DNA of 64,000 nt. Source: Ceratodon purpureus (Eukaryota; Streptophyta; Bryopsida; Pseudoditrichales; Ditrichaceae). The notes below the pieces were generated by a model, which was not told where the DNA came from, did not search any database, and was given only the letters and a program-made list of their open reading frames with translations. The stretch covers positions 12,488,533 through 12,552,532 of the forward strand of contig CM026425.1 in NCBI GenBank assembly GCA_014871385.1. The letters are read 5' to 3'. The position numbers and the translations under genes are program-made. This document shows, one piece after another, positions 1 to 64,000 of the stretch; the first letter of the stretch is position 1; each line of letters starts with the position of its first letter.

Positions 1-64
1 TTAGGATGTCGATGGCCTTGTCACGACGATCAGCTTCGTCGGTTGAACTTATTCGAAGATTTAA

Positions 65-361
65 GCGCCAGATTGCCAAAGCCTCTTTGTATCTAGCTTC
101 AAAAGATTTCTCAGCAGATGGGTCGGTTCTAAATCCCTCCAAAAATATGCCTGCGATTGTGAGGAACTAAGGGTTGAGCAGGAGGTCCGAAGACTTGAGT
201 CAATCCTTGTGGAGCACGAGCGCACCGAGCTTCGAATGGAGATGGCAGGTCTTACGAAGACTGTAGACATATCCAATGGCCCAGATGAGTATATGAGAAT
301 GATGGAGGAGGTCTTCGAGATTCTAATTTTGCCTGGTGTGTTCCCCCACGAGATATATTGA
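65..361 (+). other. Open coding-like fragment, possible terminal exon of an unknown gene
   Basis: A frame stays open for 99 codons from just after a TAA at 62-64 to a TGA at 359-361, with no good ATG at its start. The predicted peptide has a heptad-like charged stretch (VEQEVRRLESILVEHE) that could form a coiled coil. It could be the last exon of a gene beginning outside the window, or a decayed fragment; no domain is recognised. Confidence 0.25.
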
Positions 362-1835
362 GGTTGTTACTGGGCTCAGGCTCATCCCTGATGAAGAAGT
401 ATGTAAGTGTCGCGAATTAGAGGCCATTCAGAAGGAGTATTTTGACATTAGTCTCGGTGCTTGGGTAGTGCAGTTTTTGTAATGTATTGGTTATTTTTAG
501 CTTGTAGTATTATCACAATGTGTTCAGCACATTGGAGGCGATGTACAATAAGTCCTCTGTTGTTTGGATTGAAGTACATAGAGTTTGGAATGAAAGTACA
601 AGAAAACATGCGTACAATGGAACTTCATCTTCTTATATGATATCCATTCTCTGAGTTATCATATTCTTGCATTTAAGTTATAACGGGTAAATTTGCACTA
701 CGGTTGCACCCTGTTTATTAAATTATTTAAATTTGTCCTTGCATCGAAGAAAATTTGAATAAAAGACCGATTAAAGCAAACATAAAGAATCTAATATGGA
801 GACTTGAAACATGATACAAGACTTGAAACATTTAACATGAATCATATAGGCATCAAAGAATGAACAATATAAATGGAATAAGATGAAAGGACATTAAAAT
901 GATGAGATATATATTCATTTGACGATTAAGCAATTAAGAGAATAAAGTGTAAGAAAGAATGATAAAGGTGAGTCAGAAGAAAAAGATATCCAAAAAGGAC
1001 TGATAAAAATAGAAGGAGAATGCACAAATGCAGGGATTAAAGAATAGAAGAAAAATCCATGTTAGAAGGATGGCAATGTTGAATCGGAAATATAAAGCAT
1101 CAATGATTGAATGATTATAAGGTTCAAATCAATTAATTCAATAGATTTGAAATTTGTTTATGAATGGCTACCTTTGATAATAAAAGAAGAATTATATAAA
1201 AGTGAAAACGGTTAAAAGAATGAGAGATTGATCGGATGAGCAGCAAAATATTGTAAGATCAATTGCAATAGAAACCATGTGCCGAACCGCGCAGCAAAAC
1301 CATGTGCCAAACCAAGCACTAGATAGGGCAAGCAACGAAGCGGGTTATCGACCCCGGCGGTTCTTGAACGAAGCCGAAAGCAACTGACGGATCCGACACA
1401 GGATTTTTGAGCACCGAGAAAACCACCGGGGGTCGGTGGTAGGTGTTGCCCGGCAATAGGATATCGACTTGCGGTTATGGGCGTAGAATCGACTTGTTAC
1501 AATATGTTGAAAATGCAAGAGATAGTAGAGACAGATTACCAGAGAAATATAATATAGTGTCCTAAAAATAAATAACAAAGCATTATATTAGCATAAAAAC
1601 AAATAAGATTGAGTCAGCTATTTCATTGTTGGCATCAATTTGGAAAGAATAAATACGGTTTAATAAAGAAGTATCTAATCATTGAAATGTAGGACAGAGT
1701 TCATTCAAATTTGTAACTATTAAGTATATTAATAAAATAAACCGTATTGTTGAAATAAAAAACTGTATAATTGAAAATCCGTAGTACATAAGGAATAACT
1801 GGAATTCCAATAATTCATTACATGTAAAACTACGA
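362..1835. other. AT-rich stretch without a supported gene
   Basis: No convincing coding frame on either strand. The one notable feature is a near-palindrome TGACGGATCCGACA at 1385-1398, a variant of the site repeated across both element copies. It lies in a GC-richer module (about 1340-1450, ending in a GGTCGGTGG-type stretch) inside otherwise AT-rich DNA. Confidence 0.5.
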
Positions 1836-4549
1836 TCACTCCGGATCAACTAAAATGCTATGAGTAACAACTTCGGCTTCAATGTCCACAAAGTTTAGTA
1901 CTCGACCATCGTATTTTCTACGAGTAAAATTCTTCATTGTGGGAGACTCCAGATTTGATTGAAATTGAGCCCCCAGCTCGGCATACTCTGGAAGCCGTAG
2001 CATGTCAGGTGATAGTGCAATCTTCTTGATGCACTCGTTAATTATCCCCTCGGAACGCGGACTTAGCGGCCTGCAACCACAACCGTATCAAAAAACAGAT
2101 TCATATTGTACAAAAATCCATGTCAATTCAAAATGTCTCATTTAAAAAATGCTCATTGGAATACTCACTTACTCGTCGTCGCTTTCCTCGGTCATCATGG
2201 CGATGAATTTATTCACCGGCTTAGGAGTGGCCACCACGTCTTTTTCGATCATTGGCTTCATCGGTACATGAGATGAATCCGCCTTTGGGAGAGGCAGTGG
2301 CGGCAGGGCCATCTTCTTAAGGACTTCTGTATACAGCTCCTGATCATCCTCAAGCGCGACTATGTTCCGTCCTGACTGCCGGCATGCTTTGATTGATGCA
2401 CCTGATACAATTGAGTGCCTCTTTGTTAGATTTAAGTAGTTCTGAATTCCAAAAAAAAGACCTTGTTCAAAGTTACCTCGCATGTAAAAAAACGACGAGT
2501 CTTACCCGTTCCGGCGCCGATATCGACGACGACGTCACCAGGGTCGGTGGTGGCTCTGATTAAGCTCTCGATGAACAGCACGTCTTTCTCCCTCGCTCCT
2601 CGCCATGGCACCTCCTTGCGCATCGTCTGTTGCTCCAGCGTAACCCAATTTAGGATGACATCACGGTCAACGATGTCGATGCTCTTTTTCTTGTAATCCT
2701 CGGGTGTCGGTCTGAAGTCAAAGCTGTTATTCGAGGATAATGTAAGAAGTTGCACCTTAAAGAAGCATGTTGTCATGCCGCTTATTTTCGCGGAGCGAAG
2801 AAGCAATCTATTGATGCCTGTCCACGACCTCTCAGACTTCAATTCAACCACTTGATGAAAATCACGAATCTCGTCCTCAATTTCGCCATTGTCATCCGGA
2901 TGGATAATGATCACACACCCCTGGTCTTGGAGAACGAGTTTAACAAAGCCAAAGACGGCTGCGAGGTAATTGTCGCCTCTGCTGTTCCAATCTGGAATCT
3001 CGTCCTCATCGGATATCCCAGGGACCGGTAGACCCTCCGGAATATCAATGATAATGAGATCTGCCAATCCACCCCCCCGAACACTCTTCCCGTCCTTCAT
3101 CCGGACCCGTTGCGGGGTGACGCTCCGAATCCACTGGACCATATCGTTGAAAGCCTTTGGCATGCTTTTCAACCTCATTCTAGGATTTGCCCTCTGCCAC
3201 TCAGTTATTGATTCATTCAGAATCAACTCATGAACAGGGCATCTTGCTTGAGGTGCGCTGACGTCTGGCTTCTCAGCATGTCCAATCCATGGAGAGAATG
3301 TCCCATTCTCCGCACCATTCGGCTCAACAGTCGCTGGGTCCGACTTCTTCCCCCTGCTCCTCTTCTTCACTGGTTCCTGGTGGGACTCCTTCGATGCCGA
3401 CTTCGCTCCCCTCTTCCGTTTCTTTGTGCTCGCATCCCCGGCACCAGTGGATGTCGAAACGACTTGTGTATCCTGTTCTGGCTCTGCATCCTGAGCAGGA
3501 AGTGCTTCATCTGAAATATCATGGGTGTCGTCATCCCATCTTTCCTCTTGGTAAACATCTCCCTTACAGCCTTCTCCTCAGCAGTTACAAATGACTTTGG
3601 GCACTCGATATACCAGCAGCACTCAATCAGATGGTTCAAATTGAACATCTTCCGCTGGTTGGTTGTGAAGATGAACTCGGAATTCGATGTCTCCGTCCAG
3701 CTGAACCACGGAGGTGGTATACTCTTTACCACACCAGCTGGGATGAGCTCCCGCTTAAAGTACCGATACAGACATCGCTTCCAAGCCATGTCAGTCCCTG
3801 GTTGGGAATTGAATGGTTGCGACTTCGAATACACATTAGCTCCCGTGAAGAACGACAAGTATGCCTTCTCCCATAGGAGCACACGCCACTTCTCGATGTA
3901 CTCGGCCATAGGAGTGCGCTTCGAGTTGACGTCTTCCTCTGAATCGGAACTGGTTGCCAACCAGTTGAGGCACTCTTTCTCGACTTCGTCTTCCAACTGA
4001 TACAAAACCATCAACTTAAGAGTGAGACACAAATAACTAAAGAGGACGCCATCGGCTATAACCTCGAATCAGTGTAACAACCCAGAGTTCTAGAAATAAT
4101 GAAATACTCTTACGTTTGCCCAAAATGCAGCTTTTGTAATCCACGGGTTAAGCACTTCAATTGAGCAAGGTGATGGTGGAAACTTCAATGTTTTCCTTGA
4201 ACTCGCCGACCCATTCCACCACCTCAGCCATTTCGCTTTTGTTTTGGCCGACACCTCAGATGTTGCAATTGCTTGGAGCTTGTCGATGGTCATCTCAACC
4301 TTGGTTTGGTGCCGATCATAATGTCTTTTGATCTGAAAATCAACAGCATCCCAAGTAATCAGACTAGTGAAGATTAGAATCTGAGAGACATCATTGCATC
4401 GAATACCAAATTCCCTCATAACAGAGCATTAACTATCTATGTAAAATCATCATTTTCTTTCATAGAAAGTGTGTTAGATCACCGCTAAAGGGTCCAACAG
4501 CTGATCTGTCATACGAATGCAACACAGTACCATGTAAAGAATACGATAT

Positions 4550-6490
4550 AGATCTCATCTATCGGATGAGACAGATGATTTATCAATACTAAGTTTCCGA
4601 GGTACCTTGGGGTATTCGAAACATAAAAATCATGAAACGGATTTCAGAGAATATTTCTTCAGTCATATAGTCCACAATACCTAGCTAGGTGAACACAAAA
4701 TAATTCTCTGTCGGATTTCAGAGATGATTTCTGATCGCCAACTTGACAAGGTACCTTGCGGAAGTCGACACATCAATATCGTCTGTCGGATTTTTGAGAT
4801 TATTTCATGTCTCCAAGTTTCCAAGGTATCTAGGTAGATTGACACAAATAAACCATCTGTCATAGGTTTTAGATTGTTTACGATATCTAATTTCCTGACG
4901 TACCTTGAGGAATTGGCCACATTGAATTCAACAGTCTAATTTCAGAGATTATTTCTACTGTCTTACTTCCCACAGTACCAAGGTAATTTGACACAATCAA
5001 AACCATATGTCGGATTTCAGAGCTAATCTAAATTCTCCAACTTGACAGAGTACCCTGCGGTAATCGACACATTAAAATCATCTGACACATTTTAGAGATT
5101 ACTTCTTCGGACAAAAATTCCAGAGTACCCAAGTAAATGAAAACAATAAAATCATCTGTCGGATTTCTAAACTTGTTTGCTATCACCAACTTGACAAGGT
5201 ACCTTGAGATGATTGACACTCGAAAACCATCTGTCGGATTCTAGAGATAATTTCTTGCGACAAGTTTCCCAGAGTACCTAGGTAAATAAACACAGAAAAA
5301 CCATCTGTCGGATTCTAAAGATGATTTCTCGACTCAAACATTCCAGGGTACTTCGGTATTTTTCGCATTTTGAGGCACATTTTCCTTAAAATTACTAAAA
5401 AAACACATCTTAGTGCAAATAATTGATCCAAATCATCTAAACGTATGTAAAATCTCTGTGGTACCTTGCTACCATGAGTGTTATAAATCGATCTGTCGGA
5501 TTTTTTAAAAAATTTCCGCGAGCTCATTGGGCATATCCCCTCGGAATTTGAACGTCCGAAATTTCTCATAAGAATCCGACAGATCATTTCTACGAAATTA
5601 ATGGGCACATCCCCTCGGAAATTGAACGTCCGAAATTTCTCATAAGAATCCGACAGATCATTTTAAAGGAGCTCAATGGGCACATCCCCTCGGAAATTGA
5701 ACGTCCAAGATTTCTCATAAAAATCCGACAGATCATTTCTACAAACTTTATGGGCACATCCCCTCGGAAATTGAACATCCAAAATTTCCCATAAGAATCC
5801 GACAGATCATTTCTACGAACTTAATGGGCACATCCCCTCGGAAATTGAACGTCCAAAATTTCTTCCAAGAATCCGACAGATCATTTTTAAGGAGCTCAAT
5901 GGGCACATCCCCTTGGAAATTGAACATCAAAAATTTCTCATAAGAATCCGACAGATCATTTCTACGAACTAAATGGGCACATCCCCTCGGAAATTGAACG
6001 TCCGAAATTTCTTCCAAGAATCCGACAGATCATTTTAAAGGAGCACGATGGGCACATCCCCTTGGAAATTATACATCCTAAATTTCTCATAAGAATCCGA
6101 CAGATCATTTCTACGAACTTAATGGGCACATCCCCTCGGAATATGAACGTCCGAAATTTCTTCCAAGAATCCGACAGATCATTTTAAAGGAGCTCGATGG
6201 GCACATCCCCTTGGAAATTATACATCCTAAATTTCTCATAAGAATCCGACAGATCATTTCTACGAACTTAATGGGCACATCCCCTCGGAATATGAACGTC
6301 CGAAATTTCTTCCAAGAATCCGACAGATCATTTTAAAGGAGCTCAATGGGCACATCCCCTTGGAAATTATACATCCTAAATTTCTCATAAGAATCCGACA
6401 GATCATTTCTACGAACTAAATGGGCACATCCCCTCGGAATCCGAACGTCCAAAGATTTAGAGAACAATCCGACAGACCATTTTTGAGATC
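4550..6490. repeat. Tandem array, about 75-bp period, inside intron 4 of the copy A ParB-methyltransferase gene
   Basis: From about 5529 the units are regular: GGGCACATCCCCT recurs near 5603, 5678, 5752, 5825, 5901, 5974, 6050, 6124, 6199, 6273, 6348 and 6422. Spacing averages 74-75 bp. Alternate units are more alike, giving a 149-bp higher-order repeat. Each unit carries AATCCGACAGATCATTT. The left part (about 4550-5500) is a more diverged array of the same period, carrying the half-site in the other orientation (TCTGTCGGATTT). Both forms are halves of the TGTCGGATCCGACA palindrome. The array fills most of the intron between exons at 6568 and 4332. Confidence 0.85.
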
Positions 6491-8153
6491 AATTTCCACT
6501 CATCACCACGAATTTTAACGTCCTATATTCAAAGAATAACCCAATTGATCAACTCCAAAGTATTTACCTCGTTTTGAAATCCCTTGCCATGGACTGGATT
6601 TGCAACGGCTTGCTCTCTGTTGAACTTTGTTTGCAGCCTATCCTTGGCTTCCTTCACGGCCTTGTCCACAGCTGCCCTCATCTCGTGCCCTGAATCATCA
6701 CCAGGGTGCTCGTTGATCCAAATTTGAGAAGCCTCCTCTGCGACTTGGGCCAATGTTGCCTGTTTCAGTCCACGTGCCATTAACATCTCGGGACTTGAAT
6801 CATCCAATTACGAATTGACAGCACTGATTTCTTATAACACTTACGCTGTGTAAAAACGTCACAAATACTTCTTGAGGCATCGAGTGCCACGACTTCTTAG
6901 TTGAACTCTTCGTGCGCGCCAGAAGATCCGGCGTTAGAATTCCACTCCTTTCCAGCTCCTCCACAGACATTTGCCCGTACGTCTGTATCTTGTGTAGAGT
7001 GTGCGGCAGCCTTTCTTTGACGTAAGCATCCTCATTGGCCCTGTGTCGAATACAACACACACTTCTTTAATATCAAAGATTCTAAATTTCCATGTTATTA
7101 TATCCAACATCAACATCCGGAGAAAACACAATACTCTTTTGCTCAGTTTAGGACTCACTTGTTGATGGCATGCATTGCTGTCACTAGAGCTTCACGGCTT
7201 CCCTTCACATCGAGCAGAATACAGTCCGGCCTTCCGTTTGCTTTAGCCCATTCAAGATCATCTGGGTATTCCACTTCGATGAACTCCCGCCATGCCCTTG
7301 TGCGGTGGTTACCATCGAAGACATAAAACATCTTTCCTGTAAGATCTTTTGTCTCCCTGTGCTGCCTGATCTCATCCTCGAACGCAGCGTTCAACACCTT
7401 CCAAGCATTACACCATCCTGACTTCATCTCCTCGGTGACACTTGCGACGTCCCCCGTGTGCGATGTATCTGCAACATAAAATGCCCCAGACCCGGGTCTT
7501 ATGCCGTTGAAGAACTCAGCTTGCAACTTCTGTACATCACTCTGCATTGCTGGACGCACGAAATCACATGGGATTAACCGGCATAAGGGAATCTTGATCA
7601 TTGAATATTGGTGAGGTCTGCGGCGCATTTTGAGTAATGCAGCGTATGGGTCCGGCTTCAACTCCTCCCTGAATTGACGGAATGCTTGCCGAACATTCAC
7701 AGGCTTTCGAGGAGGTTCAATCTCTTCCACCTGCCCACCAAGGCTCAATAGAGTATCAGCGCCGGCTTCGCCATCGCCAACTTGGGTCTGATCCTCGGTC
7801 TGATCGTCATCCTCCTTGCTGTCCTTGTCCTTGCTGGGTTCTTGCTGAAACCAGTCCTCCTCCGGCTGCTCACGCGAGCCATCCTCCTGCTGCTCACGCG
7901 AGCCGTCCTCCTGCTGCTCACGCGAGCCCTCCTCCTGCTGCTCGCTCGAGAAGCCCGCCTTGCCCACTTCATCATCTCCTTCGAGCAAGGAGCCCATAAA
8001 GTTTACTTTTGGTGGGGCCCTGCCATTACGGATGGGAGGTTGCGAACTACCCATATCCTCGTCCATGAAGGAACCTCTAGGAATATCGTCTATCACGCTC
8101 TTCACTGCCTCTGTGGCCGCGTCTACCATATCGTGGGAAGTGCTCATCGCGCC

Positions 8154-9138
8154 CTGCAAGGTAGAGGCACGTTACATGCAAGTCAATAGAAGGCCGCATT
8201 TCAGAGCACAACAAATACACCCAAATGCGAAGCATAACATCATAAACCCTAAGAAGTCACAAAAACCCTAAGCAACACTTACAGATGTAATGCGTATTAT
8301 ACGGCAATCCGTCACTAGTTGTTGTGCACTCCCAATGATTAAAGACTTGAAAAAACGCCGCTCTTGACACCCACAAACCCTTCTCGGCCACAATAATTCA
8401 GACCTCGCACTATCCACCTAAACCTTGCAACGGCAAACCAAATGGAGATGTGCTCTGAAGCCGCCCCTCTCAGACCCTCTCAAAACCTATACTTACACCA
8501 TTTCAGCATACCCTTAACCTACCAAAGAACCTCACTCAAAACCCCCTCCTTGCATCTCCGACCTCCAACACCGCAACCCTCAGGAAACTGAAGAGCAAGG
8601 GTTCCCGTCTGTCAATTTATGCGTGCTCACTCCCTTGCCTCGAGAGGCTTCTAAGTCACACTTCTTGCTCACACCCTTTCCACGATTAGCTTCTAAGCCA
8701 CACTTCCTGCTCGCGGCGGCCCCCACTCTACCCTAAACGCGACAACCATCAATTCCTACAGCTAACTACAATGATGACCGCACCAACTTCCTACTCAAAG
8801 TTAAGTATGACAATGACTGTGATGCATGCCAAGAACCTACAAACTTTTTAAACCCTCATAAGCCATTAGTACACACCGCGGCCGGCTTCAACCCGGTTGG
8901 ATGATGACAACAACCACTCCCTCCTCTACGCCCAGCGTACCATGAAAATTGCGACGGCAAACTATTAAACCATAAAACACTTATCATGACGATCACACCA
9001 CTCACTATTCTGATGCCGCAAACCAGTCCTACGAGTACTTGATCCCGACCTGGCACTGGCTAGCGAAAATCTCGCTGATCAATCATGATGCTACAGCTGC
9101 GTCTAGAACGTACCAAGACATCGTGCTGACAAGCTTAC
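8154..9138 (-). other. Intron 1 of the copy A ParB-methyltransferase gene
   Basis: Flanked by a GTAAGC donor after the exon-1 codon GAT (9139) and a TTGCAG acceptor at 8154-8159, both in phase 0. It holds no gene. AAACCCTAAG-type motifs near 8240-8275 resemble plant telo-boxes, and copy B has similar motifs at the same place (about 29878-29940). A second promoter here, giving an N-terminally shorter protein, is possible but not shown. Confidence 0.6.
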
Positions 9139-9477
9139 ATCAGAATGTCGCGGCTGAAGAATGGAACTGGCGTGTAGATCGCTGAACACCCTCCTTGAGA
9201 CGGCCACCGTCATTTGCCCGTCAACGAAGTGATTGCTGCTAACTTTTGTGGCCGATCCTCCAGTGTTGACGCTCGGACACCCTTCAATCTTGGATCTCGA
9301 GTCCCTGAGAATCGAGCTTACTGAACGAACAACCTTGCTTTGACTCTTGCTCTGACTCTGATACTTCCTGTCCGTCAAGCGCAACCCCGTCTTACTCTTT
9401 CTGCGCTTCTTCCCTGATCTCTCCTGGGTTTCTTCACTGGGGGAGCCTAACCCCCCACTCCGATGTGACTTGGGCAT

Positions 9478-9919
9478 CTGTGACGGTGAACGTAAAACTT
9501 ACTTCGAAGACAAAACCGGCTCATACTCTTATCAGATCCTTGATGCATTGAGAGAGAAATGAACCTCAACCGTGCTATGTTGAAAATGACTAAGGCCAAT
9601 GTGTGATGCACTTAGGCTAAATGTCCCCCACCGAGCTCTAAGTTCGCCTATTAATTGAGGTTCCATAGGGCGTCATAGGCTTTGCCATGACGGTTTCTTC
9701 TCATAGACGATTTATTTTTGAATCTGTCAGTCATTAATGCTGATTGTGTGCCCAAAATAAAAGCTGTTCAACTATATTCTGGGACATGATACTGGTCTTG
9801 AACCACGCTGCAATGGTGAACTATCACGTACTTGGTTACAAAACTCTTAAACCACCCAATGCAACAGCCTTCCTGCTTCACTTCGGCTCTTCCACTCTGT
9901 GCACATCTTACCCGTAGAG
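9478..9919. promoter_or_regulatory. Divergent promoter region, copy A
   Basis: The 442 bp between the ParB-methyltransferase ATG (9477, minus) and the transposase ATG (9920, plus). Copy B keeps the same head-to-head arrangement with 424 bp, so the two large genes are probably expressed together. I see no perfect palindrome site and no clear TATA box here. Confidence 0.5.
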
Positions 9920-12900
9920 ATGGCTCGTATACGTGCTGAAGGTCACGATGTTCCATTCTGTGTCCCATGTAATTCGGAGGGTGTAGGGTCGATTACCGCT
10001 ATCTTGTTGAGCGTGAGATACAACCTTGTTCTTGAGTCCGTCCATCTTGAGGAAGAAATTGTCAACGACGACGACGAACTGATTCAAACTGTATATCAGA
10101 TGCCGATTAGAGCTAAGGATGGTAGGGAGTGGCTTCTTGAGGCTAGAAGATATGTCGTGAGGGGACTCACTGCGGATCGTTGGGCTGCATCCACTGAGAT
10201 ATTAACACCGGGCCGATCCATGACATCGACTGTCGATGTTGGAACCGAGCCCAATCCTCCTGTGAAACAACCCGTAGCTCAACGCATTCATGTCCTAAGT
10301 GAGTCAGATAAGGATGATTTCGTTACGCCGTCCCAAGCTCAGCCTAGTTCTTCGCAGAAACCAGTATCGGGTAGCTTCAGTGTCATCCCCGGCCTTATGC
10401 GTCTTTTTTCCAAACCCGGAGCGAGGAATGCATTGTCGAGGTTGGACTTTAGAGCACTTCAGAGGGATCGGGTGCCATTTCTACCGACCGAGTTTAACGG
10501 GGACGTGCTCTTCGAGCTTCCACCAATCCCTGATCGCGGCACTGCAGCGAGCGCAAAGTCGATGGCAGGGATGGATAAGAAGTACGACGCACATCCATGG
10601 TGCAAGACCATGACGACCAACATCACAAACGACCAAGGACTGACTTTCAGATATTCTGTATGTGCAGGTCATCTGAAATGCCAGAACGAGAAGTGCGACT
10701 TCTTGCTTCGAGGAGACAAACGCAAGATGGAGGTGAACGAGTCTGAGTGGGACGGTGTCACGCTTACCCCGTTTGTCGTTGGTTGTGATCCTCCTCCGAA
10801 GTCCACACTTGTATGCAAAATCTGCAGATATCCCCCGGAATGCATCGCCACGTGCCCTGCAAGGATGTACTACGTGCTCGGGAATCCTGCGATGTCACGT
10901 GCGTGTATCCATATCGGTACACATAACCACCCTGTTGGATACGTTGAGTGCAGGGAGACCAAGCAGAAGGTTCTCGACCTACTCGAGTTGCATATGCAGA
11001 ACACTCCGTACGCCAAGACATCGGCCCTAGCTCTAGAGGCGAGTAAGGATTTTCTGAGTGAGTACCTCCTAACTGCACCGGGGAGAAGCGGACCATTCTT
11101 TCGGACGAAGAGTTGGATGAGGTGTTCAAGAAGTATTATACACTCAGCAAGCCCGGGCTTAAGAACGCCGTGACGACCTTCAGGGGGATCGGTAACCTGG
11201 GCATTATCGACGGCATCGCTGCCTTGCGGGGCTGCAGCAAGTGGGAGTTTATTCATGACAATAAATTTCCCGGGCAGGGTTCTGAAGGGGATAAGGTTTT
11301 TATCTTTAAGATGTCCGAGAAAGGTCCCGGGTCGGGAGTGGACCTTGTAAAGCGAATGCAACCTGGCGGGGATCTCCAGGATTCCTGGATTATGTTTGAT
11401 CACGTCAAGCGCACAAAGGGTTGGACAACCATGGCATGTCATGTCTATGACTCTCAGTATTGCCGGGTCATGACTATCGCCATTTGTGATATGCAGTCAG
11501 AAGACGTGAGGGCCCAGACCGTGATGTGGCAATTCCTGAACGGAATAATGGCAAAATATGGCTATGACAAAGTCAACTTCAAGGGCTTCATGGCGGACAG
11601 CGCCCAGGCCAACTGGAACTGTGTGCGGAAGATCTATGGAAGTGGCGACGCGACGGTTCCAATGCCAGACCGTGAGCGTACGTGCCAGTTTCATTGGGCA
11701 ACCTCACTTAGGAAGCACACTGAGGCTCACATCATCGGATCAGATTTGCAGAGGCAGCATTACGTGCTTTGCAAGCAGTATCGTGATGCAAAGAACATGG
11801 AAGAAGCCGACATTCGTTTCCACGCGATCCGAGCATGGTGGACCTCCTCAGGCGCTACTACTGCCTCCGGTCTTCGTGACCTCGAACTCTGGCTCGTATT
11901 TTGGCACTTTAGATATCGGCAGTGGGGAGGCTTCATGCAATTGGTGAGTACAACATCTCTTTTTTTATCCAGTCACTTAATACACTTATTTGACGTAGAA
12001 TTGATTGAATCAGCAATTTCTTTGATTGCAGGACCTTACGGACGCCGAGAAGGACGAGATGCCCTCTTGCAACCTCTCGGAGACTGTGCACAATATATGG
12101 CTTCAGATGTCGGGCAATCGTGGCGACAACATCTACTTTGCCACGGTGGACGATTATGTCAGGGGCTTCATGCAATGCACTAACTATAGCGCCTACCTGC
12201 AAGGTGAGACCCCGGGTAAGGGACCTTGCAAAGCCGAACTCCGTTTACGGCGAGCTCAAAAATCAGGGATTCCCAAGCGCCTTGCCGATGCCACTGAACA
12301 CTTCCATGACGCTCCACAGTTGCTCTCCCGTGAGCCACATCGCGAAGGCGAGGAGCTCTTTGGGTCCACGAAACGGAAGCTGAATCAACCGATCGGATCC
12401 GAATATGACTCCCACAGGCCGGACAAGGTAAATTTTTCTCAACCTCGTCTGAGCACTAGGAATACGCGAGCACGCAAGGAGCCTGATGCTGAACGAGAGG
12501 ATTCACCTCCACAAACGGTCCAAGCGGCACCCCCATCGCCAGTCTCAAGCCCGGACGAGAACAGGAGTCGTCATCACGTAACCGCTGTGGAGGAGACGGA
12601 TGTGGACGAGAGTATGTGGCACCTTGTCAGGCTTCCAAAGGGATCGGCGAAGGCGTGTTTTGCTCAACAGGCGAGGACGAATAAGAAGTGCACGGCGAGG
12701 CTCATACGGGGAAAGAAGGCTACAATTGTGCCATGCTACTGGGGCATCTTCACCGACGTCAGGAAGGATCAGCAAAAATGGATGCAGTTCTGCTTCTGTA
12801 ACGACGACATCCAGAGATGCGTCATGGGTACTAAGCGGAACTGGGTCTCCAGCATGCCCCCTCCCCCGCTTATCTGGCCTGTCAAGCGTGGCTCTCGCCT

Positions 12901-13480
12901 TTCAAAGAGGGAGATACTTGACCTCGAGGCAGCCGGTTTCAGACTCCCTCAACGCCAAGAATTACCCGCTCACCAAGTTTTTCACGACGGTGCATCTCTC
13001 CCACAGCGGCCACGGTTTGACCTATCGCAGTGGAGTGTACCCCCTGCTCCAGGAATATATCCCACGGTGCGAGGGGGATTCAAGATTCGGCGTTGTAACC
13101 GGGTGCCACGAACAGAGCACGAGAACAACTGGGCCTCATCTACTCTACTCACCATTCGAATCCAATCAGTCACACTCATACCTAATCCAGGTTTCGGGTG
13201 CATCATCAGCGTTGTCTCTGAGACCGTGTCGGAGTCCAACGTCTACAAAATAACAATTGGCCCGGAGCCCGCCTGCACCTGCCCCAACTTCAAGGAAATG
13301 TCCATCAAGTCGCTGGGAAAACGACCTCCCTGGGTGCCTTGCAAGCATCTCTATTACATCTTCAATGCTATATGCAACCTTGATATTCACCAGGACTCCT
13401 ACATCCATGCTCCAAGCCTCAGCTTTAACGAGGTCAAGGCTATTTTTCAGAATGGCCTTCTTTCGCTTATCAATGTCTAG
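9920..13480 (+). pseudogene. MULE-type transposase gene, copy A (2 exons, one frame break)
   Basis: Exon 1 is 9920-11943 (donor TTG|GTGAGT), exon 2 is 12032-13480 (acceptor TTGCAG|GAC). The start is the ATG giving MARIRAEGHDV, which aligns with copy B's start. Domains in order: an N-terminal unknown region; a Cys/His cluster ending ACIHIGTHNHP, like the WRKY-GCM1 zinc fingers of MULE transposases; a DDE core with WIMFDHVKRT, GFMADSAQANW and CQFHW; a Cys-rich linker; and a SWIM finger CTCPNF...PWVPCKH. Near 11083 the frame changes by one base: the sequence equivalent to copy B's LSDEELDQAF continues in the next frame. Exon 1 length (2024 nt) is one short of a codon multiple. Expected role when intact: cut-and-paste transposition in the nucleus. 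Confidence 0.85.
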
Positions 13481-14016
13481 CTTTGCTTCTGATGTGTCTT
13501 TTTCCCCTACCTTCATCCTAGGGCGCTCGGTACGAACTCGGTGACATTTTTATTCCTATTACGTCACAGATTAAAGCGGTGGCAAAACAGCTCGTATTCA
13601 TGTCGGATATTGAGATCATGTGTTGACATGAGCATCGTTTAGTATACGGTTCAATCCAGACATTTTTGTATATTTGTATTTATTTCTATAAATATTCTAA
13701 GTTTTCCCAGAAATTGATCTACTTTATGCGCCAACGATAGTAAAATTTCTTATTATCAATGGTACCCAATCACACCGAAGACATAGAATGCACATGCTCT
13801 CACTTCTTTGCTATCTGACCGTTGCATCCATCCAAACGCCGTCGCAATTCTCATCCCGAAAAACATAGTCGTCATGGCATAATGAAGAATTCTGATACTG
13901 GGCCGGGTCCCCCTCATCACGGCCCCTTCCCAAACCCGGCTGACGGTTTTTTTGAGTCCACTTCGTTCCCCTCCCGCGGCAGGGTACCTTGCCACAGGTC
14001 CGTCCCCGAAATCATC

Positions 14017-14030
14017 TGACGGATCCGGCA
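14017..14030. promoter_or_regulatory. Variant palindrome site TGACGGATCCGGCA
   Basis: Three mismatches from TGTCGGATCCGACA, in a GC-rich module upstream of the 224-aa gene (ATG 14524). Copy B has a perfect site (36064) and a near-perfect one (35569) in the corresponding region. Confidence 0.5.
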
Positions 14031-14472
14031 CTACGTTCTGGGTCCGAACCAAAACCACGGGTGGCGCCCTTCCACCACTTCAGAGAACTACCCTACGGGT
14101 AACAAAATGACATCTCAGTAATTTAAGTCCGGTAAAATTCATGTTGATCTCCCGGATGACACAATATTGCAGGGATCCTACTGCCGGATTTTTTGGCAGG
14201 TATATATCCCGTTATATAATCATCCCGTTTGCTCCATTAAGAGAGATATATGTATTGTATTCTAAATGATGATTAGATAATGTTTTGGAGGTCATCGAAA
14301 TGCACGCTTTCCTCATAACCAGAGTTCAAAAAATCTCGGTTAACTCACCTTAATCCTGCCAGACTGCCGCCGAATTCGTGAGAGTACGATACACCTCAAT
14401 CGATAAAGCTGTATTCAATTACCAATGTTTCATTGCAAATTCCGGCGCTTTGTGATTGCTTGTGGGATGATC

Positions 14473-14482
14473 TCTATATATG
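14473..14482 (+). promoter_or_regulatory. TATA box of the copy A 224-aa gene
   Basis: CTATATATGA, preserved in copy B at 36578-36587 at the same distance before the ATG. An expected start about 30 nt downstream leaves a leader of only about 10-20 nt. This argues for ATG 14524 rather than the upstream in-frame ATG at 14425, which lies before the TATA box and is absent from copy B. Confidence 0.6.
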
Positions 14483-14523
14483 AGGTTAGTGGAGATCGCA
14501 TAATCATTCTCAGCTCAAGCCTC

Positions 14524-15198
14524 ATGCCAATGGACCTCGCGATGAAACCAATCTATTTTAGCCTAGGCCGTAAATCGCGAATTATGTTAGACACCAGCTC
14601 CATGATGGATCCGCAGATCGGGGATATTGTATTTCGCAAACCCTCCGCGCAGGCCAAGATTGAGTTCTCACTCTACCAGTGCGCTGAGGATTGGTCTCAG
14701 AATTTTAAGACGTGGCTTTTGAAAGTGTTTACCTGCAGTGTGGTCTTTGATGATCAATTTCTCCATTCCGTTGACGCTCCAAAGATGATGAGGTGCATCA
14801 TGCTTTTTGTCTGGGTACCTGGCCAAGGCTTTCAGGAAGCACCTTCCGGAGGAATCATGACACCTCATATTCCTCCGAGTGAGTCCACAACCTTTCATCG
14901 ACTGAGTCAGGTGGGGTTCTTCCCGGACGGCAACAGCGTGACGTTGTGTTTTGCGCAGCCCTCCCCACCCGACCCAGTCACGTTTCTGAGAGTCGATTTC
15001 TGGCGAGACACGTACCGCCAGGAAGCGTATTCGGGGCTGCAGGTTCTTAACGTTGTTGACAACCCTTCCACTCAGTGCCCTACGCTGCGCATGATTTCTC
15101 TATGGAAACGAAATGGCGAAAGATGGATTTGTGATAGTTCTGTGATAGGTCCAAGTCTGCAGTCTGTATCGGAGGTGGCGAAGGAAGTTCCCGTTTGA
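14524..15198 (+). CDS. Conserved 224-aa element protein of unknown function, copy A
   Basis: Single-exon frame starting MPMDLAMKP, stop at 15196-15198. I do not recognise a family. The protein is compact and mixed in charge, with aromatic and Pro-rich stretches (PPSESTTFHRL, QPSPPDPVTFLRV), no membrane segment and no Cys cluster. It differs from copy B's protein by about 14 of 224 residues, and long stretches of DNA are identical, whereas neighbouring genes of the two copies are far more diverged. The similarity stops abruptly a few bases after the stop codon. It lies downstream of the transposase in the same orientation but has its own TATA box. Accessory role in transposition or host interaction is only a guess. 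Confidence 0.75.
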   Translation: MPMDLAMKPIYFSLGRKSRIMLDTSSMMDPQIGDIVFRKPSAQAKIEFSLYQCAEDWSQNFKTWLLKVFTCSVVFDDQFLHSVDAPKMMRCIMLFVWVPGQGFQEAPSGGIMTPHIPPSESTTFHRLSQVGFFPDGNSVTLCFAQPSPPDPVTFLRVDFWRDTYRQEAYSGLQVLNVVDNPSTQCPTLRMISLWKRNGERWICDSSVIGPSLQSVSEVAKEVPV

Positions 15199-15991
15199 CA
15201 TCTATGTTGACAGCATCGTGATATAGTCGCTGTTTTGTAACAGGGTATAGTCGTTGTACTGCTTTTAACTTGCTCCCTTAATACATATGTAATCACTTTG
15301 ATATCAGTCTACCTTTGCCAAGCTTACATTTGCACATTGTTTGAACCACTACACTTTAATTCTTGAACCAAATTAACAGCAGACTGTGCATCATCAAGCC
15401 CCGTTTCACAAACCAAGTGTCTGTGTATGTTGAGTTCTTTGTCACTAAACTGTCCCACAAACTATTTTCATTTCCTATCTCACTATAAGCCAGGTACCAC
15501 CGGCTCGGGATGATGCAGTAGTCCGGCCGTCGGAGTCCCATGACACTCGGTCGTCCTTCCCTTCACCCTACTACCTTAGTACCGCACCCCTACCATTCTC
15601 CTGTATGTGGCTGACGGATTCGTCAGTAAGTTTAGTCTTGCCAACAATATCGAGGGTGCCCACCCGTTCAGGACTAACATTGGAATTGTAGAATTACGTC
15701 ACGGTAACTTATGGTTTCATAATTAATATAAAAGTTCATAACGCCGGCCGCCCTTTGCACTACGTCCTTGTTACGGATCTTAATTGTACCCAAAATGGAG
15801 GTGAAACATCACATTAGATCGAGTAAAATTGAAATGCCAAAATTGAAATATTTTCTCGCCCCCCATGTCATTCTTTATTGTACCCAGGTTGGTTAAGATA
15901 CATGATAACGACATTTAGATTTCCTAGGCTCGGACGATGCTACGGCTGCAACCACTAATGCAGTCTACACTTAAATATTTTGTTAGCCTTA

Positions 15992-16455
15992 CTACTGCTC
16001 AACGGCAATACTATCTTCTCCATCAACAGAAAAGTCTAGCCTCTCCCATCCTTGGTGTTCTTCAAGATTGATTCCAGTATCAGTCGCCGATATGGTTGGC
16101 GTTGTTGGTCTCTCTAAATGCTTGGGCAATTGCGATACGTACATCTTTCCGTCCCCAACGGCACCAGCATATGGATTGGCCGCGCATCTCAACGTCCTTG
16201 TCACGATCGGTTTCATCATCTTTGGCTTCCAACACGGACTTGCGATCCTTGGAATGTTCCTCGAACCGCGAAGCTGAGAATATGGGCCTGCTCTTGGAGG
16301 AATCAAGTTCTCCATGTTTTCCGCTTTGTCGATCACAGCCACTTCCCTTCCAGACTGAATCGAATAGTCACCTAGGTTTGAGAGGATATGAATTACTTCG
16401 CACTCATCCGCACTCGGAACCCAAACTTCACAGTCCTCTTTCACCATCCCCATGC
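15992..16455 (-). CDS. Small acidic element protein of unknown function, copy A (154 aa)
   Basis: Starts at ATG 16455 (MGMVKEDCEVWVP), chosen because copy B starts at the equivalent place (MERVEKETDVWVP). Shared blocks with copy B are WVP...ECEVI.ILSNLGDYS, NPY.GAVGDGKMYVS and a C-terminal GINL...ERLDF...VEQ. The rest is poorly conserved, about half identical by eye. No domain recognised. It is convergent with the 224-aa gene and is the last gene before the right terminus. A half-site TCTGTCGGATTTTACAG lies about 60 bp upstream (near 16516). Confidence 0.65.
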
Positions 16456-16717
16456 CGCTAATCACTTGCGCACATCTGAGGTACCTCAACATTCTATGGT
16501 CGCCCAAGAGCGTCTGTCGGATTTTACAGTCTTTCCGCTGCCAATATTCGGGGGCGGTACCTCGCAATTTCCACGGTTATATGCCACACATGCTCGACAA
16601 ATTTCCACGGCCATGGGTCCCCGGTGCGTTTTTTGCACACGAAAATATTGGCCCCGGTGCGGTTTTTGTCTGCTCACTTTTGACCCCCGGTGCGATTTTT
16701 GGCTGCTCACCGCTCAC

Positions 16718-16753
16718 TGCTCACTGCTCGCCGCTGCCACAGTAGCATCGCTG
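16718..16753. repeat. Terminal-type block, right end of copy A
   Basis: TGCTCACTGCTCGCCGCTGCCAC followed by two bases and TAGCATCGCTG. The block occurs inverted at 20424-20459 with two mismatches in 36 bp. Its inner part (GCTCACCGCTGCCAC) also forms the right end of copy B at 38839-38876. Short GCTCA direct repeats precede it. Interpreted as a terminal inverted repeat; no target-site duplication could be identified. Confidence 0.5.
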
Positions 16754-18093
16754 AACCCTACCCTTCGCTACATGGGAAATAGCGTTCTCCTTGTTCGGTT
16801 AGGTATTGCTTTCAAAGTAATTCAGAGTCCTCAAAGTGTTGTAGGATGAACTCTGCGAGTTGAACTTATGTTCTTTTTATGTCATGCTGTAGAGTGTCTT
16901 CGAAAGCAATGACATGTAATAAGGTTGGCTGTTTTCAGGGGTCCACGAGGAGGCAAAATTCAGAATTTTATCAGAGTTCTATGTATTAGTCCGGAGCGGG
17001 AGTAGTTTAACGACACTGAAGTTAGAAGCGTAGCATCCTGTGCCAAGCTATAACTAGTTCGTATGTGCATAAAGACTTCCAGGATTAAAATCTGCAAGGT
17101 GTGTGTAGTTTTGTTTCGTATGTGCATAAAGACTTCCAGGATTAAAATGTGCAAGGTGTGTGTAGTTTTGTCTAGGATTCAGAATCCATCGTTTTCATCA
17201 GGATGGTTAATTTAGATACTTATATAATAAGGACCTAGAATTTTCCATGCGTCGACGATGAGATATCATCCAAGACATTTGAAGCATAACCACAGTTGGG
17301 TTTCAGAAATTGTTACCATCACTGGATGTTGTAATCTCATCTTCCGAATGAGCATTGATATCCATTCTGTAGGATCATGCCCGCGGACTGTATCTGTTAC
17401 CCGCGTTTGGACGAGGCAACTCATCTTGCGAATGAACATTGATATCCATTCTGTAGGTTCATACCCATGGACTGTACCTGTTACCCGCGTACCAACGAGG
17501 CAAGCGAATGTCAATCTCTCGACCCCGGCCGTCTTTCTGGAACTGCAAAACTGATTGTCGGATCCGACAGCCGATTTCCGAGAGGAAGGCAATCCAGCGA
17601 CCCCCGTTGCGCGCATGGTTGTACTCCTACTACTATCATCTTTACTCGCTTACTTCTGACTACTTGATTGTTTGCATGTCTTGAATAGAAATCATCGCGT
17701 TCGTCAAAGTTCGTCTAGTTCGTGGATCTTACAACGGTGATGAGTCCTTTTGCTTTAAAGTTCTATTATTATCATCGAGATATTGCTCACCGCAGTGGGA
17801 CCAAGCTCTTCCTTCATGATGCATCATTAGCTCTTAGGTACTTATTCTGGAGAATCTAAACCTAGCATGTACTTATTTGAAAGGTTACTTCATATGAATT
17901 AAAGCTTGCTTCTTAGCAGGTAATCCACGGAATGCAAAAATTTGTTAAAAGCCGATATATTTATTTACAAATAACTTATGTTGGTATACATTCAAAACTG
18001 TTCGAAGGGCTCTAAGTGCTTAACAGAAGCATCATCTCGTAGAGCCGAGAATAGGTATGCAATTGAATGTCAGATAACTAGAGAAGCCCACAT
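16754..18093. other. Stretch without a supported gene; two local tandem duplications and one palindrome site
   Basis: Holds a duplication of about 57 bp (GTATGTGCATAAAG... at 17061 and 17118) and one of about 85 bp (ATTGATATCCATTCTGTAGG at about 17352 and 17437). A perfect palindrome TGTCGGATCCGACA lies at 17556-17569. No coding frame is convincing. Confidence 0.55.
17556..17569. promoter_or_regulatory. Perfect palindrome TGTCGGATCCGACA
   Basis: Exact 14-bp inverted repeat, in a GC-rich module between copy A's right end and the 18-kb gene. No adjacent gene start is evident. Confidence 0.6.
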
Positions 18094-18555
18094 CTACTTA
18101 TCCGAATCTTCGTCGTCGTCGCTGAGAAGTACGAGAGGGATACCAGGACTGTCTACTGCATCGTAAACCTCCTCTCCAGCGTACTCTAAACAATCCGAGT
18201 CCTCATCCACAAAAGGGTAACCACCATCCTCCGGGTAGAATTCACGCCCGTCGCCTCCAGCAGCGACGTCGTCCATCCACTTCTGAACCCACTCGGGGAG
18301 ACCATCGTCAGAACTCTTCACTTCAAAGCAAATAGAGCGCCCGTGACCTTCAACACACATCACGTGCATACGGTCCTTGGTTGGCGATAAGGATTCGCCA
18401 CAGTGGTCAGAGTGCTCCTCGGGTGGAGTTGGAGGCAAACTGTTCGGGACCGGGACTTCAAGCACGGGTGGGCTACACAATCTAAGATAGGCGCACGCAC
18501 CGGGGGCAGGGCAAGTCTTGCAGACCATTGCAGCACTCGGGGAGCATCTAGCCAT
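18094..18555 (-). CDS. Cys-rich N-terminus / acidic C-terminus protein, 153 aa, unknown function
   Basis: The coding exon begins exactly at a splice acceptor: TTTGCAG|ATGGCTAGATGC. Upstream lie a leader intron (18556-19584) with a GTGAGT donor, a short leader exon and a TATA box at 19631-19638. The protein has a Cys-rich start (CKTCPAPGACAYLRLC), a Pro-rich segment (PPTPPEEHSDH) and a very acidic tail ending LLSDDDEDSDK. This could be a metal-binding plus activation-type protein, but that is a guess. Promoter, leader exon and intron array are paralogous to those of the 20.8-kb gene, so both belong to the same element family. No known family recognised. Confidence 0.65.
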   Translation of the reverse strand: MARCSPSAAMVCKTCPAPGACAYLRLCSPPVLEVPVPNSLPPTPPEEHSDHCGESLSPTKDRMHVMCVEGHGRSICFEVKSSDDGLPEWVQKWMDDVAAGGDGREFYPEDGGYPFVDEDSDCLEYAGEEVYDAVDSPGIPLVLLSDDDEDSDK

Positions 18556-18616
18556 CTGCAAAATCAAAAGAACACGATGAGTCACAAAATCAATCAAAGA
18601 AAAGTCACAAGCATAT

Positions 18617-19510
18617 TCACAAATGCGAGGCCGGGAGGGGCTTCATCGGCCCTCTCGGGCCTCGGCCCGCAACCTCCATAGCCACATCATACAAAAACAA
18701 AGCCAAGCAACTTATATTGACTATGCGAGTCTGGAAGGGGCTTCATTGGCCCACTCGGGCCGCGGCCCGCAACCTCCATAGCCACAATTTACAAATACAA
18801 TGACAAGTAACTTATAATGAAATGCGAGTCCGGGAGGGGCTTCATCGGCCCTCTCGGGCCTTGGCCCGCAACCTCCATAGCCACATCATACAAATACAAA
18901 GCCAAGCAACTTATATTGAAATGCGAGTCCGGGAGGGGCTTCATCGGCCCCCTCGGGCTTCGGCCCGCAACCTCCATAGCCACAGTATACAAATACAATG
19001 ACAAGCAACTTATAATGAAATGCGAGTCCGGGAGGGGCTTCATCAGCCCTCTCGGGCCTTGGCCCGCAACCTTCATAGCCACATCATAAAAATACAAAGC
19101 CAAGCAACTTATATTGAAATGCGAGTCTGGGAGGGGCTTCATCGGCCCCCTCGGGCCTCGGCCCGCAACCTCCATAGCCACAGTATACAAATAGAAAGAC
19201 AAGGAAGTAATGAAATGCGAGTCCGGGAGGGGCTTCATCGGCCCCCTCGGGCCTCGGCCCGCAACCTCCATAGCCACATCATACAAATACAAAGCCAAGC
19301 AACATATATTGAAATGCGAGTCTGGGAGGGGCTTCATTGGCCCTCTCGGGCCTCGGCCCGCAACCTCCATAGCCACAGTATACAAATAGAAAGACAAGGA
19401 AGTAATGAAATGCGAGTCCGGGAGGGGCTTTTTCGGCCCTCTCGAGCCTCAGCCCGCAACCTCCATAGCCGCATTATACAAATACAAAGACATGCAAGTA
19501 ATGAAATGCG
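18617..19510. repeat. 98-bp tandem array (about 9 units) in a 5' leader intron
   Basis: Units start AATGCGAGTCCGGGAGGGG and contain CTCGGGCCTCGGCCCGCAAC and CTCCATAGCCACA, with a period near 98 bp (unit starts about 18627, 18724, 18822, 18920, 19020, 19118, 19215, 19314, 19411). GGGCC...GGCCC could form hairpins. Long open frames on both strands here are repeat artefacts. The array lies entirely inside the leader intron of the 18.1-kb gene. Confidence 0.85.
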
Positions 19511-19630
19511 AGACCAAGAGATGAGTAGACAACAAGAAGTCCAAAAAATTGCACAACAAGAAAACCTAAAAGAATGAGACTCACTGAATTGGATCGAACA
19601 AAAGGTGACAAACTAAGAGGGGGAACGTGG

Positions 19631-19638
19631 TATATATA
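19631..19638 (-). promoter_or_regulatory. TATA box of the 18.1-kb gene
   Basis: TATATATA read on the minus strand as CTATATATA. A leader exon follows, with donor A|GTGAGT ending at 19585. The homologous promoter of the 20.8-kb gene has the same box at 22219-22226. Confidence 0.65.
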
Positions 19639-19780
19639 GTAAGATGCCAGGGCACTAAGGCGCGACGGCTAGGTCAATGGATGATGGAATGGTATGAGCG
19701 GGCGCAAGAGCATGGGAGAGGATGAAGGTCGTGGAGGGCTCGACCGAGGCCCGCGGATTTCGAAGAGGGCTGAATCCCAT

Positions 19781-19794
19781 TGTCGGATCCGACA
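19781..19794. promoter_or_regulatory. Perfect palindrome TGTCGGATCCGACA, about 145 bp upstream of a TATA box
   Basis: Exact site. Its distance to the TATA box at 19638 (about 143 bp) is nearly the same as for the paralogous promoter (22368 to 22226), which suggests a fixed promoter element. Confidence 0.65.
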
Positions 19795-20312
19795 GCCATC
19801 TATGAGCATTTCGAGTAAACGCGGGGGGTCGATATTTAGACGGTGCGGCCGGGGCTCAACATCCCGGGTACTTGCTCCCGTGATCAACACTATAATTTGT
19901 CTGATATTCTGTACTATTCTATTCACCGATATATATTTAATTGGACACCACTTTCAAAAGACGAGCAAAACTTAAACACGTCGTAATAATGAAAAAAATG
20001 AGTTACATATAAATTCGAAGTCACTATTAAACGTGGGGTTACATTTAAATGTGGGGCAACATTTAAATGTGGAAGAACCAGTAGTCCTGATCCTATCGAT
20101 GGAACCTTAAAAAATGAATTTAATTCTATTTGAAACTTATTTAATTTTGATTTATAAATTAACGACATGGTTTATAAAATAGAGACGGCAGGAAGGCCGC
20201 GGCGAGGTCACGGATAAGGCGAATTGATAACCGGGGGCGAGGCCGTGGAATTCGAGACAGATGTGGATCTTGAGATTGAAGCCGGCGGATATCGGAGAGG
20301 CAAGAAAATGAT

Positions 20313-20326
20313 TGTCGGATCCGACA
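20313..20326. promoter_or_regulatory. Perfect palindrome TGTCGGATCCGACA
   Basis: Exact site in a third promoter-like GC-rich module (about 20200-20420) similar to those at 19.7 and 22.3 kb. A weak TATA-like TTTATAAAAT lies about 145 bp to the left (20170), but no credible gene follows. Confidence 0.55.
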
Positions 20327-20423
20327 GCCTAGTTTAGGCGTTCCATCATGCCGCCGGGGTTGGAGTTCAGAAGCTGAGGGTCTCAGCCGCCGAGGTCTGA
20401 GCGAGGTATGAACGTTGAGCATG

Positions 20424-20459
20424 CAGCGATGCTAGGGTGGCAGCGGCGAGCAGTGAGCA
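20424..20459. repeat. Inverted copy of the terminal-type block; candidate left end of copy B
   Basis: CAGCGATGCTA, three bases, then TGGCAGCGGCGAGCAGTGAGCA: the inverse of 16718-16753 with two mismatches. GTGGCAGCGGCGAGCAGTGAGC (from 20437) pairs with the right end of copy B at 38876 with two mismatches over 22 bp. It could instead be an end of the 16.75-20.42 kb segment, because the homology extends to both sides. Confidence 0.45.
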
Positions 20460-20762
20460 AAGAGCAGAGAATATGTTATTTACCAATATTCATAAAATCG
20501 GTAGTTTAGTCATTTTTATATTTTGACAGTAAATTAATTCGATGAAATAACAAGCATACTCATATATACAATCTATTACTAATAGTTTGTTCATATCATA
20601 ATGTATATCAAGCAAGGTAGATGCTAGCTTTGATAATATAGAAAATATCCGCATAAATAATTAGCTCATATAAAATATGCATCTATTACACTGTTTATGA
20701 GTGAAATTTTTAAACAAGGAGTAAATGGGGCCATCTTACTAACAACTCATTGATCATCGACG

Positions 20763-21356
20763 TCATGTACGACTATAATACTCCCGGGCCTGTCTACAGT
20801 TCCAGTGGCGCCGCCTCCTCCAAAAGCGCCTGGTTTTTTGAACAGGGCAAGGCAGTATTGCCGGAAGGGCAAAGACCACATGGGCAGGCCTCCTCACTCT
20901 AATAGGCGAGGAAGGAGAGGGAGGAGACATCGGCGGTGAATCATGTGGAGGTGATGTGGGCATGTAGCCCGGGGAGGTAGGCTCGTACACTGGGGATGTA
21001 GGCATGTACGCTGGAGAAGTAGGCATGTACTGTGGAGAATAGACCTCGAACGGAACACGGCCTAAACCGTCAGGGCTTGGTCCAGCACAGGTACAGTACT
21101 GCTGATCAAATGAATCTGAGAGATCGGAAACATTGATCACTGGAATGGGGTTGGAGATGGACTTCTCAGATGCATCGGAATACACCTAGAACATAAGAAA
21201 TCGAAAGAAGGTTATATTTCACTTTGAAATATGAGGTAAGCAGAAAATGAAAAGGCAGAAGTCATCTATGTAAATCAAAGATATCTTAGGTTTAGGGAAC
21301 AATCAATAAAATACCTCGGTGTCAGCTGGAGTTGATACTTGATCACGGCTCCCCAT
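20763..21356 (-). CDS. Small protein with RNA polymerase II CTD-like heptads (154 aa, 2 coding exons)
   Basis: Coding exon 1 is 21356-21315 (MGSRDQVSTPADTE), donor GAG|GTATTT. Intron 21314-21186 ends TTCTAG. Exon 2 is 21185-20763 (VYSDASEK...). Residues about 64-95 contain at least four consecutive in-register heptads of the form YxPTSPx (YMPTSPA, YMPTSPV, YEPTSPG, YMPTSPP), preceded by YSPQ. This closely resembles the Pol II CTD repeat YSPTSPS, including Tyr1, Pro3, Thr4, Ser5 and Pro6. The tail is basic (RRFWRRRRHW). Upstream are a leader exon, an intron with the 98-bp array and a TATA box. Possible role: binding CTD readers, kinases or capping factors. That is inference from motif resemblance only. 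Confidence 0.65.
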
Positions 21357-21429
21357 TATTTTCTTTACCGCACTCCTATTTCAAAGACCAATGTAATGAG
21401 TAAAAGGAAGATTAGTATTCTTCAATCAA

Positions 21430-22115
21430 GGAAGAATAGCCTCGGCCCGCACCCTCCATAGCCACAGTATACCAATGCAAAGACAAGCAAGTTATAATGA
21501 AATGCGAGTCCGGGAGGGGCTTCATCGGCCCTCTCGGGCCTCGGCCCGCAACCTCCATAGCCACATCATACAAAAACAAAGCCAAGCAACTTATATTGAC
21601 TATGCGAGTCCGGGAGGGGCTTCATCAGCCCTCTCGGGCCTCGGCCCGCAACCTCCATAGCCACATCATAAAAATACAAAGCCAAGCAACTTAGATTGAC
21701 TATGCGAGTCCGGGAGGGGCTTTATCGGCCCTCTCGGGCCTCGGCCCGCAACCTCCATAGCCACAGTATACAAATACAATGACAAGCAACTTAAAATGAA
21801 ATGCGAGTCCGGGAGGGGCTTCATCGGCCCTCTCGGGCCTCGGCCTGCAACCTCCATAGCCACATCATAAAAATACAAAGCCAAGCAACTTATAATGAAA
21901 TGCGAGTCTGGGAGGGGCTTCATCGGCCCCCTCGGGCCTCGGCCCGCAACCTCCATAGCCACATCATACAAATACAAAGCCAAGCAACTTATATTGAAAT
22001 GCAAGTCCGGGAGGGGCTTCATCGGCCCACTCGGGCCTGGGCCCGCAACCTCCATAGCCGCATTATACAAATACAAAGACAAGGAAGTAATGAAATGCGA
22101 GGCCGAGAGAAAAGA
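21430..22115. repeat. 98-bp tandem array (about 7 units), second copy, in a 5' leader intron
   Basis: Same unit as 18617-19510. It lies in the intron 22172-21376 (donor CG|GTGAGT, acceptor GAAATAG|GAGTG) ahead of the CTD-like gene. The flanking leader exon and the sequence just inside the donor are also shared with the 18-kb locus, so promoter, leader exon and intron were duplicated as a block. Confidence 0.85.
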
Positions 22116-22218
22116 AGATAACAAGAAGTCAATAAAAGTGCACAACAAAAAACCTAAAGGAATGAGACTCACCGAAATGGATTGAACAAAAGGTGACAGA
22201 ATAAGAGAAGTAACCTCG

Positions 22219-22226
22219 TATATATA
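22219..22226 (-). promoter_or_regulatory. TATA box of the CTD-like gene
   Basis: TATATATA, read on the minus strand as ACTATATATACG, about 50 nt before the leader-intron donor at 22172. The palindrome at 22368-22381 lies about 143 bp upstream. Confidence 0.65.
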
Positions 22227-22367
22227 GTAAGAACCAGGGAACAAAGGCGCGGCGGCTAGGTTAGCGGATAAGCAAAAGGGATGTCGGGGCGCAAAACCAT
22301 GTATTTGGCACAGGGTTGTGGAGGGCGAGACAAAGGCCGGCGGAATTGGAAGAAGCTAGAATCCCAT

Positions 22368-22381
22368 TGTCGGATCCGACA
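22368..22381. promoter_or_regulatory. Perfect palindrome TGTCGGATCCGACA upstream of the CTD-like gene
   Basis: Exact 14-bp site. The surrounding module (about 22250-22500) aligns with 19680-19880. Confidence 0.65.
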
Positions 22382-22871
22382 GCCTTCTTTGAGCATTCTA
22401 TGTACCCGCCGGGGTTGATAATTTAACGGTGCGGGTCGCAGCAAACGGGGTCTCAGCATCCCGGGTATGAGCTGCCGGGATCTTAACTGCCATGGTCTCA
22501 GCTAGGCGCGTATGATTTGCCGGATTTGAGCTGCAAAAGTGTAAACGGAATTTGTCGTAAACACTTTTAGTAACGAAATAATTCAAGGGCCAAGGCTGCT
22601 GCCGAAGGGGGGCCATGGGGGGATGCCTTGGGGATCTACATAGTTTAATTTGGCTTATGGGAATGTCAGTCAGTTCAAAGGATAAGATGATGGAGAACAG
22701 ATATTGGCTCTTATGTCTTAATAATTGGCATTCATATTTACAAACTCAAATTTGTTGTGTTTCGAATACGACTATAAAATGGGAAGAATCACAATGATAT
22801 GAATTGGTTATCCTTTTTCCTTTTTTCCGTTTGTTACTATAGTAGAAATGCCTCTCATCTTCAGAAAATAA

Positions 22872-23903
22872 TTAAAGTTCCAAGTGCTCCAGTTTTGGAC
22901 GCTTTGCTGGTTGATCATCATCGTCAGGTTCTGTTGTCCTCTTTCGTATAGGAACCCAATCGTATCATTTTTCCTATATTGATCCAGTTTGTCCACATCC
23001 AACTCGGTCCAGCCATATCCCTTCATTATCTGCTTTCCATGCGCAATCTATACAGTCAATAGGCATTGAAACGTGGTTCACTAGAGGAGGTTTCCATATT
23101 TTAACATCTCTACGATATGCCATACTGCCCAGGTCTTTAAATTTGCATATCCAAGGCGAACTGAGTAAACGCTCGTCGGTGCGTGGATTTAAGGATATGT
23201 AAAAAAATCGTTCGGAAATGTGTGCTCGAAGTCGTCCTGGAATTTTCACAGTATTCATTGGGGCATCCATAACTCCAAATGTAAGGAGTAATTCATCATC
23301 GAGATCATTGAAAATAGACACTCTATACTCCTTCAGAAATTCGTGGTGGTCCTCGTCCTCCTTCCATTGCTTAAAAAGCTTGTACTGATGTCTACCGCTA
23401 AAAGGATGGAACTGAGAAACATACAGACCATCTCGTTCAATATTCCATCGACACAAATATGTATCAGGGCTGGGACCTTGTTCACAGATTGGACAGTTGT
23501 CATTGTTGAAATTTGCATCATCGTGCCGCATAAGACGAGCATGTGGATGCTCCCAGATGCACATGTAATTAATCTCATATTTTTTGGCACAGTTCCATTC
23601 GCGGATTTCGTATTCAAAATCGCAAAACAAATTATCTTCAAAATCGAGAAGACCGCGGCCAACTTCGACAGATGCATGAGCTTTGATTTGATCAAAGACG
23701 ACATTTTGCTTTATTGGCACACCACGATCATATTGCTTTTCGAAGCAATCTAGCCATACCTTCTTGTATAAATTATTTGTAATTTCAACTGGCGACAATA
23801 CATTCTGTGGAGTTTCCTCATCGAAAGAATGTACTTGTTCGTAGCGAAATAAAATTAAGAGATTCAACAATGATAAAACGCCTCTAAATCTCTGAAGTTC
23901 CAT
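22872..23903 (-). CDS. Unknown protein (about 309 aa, possible basic C-terminal tail)
   Basis: ATG at 23903, open to a TAG at 22974. The N-terminus (MELQRFRGVLSLLNLLILF) is hydrophobic, so a signal or anchor is possible. The middle contains two Cys/His groups (NYMCIWEHPHARLMRH and NDNCPICEQ) that could bind metal. After two closely spaced in-frame stops near 22960-22976, the same frame reopens and reads DWVPIRKRTTEPDDDDQPA then KRPKLE to a TAA at 22872-22874. That looks like a nuclear-signal tail. Either a very short intron removes the stops or the gene is slightly damaged. It lies between the CTD-like gene and the ParB-methyltransferase gene on the same strand; no counterpart is visible in copy A. 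Family not recognised. Confidence 0.55.
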
Positions 23904-24298
23904 AATATAAAATAAAAGCGATGTTTGATTGAACTTTGACTGTAGATTACGAGCTTAAAAATTACGACAACAGAACTGTAACTTCTCAAATGTTGACAAT
24001 CAAAGTTGTGCATTTTGCTTTTCCTTTCATATCACTCATAATGCCTTTTCAGCAACGGTTATACCTTTTAGATACAAAAATGCCCACGAAAAGTGGTACT
24101 TGAAGGGAAGAGGTTTATATTCAAGAGTTGCATGAGAAAGGTGCGACCCATCATAATGGCAGATATGAAGGGACGCTATTAGGTGACAGTTGGGAATATA
24201 GGTATTCAAATGCACATATTTTGCCGACAAGACTCACATGTCTTTATAAACGAGTCAAGTAAGAAATAAAATACATTCCATAAAGTTCTTTCCCAAGC
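23904..24298. other. Intergenic, no gene seen
   Basis: About 395 bp between the unknown gene and the end of the ParB-methyltransferase gene on the same strand. A TTTTATATTATGG sequence overlaps the ATG of the 23.9-kb gene and could belong to its promoter. Confidence 0.4.
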
Positions 24299-27200
24299 CT
24301 AGCACGACTGGTCAGAGATGCAAGTATGCTCTACTTCTGCCTCAATATCTAGGAACCTTTGAGCTCGTCCATCGAATAGTTTGGTCCTCGCTATTGGAGA
24401 TGGTGGTGAGTCCAGTGTGCTCAACACCTGCGCTTGGTTCTCCGCGTAAACAGGAATTCGATGCATCACTGGCGACGGAATAATCTTCCGACTACACTCC
24501 ATGAGTATGCCGGAATGGGGTTGCACATTCGGATTCCTGCGTATAGATTGCAATTAGTGACTTTCAGTCAACTTGAGCAATAGTGAGATGATGAGAGGAT
24601 ATGAAGGAATTAATCAGAGCATACTCACTTACTCAAGCGCGAGTTTCTTCAATCTCTTTCGGGCAATGTATGAGTTTGTGGAGATAGGAGGCTCCGCGTC
24701 CGCTGTGGTGGTCTCTTCGGTGGAGGTGTTCTCTGCTGTGGCAGGCTGTACTAATGCTTGATTAGATGGTGCTGGAGGATCCAACTTCATGAGTACCTCG
24801 TTGAAGATGTCTTTGTCTGCCTCTAATGCAACGATATGGCGCCCAGTATCTCGACAGGCTTTGATTGATGCTCCTACAATCCATATCCACTGTATAATAA
24901 GTACCAGCAAGTACTTCTTCTAAAGCAAAGGAATTTGATAACAATTCGGCACTAAGACCTACCTGTGGCGGCGGTAACGTCCATGACCACGTCCCCTTCA
25001 TCAGTCGTGGCGCGAATTATGCTCTCCATGAAGAGCTGATCCTTCTCCCTCGGACCGCGCCAGGGTACGCGATTCCTCATGGCCTGGGTTGCCATCGTTG
25101 TCCAATTTTGGATGACATCGTCCTCGGCAATGTCGATTCCGTGCCTACAAAACTCTGGCGGTACCGTCCGAAACTCGAACTCCGAATGAGTAGAATGGGT
25201 AAGAAGGTGGACCCGAAAACAATTTGTCGTGGATCCGCTCTTCTTCGAAGAGCTGAGCCGCAGGCGATTGTATCCTAACCAGGACTTGTGAATCTTAAAT
25301 GGGAACCATTTCAACCACTCCTCCATTTCCTTCTCTACTGCTCCGGCGTCAGCGCTGTGAATTACGATTAGAGCGCCGTTGTCATGCAAAATATGTCCAG
25401 CGACGCCGAAAACTCCTGCAAGGAAAGTGTCGTCTCGATTGTTCCAATCTGGAATCTCATCTGTTCGCAGTGAGACACCTGGAACGCTCAACTTCTCTGG
25501 CACATCCACGATGACGAGATCGGCATATCCCCCACGAACAAGTTTGCCATTCTTGTATCTTGGCCGCTTATTCGCAATGCCCTTGATCCAGTCAAATACT
25601 GCATGGAAGCCCTCTGACATCCCCTTGAACGAAGTGATCATTCCCTCCTCAGCCCATACCGCTACAGATTCGTTCTTGATCAGCTGCTGCGAGCCCTCTA
25701 TATGCGCAGCTATGGCGACCACTGGCTTCTCGGCGTGCTCGATGCTTGGAGAGAGGCCAACCCTCTCGGGTGCTGTGGTCTCAGCCTTCTGATTCCCTGG
25801 CTTCTTCGCCGTCCTCTTCCTCTGCGATGGCTCCTTGTTCTGCGGTGGCTCCTTACTGGTCTCCCTTGACGTCGTCTTCGGCTGACCCCCTCTCTTTCGT
25901 TTGCGCGCGCTTGCATCTGCAGCCCCCGTCTTCGCGGACACAGCATGCGCATCCGAGTTGGGTAGACTGTCTAAATTTGGGGGGAGGATGTCGTCGACGA
26001 ACTCATTCACCTCCTCTTCGCCATCCTTCTTCTTCGTGTGCTGTTCCTTGATTGCCTTTTCTTCCTCAGTGACCATAGTCTTTGGGCACTCTAGGTACCA
26101 GCATCCCTCATTGAGGTGCTGCAAGTTGTATACCTTTCTTTGGTTCACTGTAAACATATACTCCGAGTTGTTGGTCTCCTTCCAGCTCTCCCAGGCTGCT
26201 GGGTACGCGTCTACCACTCCAGCTGGGATGAGCTCCCGCTTAAAGTACCTATAGACCAGCCTCTTCATAGCCATGTCAGTTCCAGCTTGCGACGCGAAGG
26301 GAAGAGATCTTGTGTAAGCATTGGCACCTGTAAAGAATGCCCCGTATGCCTTCTCCCAAAGGAGCACTCGCCACTTCTCCATGTAAGTCTCCATAGAGAC
26401 TCGTTTGGGCCTTACCTTGGGGCCAGATTCAGACGCCTCTTCTTCCTTTTCAATTGTTTCAAGCCAAGTTGAGCACTCAGCTTCCGCGGCCTCCTCAATC
26501 TCTAGATTTCATTAGCCCAAAGAAAGAGATTTAGATAGAGATATTAGTAGAATCTCCCATATAAAACGAAGTGATGAAGGTGGACATCTACGAAGCTAAG
26601 CAGGAGATTCTTACATTAGCCCAGAAGGCAGCTCTCGAAAGCCACGGGCGGAGCACATTCTCCGAGCACGGACTCGCAGGGAACTTTACCGTCTTCCGAG
26701 AACTTTCTAACCCGTTCCACATTCGCAGCCATTTTGCCTTCGCTTTGGGTAGTGCTTCAGTAGTGGCAACCATAAGCAATTTGTCCAAACTCATCTCCAC
26801 CGTCGTCGGATGTTTGTCGTAGTGGTTTTTAATCTGCAAATCAAGTCACCAAATTTCAAAGTTACACGGCATGCGTCAAGAAAAATCCGACATCCCCTCA
26901 ACATTTGAAAACCGAAAAAACCGCTGTCGGATCCTGCAGAGCATTTTGAAGATCAAACTTTTTGAAGACCCCTCGCAAAAATCTCAAGAGTTTGGCACCG
27001 ATTATTAAAGTTACAGAACATGCATCCGGAGAAAAACGACATCCCCTCAACATTTGAAAACCGAAAAAACCGCTGTCGGATCCTACAGAGCATTTTGAAG
27101 ATCAAACTTTTTGAAGACCCCTGCACTTTTAGTTCTCCGAAAACCATTGTCGGATCCTATAATACGATTCGTGGTAGTTCAAATATCACAGGACTTGCAC

Positions 27201-30200
27201 TATTTTCACGAATTCTAGCATGTAGAGTTAGTTTTTAACGCCGGTATCATGAATTTAAGCTCATTTGTCCAATAATTGGGTGATATTGGACATATAACCA
27301 TACAATTTAACACGGTACCGCGAAATTACTTGAACCAAATAACGACTGTCGGATCCCACAATGCATTTCTGACCTCTTGGATTTCCGAGACCCTTGCCCA
27401 GATTTAAAAAAATATCTATCCGAACATCAGAGAATTTCGAGAATGAAATCTCCTGGACCAACAGTACCGCAAAATTACTTGAACCAAATTACGACTGTCG
27501 GATCCGACAATGCATTTCTGACCTCTTGGATTTCCGAGACCCTTGCCCAGATTTAAAAAAATATCTATCCGAACATCAGAGAATTTCGAGAATGAAATCT
27601 CCTGGACCAACAGTACCGCAAAATTACTTGAACCAAATTACGACTGTCGGATCCGACAATGCATTTCTGACCTCTCGCATTTCCGAGACCCTTGCCCAAA
27701 TTTAAAAAAATATCTATCCGAACATCAGAGAATTTCGAGAATGAAATCTCCTGGACCAACAATACCGCAAAATTACTTGAACCAAATTACGACTGTCGGA
27801 TCCGACAATGCATTTCTGACCTCTCGGATTTCCGAGACCCTTGCCCAGATTTAAAAAAAGAGCTCTCCGAACAGCAGAGAATTTCGACAATGAAATTTGA
27901 GTGACACGCAGTCCCGCGATATTACTTGAACAAAATTACAAAAATCGGATCCGACAATGCTCTTTTGTTCTCTAAGTTTTACGTGACCCTTGCCCAAATT
28001 TACAAAAAAAGCTTACTGAACATTAGAGAATTTCGAGAATAAAATTTGAGGGACACAAAGTACCGCAACATTACTGATTAAAAATTATCATTGTCGGATC
28101 CAACAATGCTCTTTTGACCTCTCTGTCTTACGAGACCCTTCCCCAAAATTGTAAAAATACCTCACTGTACAACACAGATTTTCCACAATAATATTTAAGG
28201 AACACACGTTACCACGATATTACTTGAACAGAATTACCAATATCGGATCGGACAATGCTCTTTTGATCTCTAAGTTCTAGGAGACCCATGCCCAAATTCG
28301 GGGACATACCTCAGCATGAAACGCCTTTCCGTGCGCCGGGTTCGCCACCGACTGCTCCTTCTGGAACTTGCTTTGCAACTTATCCTTCGCTTCTTTGACT
28401 GCTTTCTCCACAGCATTCTTCATCTCAGCCCCGGTGTCTTCGTCTGGGTGCTCTGTAATCCAGAGCTGCACTGCCTCCTCAGCGACTCGGGCCAGTGTCC
28501 CCTGAGTAAATTGACATGTCAATATTTGTTTCTGTACCTCAATGAACCAATCATCATCTTCGGAATTCAGAAATTCTGAGTTACTTACCGCGTGAAGAAA
28601 GGACACAAAGACTTCGTGCGGCATGGTATGCCACGACCTCTTGGGAGCCGCCTTCGTTCGGGCCATGAGATCTGGGGGCAAAATACCACTCTTTTCCAAA
28701 TCCTCAGCGGACATGCCTCCATAGGTTTGAATCTTGTGCAGTGTGTGAGGCAGTCTCTCTTTGATGAACGCTTCCTCGTTGGCCCTGCATAGGCAGAGAT
28801 GTTAGTTCCATTAGGAGAATTAAGGAAGTTAAAACCCTGGACTGCATAAAAATGGAACAAGCTGAAAATTGGAAGTCTTACTTGTTGATCGCGTGCATAG
28901 CTGTCACTAGCGCTTCGCGACTGTTCTTCACCTCCAACAGTATGCAATCCGGTCTTCCATTTGCATATGCCCAGTCGTAGTCATCTGGGTACTCCATATC
29001 GATAAACCCGCGCCATGCCCTTGTCCGATGATTACCATCAAAGACGTAGAACATCTTCCCACTAAGATCACGAGTTTCCTCGTGTTTTGATAGCTCCGCC
29101 TCGAACATGCTGTTCAAGATATGCCACACTGAACACCAGGAAGACTTCATCTCTTCCGTCACAAGTTTCTCCTCGCCCATATGCGACGTTGCCGCAACGT
29201 AGAATGCCCCTGAGCCGGGCCTTATCCCATTGGAGAACTCAGTCTGCAATTTCTGAACGTCACTGAGCATCGCGGGTCGAACGAAATCACATGGCAGCAA
29301 CCGACATAGAGGAATCTTTATCAATGACAACTTGTCTGGTTTATGCCTCATTCTTAAAAGTGCCGAATAGGGATCCAGCTGCATTTCCGATCGAATCTGC
29401 CTTCTTGCTTCGTTAACCCCAACTCGCCCCGCAGGTTGCAACTGGACCGCAGGTGCACCCTCCCCCGTTCCAACTTCGACCGACATGCTGATCAGAGCTT
29501 CAGCACCCTCGCCTGTTGCAGCCTCGGCCTCACATTCGTCTGATGCAACAACCGCGTCGGCATCGATCTTGTCGTCGGGTCCTTTGGGCTCTTCCTCCCC
29601 GGTCGGATTCAAGCCCTCACGTGGGTTATCCGATTCCGCGTGATCGTCCCCATCCACAAAGTCCTCCATGAAGACGTCGGAGCCAACTTGACCACCAACC
29701 GCGACGGTCGGCGGTTGTGAGCTGTCCATATACTCGTCCCAAATCGATCCCTTCTGTATGTCCTCCAACACGGCGTTGACTGTGGCCGCGTTCTCGACAA
29801 CCACATCAGCAAGGTTCTTGATCGTTCCCTGCACAGAGATGCGGGTACATCATAAGACGCCAATAAATAACATGCAAAGAACCCTAAAAACATCCTCTCC
29901 TGAAACAACATGCCAAAAACCCTAAATGATGTTCAACCCTAACTCATCTATTTCTCCCTATATCCGCGACGCTACCATTTCGGTTACCTCCATTACTTGT
30001 GCATGCGACTTGAAGCCTTCTCGAAAAGCTGCTCAACGGAGCTTTGACACCTTGAAACCAACAAAAACAATGCAGCAGTCGATCACCAATTCCCTCCAAC
30101 AAGCGTTGCACACTCTGTCCTCCGTGAGCACTGTCCTAATCTTCCATAACCTCACATGCTATAAAGCTAACAACAATTTAAATCTCAGGCTTGACAGAAC

Positions 30201-31078
30201 CCACGAACAATACAAACATGTTTCTCTTATCACACTCGAAGGTTCTCCTCCCTCTTCCTTCTCACCCAAACCCCGTGTTTGTGGATAGCTCACGAGCGCC
30301 CCCTCGCCCTTTATGCTCCGAAACAGCCAGCCAGCAATAGCTTCATAAGCACACCTCAGCAATCCGGCGGCTCTCATCCCCAAACCTAGCCGCGGCTCTA
30401 TTGTCCTTGCCACCAACCCTCACTGATGGCTTCAACCAAAACCGCGTACTAAAACCCACCAAACAATGATGACTTTAATCGAACCCATAATTCTTTAAAA
30501 CCTTAAACATCACATCACCACAAGCCGCGTTTCGCGCTTACCATTACATGATCGTGGGTACTTTCGAAGGGTCTCAGTCACATCACTGTAGGCCGCCGCT
30601 ATCGAGTACCACTAAGCTATCATGAAAAGAAGCTGTCCATACAATCATGTAAATAGAGTACCTCCAATCCTCAATCTCAACTGTGCCAAGAACCACTTCA
30701 AAAGAACGTACCAAGAAGTCATGCAGGGAAGCTTACATCTGAATGAGGTCTCTCATTCACCAAATCAGCGCCGAGGTCATGCACCACCCCGGTCGAATCG
30801 TCAATCGCCACATGTCCTTCCGAGCGATGGCTGCTGCTTACTTCGGTGCCAGACTCCCGTGTGTTCGAGCTCGGACATCCCCCTACATCACAACGAGGGT
30901 CCCCAAGAATTGCCATAACGGATCGGGTTCCCTTACTGACCTTACTATTACTTTGCTTACTATTGCTGCGCTTCCTATCTGTCAAAATCAACCCCTTCTT
31001 CTTCGTCGTCCTCTTCCCTTTCGCAGGTGTAGCCTGCTTGGGTGAGCTCAACTCCCCCATGCAGCGTGACTTAGGCAT
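24299..31078 (-). CDS. ParB-like domain / DNA methyltransferase fusion protein, copy B (1303 aa, 8 exons)
   Basis: Exons, high to low: 31078-30737, 29828-28882, 28784-28589, 28501-28310, 26833-26615, 26499-24963, 24873-24633, 24536-24299. Total 3912 nt; every junction is GT-AG and in phase, and copy A matches at every one. N-terminus basic with KGKRTTKKK. About residues 280-430: ParB/sulfiredoxin-like fold with IPLCRLLPCDFVRP, GIRPGSGAFYV and FDGNHRTRAW. About 800-880: acidic then KR-rich linker (RKRKRGG). About 960-1200: beta-class N4/N6 methyltransferase order, with DLVIVDVPEK in place of DPPY (964-967) and then the SAM motif GDVVMDVTAATGASIKAC (about 1140) and GRHIVALEADKD. Bacterial and phage ParB-methyltransferase fusions have the same domain order. 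Tyr in DPPY is Glu here and in copy A, so catalysis is uncertain. Likely nuclear, binding the element's own sites. Confidence 0.88.
26925..28310. repeat. 149-bp tandem array inside intron 4 of the copy B ParB-methyltransferase gene
   Basis: The site TGTCGGATCC recurs at 26925, 27074, 27148, 27347, 27496, 27645 and 27794, with degenerate versions near 27944, 28093 and 28242. Spacing is 149 bp (once 74, half a unit). The units at 27496, 27645 and 27794 carry the perfect 14-bp palindrome. Unit bodies between 27347 and 27900 are nearly identical, and outer units are diverged. The intron (28309-26834) is the same intron that holds the 75/149-bp array of copy A. Unit sequences outside the palindrome do not match between copies. 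Confidence 0.88.
29829..30736 (-). other. Intron 1 of the copy B ParB-methyltransferase gene
   Basis: Donor GAT|GTAAGC at 30736, acceptor CTGTGCAG next to 29828, phase 0. No gene seen inside. AACCCTAAAAAC and AAACCCTAAATG motifs at about 29878-29940 resemble plant telo-boxes, as in copy A. Confidence 0.6.
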
Positions 31079-31502
31079 TGTTGACGGTGAGACCTGTCAA
31101 CCCTGTCGACGGCTCCGCTCATTCTGGTCCGAGCCCGAAGGTATGGAACGAGAGAAGTGAGGACATTACTCCACTCGGATAGATGAATGAGACGAGTGAA
31201 TGCCAATTACTGGATGTGGTAAAATTGCACTATGTGCAAACATCACGACCTGCATTTATGACATACTCTTTGACGGCTCCTAGTAAAAAGCGCTGCATAA
31301 TTAAATATCACAAATCCCTCTAATTTTTATAATAGTCCTCCTTCTTAAGTCCCTAACCGATTTTGTTCAACCGTAATTTGGTAATGATGCGGTCGGAATC
31401 CCGCTGATTGTAGTTCCTTCAACACCACGCTCTAAGCGCAGTCTGTATATGGGACTCACCATTCGTCGCGTCTCCATAGTTTAATCCTGATTTCTCGCGA
31501 CC
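31079..31502. promoter_or_regulatory. Divergent promoter region, copy B
   Basis: 424 bp between ATG 31078 (ParB-methyltransferase, minus) and ATG 31503 (transposase, plus). No clear TATA box or palindrome site. The shared position suggests coordinated expression. Confidence 0.5.
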
Positions 31503-34500
31503 ATGGCGCAAATTCGAGCTGAGGGGCACGAAGTTCCTCTCCATGTACCTTGTAATGCCGAGGGAGTCGGATCCGTTAGCGCTGTTCTTCTAAGCGTCAG
31601 ATACAACCTTGTGCTGGAGAGCATCCATCTAGAGGAGGAGGTTGTCGATGACGGCGGGAATTTGGTTCACACGGTTTATCAGATGCCCAGTAGGACTACT
31701 GAAGGGAGAGAGTGGCTTCAGGAGGCCAGAAAGTATGTTGCTAGGGGACTAACTCCAGACCGATGGGCAGCATCGACTGAGATACTTACACCCGGGTGCT
31801 CAATGACTTCAACTGTGGATGCAGGTCTTGGTACTGAGGCCGCGAAGTTAGATCGAGTGGTAGAAGAGATCCATGTGCTCAGGGAATCGGACGATTTGTT
31901 TAGAACTCCGCAAGAGCACCCCATACCGACGCAGAAGTCATCCTTAGGCAGCCCGAGTGTCGTCTCTTGTCTCAAACGCCTAGCTTCACGATCCGGCGCC
32001 AAGAATGCGTTGTCCAGGCTGAACTTCAGTACGCTGAGGACAGAGCAGGTACCCTTTCTTCCGGGCAAATTCAATGGCGATGTGCTTTTTGAGCTTCCTC
32101 CCGCGCCCCCCGCGACTCCATCGACGGCAAAATCAATGGCAGGAATGGACAAGAAGTACGACGGACATCCGTGGTGTAAGACGATGACGTCCAATATTTC
32201 CAACGACTCTGGGCTTACGTTTCGATACTCCGTTTGTGCAGGGCATCTAAGATGCTGCAATGACAATTGCAACTTTCGCAAACGAGGGGAGAACCGTCTG
32301 AGCGAGGTCAACGAGGCTGAGTGGGATGGAGTGTCGCTGACCCCCTTCCAGGTAAGTTGTGATCCCCCTGCGAAATCTACGCTCGTGTGTAAGATATGCA
32401 AGACTCCTCCGCAATGCCTCGCCCAATGCCCTGCTAGAATATACTACGTCCTAGGGGGGGCTGACATGACCCGTGCGTGCATCCATATCGGCACGCACGA
32501 CCATCCCGTAGGATACGCTGACTGCAGGTTAAGCAAACAGAAGATCCTCAACCTCGTCGAGTCGCATGTCGGTCAGAATCCTGAGGGCAAAACCTCTTCT
32601 ATTGCATTGGAAGCTAGCAAGGACTTCTTGAGTGACCTCTCCCTTGCCCAACCCGGCGAAGTGCGTAAATATCTTTCGGATGAGGAGCTCGATCAGGCGT
32701 TTAGGCTCTATTATCCTCTTAGCAGGCCAGATCTGAAGAACGACGTCACGACCTTCAGATCCGTCGGCAACAAGGGAGTAATGGACGGGATAGCCGCGCT
32801 GCGAGGTTGCAGCAAATGGGAGTTTATACACGAGAACAAATTTCCGGGACAGGTGGCGGAGGGTGAGAAGGTCTTCGTCTTCAAGATGTCGGAGAGGGGC
32901 CCCGGGTCAGGGGTGGATCTCGTGAAGCGGATGCAGCCTGGCGGAGACTTGGAAGATGCGTGGATCATGTTTGATCACGTCAGGCGAACGAAGGATTGGT
33001 CAACAATGGCATGTCATGTGTATGACTCCCAATACTGCCGTGTTATGACAGTTGCCGTATGCGATATGCAGTCGGAGGACGCTCGGGCGCAGAGTTTGCT
33101 CTGGCGGGGTCTGAACGGGGTAATGGCAAAGCACAAGGTGAATAATGTCAATTTCAAAGGCTTCATGGCGGACAGCGCACAGGCCAATTGGAACGCTGTT
33201 CGAGTAATATATGGAAACGGAAACGCGGACAATCCAATGCCCGACCGTGAGCGTACCTGCCAATTCCACTGGGCAAGTTCATTGAAGAAGTATACGGAGG
33301 CTCACATTCGAGGTCACGATCTCCAAAGGCAACATTACGCTTTGTGCAGGCAGTATCGAGATGCAAAGACATGGGAGGATGCCGACATTCGTTACCATGC
33401 CATCCGTTCTTGGTGGATTTCATCCGCGGCCTCGACACCTGCTGGACTCGAACATCTGGAGCAGTGGCTCGTCTTTTGGCACTATCGGTACCGGCAGTGG
33501 GGCAGTTACATGCAATTAGTGAGTCCTCTTCCGCTAAACTTGTCATTCTATTCGAATCCCTTGCTGCCACTGAACGTAGAGCTTGCTAAATTCATGGAAT
33601 TCTCTTTGAATGCAGAACCTCACAGACGAGGAGAAGGACGAGATGCCGTCGTGCAACCTCTCAGAGACTGTCCATAATATCTGGCTTCAGATGTCAGGCA
33701 ACCGTGGGATAAGCCTGTACACGGCCACAGTCGACGACTATGTCCGGGGCTTCATGCAGTGCACGAACTATAGCGCCTACCTCAGAGGAGAAAACCCAGG
33801 TAAAGGACCGAGCAAAGCCGAGCTCCGTTTACGGCGGGCTCAGAAGTCGGGCATTCCCAAACGTCTTGCTGATGCCACGGAACACTTCCACGACGCTCCA
33901 CAGATGCTCTCCCGTCAGCCCCACAGAGAAGGCAAAGAGGTCTTTGGCTCAACGAAGCGGAAGCTGGATCAACCAATTGGATCCGAATACGATTCTCATA
34001 GACCCGACAAAGTAAACTTCTCACAACCACGGGTGGCCACTAGGAAGACGCGTGCTCGGGTCGAAGCTGAACCGGTACCTGTGGACGCAGCCTCTTCGCC
34101 CGACGAGAATACGACTCGTCCACACGTAACTGCAGTAGAGGAGACGGACGTGGACGACAGTAAGTGGCATCTTGTCAGGCTGCCGAAGGGCTGTGCAAAG
34201 GCATGTTTCGCACAGCAGGCAAAGACAAACAAGAAGTGCAAGGCCAGGCTCGTACGCGGAGGGAAGACCACAGTTGTGCCATGCTACTCGGGCACCTTTA
34301 CAGAAGTCAGGAAGGATCGTCAGAAATGGATGCAGTTCTGCTTCTGTAACAACGACATTCAGAGATGCGTCATGGGCACGAAACGGAATTGGGTCTCAAG
34401 CATGGCGCCCCCTCCGCTTATCTGGCCCGTGAAGCGTGGAACTCGCCTGACAAAACGAGAGATTTTGGACCTAGAGGCTGCTGGTTTTAGACTACCTCAA

Positions 34501-35031
34501 CGTCAGGAGCTACCCTCTCAACGAGTTTTCCATGACGGCAACGGCAGCATTCCACAGCGGCCACGGTTTGAACTCTCGCACTTGGTTGTACTTGATGCTC
34601 CTGGAGTTTATCCTACTGTGCGTGTAGGTTTCAAGATTCGTCGCTGCAACCGGGTTCCTAGAACCGAGCACGAGAACAATTGGGCGTCGTCGCTTCTACT
34701 CACGGTTCATATCCAATCCGTGACAATGATACCAACACCTGGGTTTGGTTGCATAATCAGCCTTGTCTCCGAGACTGTTTCCGAGTCAAACTTGTACAAG
34801 ATCACAGTTGGCCCCGAGCCCGGATGCACCTGCCCCAACTTCAAGGAGATGTCCGTGAAGTCCCTTGGGAAACGTCCTCCCTGGGTCCCTTGCAAGCATC
34901 TTTACTACATCTACAACGCGATATGCAACCTTGAAATGCATCGGGACTCTTACATCCATGCTCCAACTCTCAGCTTTAACGAAGTGAAGACGATCCTCGA
35001 GAGCGGCCTTCTTGAGCTAGTAACATTCTAA
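31503..35031 (+). CDS. MULE-type transposase with WRKY/GCM1-like and SWIM zinc fingers, copy B (1143 aa, 2 exons)
   Basis: Exon 1 31503-33518 (donor TTA|GTGAGT), exon 2 33616-35031 (acceptor ATGCAG|AAC), both phase 0. Zinc-finger region: CKICKTPPQC...ACIHIGTHDHP around residues 300-345. DDE core: D491 in WIMFDHVRRT, D557 in GFMADSAQANW, then CQFHW (C586, H589), as in MULE transposases; I could not fix the third acidic residue. A Cys-rich linker (CFAQQAKTNKKC, FCFCNNDIQRC) follows, then a SWIM finger C1076-T-C...PWVPCKH near the C-terminus. It is longer than many MULE transposases. Role: excision and insertion of the element. Intact, no break seen. Divergent from the ParB-methyltransferase gene. 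Confidence 0.88.
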
Positions 35032-35568
35032 GGATCGTTGTTGCCACTTCAACCTCCTAGCCCAACTCCCGTGGATGCGAATCATGAACCGGCTTCGCTC
35101 CAACTTTAGGGTCGACTACCTTGACGACTTCGTTATACTATCTACGTTCTAGAATAAGGGAGAAGGCACTACTCATTTTCCGCAAATCTCAGATGCGCGA
35201 CCGTTGATGCATGCATCCATGTATGACATTCATTACAGCTTCTTAAATACATCTATATTCCGTGTGAAATATGCCTTCTCACTCATATTGCACTTACGCA
35301 ATTGTCTCGGTTTACATGGCTGCCGGGACAGTCAGACAATCATCACTCATCTAGCGAAATATCATTCATCTAGGTACGTCCCACTCTGAATGGGCTGTCT
35401 CAATCATGGAACCGGCAGCCGCGATAGATAACCCCACTGTACATTAATAATGGGCCGGGTGTGAGCCAGCCGGGGTGCCACTCCAACCCGGCTGTCGGGT
35501 TTCATTGCCACTCCGGCTCTTAGGGCTAGGCCGCAGTACCCCGCTTTCGACCTCCTCCCGAAAGTGAT

Positions 35569-35582
35569 TGTCGGATCCAACA
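35569..35582. promoter_or_regulatory. Near-perfect palindrome TGTCGGATCCAACA
   Basis: One mismatch. It lies in a module (CCGCAGTACCCC...GTGGGTTTT...GCGGGTGGC) that recurs around 36064 and, more diverged, around 37823. Confidence 0.6.
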
Positions 35583-36063
35583 GTGGGTTTTGGCCACTCA
35601 GCAATGTCGCGGGTGGCGCCAGGCGACCCTCGTCGGATAGTTTTCTGACGGACCCCTCCTTTGGTTATTGCCACTCATGAGAGATGAGGTATTTCTCGTC
35701 CACCAATATCCATCTTCCAGTGGTTAAAAAATATAATTGTTGAGCGCACAGAGCCGTTTAGATGATGGTACGATGCAGGTGGCCGGTTACTCCGCATTTA
35801 TTATCGAATATAACCGTAGCCACGGCATTGATCTCATGTTCACCCTAAACAAATTCTCAGTCATCTAGCATCTTTCCACGTTCAATGGGTTCTCTAATTC
35901 ATCGAACTGGCACCCGTGTTACTTCAAGCGCGCTCCACAGTAAGAGGAGGCAGTAAGAGCAAGCCCGGGGGGCTACTTTTACCAGGCCCCCGAGTTTCTA
36001 TAGGACTCCAGCTCCGACCGTCAGGCCGCAGTACCCCGATGTCGACCTCCTTCCGAAAGCGAT

Positions 36064-36077
36064 TGTCGGATCCGACA
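36064..36077. promoter_or_regulatory. Perfect palindrome TGTCGGATCCGACA upstream of the copy B 224-aa gene
   Basis: Exact site in the second repeat of the module seen at 35.5 kb, about 515 bp before the TATA box at 36578. Confidence 0.6.
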
Positions 36078-36577
36078 GTGGGTTTTTGCCCGTAACGAAT
36101 GTCGTGGGTGGCCTCGGTCGGCCCTCGTTGCATAGGTATGTGATGGACAGCGAGTTGGGATTTTGCCACTGACGACAGTAGTAAATAGTAATGATTGTTG
36201 AGAACAGTGGGCGGTCTTGATGACTTAACTCTGCAGGTATCCGATAACACTGTAATAACCGCAGCCAAAGCATTTATCTGATGCGTCAAACCTAGGTGCA
36301 GGTCTTTAGCCCTAAACAGGAATCTAGGACTTTAACGCCTAGAAGTTGTTTTATTGGTAATCCCATGGTAATCGACAGTGAAGCAATCTGTTGGAGGTTA
36401 CTGACATGTGCGCCATCATAATGACCTCGGTTTCATAAATCTCAGTTTACTCACCTTAATACAGCCTTAACACTGCCGTATTCCTGGGACGATGATTCAC
36501 CGCATCTTTTCACCCTAAACCATTACAGCAGTATCGTAATTGCCGGCGGCTCACTCATACTACCTGTGCGCTGATCT

Positions 36578-36587
36578 CTATATATGA
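36578..36587 (+). promoter_or_regulatory. TATA box of the copy B 224-aa gene
   Basis: CTATATATGA followed by ATG 36621. Conserved with copy A (14473-14482), although the DNA around it is otherwise diverged. Confidence 0.6.
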
Positions 36588-36620
36588 GGTTATTGCAGAA
36601 CGCTGGGTCATTTCCACCTG

Positions 36621-37295
36621 ATGCCAATAGACCTCGCAATGAATCCGATTTGTTTTAGCCTAGGCCTTAGATCGCGAATTATGTTAGACACCAGCTCCAT
36701 GATGGATCCGCAGATCGGGGATATAGTGTTTCGCAAGCCCTCCGCGCAGGCCAAGATTGAGTTTTCACTCTATCAGTCCGCTGAGGATTGGTCTCAGAAT
36801 TTTAAGACGTGGCTTTTGAAGGTGTTTACCTGCAGTGTGCTCTATGATGATCAATTTTTTCATTCCACTGACGCTCCAAAGAAGATGAGGTGCATCATGC
36901 TTTTCGTCTGGATACCTGGCCAAGGTTTTCAGGAAGCACCTTCTGGAGGAATCATGACACCTCATATTCCTCCGAGTGAGTCCACAACCTTCCATCGACT
37001 GAGTCAGGTGGGGTTCTTCCCGGACGGCAACAGCGTCACGTTGTGTTTTGCGCAGCCCTCCCCACCCGACCCAGTCACGTTTCTCAGAGTCGAATTCTGG
37101 AGAGACACGTACCGCCAGGAAGCGTATTCGGGGCTGCAGGTTCTTAATGTTGTTGACAACCCTTCGATGCAGTGCCCTACTCTGCGCATGATTTCTCTAT
37201 GGAAACGAAATGGCGAAAGATGGATTTGTGATAGTTCTGTGATAGGTCCAAGTCTGCAGTCTGTATCGGAGGTGGCGAAGGAAGTTCCCGTTTGA
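36621..37295 (+). CDS. Conserved 224-aa element protein of unknown function, copy B
   Basis: Starts MPIDLAMNP, stop TGA at 37293-37295. About 94% identical in protein to copy A (about 14 differences). The final roughly 95 coding bases are identical, and similarity breaks off just after the stop. The transposase, ParB-methyltransferase and 155-aa genes of the two copies are much more different. No family recognised. Soluble, with Trp-rich (EDWSQNFKTWLL) and Pro-rich segments. The contrast in divergence implies recent recombination or gene conversion over this gene, or separate transfer. Confidence 0.78.
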   Translation: MPIDLAMNPICFSLGLRSRIMLDTSSMMDPQIGDIVFRKPSAQAKIEFSLYQSAEDWSQNFKTWLLKVFTCSVLYDDQFFHSTDAPKKMRCIMLFVWIPGQGFQEAPSGGIMTPHIPPSESTTFHRLSQVGFFPDGNSVTLCFAQPSPPDPVTFLRVEFWRDTYRQEAYSGLQVLNVVDNPSMQCPTLRMISLWKRNGERWICDSSVIGPSLQSVSEVAKEVPV

Positions 37296-38149
37296 CATCT
37301 ATTGTTGCAACATTCCAGTATTGTCCTCTGTAGTACATGGCCCGCTAGGTTGCTGAGGGACAGCCGTATGCAGAGAGACATCAAATTTTCACCTACGTAT
37401 ATGAGTATATGAGAAGGAAGTAGACAGCGTGAACTGATCGCAGATTCGCAAGAGGCCTTTGCGAGAATCATTGTATTGTTCTCATTTTGGTCCGTTAATA
37501 CATACATAATCACTTTGAAATCAGCACCACTCCTTACATATGAGGTTTGCAAATTGCACTGTATGTATTATAACGCTTCTATCAATCAACCGAAACCTTC
37601 CTCATCAATCCCCATGACCATTCCGCACTTTAGGCGGGCGTGCATGATGAATTCGTCGTCCCCGATGCGAACCGACACCCATGCGGGCAGTACTCAAACT
37701 ATTATCTGGCTAGGTATCATCTGGACCGGATATTGTGGTAACCCGGCTGTCGGAATTCCATGCCACTGCAGCTCTGTTCCCATGTCCGTAGTACCCCTGA
37801 TGGACAGATCCCAGAATGTTGCTGTCGGATCCTACAATGGGTTTAGGCCACTCATCCATGTCGTGGTTACCCCGCGACCACCTCCTCCAGTTTCCTTCCG
37901 AAAGTTCCAACGGTGGCTTATGATATGAGGGGATATAATGGAGGGCCTTTTCGTTAACGCCTTAATCATCCCTTTATTGCTCGTCGACACAGTTGTTACA
38001 AATCGTCGCACTCTAGCCATTTGGGAATCTAACAAGACAATGCCAAGATGTCATCACTCCTTGCAACCTATTCTTGTGATAACTTGAAGCTTTCCAAGTC
38101 TAATACCAGGCCTCACCGCAGCAGTCATTTACATACGCTACCCTATGCG
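37296..38149. other. Between convergent genes; one variant palindrome
   Basis: No gene seen. TGTCGGATCCTACA (one mismatch) at 37823-37836 sits in a GC-rich module related to those at 35.5 and 36.0 kb. Confidence 0.5.
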
Positions 38150-38617
38150 CTACTGCTCAACTTCGCCGTTCTCTGTGTACTCTTCCAAGAAATCTAGCCT
38201 CTCCTTGCCCTCGTGGTCTTGAAGGTTGATTCCAATCTCAGTCTCCGTCGACGCAGGCACACTGGGTCGCACATAAGGCTTTCGCAGCAGTGACACGTAC
38301 ATCTTTCCGTCCCCAACCGCACCTCCGTATGGATTTGACACATTCCAAACTTTCTTTGGTTGGCTTGGAGTGAAGCTCTTCGGTTTCCACGACGGACTTG
38401 AAATCTTTGGAAGTACTCCAAAAGTGCGAAGCTCGCAGTATGATCCAACTCTTGGAGGAACCACGGAATTATCATGCATGTTTTCAGCTCTATCCACAGT
38501 AGAACCTACACATGTACTCACCACCGAATAGTCACCCAAGTTTGAGAGGATGTCGATGACCTCACATTCCTCCACGTTGGGAACCCAAACATCAGTTTCC
38601 TTCTCTACCCTCTCCAT
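38150..38617 (-). CDS. Small acidic element protein of unknown function, copy B (155 aa)
   Basis: ATG 38617 (MERVEKETDVWVP) to stop at 38150. Counterpart of 15992-16455 with the conserved blocks VWVP..EECEVI.ILSNLGDYS, NPYGGAVGDGKMYVS and GINL..HEGKERLDF. The middle is poorly conserved. Upstream on the minus strand are two direct-repeat sites TGTCGGATCGGATATT at 38649 and 38713, so the gene may be controlled by the element's palindrome-binding factor. Function unknown; convergent with the 224-aa gene. Confidence 0.65.
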   Translation of the reverse strand: MERVEKETDVWVPNVEECEVIDILSNLGDYSVVSTCVGSTVDRAENMHDNSVVPPRVGSYCELRTFGVLPKISSPSWKPKSFTPSQPKKVWNVSNPYGGAVGDGKMYVSLLRKPYVRPSVPASTETEIGINLQDHEGKERLDFLEEYTENGEVEQ

Positions 38618-38648
38618 TAAGTGCCACTTCTAGTTCAATTTTGGCAAG

Positions 38649-38730
38649 TGTCGGATCGGATATTAAAATCCACGGACATGTTCAAGAGGGGTACCCTCCT
38701 AATTTTGGCACCTGTCGGATCGGATATTCA
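38649..38730. promoter_or_regulatory. Two repeated TGTCGGATCGGATATT sites upstream of the 155-aa gene
   Basis: Direct repeats, starting at 38649 and 38713 (64 bp apart), each followed by AAAATCCACGGA or CAAATCCACGGA and later GGAGGGGTACCCT or GAGGGGTACCCT. The left half matches the TGTCGGATC half-site; the right half is altered. Confidence 0.55.
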
Positions 38731-38838
38731 AATCCACGGATTCGTTCAGGAGGGGTACCCTGCTAATTTTCTCGCTCCCCGGTGCCGCGGAAATAGGTCC
38801 CATTTCACGAAATTTTGGTGGCCGGCGGTGAAATTTTC

Positions 38839-38876
38839 TGCTCACCGCTCACCTGCTCACCGCTCACCGCTGCCAC
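38839..38876. repeat. Terminal-type block, right end of copy B
   Basis: Series of GCTCACC repeats ending CCGCTGCCAC at 38876. Its inverse matches 20437-20458 with two mismatches in 22 bp, and the copy A right end shares the same design. Similarity stops right after GCCAC, which supports this base as the element edge. Confidence 0.5.
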
Positions 38877-39210
38877 ACCAGAATTCCCGGGAATTGTAGT
38901 GCTATTTGTGAACCTCATGGGCAGGATCCTCGTGGTCTATCCTGTAGTTTGTTCAAGGCTAGTTCTTTCAAGTGCAGGGTTCCTAACTGTCCGGATGTAT
39001 GGAATTAGCATCCCCATCTGTGTAGCTCTTAGCATTTTTTCCAAGTACCGATCCTGCACCCGGCGTGTATTGTTTACCTGTCTCGATGTTGTTATTGAGT
39101 CGTTTGAATGTGGATTTGTTATATCCTTTTTTTTCTGATGAAAGATACTCTTGGAAAAAATGAGTGTCCAATGGCTTATTAGATTGAGTTTAAATCACAA
39201 TTCTCTGCAG

Positions 39211-40236
39211 TGATCGCAGAGTCGGGCGTTGCTTCCAGCTGCGAAGAAGGCGAGCGAAACACACTTGGCTCACAGGCTAGCGAGACGAAGGAAATCACGG
39301 CCAGCAATGGTTGCCCCTCGAGGGAGGAGATTGCCGGCGCATCTACTTGCCATATATGCAAGGCAAAGCCTGCGGCTGTCAGGCTCAAGGTCAGTGACTC
39401 CGACCTTTGTTGCTTTGCCCAGAGATCTCTGTATGTCTTATTTTCACATCAAATAATTGTCGACGTCGTACCCTGTAATTGTAACGTGGAACTGATGTTG
39501 AATGCTTTCGGTGATGTAGGCCTGTGGTCACGACACGTTTTGTTTTGGTTGTATCAATGGCTTGCGCGTTTGCCCCACCTGCAACGGACCGGTTTCGGGA
39601 TGGGAGGCGATTCGAAAAAGTCGACCAAGTCAGCTTCTGGCAGATAAGGTGGCGGCTGCTAGCACAAGCCAGTCTGAAGAAAACGGGTTCAAGGGCACAG
39701 TGGCGACGGATTTGAATTTCGAAGAGCGTGCAGACATTGATGAGAGCCATGACTACTCTGATGAAGATGACATCAGAAATGACGGGTTAGTCCACTGGTG
39801 CGACGATCAGATTTTTTCTCAAGGTGGTCTACGTTCTGTTTCTGTTGAGGTTCTAGAGAAGGGAGAAGAGGCAGAGGTGTTGTTGTCGACAAAGGACGGT
39901 GGAGTTAAAGAAACTGCTGCCACCACTAGGAAGGTGCACGCAACAACACCTTCGGTCCCTGAGACTCTCATAGGCAAAGAACCAGCTACGGCACTGAAGA
40001 CCAAGGTTTCCGGAAAGAAGGCCGAGGACGACAATATGAACCACACTCGAATTGTGAAGCGAACAATGAATGAGATTTTAGGTTTGACAATTGTGGAGGA
40101 GCCACCGAAGAAGAAGCCGGGGCGTCCACGCAGCGTTACGAAGAAGCAACAGGAGGAAAGTCTCGCTCAGGGACTTCGGGTGTCGAGAAACGCTTCTGTT
40201 CGGCAGACTGTTCCAGCTAAATTTAGAGATATGTAA
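39211..40236 (+). CDS. RING-finger (C3HC4) protein, probable E3 ubiquitin ligase; 5' end not resolved
   Basis: Exon a 39211-39389 follows a CTGCAG acceptor; donor AAG|GTCAGT. Exon b 39520-40236 follows GATGTAG. Joining them completes a RING: CHICKAKP then CGHDTFCFGC then CPTC, spacing C-x2-C...C-x-H-x3-C-x2-C...C-x2-C. C-terminal to it are an acidic region (ESHDYSDEDD) and a Lys/Pro-rich stretch (EEPPKKKPGRPRS) like an AT-hook. No good in-frame ATG precedes exon a, so an upstream exon is needed. It would have to lie in the 330 bp up to the element edge or beyond it. Likely role: ubiquitin transfer, perhaps nuclear. Host gene rather than element gene, though its position beside the element edge leaves this open. 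Confidence 0.65.
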
Positions 40237-40304
40237 TTTTTAGTTCCATAACAATTGCGTGAGTTCATAGGGTTGACTGAACATGCACTGAACTCTGATT
40301 TAGC

Positions 40305-40372
40305 TTTTCGGTGTTTGCTAGGTTGTGTTTCCTACTTTTCGGTGTTTGCTAGGTTGTGTTTCCTAATTTTCT
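40305..40372. repeat. Tandem duplication of about 34 bp downstream of the RING gene
   Basis: TTTTCGGTGTTTGCTAGG followed by TTGTGTTTCCTA occurs twice in a row, just 3' of the RING stop codon. Confidence 0.7.
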
Positions 40373-41393
40373 GTAAATTTAATCGGAATATGCTTTCTAT
40401 TTTTGTTTCTAAGTTTATTGACTATGCAAATGGAGTTGGTTTTAGGGATTGAGTTGTGCATTGTGTGATTGCTGTGCATTCAGACGACAGGGGTTTTGTA
40501 ACGTTCGCATCTCGGGACAGAGGTCGGTAGTGTGCATTTTGTTATTGGACTCTACCTTGATATGTAATTTGAATTGTGCGACTCTTATCTATTGCCCGGC
40601 TTCCAATACACATCGAAATCATACATATGCAAGTTGAAATGGAAACCGGCTGGGAATTAAATCTTTGACTGCTCACTTGGACAAAGTAAATTGCAATTAA
40701 GATAATGCCACTTTGTTTATTCTAAAACTTCATTGTAGAAATTAAGTCGCAGAAAAAATTAATCACTGAAATCGCACGTCATATGAACCTACAGACTGTA
40801 ATGTGTTGACTCACAAGTCTAAGCTCTCCCTCAGAAACACAAAGCTGCACATGCAAGCCCCACTCTGTTCTTAACAAGGCGAACAAACAGCATATAAGAG
40901 GACTCAAATGCCTACGGTGGACCAAATGTTTTAGAGTAAGTCTAGCCGTGTCCTGAAACCGTGTCTTGAACACTTTATCTAGAACTCTAGGCGGGTTCTT
41001 GATCTAGACGCATTGCCATGTCTTATGAAAGTGTGCATTTCGTTGGGCAGAGTTATGAATTAATCATACTGTCTCAAGATAAATAATTGCTAACTCAGTA
41101 CTTCAGCCTCTAGTCTGTCAACTCCACGAGGATTTCTTTGTAGCTGTGTGTGATGTCTTGGGAGTGAATTATGATAGAGCAATGAGTATTTGAGCAGGAC
41201 ATCTAATCGAAATGAATTCTAAGAAGCACCCGTTAAGACACAACTGAGACCTCGCCATGTGAACCTCCACATTACTATACACACGTCCGAGGCAGTTTGA
41301 TCAGGTTGGGCACACAACTTTGCGCATAGTGTTTTTGAACACCGTCGAGGAGGAAGTAGAGTGAGTGCTGACAAATAGTAAGAGTGACAGGAG
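40373..41393. other. Intergenic, no gene seen
   Basis: AT-rich; no supported coding frame on either strand. Likely holds the 3' UTR of the RING gene and the promoter of the 41.4-kb gene. Confidence 0.4.
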
Positions 41394-42437
41394 ATGGCAG
41401 ACCACGTAGGGAAGGGAAAGGAGATGGCCGAGGATGTTGGGAAGGAAAAGGAGCGAGAGAGTGACCCTTGTAACGGGGCTGAAAACTCGAATGAGAAATA
41501 TGAGTTGTGCATAGCTGGTGACTACGAGCAAGGGTACCTGGAAGTGTGGAAGGAATCGGCAGCGAGGAGGGGTGACGAGTATCAACTCCTGAGGGATGCA
41601 CCAACTAACCTACCTTGCTTGCGTTGGTGGCTGAAGACTGTGGCAGAGTTTGTGAAGGTCACCGGGCTGGAGGTTCCCAAGCATCACAAGGTTCGGGAGA
41701 TGCCTACACCAACTTGGCGAGGTACTTGGAAGATGAAGGCGTTGCTGCAGTTTCAAGCGGTGGCGCATGCCACTGGTATTATGCATCCACCACGACCGCG
41801 ACGGCTGAACACTCAACCATCTTGTGGTGAGCACCTTCAACCTGCAAAAGGGGGCGCATCGTCGAGGTCGCAGCCACCTTCGGGGAAACAGCCTTCATCG
41901 GAGAAGGAGACAGAGTCGGAGAAGCAGCCACGCATGGAGAAGCAGCCATCGTCGGAGAAGCTGCCACGCATAGACAAGCAGCCAACGTCGGTGAAGATTC
42001 CTTCGCCGAAGCAGCCTGCAACAGGGAATTTGGAAGCGGGATCATCAGGTGGGAAGCGGGTCGAAGGGACTTCAGGTGGGCCATCCAGTGGAAAGGAGAT
42101 GAAACTTCAGCCTGTTCTAGCATTGCCGGCGGTACCCCCGAACCTGCGGCCAGCAACAACAGTCCGTCGTCGTCGTCCATCTACCGATGCTGCAAGACTC
42201 GGCCCCAACGCGCGCACACTATCCCCAAATATGGCGGGTTGGTGCCGTGCCTGCAAACGGAGATACAGCGCGGGAAATCATCTCCTCCATTGTCTATACT
42301 CCATTGAACCGCCGCAAATTGCCCCTCCCAACAGAGTGAACGTTATAGAGCTGTCTTCTAGCAAGAGCGATGAGGAATCCGACGAATTCGATAGCGTCGC
42401 TCAAATGGCGGCGGAAGATTTCCTCCGCGGTTCTTAA
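41394..42437 (+). CDS. Lys/Pro/Ser-rich protein with C-terminal CxxC...HxxxC motif, 347 aa
   Basis: ATG at 41394 (MADHVGKGKEMAEDVGKEKE), stop TAA ending at 42437. A GTATGT donor right after the stop and a GTCGCAG acceptor near 42562 suggest a 3'-UTR intron. N-terminal 110 residues: a charged region, then a Trp-rich block (LRWWLKTVAEF, PTWRGTWKMK). Residues about 165-225: imperfect repeats of EKQP / KQPSSEK type. Near the C-terminus, WCRACKRRYSAGNHLLHC could be a zinc-binding C2HC knuckle, followed by an acidic tail (SSSKSDEESDEFDS). No known family recognised; the composition suggests a nuclear or nucleic-acid-associated protein, which is weak inference. Confidence 0.55.
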   Translation: MADHVGKGKEMAEDVGKEKERESDPCNGAENSNEKYELCIAGDYEQGYLEVWKESAARRGDEYQLLRDAPTNLPCLRWWLKTVAEFVKVTGLEVPKHHKVREMPTPTWRGTWKMKALLQFQAVAHATGIMHPPRPRRLNTQPSCGEHLQPAKGGASSRSQPPSGKQPSSEKETESEKQPRMEKQPSSEKLPRIDKQPTSVKIPSPKQPATGNLEAGSSGGKRVEGTSGGPSSGKEMKLQPVLALPAVPPNLRPATTVRRRRPSTDAARLGPNARTLSPNMAGWCRACKRRYSAGNHLLHCLYSIEPPQIAPPNRVNVIELSSSKSDEESDEFDSVAQMAAEDFLRGS

Positions 42438-43770
42438 GGTATGTCTTTGATCACCTGCATGTAGCTAGTAGCTCGTTCATTCAACTTTGCATGCTTACTG
42501 TCAGTTCATTTATGTTGACTAATTTTTGGGCTCAGACTAACATTTTGGACTGTTGTCGCAGGAGAGGAAGACTGCACAGAACTACGTAGGAAGGGAAAAT
42601 TCAGCGTCGCATGGGGTGCAGAGATCAAACCGAACTCAATTCAAACAAGTGTGAACTGTTTACATTAGTCTACAAGGGGTTTCGGGGAGGGGTTGTTGGT
42701 ACTTTAGATGTTCCGAAAATGCCGTATTCGATGGAGTAGTTCGTGCTTGCCACTATAGAGTATTCAGACTGTCGTAGCTATGTCTTTCAGAATCTGTGAG
42801 AGACATGTTTTTGCAAAGAACCAGTGCTTTCTAATGCACTATACCTAATTAGCTCGTTGCTTGTTCTTCACAACTGTCGGCAATTGTAAATGTTCAGTTC
42901 CAAGAAGCTGTGTGTGCCACTTCTTGACTTTAAGTATCAATCTAAATATATAATATGTTTATTACAAAAATTGCAATGCCGCTCAAACTTCAGAACTTGT
43001 GCTTTGTAAACCAATATTGGTTTGGCAGAATGAGGTTTAAACATGTTATTTCATCATGTAATACACAAAAACATTATTTGAGGCATTCAGTAATTTGTGG
43101 CGTATGGTCTAATATGTAGGATGAGGTTTGTAGCATAGGTATGTTTGTTGACATTGGTTACAGTCTGATGAGTTCTGAAGATGAGTTCTGAAAGCCTCCC
43201 CTTTTACTGCATCATGTTGAGTCATCTTACTAACAAAACCCCGACTAACACAGCTTATACGAAACTTACACAACAAAATTGGAAATGCAATAAGAGTCAC
43301 CAAGAACAACTGTAATGACATTCACCATTTACACAATGAGCATGGAACAGACGTCACGCCATCTCAATCAGAATACACTGATGCCAGAAGCCAATTTACG
43401 GAAGTGCAAGTAATAAACAAGAAAATAAGAGTGATATCCAAAAAGAACAATATGTATTACGCTCTTGGCACAAAAGGTACATGACGCACAGTAAAGAGGA
43501 ACCACGAGGATAGCGGATTCTTAACTTTGATAAGCAGGACTCAGACGTAGCAGTCTGCACCAAAAACTACATGCTGAACTAAAACGAAAAAAAGAATAAA
43601 AAAAAATCTGGAATCCTCGAGCTCTCCAACAGAGCAGTGCCGTCAAAACCCGCAGAGTACATGGAAACAATCTGCCTAACACCCTCTACAACAACTGCCC
43701 ACATCTGTGCTTCAACGTAATGCAAACCATACTCTGTAGACGATAACAGAGGACATGCAAAGAGCGCAAG
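42438..43770. other. Intergenic, no gene seen
   Basis: About 1.3 kb of AT-rich DNA between the tails of convergent genes. Apart from a possible 3'-UTR exon of the 41.4-kb gene near 42562-42680, nothing is supported. Confidence 0.45.
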
Positions 43771-44274
43771 TCAAATTTCTGCACCTCGGTGAGCTTCATC
43801 GACCCAGACGTATGGCCCCGACCTCATCTTCTCACCATCTCCAAGCGAAATGACCATATTACCGGGGACCTGGAGCATCGCACGGAGTTCCACCATCTCG
43901 GGGAAGGATAGTCTGGCAAGAGGAGCTTGGCGGAAGCGGCTGTTATACATCGGAGTCTGAAGACTCCAAGCATTGCCGAAGCTCGCCCAATTCAAGGAGA
44001 ACTGCTCCTCCTGGAACAGCTTCTTGTCCACCCACGCTTGATCGGTCAACTGTGAGAACTCCCACCGAGCAAGTCGAAGAGCTGCATACTCCGGGCTCAT
44101 GTCAATGAAGTTCCTCCACAACTTGCAGGTACTGCGTGCCGCTTCAACGTCCTTGAAGGTGACGGGAATTCCGCGGGGAGGCTCAACCTGCTCCCATGGG
44201 TTGACGCCTTCTGCCATCTTCATCAGCAACTTCTCCAGGATCACGCTAACTGGCATGAGATGGAAGGAGTCCAT
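43771..44274 (-). CDS. F-box-like protein, 167 aa
   Basis: ATG at 44274 (MDSFHLMPVSVILEKLL), stop at 43771. N-terminal 75 residues fit an F-box-like pattern: hydrophobic VSVILEKLLMKM, then DVEAARSTCKLWRNFIDMSPEYAALRLARWEF, where CKLWR matches the VCKxWR core of F-box proteins. The rest (FSLNWASFGNAW, GPYVWVDEAHRG) is unassigned. A TATA box lies about 120 nt upstream. Such proteins normally bind SKP1 and recruit substrates to SCF ubiquitin ligases; that is family knowledge, and the assignment here is tentative. It could be a host gene or cargo of the transposon to the right. Confidence 0.5.
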   Translation of the reverse strand: MDSFHLMPVSVILEKLLMKMAEGVNPWEQVEPPRGIPVTFKDVEAARSTCKLWRNFIDMSPEYAALRLARWEFSQLTDQAWVDKKLFQEEQFSLNWASFGNAWSLQTPMYNSRFRQAPLARLSFPEMVELRAMLQVPGNMVISLGDGEKMRSGPYVWVDEAHRGAEI

Positions 44275-44393
44275 GCTGAAAACCAAAGGAGAGAAAAAAG
44301 TGTGAGCAACTGGGGGAGAGAGAGAGAGGGGCAAGACTGAACGCAAATAGTGGATTAAAGTAGAAGTGCATGAAGCTGTTGAGCAGTAAAAGT

Positions 44394-44403
44394 CTTATAT
44401 ACA
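44394..44403 (-). promoter_or_regulatory. TATA box of the F-box-like gene
   Basis: Reads TGTATATAAG on the minus strand, about 120 nt before ATG 44274. Between them is a CT-rich leader (CTCTCTCTCTCCCCC), common near plant transcription starts. Confidence 0.5.
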
Positions 44404-45356
44404 GCCAGTGACTCAAGGCATTTTTATTGATACGTACCTGATTACGAAATTGGAGAGCAGATCCCCACAAGTCCAGGATTTTTTACGTGAGGGGAAAAAT
44501 CCAATGATATCTCCTCATTGGTACTCCCATTTAACCCTGAAATTATTACAAACTCGACTTTTAGAACTTCTTTGATAATTACACTCTAAACAAATCAATC
44601 ATTCCCTACAATTTAGACCCAAGACATATGATATCATGCTATGTCAAGAAATTAAAACAATCAAAAGCATCTGATTTCAGATCTGTACATTCAAGTACAT
44701 CACCATAGTAAATGAATCTCATAATTAATGTGCATGTACCAAAACTGTGACCAACAAATACGGCATGTGTGATAGTATGATTACCTTGATTTTGGATTCA
44801 TGTCATCTCTCCCTTTTCACATGTGGACTGTAGGATCCACCTCAGGTCAAAAGCAGCACTCAATTCCTAGGTCCACTGGAGACTAGAGTATTAGAGCAGT
44901 CACCAGATTAATCGAGAAAAAAACAAACCAAATTACAAAGAGAGCACCAGTGACGTTTTCCAAACCAAACTACAATAGCAGTATCAAAACAAGCCAAAAT
45001 AGAGGTAACATGGACTCTATTGAAAAGGTTTACAGACAGGACAAATCATTAAGAACCGAGCAAACAAGGAGGGAAACAGGAAAACGTCTGAGGATAGTAC
45101 CTCGGGGGGAGTAAACTTTGCACACTGAAGCCATGCACATTGAATGCCCTTCCAAATTTTAATCTAACGTGCATTCAATCAACTCAAACCTGATCTGATG
45201 TGAACAGATATTAGGAACATATAAAAGCATATCAGGAAAACACAAAAAGACTGTTTCGTTGAGACAAAATTTAAATCAAGCATTATTTAAAATGAAAAAA
45301 AAAGAAACAAATTCCAAGTGAACAAGATGCAACAGTGGCACAATCAAGATAAGGCC
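44404..45356. other. Intergenic, no gene seen
   Basis: AT-rich; could contain 3' exons or UTR of the transposase gene on the minus strand, but none is supported. Confidence 0.35.
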
Positions 45357-48300
45357 TCAGAGATACGCACCTTCTTTGTCATCATCGGAACTATCTTCTT
45401 CAGAGTCATCACACTCTAAGTCATCACCGGATTCATCTGATGCAAATTGAGATGATCCAATTTTGTCACGCTCTTCTCTACTGTTGACTGCTGCATCGAT
45501 CTTAGCAAGCGTTGTGGTGCTCAGTTGATACACAGACGTGGAGCCCTTCCGTTTGTGAGGAAGCAACTTCATGGCGAATTTAGTTGCCACCACTAAGTGG
45601 GAATAGATGCGAGCACTACCAGCAGCCCCATTAAAAAGGTAGGAGCTTCGACTTGTCCCCTACTGATGAAAATACAAGCCTTCCACTACCTCGTCATCCC
45701 TATCGAAGACTCCTCCCCAAGAATCAGTTGCGCCGTTCTCCTCCACGACGTACATTCTCCTTGTACATAAGAGCACAAAAAATTTAGCGCCACCAGCATG
45801 CGGATCCAGTGGGTCTGCATGAACCGCAAAGTGGTCACCCACATTCAAATCCGAAGCAAGGTCGTTGCTGTCCGGTTCAGATGGCCACAGCACATCTGGA
45901 TCCTCTTCTTCTTGTACAGCGTCTTTTGGTCGGAGTGGCTCCATAGTTCTCAGTGTCCAAGGATCAGAGTAAGCTCTATTGGGGCAAGTGTTTCCACTGT
46001 TCACTCTAGAAACACATCCCACGCAGAAACAAGAGTATTCCTTTGTCTCAAGGAGAACATTGTTAGATGCTGAAACACTTCTTACTGAATGGAAGTTGCG
46101 GCTACCACTCACCGTCTTACACCCCATTGATACCCTGCGGCTGACTTCTGTCTTTCCGATGAGGACGAAATTCCGCTTCACATCTCTTCGTGCACCCGCG
46201 TATGCAGCATGCGGTTGACTCATTGAAGATCTCAAGAACTGCACAACATCCTCTGCGTTGTGAAGGCGTGTGCTGTTAACTCGTAGCTGCTCCTTCCTGA
46301 GTCCTGACTTCAAACACGCCCCTGCCCCATCATGAGGCCCTTTCCCGTGACCACTGCCCCAATAGTGCCAATCCATTTGGCACCCGGCTGGGTTTACGTC
46401 AGTGGCGGTAAGTGAGGGGTACCTGAAAGATGCCACCGACAACAGTTAATTGTAAATAAAAATGAATATGAACTTCGTTAAAGAATCTTTGAGCTTAACG
46501 GTACTATACTCTGAATCATAGCATCGAGGATGAAGCACAACTACCATCAGCAGAGTTTCCGGTGATTATTATTGAGACTCACCATGGAAAATTAACGGAT
46601 CTGTACTACTAAAACCATATGACTAAAGCATAAAACAAAAAAGATAAAGAAGAAAGAGAAATCATAAAATCAAATGAGAAAACAACATTGTCAACACTGT
46701 AAAGACACTACCGCTTTGACGTCAGTGAAGCAACCTAAAAAATGAGAATTAAATACACAACGACCAGGGGCAGGTTTTAGTAAAAATGAGAATTAAAAGT
46801 TGGAGAATGAGAACAAAGAGTGAACCGAATGAACGATCTGAAATTGGATACAGATGAAATGAACTGACTCGACATGAAAGAGTAAAAATTGGAAAAATAA
46901 TAAGAATCCAAAGAAGAAACAAAATAAACCGAAACCAAACGTAAAAAAAAAAAAAAAACAAAATCATGAACTTCATACCTCGAGACGTGGAAGAAGGCTG
47001 TCGCTCCCTTAAACTGCGCGGCACAGCCGTCAGACCATACTATATGTCGGCTGGGTGCAGTACCCGCTGCATACACCATTTTCCAATGCAAACCCAAGCA
47101 GTATTGAACAAAGAGAGAGTCGTGCTTAGGATCGTCAGATATGTAGTAGTAGTACTCCGTAAGGTGCTTCTTGGATTTTGGATCAGTGACATCATAGTCC
47201 GGGTTGACACTGTACGTGATGTGAACCAGAATTGTCAACTGGAAATTGTACCAATGCTGTGACTGAACTTCATTCTGCCCCTTGAACGAGTAATTCTCTG
47301 CATAATCAATTAAACTCATTATCTCTCCAGCCTGCAGCCCTTCGATGCAAGCTCGGTACTGTGCATCCTGCCAGCGCGCTGTATGTTGGTGCCGAAGGAA
47401 AGGGGGGATTTTTGTCTTCACGAAGTCGAGGAATACCTTTGCAGTGGTTCGTTTATACTCCAAACGCAACACCTTCTTCGGATCTCCAGCTTTTGTCTTC
47501 CCAGCCTCTACCATCTCGAATCTCCTCCAATCTAACATTGCATCGTTTGTCGGATCCACCTCTCTCTCACACAAGGGAATTAATTTAAAGCCACAGTCTG
47601 GGCACTCTCCCTTCACGCACCGAAGATTGTGCCAGTCTGAGCCTAACTCCTTCGGGCACAGGCACTGCTCCCATAGGTGACTACTTCGCTTGTAGGTGTG
47701 AAATTTAGCCTGGCAAGCAACAGCCCCAGTTAGTTCCCCTCCGTCTCTTGCCCTACAGCACAAGTCTAGGCACCAACAGCTGCATGTGTCGACTCCTACG
47801 CCAAGGTGGAATTTCCCAGCTCTCATGTTGTTAAATCCCATCGTGATTTCCTCCATCTCTTGATGATACCTGCAGCAACAGGAGTTGAAGTCTCGGAGTC
47901 TCCTGATGTAGAAGGGTCTCAACTTCCTGAAAGATACAAAAGAAACCTTCAAGTGCCCGTGGTTGGCCTTAAAACTCGTGTAGAAATCAAGCTGCGTACA
48001 GAAAATGACACAGACGATAGATTAGTAACCGACTTTGGACGACTATATAGGAAAGGAAAGGAAAGGATCCCATCAAAAGGCCCAGAAACGGACTCCAATT
48101 ACCATGCATGATTCGAGTTTATTCCCAGGCATTCGGACCGGAAGGAAAGGAAAGGACTAATCAAAAGGCCCAAGAACAAACCGAAATTATCGAATTGAAC
48201 GGACATGAAAAAGGACAGGAAACGAGTAAAGAGCATATTAGGAATTGACTCACCTTGCATTCAATAAAGGATTGAACCTAAACTTCCGGAACGGACTCCT

Positions 48301-50186
48301 CCCAAAGACAGAAACGGACTGGCGTCACAGACAAGAACGGACTGAACCTTACAGAAACCATGCTGGACACTCAGGAAACTATGATGTCCAACAGTCCATA
48401 AAGGAAAGGATTAATATGAAAGGACTACGAAATTACCATACAAAACAACAACTCAAATTTAAGAACGGATAAAATCACGCAGGAATACAGGATGATATCA
48501 AAGAACCATACGTCCGTTGCATGTCCTGATGCAGGACCGCCAAGGAGCCCCAGGAACATCAAAAAGAATGAAATGACAGCCCCAGGAAAGCTTATCTCAA
48601 GCCGGAAAACAGGATTAATCAAAATCGGGGACTGAGTTCATTAAATGACCTCCTGATGTCAGAATGTGTTCCGGAGAAGTTGAATTCTGGCCAAAGCTAC
48701 ACAGGTAACAAGAGACGTCGCGGACGTCAGGAACATGACATCAGGAAAACAAAAGAGTTACAGAGTACAACTTCAATCAAGACTTAGCAAAACAGAAAAG
48801 GGACTCGAGAAGTCTTGACCTTAAATAATTCCTGTCAACAGTTAGAGAAATTCTACAGGGCAGTCATAGGAATACAAGATGACGTGGGTGCAGATGGGGA
48901 AACCTAACTGAGTGTAGGCAAGAAATCAGAGACTTGAAATATGGAAGGTGACACCTACCAGCATCAATGACAGAAAGACATCGCGATTCAGTGGACAACA
49001 TAAACCCCGGGCACATGACAAAGCAAACGACCAACAAACTGAAACCGGAAGCCTGAAACAGAATGCTCGACCCTAATTGCACAAATACCCTTTCTTCTTG
49101 CACTGACTCTATCTGTTGCGAACACCCTTAACCCCTGAAATAAATCAATTCATCCCGCTTTGAAATTAACAGACCTCAATCACCGGAGCAACTGGAAATA
49201 CTGTAAAAATAAAGGGAATGTTAGTCTGAAACCGAGAGTCATGCGCAACGTGCAAAGTAAAAATGAATATTTCCAAGAAAACCCAGAAAACTCCCGAGAG
49301 CTCCGCACCGAGGAATGAAAACTACGTAGTCCCGGTACACACTTTAGGAAAGAAAGTTCGCTGGACACAAACATCAACAGCAGTAGCAAGTCAAGATTTG
49401 CGAAAGAACCTGACTACTTTCCAGCCAATGGCCACCATGCGATACAAATCTGTTCACGCCAATTCTTTTACGCCGCACGTCCTTCTTGCTCGGGCTCACG
49501 CGAGTTTCGTCGCTCCAGAATGCCACCACCGTATCTACTACTACTTGCTGCAAAGCGTCGCTCCTCCTTCTTCGCGTTGTCATCGCCCATACCTCCCCCA
49601 TGACCCCTGCATTCAACTTTTCACGCCGAAGTACTCCTCGTCGCAGGGTTCTTCTGTTCATGCCAACGCACGTCGATGCAGCTTCCACGCAGTCCGCATC
49701 ATCCATCGAGATCACCGCGGCCTCCAAAACATTCCGTGCGATGCGGTGATCCTTCCCCTTTGCGAATTTTAATTTGGACCATGCACTTTGGAGACCATTA
49801 CACACCACCCTACATTGTTCATACTCCTTCCCTCTAAGTACACTTTCTGGCAACACGTGTCTCAAGAGCGGCGACGTTATAAACCTCTCCAAGACCGCTC
49901 TCTGAAACTCTACCCCCCTCCCCGAAGTCATCTCTTGAACCTTCGACGCCAACATACTAGAGCCGACGGCTACTGCTCGATCAAAACTCGAGTCAGCCGT
50001 CGATTCACTCGTCCCGCACTCAAATGCAACCTGCTGTTGAATGCATTCTTCCTCTGCGTTCTTCTTCAATCTCCTATTTCTCGCTCTAATCTTACTTGCT
50101 TTAGTTCTCGCTATCTCCACTCTCAATGCTTCCTTTCTCTGCTGTGCAACCTTACGCTTTGCGGTTGATGATCTTGCACTCCCCAT
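45357..50186 (-). pseudogene. DDE-type transposase gene of a second DNA transposon family (HGK...DG type), probably broken
   Basis: Exon 1 50186-49410 (MGSARSSTAKRK, Lys/Arg-rich coiled start, then TTRRRRSDALQQVVVDTVVAFW and SPSKKDV). One or more middle exons are unresolved. Core exon 47926-46979: RPFYIRRLRDFNSCCCRYH, Cys-rich cluster, LIDYAENYSFKGQNEVQS, then WSDGCAAQFKG. It is joined in phase to exon 46422-45660, with DWHYWGSGHGKGPHDGAGA. The acidic residues in DYAENY, SDG and HDGAG fit a DDE nuclease. The frame stops at 45660 but continues in the same frame with family-like sequence (RIYSHLVVATKFAMKLL...VYQLS) to 45357, so an in-frame stop interrupts the C-terminus. This transposase type, with an HGK..DG motif, occurs widely in eukaryotes as uncharacterised proteins. 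Unrelated to copies A and B. Confidence 0.65.
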
Positions 50187-51104
50187 CGCTTCAAACCTCA
50201 ACCGGAAACCCTCAGAAGAAGAAACGAACTGAAGCCGGAGAAGAACCGATCGCCATCAGCAGGAAAGTCGAGACGAGAGTGACGAAGTTTTCGCCCTTGG
50301 ATCCTTGCCCGCGCAGAGGAGACGGCCAGGATCCTTCATGCTCACTCCCCCGCGTGAGTCATTCATACGTCGACGTTTCATGATTAAACAGTTAGAGGCC
50401 ACGTCTAATCATCATAACAAACTATCCACGAGAATGACGGTTTTAGAGTGTTGTACCAAGACTGAAAACAAATGACAGAGTAATACCCCGCACGCATTTA
50501 GAAATTAACAGTATTAGAATACCGAGATTGTGGACATGAGACTCGCCAAACAGCAACAGTATGTAATCATTATGAACAGTATCCCTTTCAAATTAAGAAC
50601 TACAGCAAACGTACTTGGATCTCGTAAAGGAATGTCAATTAACTAAGTGATTAAATACTGAAATCCGTCGTTTATAAATTTAAAAACACCTCCAGACATT
50701 GAAGAGAAGGTATAAATTAATACTGATCACAAGAGAGAGGGCACAGTGGTTTTTCAAATAAAAAAGAAGATCATTCAAAGGCTGAACAGGACACGAATTA
50801 TTGGAATTTGTTAGTTTGCTAATTATATTTATTAGTAATTGGTCTTTGACACCTTTAGAAAAAAATATTGTTTAAACTATGAAGGTTAAAAAATGGTGCA
50901 CAAAGGATTGTAAGGTCTTAAAAATTAAAAAATTAAAAATTAGACGCTCAGACCAGCATGAATTATTTGCATTCATTGGTAGAGCTTCTTATTAAATTTG
51001 AATGAGGACTTGAACAACCAAAATCACAAACGTTTCTTTTAAAAATAAATAAGGGTGAATGAATAAGTGGTATGGTTATTTAATTCATCAAAAAATTAAA
51101 AAAG

Positions 51105-51106
<2 letters not shown>

Positions 51107-51172
<66 letters not shown>
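51107..51172. repeat. (TA)n microsatellite
   Basis: Uninterrupted TA dinucleotides for about 66 bp. Confidence 0.95.
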
Positions 51173-51175
<3 letters not shown>

Positions 51176-51390
51176 AACGCAATTGTTAATGTCTCCTTTT
51201 GAAAAAAAAAAAAAAAAAAGAAAAAAATGTGAATGAATAAGTAGTAAGGTTATAAAATGTGCAAAAACAAATCTTTGCAATACCGAATCAGAAAAGTCTC
51301 TTTTAAAAGTAAAAAAAGCGTGAATAAATAAGTGGTATGGTTTTACAATTCAACAAAAGAAATGAGAAAAAAAAAAACAAAAACATATAC

Positions 51391-51562
<172 letters not shown>

Positions 51563-51989
51563 GTATATATATTATTCTATTTTTCAAACCGAATTGTTGA
51601 GGCCTCTTTTTTAAAAATGAAAAAAAAAAAAAAAAAAAAAAAAACGTGAACGAATAAGTAATACGTTCATAAAATGTGCAAAAACAAATTATTGAAAAAT
51701 CAAATCAATTGTCTCTTCTCAGAAAAGTAACAGAGTGGTTGAATGAACAAATGGTGTGGTTAGAAAATTTAGGAGAAAAAAAATCACATGAAGAAGAGAA
51801 ACGCATTAATCAAAGAATTGAGCATGAAATTTGTAAGACAGACAATGAATTATAAGTTCCTTCATCTCAGAATAAATAGTATACAGGGGTCCTTTAAATT
51901 TCAACACTGCAATTGATTTCGTTTATCACTAAAAATACTGCATTATTCACGAAATGGATAACATACACTATTTAGCATGGAACTGAAAA

Positions 51990-52170
51990 ATGAAAACGCA
52001 CTCCCTTGAAACCCTGCTGATTCCCTAGAAACCCTTCCCATTCCTCTCGTAACCCTTCAGAAACCTAGAAACCCTGGAATATTCCCTGTAAACCCTACAG
52101 ATTCCCATAAAACCCTACCCATTGATACCCAAATCGAGTCCCCAATTGATACCCTCGAGTACCCACTGAT
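51990..52170. repeat. Irregular AAACCCT-rich block
   Basis: GAAACCCT, GAAACCCTT, GTAACCCTT, GAAACCCTGG, GTAAACCCTAC and AAAACCCTACCC occur every 15-25 bp, separated by GATTCCC-like strings. It resembles a decayed interstitial plant-type telomere (TTTAGGG)n repeat or a telo-box cluster. Confidence 0.45.
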
Positions 52171-53905
52171 ACGGACTCAAGACGTTCAGTTCAGTTGATA
52201 CGCATTACCCTGGCTGCAGCAGTCATGTATGATGCCCGACTATGTAGTTGATACCATTGATCAATGCAAGGACACCACTCCCCCTTTTAATTCATCATTC
52301 CCTCCATCACTCCTTCCCGCCCACCATCACTCCTCCCACCATTCCTTCCATCATCATTACCTCCATTCTTTCTTTTCCCCCCCCTTTTCTTCTTTTACTT
52401 ATTATCTAGTCCAACTCACCACCACAATCATAGCACATCTAAGCATTGTGACACCAAACCACAATTCCGTGACTCACCATTCCTTTGAATGTCCTTTCCG
52501 GATCCTTACATCAACAAAGACTACGTATATCATTTCAAAGATTTTTTTCGAATTTTGATGCATTGGGCATCTTTGTATGGTTCTTCTAATCATATTATCC
52601 ATAAACCTTCTAGTAAATAAAACAAAATTCTATAAGTTTGAGCACGTTTAAAAAACCAACCAAAATTGAACTTTTGAATATCCACTATTTTTATGGGAAG
52701 AGATATTTCTTTACACCAATACTAAACCCTAAAATTGCACAAAAATGTGCACTTATAGTTAAAATTTTGGATTCAACGAATACATTTTCAATGTCCGGAT
52801 GATTCCTTTTCTTACTTTTTGGGGTTGAAGACAGATTCCGGTTGTTCTTACGAAAGGATACATCCGGACACCGAATATTGGTCAAAAGAAGTTAGAATAA
52901 ATTTCTATGTTGATATGTAGGGTGTGTGGTTCACTATTTGGATTACATATATGGTAAGGGGCTATGCTAAAACCGTGGGGGCAAGGGAATCAAGGGGGGG
53001 GTGTCTGAAAATTGTGCCGAGACAGTCCTTTGAGATACCCATACCATGCCAGTGCCTAGTACTACGAGCATTTTTAGAAGCCACTCCCATTGGTTAGCTT
53101 TTTTTCTTCCAGAACCGTGAAATTTCTAATTTGGACCCCCCTAAGGCTATTTTTGGTAAATTTTATTTCAAAAATGGAGCCTGCGGCCCTAAATTACCCC
53201 AAGAGGACTCCGTTAGGAATTTTAATATAAAAAACCAAAAAGTAAGGGCTCATCAACCCTGCCCCTCTGAAAAACGCGCATAGCACTACATTACAGTGAT
53301 CCATGTTTAAGGTAACATCACTTATTTTCGTACATTTAAGGAATTTACTATAGTTGTAGAGGTGGAATGAGTGGCTTACTATTTTTCAGTGATTAACAAT
53401 AAGAAATAACAAAGTTTCCACATTTTTAGGATATTTATAAGCACTTACAATAATATCTACAAATTTTAGAAGTGACCAATACAGGTTGACCTCTAGCCCG
53501 ACACCCTTCTGCATGTACGCATGGGATACATTATAGGTAATTATAGGGTGATCAAATCTCCACTGGGGATCAGATTTTTGGGGATCCTGATCAGACTTTC
53601 GCCCGACTCCGATACAAAAGACTACAGTTGACCAGAAAAAGAGATTTATAAGGGACAGTATATATCCAAGACATCCAATGATACATTAGCGTGATAACAT
53701 AGAGTCACACTAATTACAAGGATACAGAGATAGTCTAGTTGACCAATTTTTATCACGATGGAATGTCCTTTCTTGTTCCGCAGCCAAAAAATAAAAAAGA
53801 AATTGCAAGCACTACATAAAACTCCGTGAGTTACCATAAGGAATGGCATTTGGCCTTTCTGTAGGTCTGGCCCTCAGTACCGTGCAAGCTGTCCATGTGC
53901 AACAT

Positions 53906-56900
53906 CTATCCACCGAGGCCCAGAACTTTCTGTGCTAGGTCTTCAAAACCAATCACACCGTAGCTCCTCAACGTTAGGAGCTTCTCCTTGGGATAAGGAT
54001 TCAAGCAGGCAAAATACACATCCTCGATTTTGCACTTAAGGTGCTGGGCAGCTGTCTCCCTCTGCTTGTCGAAATAAGCAGCGTTGTACGTTTTTGCAGT
54101 GCTATTTGTAAATTTCTTATCCACTTTGTTGAACACAACTGAAATCTTTGACTCTTCACCATGTGGCACAAGGTCTGCCTTCATCTTCTCGTACATCAGC
54201 CTCTGAGGCTCCTTAATCTTGTCCTGTACATACAAGATTTCATATACGACCATGAAAATATTACTTGTTAGTCGTCTAACATCATGGTAACAACAAAATA
54301 TATCAAGATCTTGATTATTCACGTCACTAGGCGTGCAGAACTCATGTCACTGTAGCACAATCTCAACGCATCCTCCTCCTGCCAATGTTTCAACTTCTGA
54401 AGTAATCACAGGGCAATGCTTAATCTCTCCTCTCCCCTAAGTAAACACTACCGAGATTTATAATCATCCTAGAATTCACAAGTCAAATGGGTGCATAGTT
54501 GTCGGACAAAAGGACAGAGGGACTAGAAAACGACCACAGTGTGTGGCCATGTCGTCGTTGAAGGATGAACACGTTGATCCTAAGATCGAAGAGAGAGACT
54601 GAATAATTCAAAAGCAAGAAAATTAAACCATAAGAACAATTGTAGACAAGCACCTCCCTAGCTCTAGCATGGCTCAAGAAGTCTCAGGCTATAGTTAGAG
54701 TCGATGACCTTGGCTACTTTTGAATTACCTAATCCATCCACTGTGATGACACACTTGTGAATGGGGACTACTTATGTAAATATATCCAACCAGAGGCTTT
54801 CACAAATTTCAAAATAGCTTTGCAATCCATAAACAAAACTTATCCTAAACCAGCTGATGCAATTCATGTATTTCTCACCCAAGGGCAATACGAGTAGATG
54901 AACAGTACCTTGAAATCAAGCATAAGGATGCAGGAACTAGGAAGAGCTGCGAACTGGGTCCACGCATCTGCATACGCCTCCGTCCCATTGCCGCCAGGAA
55001 AATCCACAATCCACAGCTTGTCCTTCAGCTTGTATGGTCTCACAACTGTTGTGTGACACTCACGGGTAATTCCCACTTTGGGAAGGGCTTTTTGGAGATC
55101 ATCGTCGTCTTTCTGTCCATATTGTTCAATCGCTTTCTGAAAAACACAGAGAAATCTGTGAAATACGTGCAAAAAAGATAACTACAAAGTACAAACTTTC
55201 CAATTAAATTGACCAGAACTTCGGTGAAATTCGCTGACATTGCTTCATTCAAGTACGGAGTGAGTATCACCCAAGTATTATGTGGTTATCACCTAACCAT
55301 TACATGGTGATGGCTTCACAAAAAAAATGTGTGGACTACTCTCCTTTTTGAATCAATTATATGCGAAAGCGACCTTGTAGTAATATCTGGAAATGAAAGT
55401 ATCTTACCTTGATGAAGGTTGACTTTCCAGCATCCTCCGCTCCAACAATACCCACAAATTTAGACGAACTCAAATGTCCTCTGTATGCGCGAAGAGTCTT
55501 CGTCACTATTTCAATCCTCCTCAGCAAGCCTTTCTTCGTCTCTGGGGTTGCCCTTTGAAATACCTTTGACTTAAGCACTATTGCCCTTTCACTGGATCCG
55601 TGAAGGGTTTTTGTCATCAATTCCGTGAAGCTCTCACTGCGTTCAACTGAAATTGTGCAGTTTAGTTAGACTATTAAAATCATACGTTCCTGCCTGGCAT
55701 AAACTCAGTAGTCACAAAATTCACAACTATACGAATGGAAATTGAAATCCAAATTAAAAACATAGCACATGGCAATTAGAAATTGCATTCTGTCCTGTTT
55801 AGCTTCTAAGCGGAAATCAATGTTGTTTCGGGAGAACAACAGGATAAGTTGATCACGAAATGCAAATAGGAACGAAACAACATTCTGCTTTTGCTACTTG
55901 TTCTGATTCGTCCTCATCTCGCGTTACTTTTCTTGAAAAGCAAAATAACAGTTCTTGCAGTATCATTAGGGGTTAGTTACAACATTCTCTATAAAGATTC
56001 AGGATGTGACTTCATCCAAGTGTAAGTGAAAATTTTAATTAGGATAACACTAGCTCACTCTGGAGAATGTAAGACCGTGTCTCATGTGCGAAACTCGTCT
56101 CACCATTTGCGAATGTCACTCTTCACCTCCCAAGATGAAGAGAGGAGTGTTACAACGAGAATGGGAATCCGATTTTCCACATGACACCTGGGCCTAAATT
56201 CTGCAACTTAGTGAAAGAATGTAACGCAAAGTACTTCGACCTCGATCTAACGAGATTCTCAAATCTTAAAGAAACCCCATAATCGTTTCGGCTGCGACGT
56301 TCGATGCTGTTTCTTGCTTGAATTAGACTGTTGTCAATATATCAAAATCTACAACAAGGAAATTGTACCCAAGTCAGTAAATATCACCTTCCGCTAGAAG
56401 CAACGATTCCAATTCTGCCTCTGTCGCATTTTCATAATCCTTTTCGGAGGAACTCTGTCCCTTTCCTGACCAAAGAGATGCCTCACGAATCGCAAGCTTT
56501 AACACTTCCGGATAATCGGGTACACTAATTCCATCCTTGTCAAAGAAAGCTCCAACTACACCTGTTGATAAACCACCTAGTAAACCAGTACCACAAACCA
56601 TGGCGGCAGTCCCAGCGGAAGCACCACCTGCTAGAAAATAGAATCCCACAACAGGCAGCGCTATCCCAGATAGTCCCGCCAAGAGCAAACCTCCTCCTAT
56701 CAACAAGTCTGTATATTGAAAAGAGTCATCAAACCGTATACGATAACTGCAAAAGTACAAACAAAGAAATTCGGTGGTCAATATAGGCCACAACTCATAC
56801 AATGATAAATCAGTGAAACTCTAACACAAGTCATCGAGGGTCAACACTCACAATTTCAGTCAGCCACTAACTGTTCTATCACTATATTCCTGTGATGGAA

Positions 56901-59900
56901 ACCGAATTGATGAGCATATGACTACGAAGATTTATGTCAAGTAAATATACACCGCCTTAACAAACGATTAAAATTCGACCAATCACACAAGTTGCGTGCA
57001 TTCCGAAACGAGTTCAATCTAACTAAGTATACACTTACAATGATGTTAAGAATTTCACCACATCGTCAGCCAAAGCTAGAGTTTCTTGAATCTTCTTAGC
57101 ACGATCCTCCCGGCTGCCATCGCTAAGTGATATCTTCTCAAACATTGATAAGAATTTCTTGTCACCAAGATCTGGTACACCTGAGACACGTCACTGTCCT
57201 ATTAATGCACAAAAGTAGACCAAGTCTTTGAAACAGCCTGGGCAAAAGTTGAACTAGACCCTAGTAAGTGACTAGAAATAAAAATCACGTTATAATCTTA
57301 GTGTAAATGTAATACTTCAAGTGTCCAAGACTATCTTCCTTCGGCATGCGATAAAGTGATTAGCTGCAGTAAAGAAACAGTATAAGATCTTCTAGTGGAA
57401 CTTATAAATAAAGATAAATATAACCAAGAAAAAATACCTGTTTAATCCTGTTAGCTGTTCACCTTCATACAACACATGATTCATAATTTTCATACGATAG
57501 TTCGGCTCCCTAAGTAAAAACGAAATCGTGTCCAATTATGATGACGTGAGCAAATCGAAATTAATCTAAATACAACACAGTCAAGATCAAGTACATCGTA
57601 GGACTTAGTAGATTCGCCTTTCAAAGCAGAAAGCTCACATTGTACAATACTGTCCAAGTATTTAAGCAGCTCTGAGTCTTTCCCTTCAAGATGGCACAAG
57701 GGTGGTGTCGCCAAGATTGTTAAAGTTTGCACAATTTTGCATAGTAATCTCCTGACTGCTGTGCTTGATCCATCCAAGTGCATTCCCTATGGAAGGGACA
57801 AATGAAGAGGTTAATACCCAAACAAGATATTATACGTAGTTACAGCTTCGTCCAGGCAAATATTAAACGTCTACCCACGAGTTCAAACCTACGTTACAAG
57901 TCAAAGTATCTAATCTTACTGGTCCTGGAGGGATCAAGATTGATCGGACTATAATGACAACTAACCTCTAACTTTAAGTGGTGAGTAGCTCCACCAAAGG
58001 CTGTAGAAACGGTGATCAGAGAACCCGAGTCACCCTCCCGCTCAGGATCAATGACTATTATCCGAGTGTCGGTCTGGAGCTTAATATGGCAAGGATGAAT
58101 TGCATCCACAATGACAGGTCCACGTAGGAACAAAAGATACTTTCCGGTGATCGTGATATATTTCTCTGTGTCCGAGGTGGTTCTAAACACAGAATTGACC
58201 TACACATCAAAAGAAATGTACCTCTCATCAAATACACAATAAGCACCGTAAAAGCAAGTAGGTTATGTAAAAAGGACATCTGGACATCTGAACAATCAGA
58301 TCAAATTAAGTCACAAGTCAGGTCAGATTCTGTAAGCCATCACTCAGCCAATATAAATCGCCTCAAGTTCCATTCCATGGCAATCGAGTCTCAAGAAGTG
58401 CACAAATTATGTGTTAATGAATACCTTAGTACAATCCAAGATGCGAGCAATTAGAACTTCTTGACTTGACAACATGCATACATAACACAGCACTGCCTGA
58501 ATCTTGGAACTCTCTAAGTGGAATATCGTGAACTAGACATAGGGCTGTAAAAATGACTATGTTAGGTAGAAATATAGAAATCACTGGGCATGATATCAAT
58601 AGGAACTTCACCGTAATAACTTAGTTGAGAGAATGAAGGTCGTAATACACTTACGACAGGTTCTGGGGTAGTGACGTTTAGTTCCAATGGTTTCGACCTT
58701 TGCTCTAGACCCATCGTGGGATCAAAAAGAGACAGATCAGTATTAAGTGCTCTCGTGTAACCACCCCTAAATTCTTCTTGGCTCCATGGTTTGCTGCTTG
58801 GCTTTAAGGTGGAACGCGTCTGCTCCGATCCTTTCAATAGATAAATGTTCTTACTCAAGCGACGAGAATCTGGTTGCTTTTTCGTTTTCGAACCAGGGCG
58901 ACCACCTCCCACGTTAACGGGGTCCAGTACATATTTCGGTGACGGACCTTCAACCATCGAGGTTCTCTCATGCCCTCTGCTTGGTTGGGACGCAGAACGA
59001 TCGCTCGCAAGATAGGTAACCACTTCCTTGTCGTGCAAAGCCTGTCCACCTGTACTTTGATCCCTAGACCCCTGATCAACACTGCGGTTATCAGGTCGTA
59101 AACTAGAGTAAACAGCAGGGTCATCATCGTGAGCGAAATCAAAGAAACAAGTCTTTATATTGTTGTGAAGCTTGTCGAAAAAGGTGTTAATTTCAACGCC
59201 GTACATCTCGTGGAACATGTAAGGCGCTCCAAACGCAACCGAGATCATACTTTCCTTGGAGAAGTTTTCACCGCCCTGCACGTGACATAAGATACAATGA
59301 ACAAAAATTAAATTATTTACGTCGGATATGGATATAATGCAGTGAAACTGTAAAGAACGATCCAAATGGCAACTGATCCAAGTCTATCTACATGGAGCCA
59401 CAAAAGCTACAGTAACATATTCAGACAACAGAGATGCAGTCAGAAGCACATAACCTAGAAACACGAAGCAGGGAACACCTGAGAGCATGTAAAAACGATG
59501 TGAACATCCGTAAATAAATGATGGGCAAGCGATAATACAGTTCCACGGCATATACTACAGACAAAGAATTCCACGAACTTAACCAAACGGTACCAAACTA
59601 AAAGACTTACCACTTCGAAAAGAGACGACAGATCCTTCCAGTAACGCAGCACTATCAGGTGCGCCAGGGACCCTCCCAACCGATGCCCACAGAATATGAC
59701 CCGCTTACATGTGCTCATCACATCCAAGAGCATTCTCGAATCGGATCCCACGAATTCATTTGCGAGTGTCGACAATCGCCCGTGCCGACTCGGCGAAATC
59801 CCAGAATCCCCGACAGTGTCATAAAAATCTGAGGAGCCACGGAAAGCAATAAATGTGGTTTCGTAGGACTTGGCAACAAGAAACTTCAACCGATTTACTG

Positions 59901-60087
59901 GAAGACCAAGAGACACGTGCACATCTCCGAACTCCACCAAGGAATACTTCTTCCCCCACCATCTGAGGCGATCCGCGACAAGTTCATTAGAGTCTTCATA
60001 AACAGCGTCAGCGCAGGAAAAGGCACTTAAGCAGTCATGTAGGCTAAACTGGGTAACCTTCGCCTTGCTAAAGCCAGGAGTAGACAT
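53906..60087 (-). CDS. Lipase-3-like / membrane hairpin / IRG-like GTPase fusion protein (948 aa, 10 exons)
   Basis: Exons, high to low: 60087-59611, 59275-58655, 58199-57966, 57786-57605, 57509-57463, 57180-57039, 56746-56388, 55646-55408, 55136-54909, 54223-53906. Total 2847 nt, all in phase (the donor of exon 4, AA|GTCCTA, is weak). Residues 1-260: class-3 lipase-like domain (FIAFRGSSDFYDT, then CGHRLGGSLAHL and SVAFGAPYMFHEMYG). The nucleophile Ser of GHSLGG is Arg, so it is probably not a hydrolase. Middle: unassigned beta-rich segment (ITITGKYLLFLRG). About residues 580-630: Gly/Ala-rich hydrophobic hairpin (LIGGGLLLAGLSGIALPVVGF). C-terminal GTPase: P-loop GIVGAEDAGKST, DFPGG, NKVD; order and spacing resemble immunity-related (IRG) GTPases. 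Inferred role: membrane-bound, nucleotide-switched, perhaps in defence or membrane trafficking, recalling lipase-like EDS1/PAD4 proteins by analogy only. Host gene. Confidence 0.82.
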
Positions 60088-63000
60088 GTCTCACTCCGTG
60101 ACCGACGCAGTTGAAGAATACTCAGACTCTGTAAGAACCAAAGGGACACCGCCAGATCTTGCACAAACTACACAACCCACACGAATGTATGAATGAGATT
60201 CAAACAAGAACAGCAACACATACGGTTACAAAGACCCCACTCTCTCATCACAACCGTGAAGAGATGTCATTGCAACATGAAGTCGACCTTAGATCGACTC
60301 CAAACACCCACCGGTCTATCGGTTTTAACATTGCATTCGATGATGAAGTGAAGTTTAGCATACATTGATACAAACAATATCGTCTCTAACAGAACATTGA
60401 ATTTGTTCGAAAACATTTTGGTATCACGATGACATTGCAATGACGTGTAACAAAGTCGTATTGTAGAAATTCAATAGTGACGTTTCAATGACATGAGAAT
60501 AACACCAACTTGATGGCATCGTCATCAACATAAGATGACAGTTGATATAACATGAAAATTGATACATCAAATTATATTAGCATCAAAATGATATCAACAA
60601 AACATGTGCCCAGATGATGCACACGTGATACGAAGATAGTATCCAACAAACATGAATTTGTTACGTATAACAAGCTAGAATCATCGAAACGTCTGCGGTG
60701 ATTAATATTAAGGTGACTATAGCTGGATATTAAAATCAAAAGATGGGTTGACAGCTCATCATTTGCATACTATATTGATATCAAAAATGACAACGCTCAA
60801 CTTCGCTGATGCTCTCACGTCTAGCCTTTCATAGACGCAACTCGGAAGGATGTCCACGGTAGTATATGTACAGTGTCCAAATACTGTAATTGTTACATCA
60901 ATGTTCAAAAAAAAGAAACTATGGCATTCGGAAAACATGTCGGTTAGTACCTGAATGATGAAATTCTAGACAGCCGATTTATCGTGACTTCTGAACCTTC
61001 ATCTAAGCACTGCTCACGTTCTTGCCTCGTGTTGACATCCCAGATCGTGCTGCATTGAAGACCCTATGTACACAATACATAAGAAAAATGAATTACTACG
61101 TCATGAGGGCTTAGGTGCTCACGTCCAAGATCAGTACACCGTTATCTGAATGTAGTCACGAGACCCGAGTAGTTCGCCTTCCTCCATTAACTATAGATTT
61201 TCCTGCAATCAGCGACTAGCACAGTTTCTTGAAAAACATATACCAAATCAGATCCCGACACTGAACATGTGCATGATGTAAACTAGTGTAGGTACTCCGC
61301 ATCAAATATTGAATCCACATCCATATTCATTAAAATGGCCCATCTACGTTATGTGGTGCATCATACTATTTTGGCTACAGCATAAAAAAGAATGCTTAGT
61401 AGGGGTCCCTAACAGTGCGGACGTGAGGAAGTCACACTATATCCAGCTGCCAGTATAACTATATTGGCCGTTTTAATTGATTGAATATGGCGTTCCACAC
61501 TCTACACAACCAACGGCATGCTACATTGCATGGGTACCAGCGCTACCAGCGCTTCATAGCAGTGTGAACATCTCTGCTCTCCAACTTTCCGACACGAAAC
61601 CCTCTCTGACCAAACCAAACCAATGGCACGCTCAAAGCGAAAACTCCAAGTTGGCTCCAACTCCGAACGACGACACTTAAATGAAACCACAACGTACAGA
61701 ATCATGCATATTACCCACGTCGTCGATCTAATGCTACATTGGGCGTGCTAGAAAGGATCGATTTAAAGTACAAACTCGCCGAAATAAACAGCTTACGGTC
61801 AATGAAATTCGGAGACGGAAGGGTCACTCAAGTGTTGCAAAGAGCCGAAATTAACGATATACAAGTGCAGTACAACGATACACACAATCGAAAGCATATC
61901 CGAAGGGGTCACAAAGTGAACTCAGTGTGAGAAGAAAACCTGTGAAGCTTTGTTGCAAGGTGCATAGTTACACGCTCCACCCAGCGTACCCGACGAGAGC
62001 CACTCTCTCCACTCGCAAGACCACGACTCCCGGACTCCCGAAGCTAGCCGGCACAGCGCGAAACTGTGGATCCGCCACGGTCAGCCTTAGCGGCTACAAA
62101 TCAGCTAGCCGACAAGCTCAAGGCCAGAAAGAGACTCCAACCAAGTTACACGAGAACTGAAATGAACACCGCGCAGGTCGACGTGTGGGCAGGCCGCACG
62201 GTCCGAGGGTTATGAAGGTTTCCCCCCCCGACCGAGTCGGGTTGTCTGACAGTTTGTCTCCAATTTTTCTCAGCTGCAATGGATGATGAATGAACGAACT
62301 TGGCCTCCGACCACGACCACGACGGATTAGGAGAGCTAGAGATTCGACGTCACAACTTCATCGCGAATCCAAAGCTCATGATCGACCTGCCTTACTCCCA
62401 AGATTCATCGATCCAGGATGATGTAAAGTTACAGTTCCGGCTCGCCGTGTCTTCGGCTTGGTTTTGGAAACTCAGTAAGAATCCGATTCCTTACGTGGAC
62501 CCCGCGCCCACCCGCGAAATGTAAAAGCAGGTCGATGATCAGAAATCGGTGGAATAAGTGTAGTACTCGTTAACAACGCAAAAGGATATCGATGGTCAGA
62601 AATCGGTCGAAGAAGTTCTGTAGAATAAGGCGCTGACGAGTCACGACTACAGTTGTTTTTTTGGTTTTGTTGAACCAATTAATGTATTTATCAATTGAAT
62701 TAACACAACATGAACCTAAGCAGGCGTTGACGACTGTTCCAAAATCGATTCATGAGCCGAAATCGGTAGAAGAGCTGTAGTACTCGCTGACAAAGCCAGA
62801 TCCCGCTGAATCAATCGCCGACGACTGATATAGAGGATGACGTAGCTATGATGTGGCACGGCATCTTTTCAAACATTTGGTGAATTGGCGGGGGCGATGA
62901 ATGTCTGCAGTCGGACATCGAATATCCTTTGCTGGAATGCATGATGAAGCGCGAAATCGGGCCTCCACCACGACGTCCACTATAATGATCCAATTAGTTT

Positions 63001-64000
63001 ACTAGTTATTCACTGTTCCGGTGTGCCGAGTCTTCCGCTCGATCTCTGGAAATCCGGCTGGGTCCCCACTCGCCCCTCTTTGCTCTCAAAGAGCTGTCTA
63101 CTGTCGGTAATGGTTTTTTTTTTTTTTTTTTTTTTTTTTTCCTTTTTTGAAACAAATGAACGGAAATTCAATGCAAAGGGTCGAAAAGGGAACAGACCGG
63201 GCCAAAAAAAAAACTTCAAATTGGGGCAGCTAGATGGCTTTGATCCCGATTTTGCGGACGAGAGGCGGGACTGCGTAACGATGGCTACGGCGACAGATCT
63301 GGACTCACAAAGACCGGATCGGCACACTAGCGGCACCCTGCTACGTGAGAGGAATTGTGCAAATCCGCTCACTCGACACACAACATCCCAACAACAACAT
63401 TATTCAGGTACATCGTTCATATACCACCGTTTTATTGCGATTCATCTGATTGATTTGGAAATATCACATTGTATGCAATGAATTTTATAATTAAATATTT
63501 GCAATGTTTGTTAAGTTTAATCTTGTGTTTCAAAATTTCAAGTGAAAAAAATGCCTATCTCCTCTCCTAATGTGTTTCCTCAATAAAGACACACCAATTA
63601 CAATACTAGGATTTTCCTTTTTCATACGTAAAATTCTAGTCAATTTCATCACAATAGTCATGAATTGCATTTTCTTTCTAGGATTTGATGTTTAATGGAA
63701 ACTCTCACCCACATGAGTTCCTCAATCGAACTTAATTTGACCACTAGTTCTAAATCATGAAAATGAACTTTTCCAAAGTCTTAAATTTTAATTTCTTCAT
63801 TTGGTGCCCTCTACTGTCTTTAAGGGATGTTTTTTTCAATTTAAAAAATAACGTTCAGTAAAAAAAAACTCACCAAAAGTACCATGGAAGTGACCCTCTT
63901 AAAAACATCTTTGCGCTACTTTTGGAACCCTAAACCAATTAATGAGTATATGAATTGACTATTTTAGAATACCTCTTAAACATAGAGAGGGCACCACTTA
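60088..64000. other. Intergenic region, no supported gene
   Basis: The first few hundred bases presumably hold the promoter of the lipase/GTPase gene. Weak open frames at 61.7-62.5 kb lack ATG context, homology or splice support. Short degenerate repeats of GATCAGAAATCGG / GGTCAGAAATCGG followed by GTAGTACTCG occur at about 62536, 62595 and 62757. A T-tract of about 26 bases lies at 63115-63140. Confidence 0.5.

Follow-up and report, generated by a model that had tools for sequence, protein, structure and literature searches.

The window, i.e. the whole 64,000-nt stretch of Ceratodon purpureus DNA analysed here (assembly GCA_014871385.1, contig CM026425.1, 12,488,533 to 12,552,532, forward strand), holds parts of two copies of a large MULE-like element (Table 1; positions follow window numbering). 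Copy B, of the B-type, was aligned with complete copies on contigs C4 and C10 and lacks its left 2.5 kb; the left end of copy A (A-type) lies beyond the window. Positions 9044-16756 of copy A are 98.9% identical to an A-type copy on contig C4, and its right end reads ...CAGTAGCATCGCTG. Elements are 25-29 kb long, and all three copies fetched with both ends, which have matching termini, are flanked by 9-bp target duplications (TGCCACAAT on contig C4, TGTCCTCGT on contig C10, and CACTGCGGA for the A-type copy on contig C4). Target duplications of MULEs span 8-11 bp and are typically 9 bp. Terminal inverted repeats are present but imperfect, with a TGTGGCAGCGG core common to both ends, 12-13 bp inward, and differing outermost bases.

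Across the assembly, at least 150 ParB-like exons were found, falling into three or more divergent subfamilies (A, B, and C). Full B-type copies are 98-99% identical across the main aligned blocks, and B-type protein matches reach 95-98% on many contigs; non-coding DNA of A- and B-type copies is mostly unalignable. The element is apparently a giant, multi-gene, MULE-like DNA transposon of this moss that was recently active, and the initial annotation was right to place the fusion gene described below on a DNA transposon. Since B copies number roughly one per chromosome, a centromere role was considered; it was set aside because several contigs carry two or more copies and A and C types are widespread.

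Table 1 Features of the two element copies in the window.
Feature	Position	Strand	Description
Copy A (A-type)	1..16753		Right part of a second element
Intron 4, copy A	4330..6570		Ends approximate; 20 half-sites TGTCGGAT
Transposase, copy A	9920..13480	+	Frame broken near 11062-11173; 73% to copy B in alignment
Copy B (B-type)	16791..38890		MULE-like element without left 2.5 kb
Dispersed palindromes, copy B	17556..22381		Perfect TGTCGGATCCGACA at 17556, 19781, 20313, 22368
Accessory ORF	22974..23954	-	309 aa from first ATG; no family match
Fusion gene, copy B	24299..31078	-	ParB-like / methyltransferase-fold; 8 exons, 1303 aa
Fusion gene exons 1-4	31078-30737, 29828-28882, 28784-28589, 28501-28310	-	
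Fusion gene exons 5-8	26833-26615, 26499-24963, 24873-24633, 24536-24299	-	
Exon 7	24633..24873	-	Last part of motif I plus acidic motif II (GRHIVALEAD)
N4/N6 methyltransferase-fold domain, exon 6 part	24964..25743	-	Motif IV position reads DVPE
Intron 4, copy B	26834..28309		149-bp tandem array, 10 sites TGTCGGATCCGACA (<=2 mismatches)
ParB/sulfiredoxin-like domain	28884..29453	-	Exon 2, box FDGNHRTRAW; hhalign against 12 phage ParB proteins
Transposase, copy B	31503..35031	+	Two exons, ~31503-33518 and ~33616-35031; junction read by eye
Dispersed sites flanking the 235-aa ORF	35569..37836		35569 (1 mismatch), 36064 (perfect), 37823 (1 mismatch)
Accessory ORF	36588..37295	+	235 aa; no family match; 93% over 225 aa in A-type copy, contig C4
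Accessory ORF	38150..38629	-	~155 aa; no credible family match
Right end of copy B	38862-38890		GCTCACCGCTGCCACACCAGAATTCCCGG

A spliced fusion gene paired with a transposase

Independent rebuilding of the copy B gene recovered the eight-exon structure of the initial annotation, with GT...AG at all junctions, a stop codon ending at 24299, and a product of exactly 1303 aa. Copy A exons match those of copy B, with exon 6 split across two frames near 3500. An A-type copy lying on a different chromosome (L039) has the corresponding exons at ~50% identity, and two C-type loci (L057 and L058) are 27-35% identical to the fusion gene. Based on junctions taken from the sequence listing, the end of exon 2 is retained in both C-type loci, intron 4 is again long, and the junction between exons 6 and 7 again falls inside motif I; intron 5 is missing, and exon 6 is interrupted by an extra intron. 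Because junctions are conserved at such divergence, the model of a single spliced gene is supported independently of RNA. Over 148 codons of the ParB core, synonymous differences between A and B number 67.1 and non-synonymous ones 51.9; the ratio of ~0.07 is rough, given saturated dS, and fits a protein in use. An open-frame count covered 14 B-type loci, with the partial loci L023 and L026 left out.

The fusion gene stands head-to-head with the transposase gene in copy B, and this arrangement recurs genome-wide: of the 64 autosomal ParB exons of A/B type, 49 have a transposase exon within 8 kb, in 48 cases head-to-head (a count excluding ParB exons on contigs C6, C45, and C144, five weak or partial autosomal exons, and transposase exons on contigs C6, C45, and C61). 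A SWIM-like CxC...CxH pattern, seen by eye only, lies near the C terminus of the copy B transposase; neither of its exons matched Pfam, and exon 2 had no NCBIfam match. The suggestion that copy A repeats the whole structure thus holds for the fusion gene exons and the transposase, both of which (exon 6 in the former) have broken frames. Among the accessory ORFs, the DNA of the one at 22974..23954 is 85-87% conserved in an A-type arm.

Palindromes and intron 4 arrays

In the A, B, and C subfamilies alike, intron 4 of the fusion gene contains a tandem array, with periods of 149, 149, and 151 bp, respectively, that carries a short inverted-repeat motif (half-sites in A). The A and B motif, TGTCGGATCCGACA, is a 14-bp palindrome with 591 perfect sites in the genome (control, 0), and the C motif, TCTCGGTNCCGAGA, gave 466+536 = 1002 strand hits genome-wide (control, 6+5 = 11); both have the same TCGG-NN-CCGA core. 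No blastn alignment was obtained between intron 4 of A and that of B, and array size differs even among close B copies (10, 11, and 13 sites). Copy A has no perfect TGTCGGATCCGACA palindrome in the window, and its intron 4 half-sites, counted over 4250-6570, form a run of seven on the forward strand (4709-5494) followed by thirteen on the reverse strand (5574-6467) spaced 74-75 bp.

The palindrome is also scattered beyond the intron. Two complete elements contain 21 and 23 sites (<=2 mismatches), with none in the fetched flanks. In a k-mer count, TGTCGGATCCGACA was the top repeated 14-bp palindrome of the contig C4 element (7 perfect copies) and occurred in 2 perfect copies in an A-type arm, an unrelated flank being dominated by AT repeats. 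Around the sites at 35569 and 36064, two ~300-bp stretches are 70-72% alike, i.e. a partial duplication. Two 9-kb C-type loci had no TGTCGGATCCGACA site at <=3 mismatches. Of the sites listed, which cover contig C1 and part of contig C2, 39 of the 50 with the A/B motif have a listed A/B-type locus within 25 kb and none has a C-type locus there. Of the 84 with the C motif, 67 have a listed C-type locus nearby and none an A/B-type locus; these 25-kb zones cover ~1%. For the other 11 A/B and 17 C sites, the copy lists, which give a minimum, include no copy of the same subfamily within 25 kb, and 5 of these 11 lie within 10 kb of a listed transposase exon. Motifs and arrays are subfamily-specific and occupy a common position at a common pitch, and the arrays point to a possible means of self-recognition by the element.

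Two other readings of these arrays were weighed. Slippage expands tandem arrays, and some dispersed sites (35569, 36064) lie in partly duplicated sequence, so the arrays could be inert satellites in a large intron, with palindromes spread by tandem duplication and element copying. We consider this quite unlikely: TGTCGGATCCGACA is kept at separate places in A and B despite their mostly unalignable non-coding DNA, and the pitch is conserved where the repeat sequence is not, the C motif retaining the same core. Also unlikely is that the palindromes are bound by the transposase or another accessory ORF product, the fusion protein doing unrelated work such as nicking or NTP hydrolysis in transposition. 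The element-wide spread of the motif would agree with such a binder, and passages of PMC5512222 report ParB-like domains of other mobile elements as NTPases or nickases. However, the array sits inside the fusion gene intron in all three subfamilies, and C-type loci have the array, yet 0 of 25 have a detected relative of the A/B transposase within 8 kb, although a more divergent one may be present there.

The two halves of the fusion protein

The methyltransferase half is supported by sequence profiles, as the initial annotation had proposed. Exons 6 and 7 joined matched Pfam N6_N4_Mtase (E 1.3e-5, 1 bit under the gathering score; 1.7e-4 for the whole 1303-aa protein) and NCBIfam CcrM (1.1e-5), with DpnA, annotated as adenine-specific, as the best PDB match (2.4e-4); exon 6 of copy B alone matched nothing in NCBIfam or PHROGs. 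Types A, B, and C all retain motif I and acidic motif II. Structure prediction for the methyltransferase exon (AlphaFold, 2 sequences) had a mean pLDDT of 36, and Foldseek with this model returned 166 matches to E 10, none at E <=0.001; the best 50 of the 166 included no ParB or DNA methyltransferase, with YbeA at E 0.6 and an O-methyltransferase at E 2.2.

Catalysis, in turn, has probably been lost. The catalytic motif IV is [DNS]PP[YFW] (DPPY), and at its position the 26 B-type-like loci read DVPE (24), DVPQ (1), or DVLE (1), all four A-type loci DIPE, and both C-type loci QVPD, i.e. the aromatic residue is absent in 32 of the 32 loci read; a regular expression for this position, run on both strands, hit 30 of 30 loci. 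Methylation is doubtful because of these residues, and marking of element DNA by this route, one of the functions first suggested, is unlikely. A fusion protein still active as an N4/N6 methyltransferase, binding its own element and methylating it, as proposed for the Ectocarpus Sola1 protein, would explain the profile matches, the retained motif I and acidic residue, and the adenine-specific annotation of DpnA. It would also agree with the GATC inside the A/B palindrome, GATC being the motif of many N6-adenine enzymes. Since the motif IV aromatic residue is missing throughout and the C-type motif TCTCGGTNCCGAGA contains no GATC, we regard this explanation as unlikely.

The ParB-like fold is weakly supported, the FDGNHRTRAW motif and profile-profile comparison pointing to it. 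Uncut alignments compared with phage ParB by hhalign gave probabilities of 28% (3 rows) and 48% (12 rows), rising to 58% (3 rows) and at best 66% (12 rows) once insertion and N-terminal columns were removed; all exceed the shuffle controls (best of 100, 4.2% and 3.0%; best of 60, 2.1% and 2.5%). For the 12-row alignment, loci L057-L068 were tried, and L066 and L067, having no usable stretch, were dropped. The PHROG 1033 ParB profile matched copy A only (E 0.13). No Pfam or NCBIfam match was found for this half, including with the ParB_N profile, so that the domain assignment of the initial annotation stands on motif and hhalign and is not backed by these families; a search of the host genome with PF02195 gave 0 matches. 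A PDB sequence search with the ParB part found nothing, and the 3-row profile matched just three unrelated chains, all weakly. The AlphaFold model of the ParB-like exon (3 sequences; mean pLDDT 43) had 52 Foldseek matches to E 10, none at E <=0.001, with no ParB or DNA methyltransferase among the best 50 of the 52; we take neither this model nor that of the methyltransferase exon as informative about its fold.

Plasmid ParB genes are adjoined by sopC or parS arrays, and a ParB-like domain with a tandem array of 14-bp inverted repeats within its own gene could be read as a true partition system, acting to segregate excised circles of the element or to tether them. This is extremely unlikely: none of the 6 proteins or exons scanned had a ParA-like match, the element is integrated in chromosomes as a transposon flanked by target duplications, and an extrachromosomal form is without evidence.

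Proposed self-recognition and known systems

Binding of the element's own DNA, already suggested in the initial annotation, is still the best idea, and the subfamily-specific palindrome arrays now supply candidate targets for the putative binder. We propose that the ParB-like/methyltransferase-fold protein of this giant MULE-like transposon binds palindromes of its own element and spreads against silencing, a reading we hold to be about as probable as its negation. The fusion protein would recognise the short inverted-repeat motif at its dispersed sites in the element's non-coding DNA, with the tandem array in intron 4 as the probable loading site. Once loaded, it would probably spread and shield the element from being packed into silencing chromatin by the host, as VANC does for VANDAL MULEs, and the methyltransferase half, its catalysis probably lost, may serve as a DNA- or SAM-binding part. 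Candidate own motifs would be TGTCGGATCCGACA for the B-type protein and TCTCGGTGCCGAGA for the C-type protein. More tentatively, and with less confidence, the ~150-bp nucleosome-pitch array, the co-divergence of protein and palindrome, and spreading against silencing may together represent a eukaryotic ParB-parS-like form of self-recognition.

The candidate target is a defined sequence, a 14-bp palindrome that occurs 591 times in the genome and is arrayed within an intron of the gene for its putative binder. Because a second subfamily has a different palindrome, own-motif preference could be compared between two protein-palindrome pairs. Should such binding hold, plants would possess, in addition to VANC, another system for self-marking or for escaping silencing, assembled from parts of prokaryotic origin.

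The moss element resembles plasmid and phage ParB/parS systems such as SopB/sopC in its ParB-type box and inverted-repeat tandem array at the ParB gene; unlike in SopB/sopC, the array sits in an intron, a methyltransferase fold is fused, and no ParA or helix-turn-helix match was found. Bacterial and phage ParB-methylases, including one of Bacillus cereus cited as a nicking enzyme in passages of PMC5512222, embody the same two-domain idea, whereas the moss gene is spliced, eukaryotic, carried on a transposon, and devoid of methylase motif IV. Pattern searches of viral contigs for relatives gave 3 and 103 matches, none confirmed, and a phage tblastn search gave no match.

VANDAL MULEs of Arabidopsis, in the passages of PMC5735166 and PMC10398659 that describe them, carry an extra gene and an element-specific short motif, differing by subfamily, that is tandemly repeated in non-coding DNA, introns of the elements' own genes among it. 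The moss element is likewise MULE-like and has an extra gene, a motif array in an intron of that gene, and a motif specific to the subfamily. VANC21 targets, which in passages of PMC5735166 include VANC21 and VANB21 introns, vary in repeat number between close copies, as does the array among B copies. The moss motif is palindromic, whereas the VANC motif as described in these passages is a 9-mer arrayed in one orientation, and no Pfam match to VANC/DUF1985 was found in the 6 moss element proteins or exons scanned.

The closest likeness is to giant transposons of algae; the initial annotation knew of no plant transposon with such a gene, and passages of PMC12477816 show that something similar has been described. 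These passages report the 21.5-kb Sola1-1_Ec32 of the brown alga Ectocarpus, whose 1104-aa ParB-like plus N4/N6-methyltransferase protein lies on the strand opposite the transposase, cite similar proteins for green and red algal transposons, and propose that giant transposons use ParB-methyltransferase proteins to bind and modify the DNA of the element itself; the passages on these proteins name no target sequence. As in Sola1-1_Ec32, both domains of the moss protein are joined and oppose the transposase strand. Unlike Sola1-1_Ec32, the moss element is MULE-like with 9-bp duplications. On the moss side, motif IV is lost and palindrome arrays are present, the algal proteins being compared by the domain descriptions in those passages only. 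Loss of motif IV argues against the self-methylation idea in the moss lineage. No report of a land-plant transposon with a ParB-methyltransferase gene was found in open-access PMC full text, and the land-plant case may be new, the known examples being algal. Overall, this kind of protein is already known from algae, and what is new is its moss MULE setting, its loss of motif IV, and its co-diverging arrays.

Fusion gene and element

The eight-exon spliced fusion gene of 1303 aa claimed in the initial annotation could be rebuilt from the sequence of copy B, the B-type element, with GT-AG junctions. That copy A, the right part of a second, A-type element, repeats the whole structure needs qualification, since it is interrupted in the window both in exon 6 and in the transposase. 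Two other A-type copies of the genome, L039 and L040, have corresponding exons with ~50% identity, those of L040 with stops. Members of a third subfamily, C (L057, L058), show 27-35% identity. They retain the exon 2 end, the exon 6/7 junction, and a long intron 4, but lack intron 5 and carry an additional intron inside exon 6. Between A and B, the non-synonymous/synonymous ratio per available site was ~0.07 over the 148 codons of the ParB core and 0.14 over the 258 codons of the methyltransferase part. Because dS is saturated, and beyond estimate in the first half of exon 6, we take these mostly synonymous differences solely as a sign of constraint on the fusion protein.

Across the 362,488,568-bp assembly, the fusion protein query yielded 74 exon matches from 43 scored candidates, and the ParB-like exon query matched at least 150 places. 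A review puts the genome of Ceratodon purpureus at 360 Mb, its U and V chromosomes each exceeding 100 Mb (PMC8000587); one contig of the assembly, C6, comprises 110,524,308 bp, and the other contigs whose lengths were read reach at most 29.0 Mb. The window corresponds to C5:12488533-12552532. Excluding the window, the methyltransferase exon is stop-free in 12 of 14 autosomal B-type loci (L002-L015). On C6 (110.5 Mb, the presumed sex chromosome), all nine B-type-like methyltransferase exons found contain stops (L016-L022, L024, L025), and some other ParB-like exons are open. The claimed head-to-head pairing was borne out: a transposase exon lies within 8 kb of 49/64 autosomal A/B-type ParB exons, head-to-head in 48, and a relative of this transposase was detected within 8 kb of none of 25 C-type ParB exons.

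B-type copies on contigs C4 and C10 form a common unit of 25.2 and 25.5 kb, with 9-bp duplications (TGCCACAAT and TGTCCTCGT) and termini set as CAGCGATG... and ...TTCCCGG. The A-type copy on C4, ~29 kb as judged from its end positions (the middle 16 kb lay outside the sequence read), has termini CCGGG... and ...CATCGCTG and a 9-bp duplication CACTGCGGA. These ends and duplications follow the MULE pattern; the inverted repeats are degenerate. A Pfam search gave no match for the transposase, whose C-terminal end carries a SWIM-like CxC...CxH as judged by eye. Within the window, the leftmost 2.5 kb of copy B is missing and copy A extends past the left edge; the remaining ORFs of 235, about 155, and 309 aa had no credible family in Pfam.

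Several further observations concern element anatomy. The order of the end sequences CCGGG... and CAGCGATG... relative to the genes is reversed between A- and B-type copies (L031-L038, L043, L044). One A-type copy (L039/L042) matches the window copy only as far as the mid transposase gene, where it looks truncated or rearranged. An ORF that the window shares with the complete C4 copy contains heptads YMPTSPAYMPTSPVYEPTSP, which to us resemble the RNA-polymerase-II tail. A second satellite, with a 99-bp period, lies in the B element's left arm, and complete copies have TCTCGGATCCGAAA in this arm as well. A long TA microsatellite in the window is unrelated to the element.

Coordinates of features in the window and at other loci
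Feature	Position	Strand
Fusion gene, copy B	31078 to 24299	minus
TGTCGGAT half-sites in intron 4, copy A	4709-6474	
Perfect TGTCGGATCCGACA sites	17556, 19781, 20313, 22368, 27496, 27645, 27794, 36064	
Heptad ORF	20763-21185	minus
99-bp satellite, left arm	18621-19512, 21439-22109	
TA microsatellite	51300-51590	
Second C-type palindrome clusters	C1:9798081-9798410, C2:976106-976434, C2:2296437-2296602	
A-type copy L039/L042	C2:1823851-1841850	

A probable ParB-like domain and a methyltransferase-fold domain

The ParB-like exon contains a run, IPLCRLLP...DVQKLQ...NGIRPGS...FYVFDGNHRTRAW, that we take to match the ParB/sulfiredoxin superfamily pattern. This part had no match in Pfam or NCBIfam, and its sole PHROGs match was ParB family 1033 (E 0.13, A copy only). 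Aligned by hhalign with 12 diverse phage ParBs, it reached a probability of 28% (3 rows) and 48% (12 rows), rising to 58% and 66% once N-terminal columns and a ~44-column insertion between strands 2 and 3 were cut out; the best shuffle controls reached 4.2% and 3.0% (of 100) and 2.1% and 2.5% (of 60). On this profile evidence, the exon 2 domain is probably ParB-like.

The methyltransferase half matched Pfam N6_N4_Mtase over the C-terminal 55 residues of the B domain (E 1.3e-5, 25.7 bits, cut-off 26.7), with the whole B protein (E 1.7e-4), and with the A exon, spanning most of the profile (E 1.4e-4). It also matched DpnA in PDB (2.4e-4) and CcrM in NCBIfam (1.1e-5). Exon 6 by itself had no match in NCBIfam and a weak one in PHROGs (A copy only, E 0.005). 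Catalytic motif IV of such methyltransferases is [DNS]PP[YFW]. At this position, 24 of 26 B-type-like loci have DVPE, the others DVPQ or DVLE, all four A-type loci DIPE, and both C-type loci QVPD. An enzyme dependent on [DNS]PP[YFW] would be dead.

Subfamily-specific palindromes and intron 4 arrays

The perfect 14-bp palindrome TGTCGGATCCGACA (the A/B motif) occurs at 29 window sites at ≤3 mismatches, of which 28 lie at or left of 38713, inside the two element copies, and the last at 47548. Copy A contains none of the eight perfect sites. The complete C4 and C10 copies contain 21 and 23 sites (≤2 mismatches), with none in the flanks read. Genome-wide, 591 perfect sites were observed against ~1.4 expected (length / 4 to the 14th) and zero for the reversed control.

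In intron 4 of B, these palindromes stand in register with a tandem array of 149-bp period; further B copies show steps of 149-150 bp, and site number differs between B copies (10, 11, 13). Intron 4 of A, for which TRF also gives a period of 149, contains 20 half-sites (TGTCGGAT): a block of seven in one orientation is followed by a block of thirteen in the other, inverted about a point near 5530, with the second block spaced at 74-75 bp; in other A-type copies, full palindromes are located elsewhere than intron 4. The C intron 4 has a 151-bp array of 7.4 and 8.4 units, unlike A/B in sequence, with TCTCGGTGCCGAGA at every step, and TCTCGGTNCCGAGA gave 466 and 536 strand hits genome-wide vs 6 and 5 for its control.

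The sites listed cover C1 and part of C2. Of the A/B-motif sites among them, 39/50 have a listed A/B-type locus within 25 kb and 0/50 are near a listed C-type locus; of the C-motif sites, 67/84 are near a listed C-type locus and 0/84 near an A/B-type one; such zones cover ~1% of the sequence. The other 11 A/B-motif and 17 C-motif sites may come from copies beyond those listed; five of the eleven have a transposase exon within 10 kb among the matches listed. At three of the listed C-type loci, three to five further sites form another compact cluster 6-7 kb past the array.

Relation to known systems

Arabidopsis VANC21 is reported to bind YAGTATTAY in tandem repeats located in non-coding DNA of the MULE that encodes it, among them repeats inside VANC21 and VANB21 introns (PMC5735166). 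What is observed in the moss element is a similar anatomy with different component parts. We therefore favour, by this analogy, a self-recognition and anti-silencing role for the fusion protein, in which the ParB-like domain would load on element DNA and spread and the methyltransferase fold might act as a non-catalytic reader of DNA or SAM.

The initial annotation knew of no described plant transposon with such a gene. This still stands for land plants within the literature searched and fails for algae: Sola1-1_Ec32 of Ectocarpus encodes a 1104-aa ParB-like/methyltransferase protein opposite to its transposase, is cited alongside green and red algal cases, and its authors propose that the protein binds and epigenetically modifies the element (PMC12477816). 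In that literature we found no land-plant or MULE case of this fusion, and no report of motif IV loss or of a candidate target motif for it. The moss element is therefore a variant of an existing fusion class, and what appears new here, relative to the literature searched, is its land-plant MULE setting, the loss of motif IV, and a candidate target motif.
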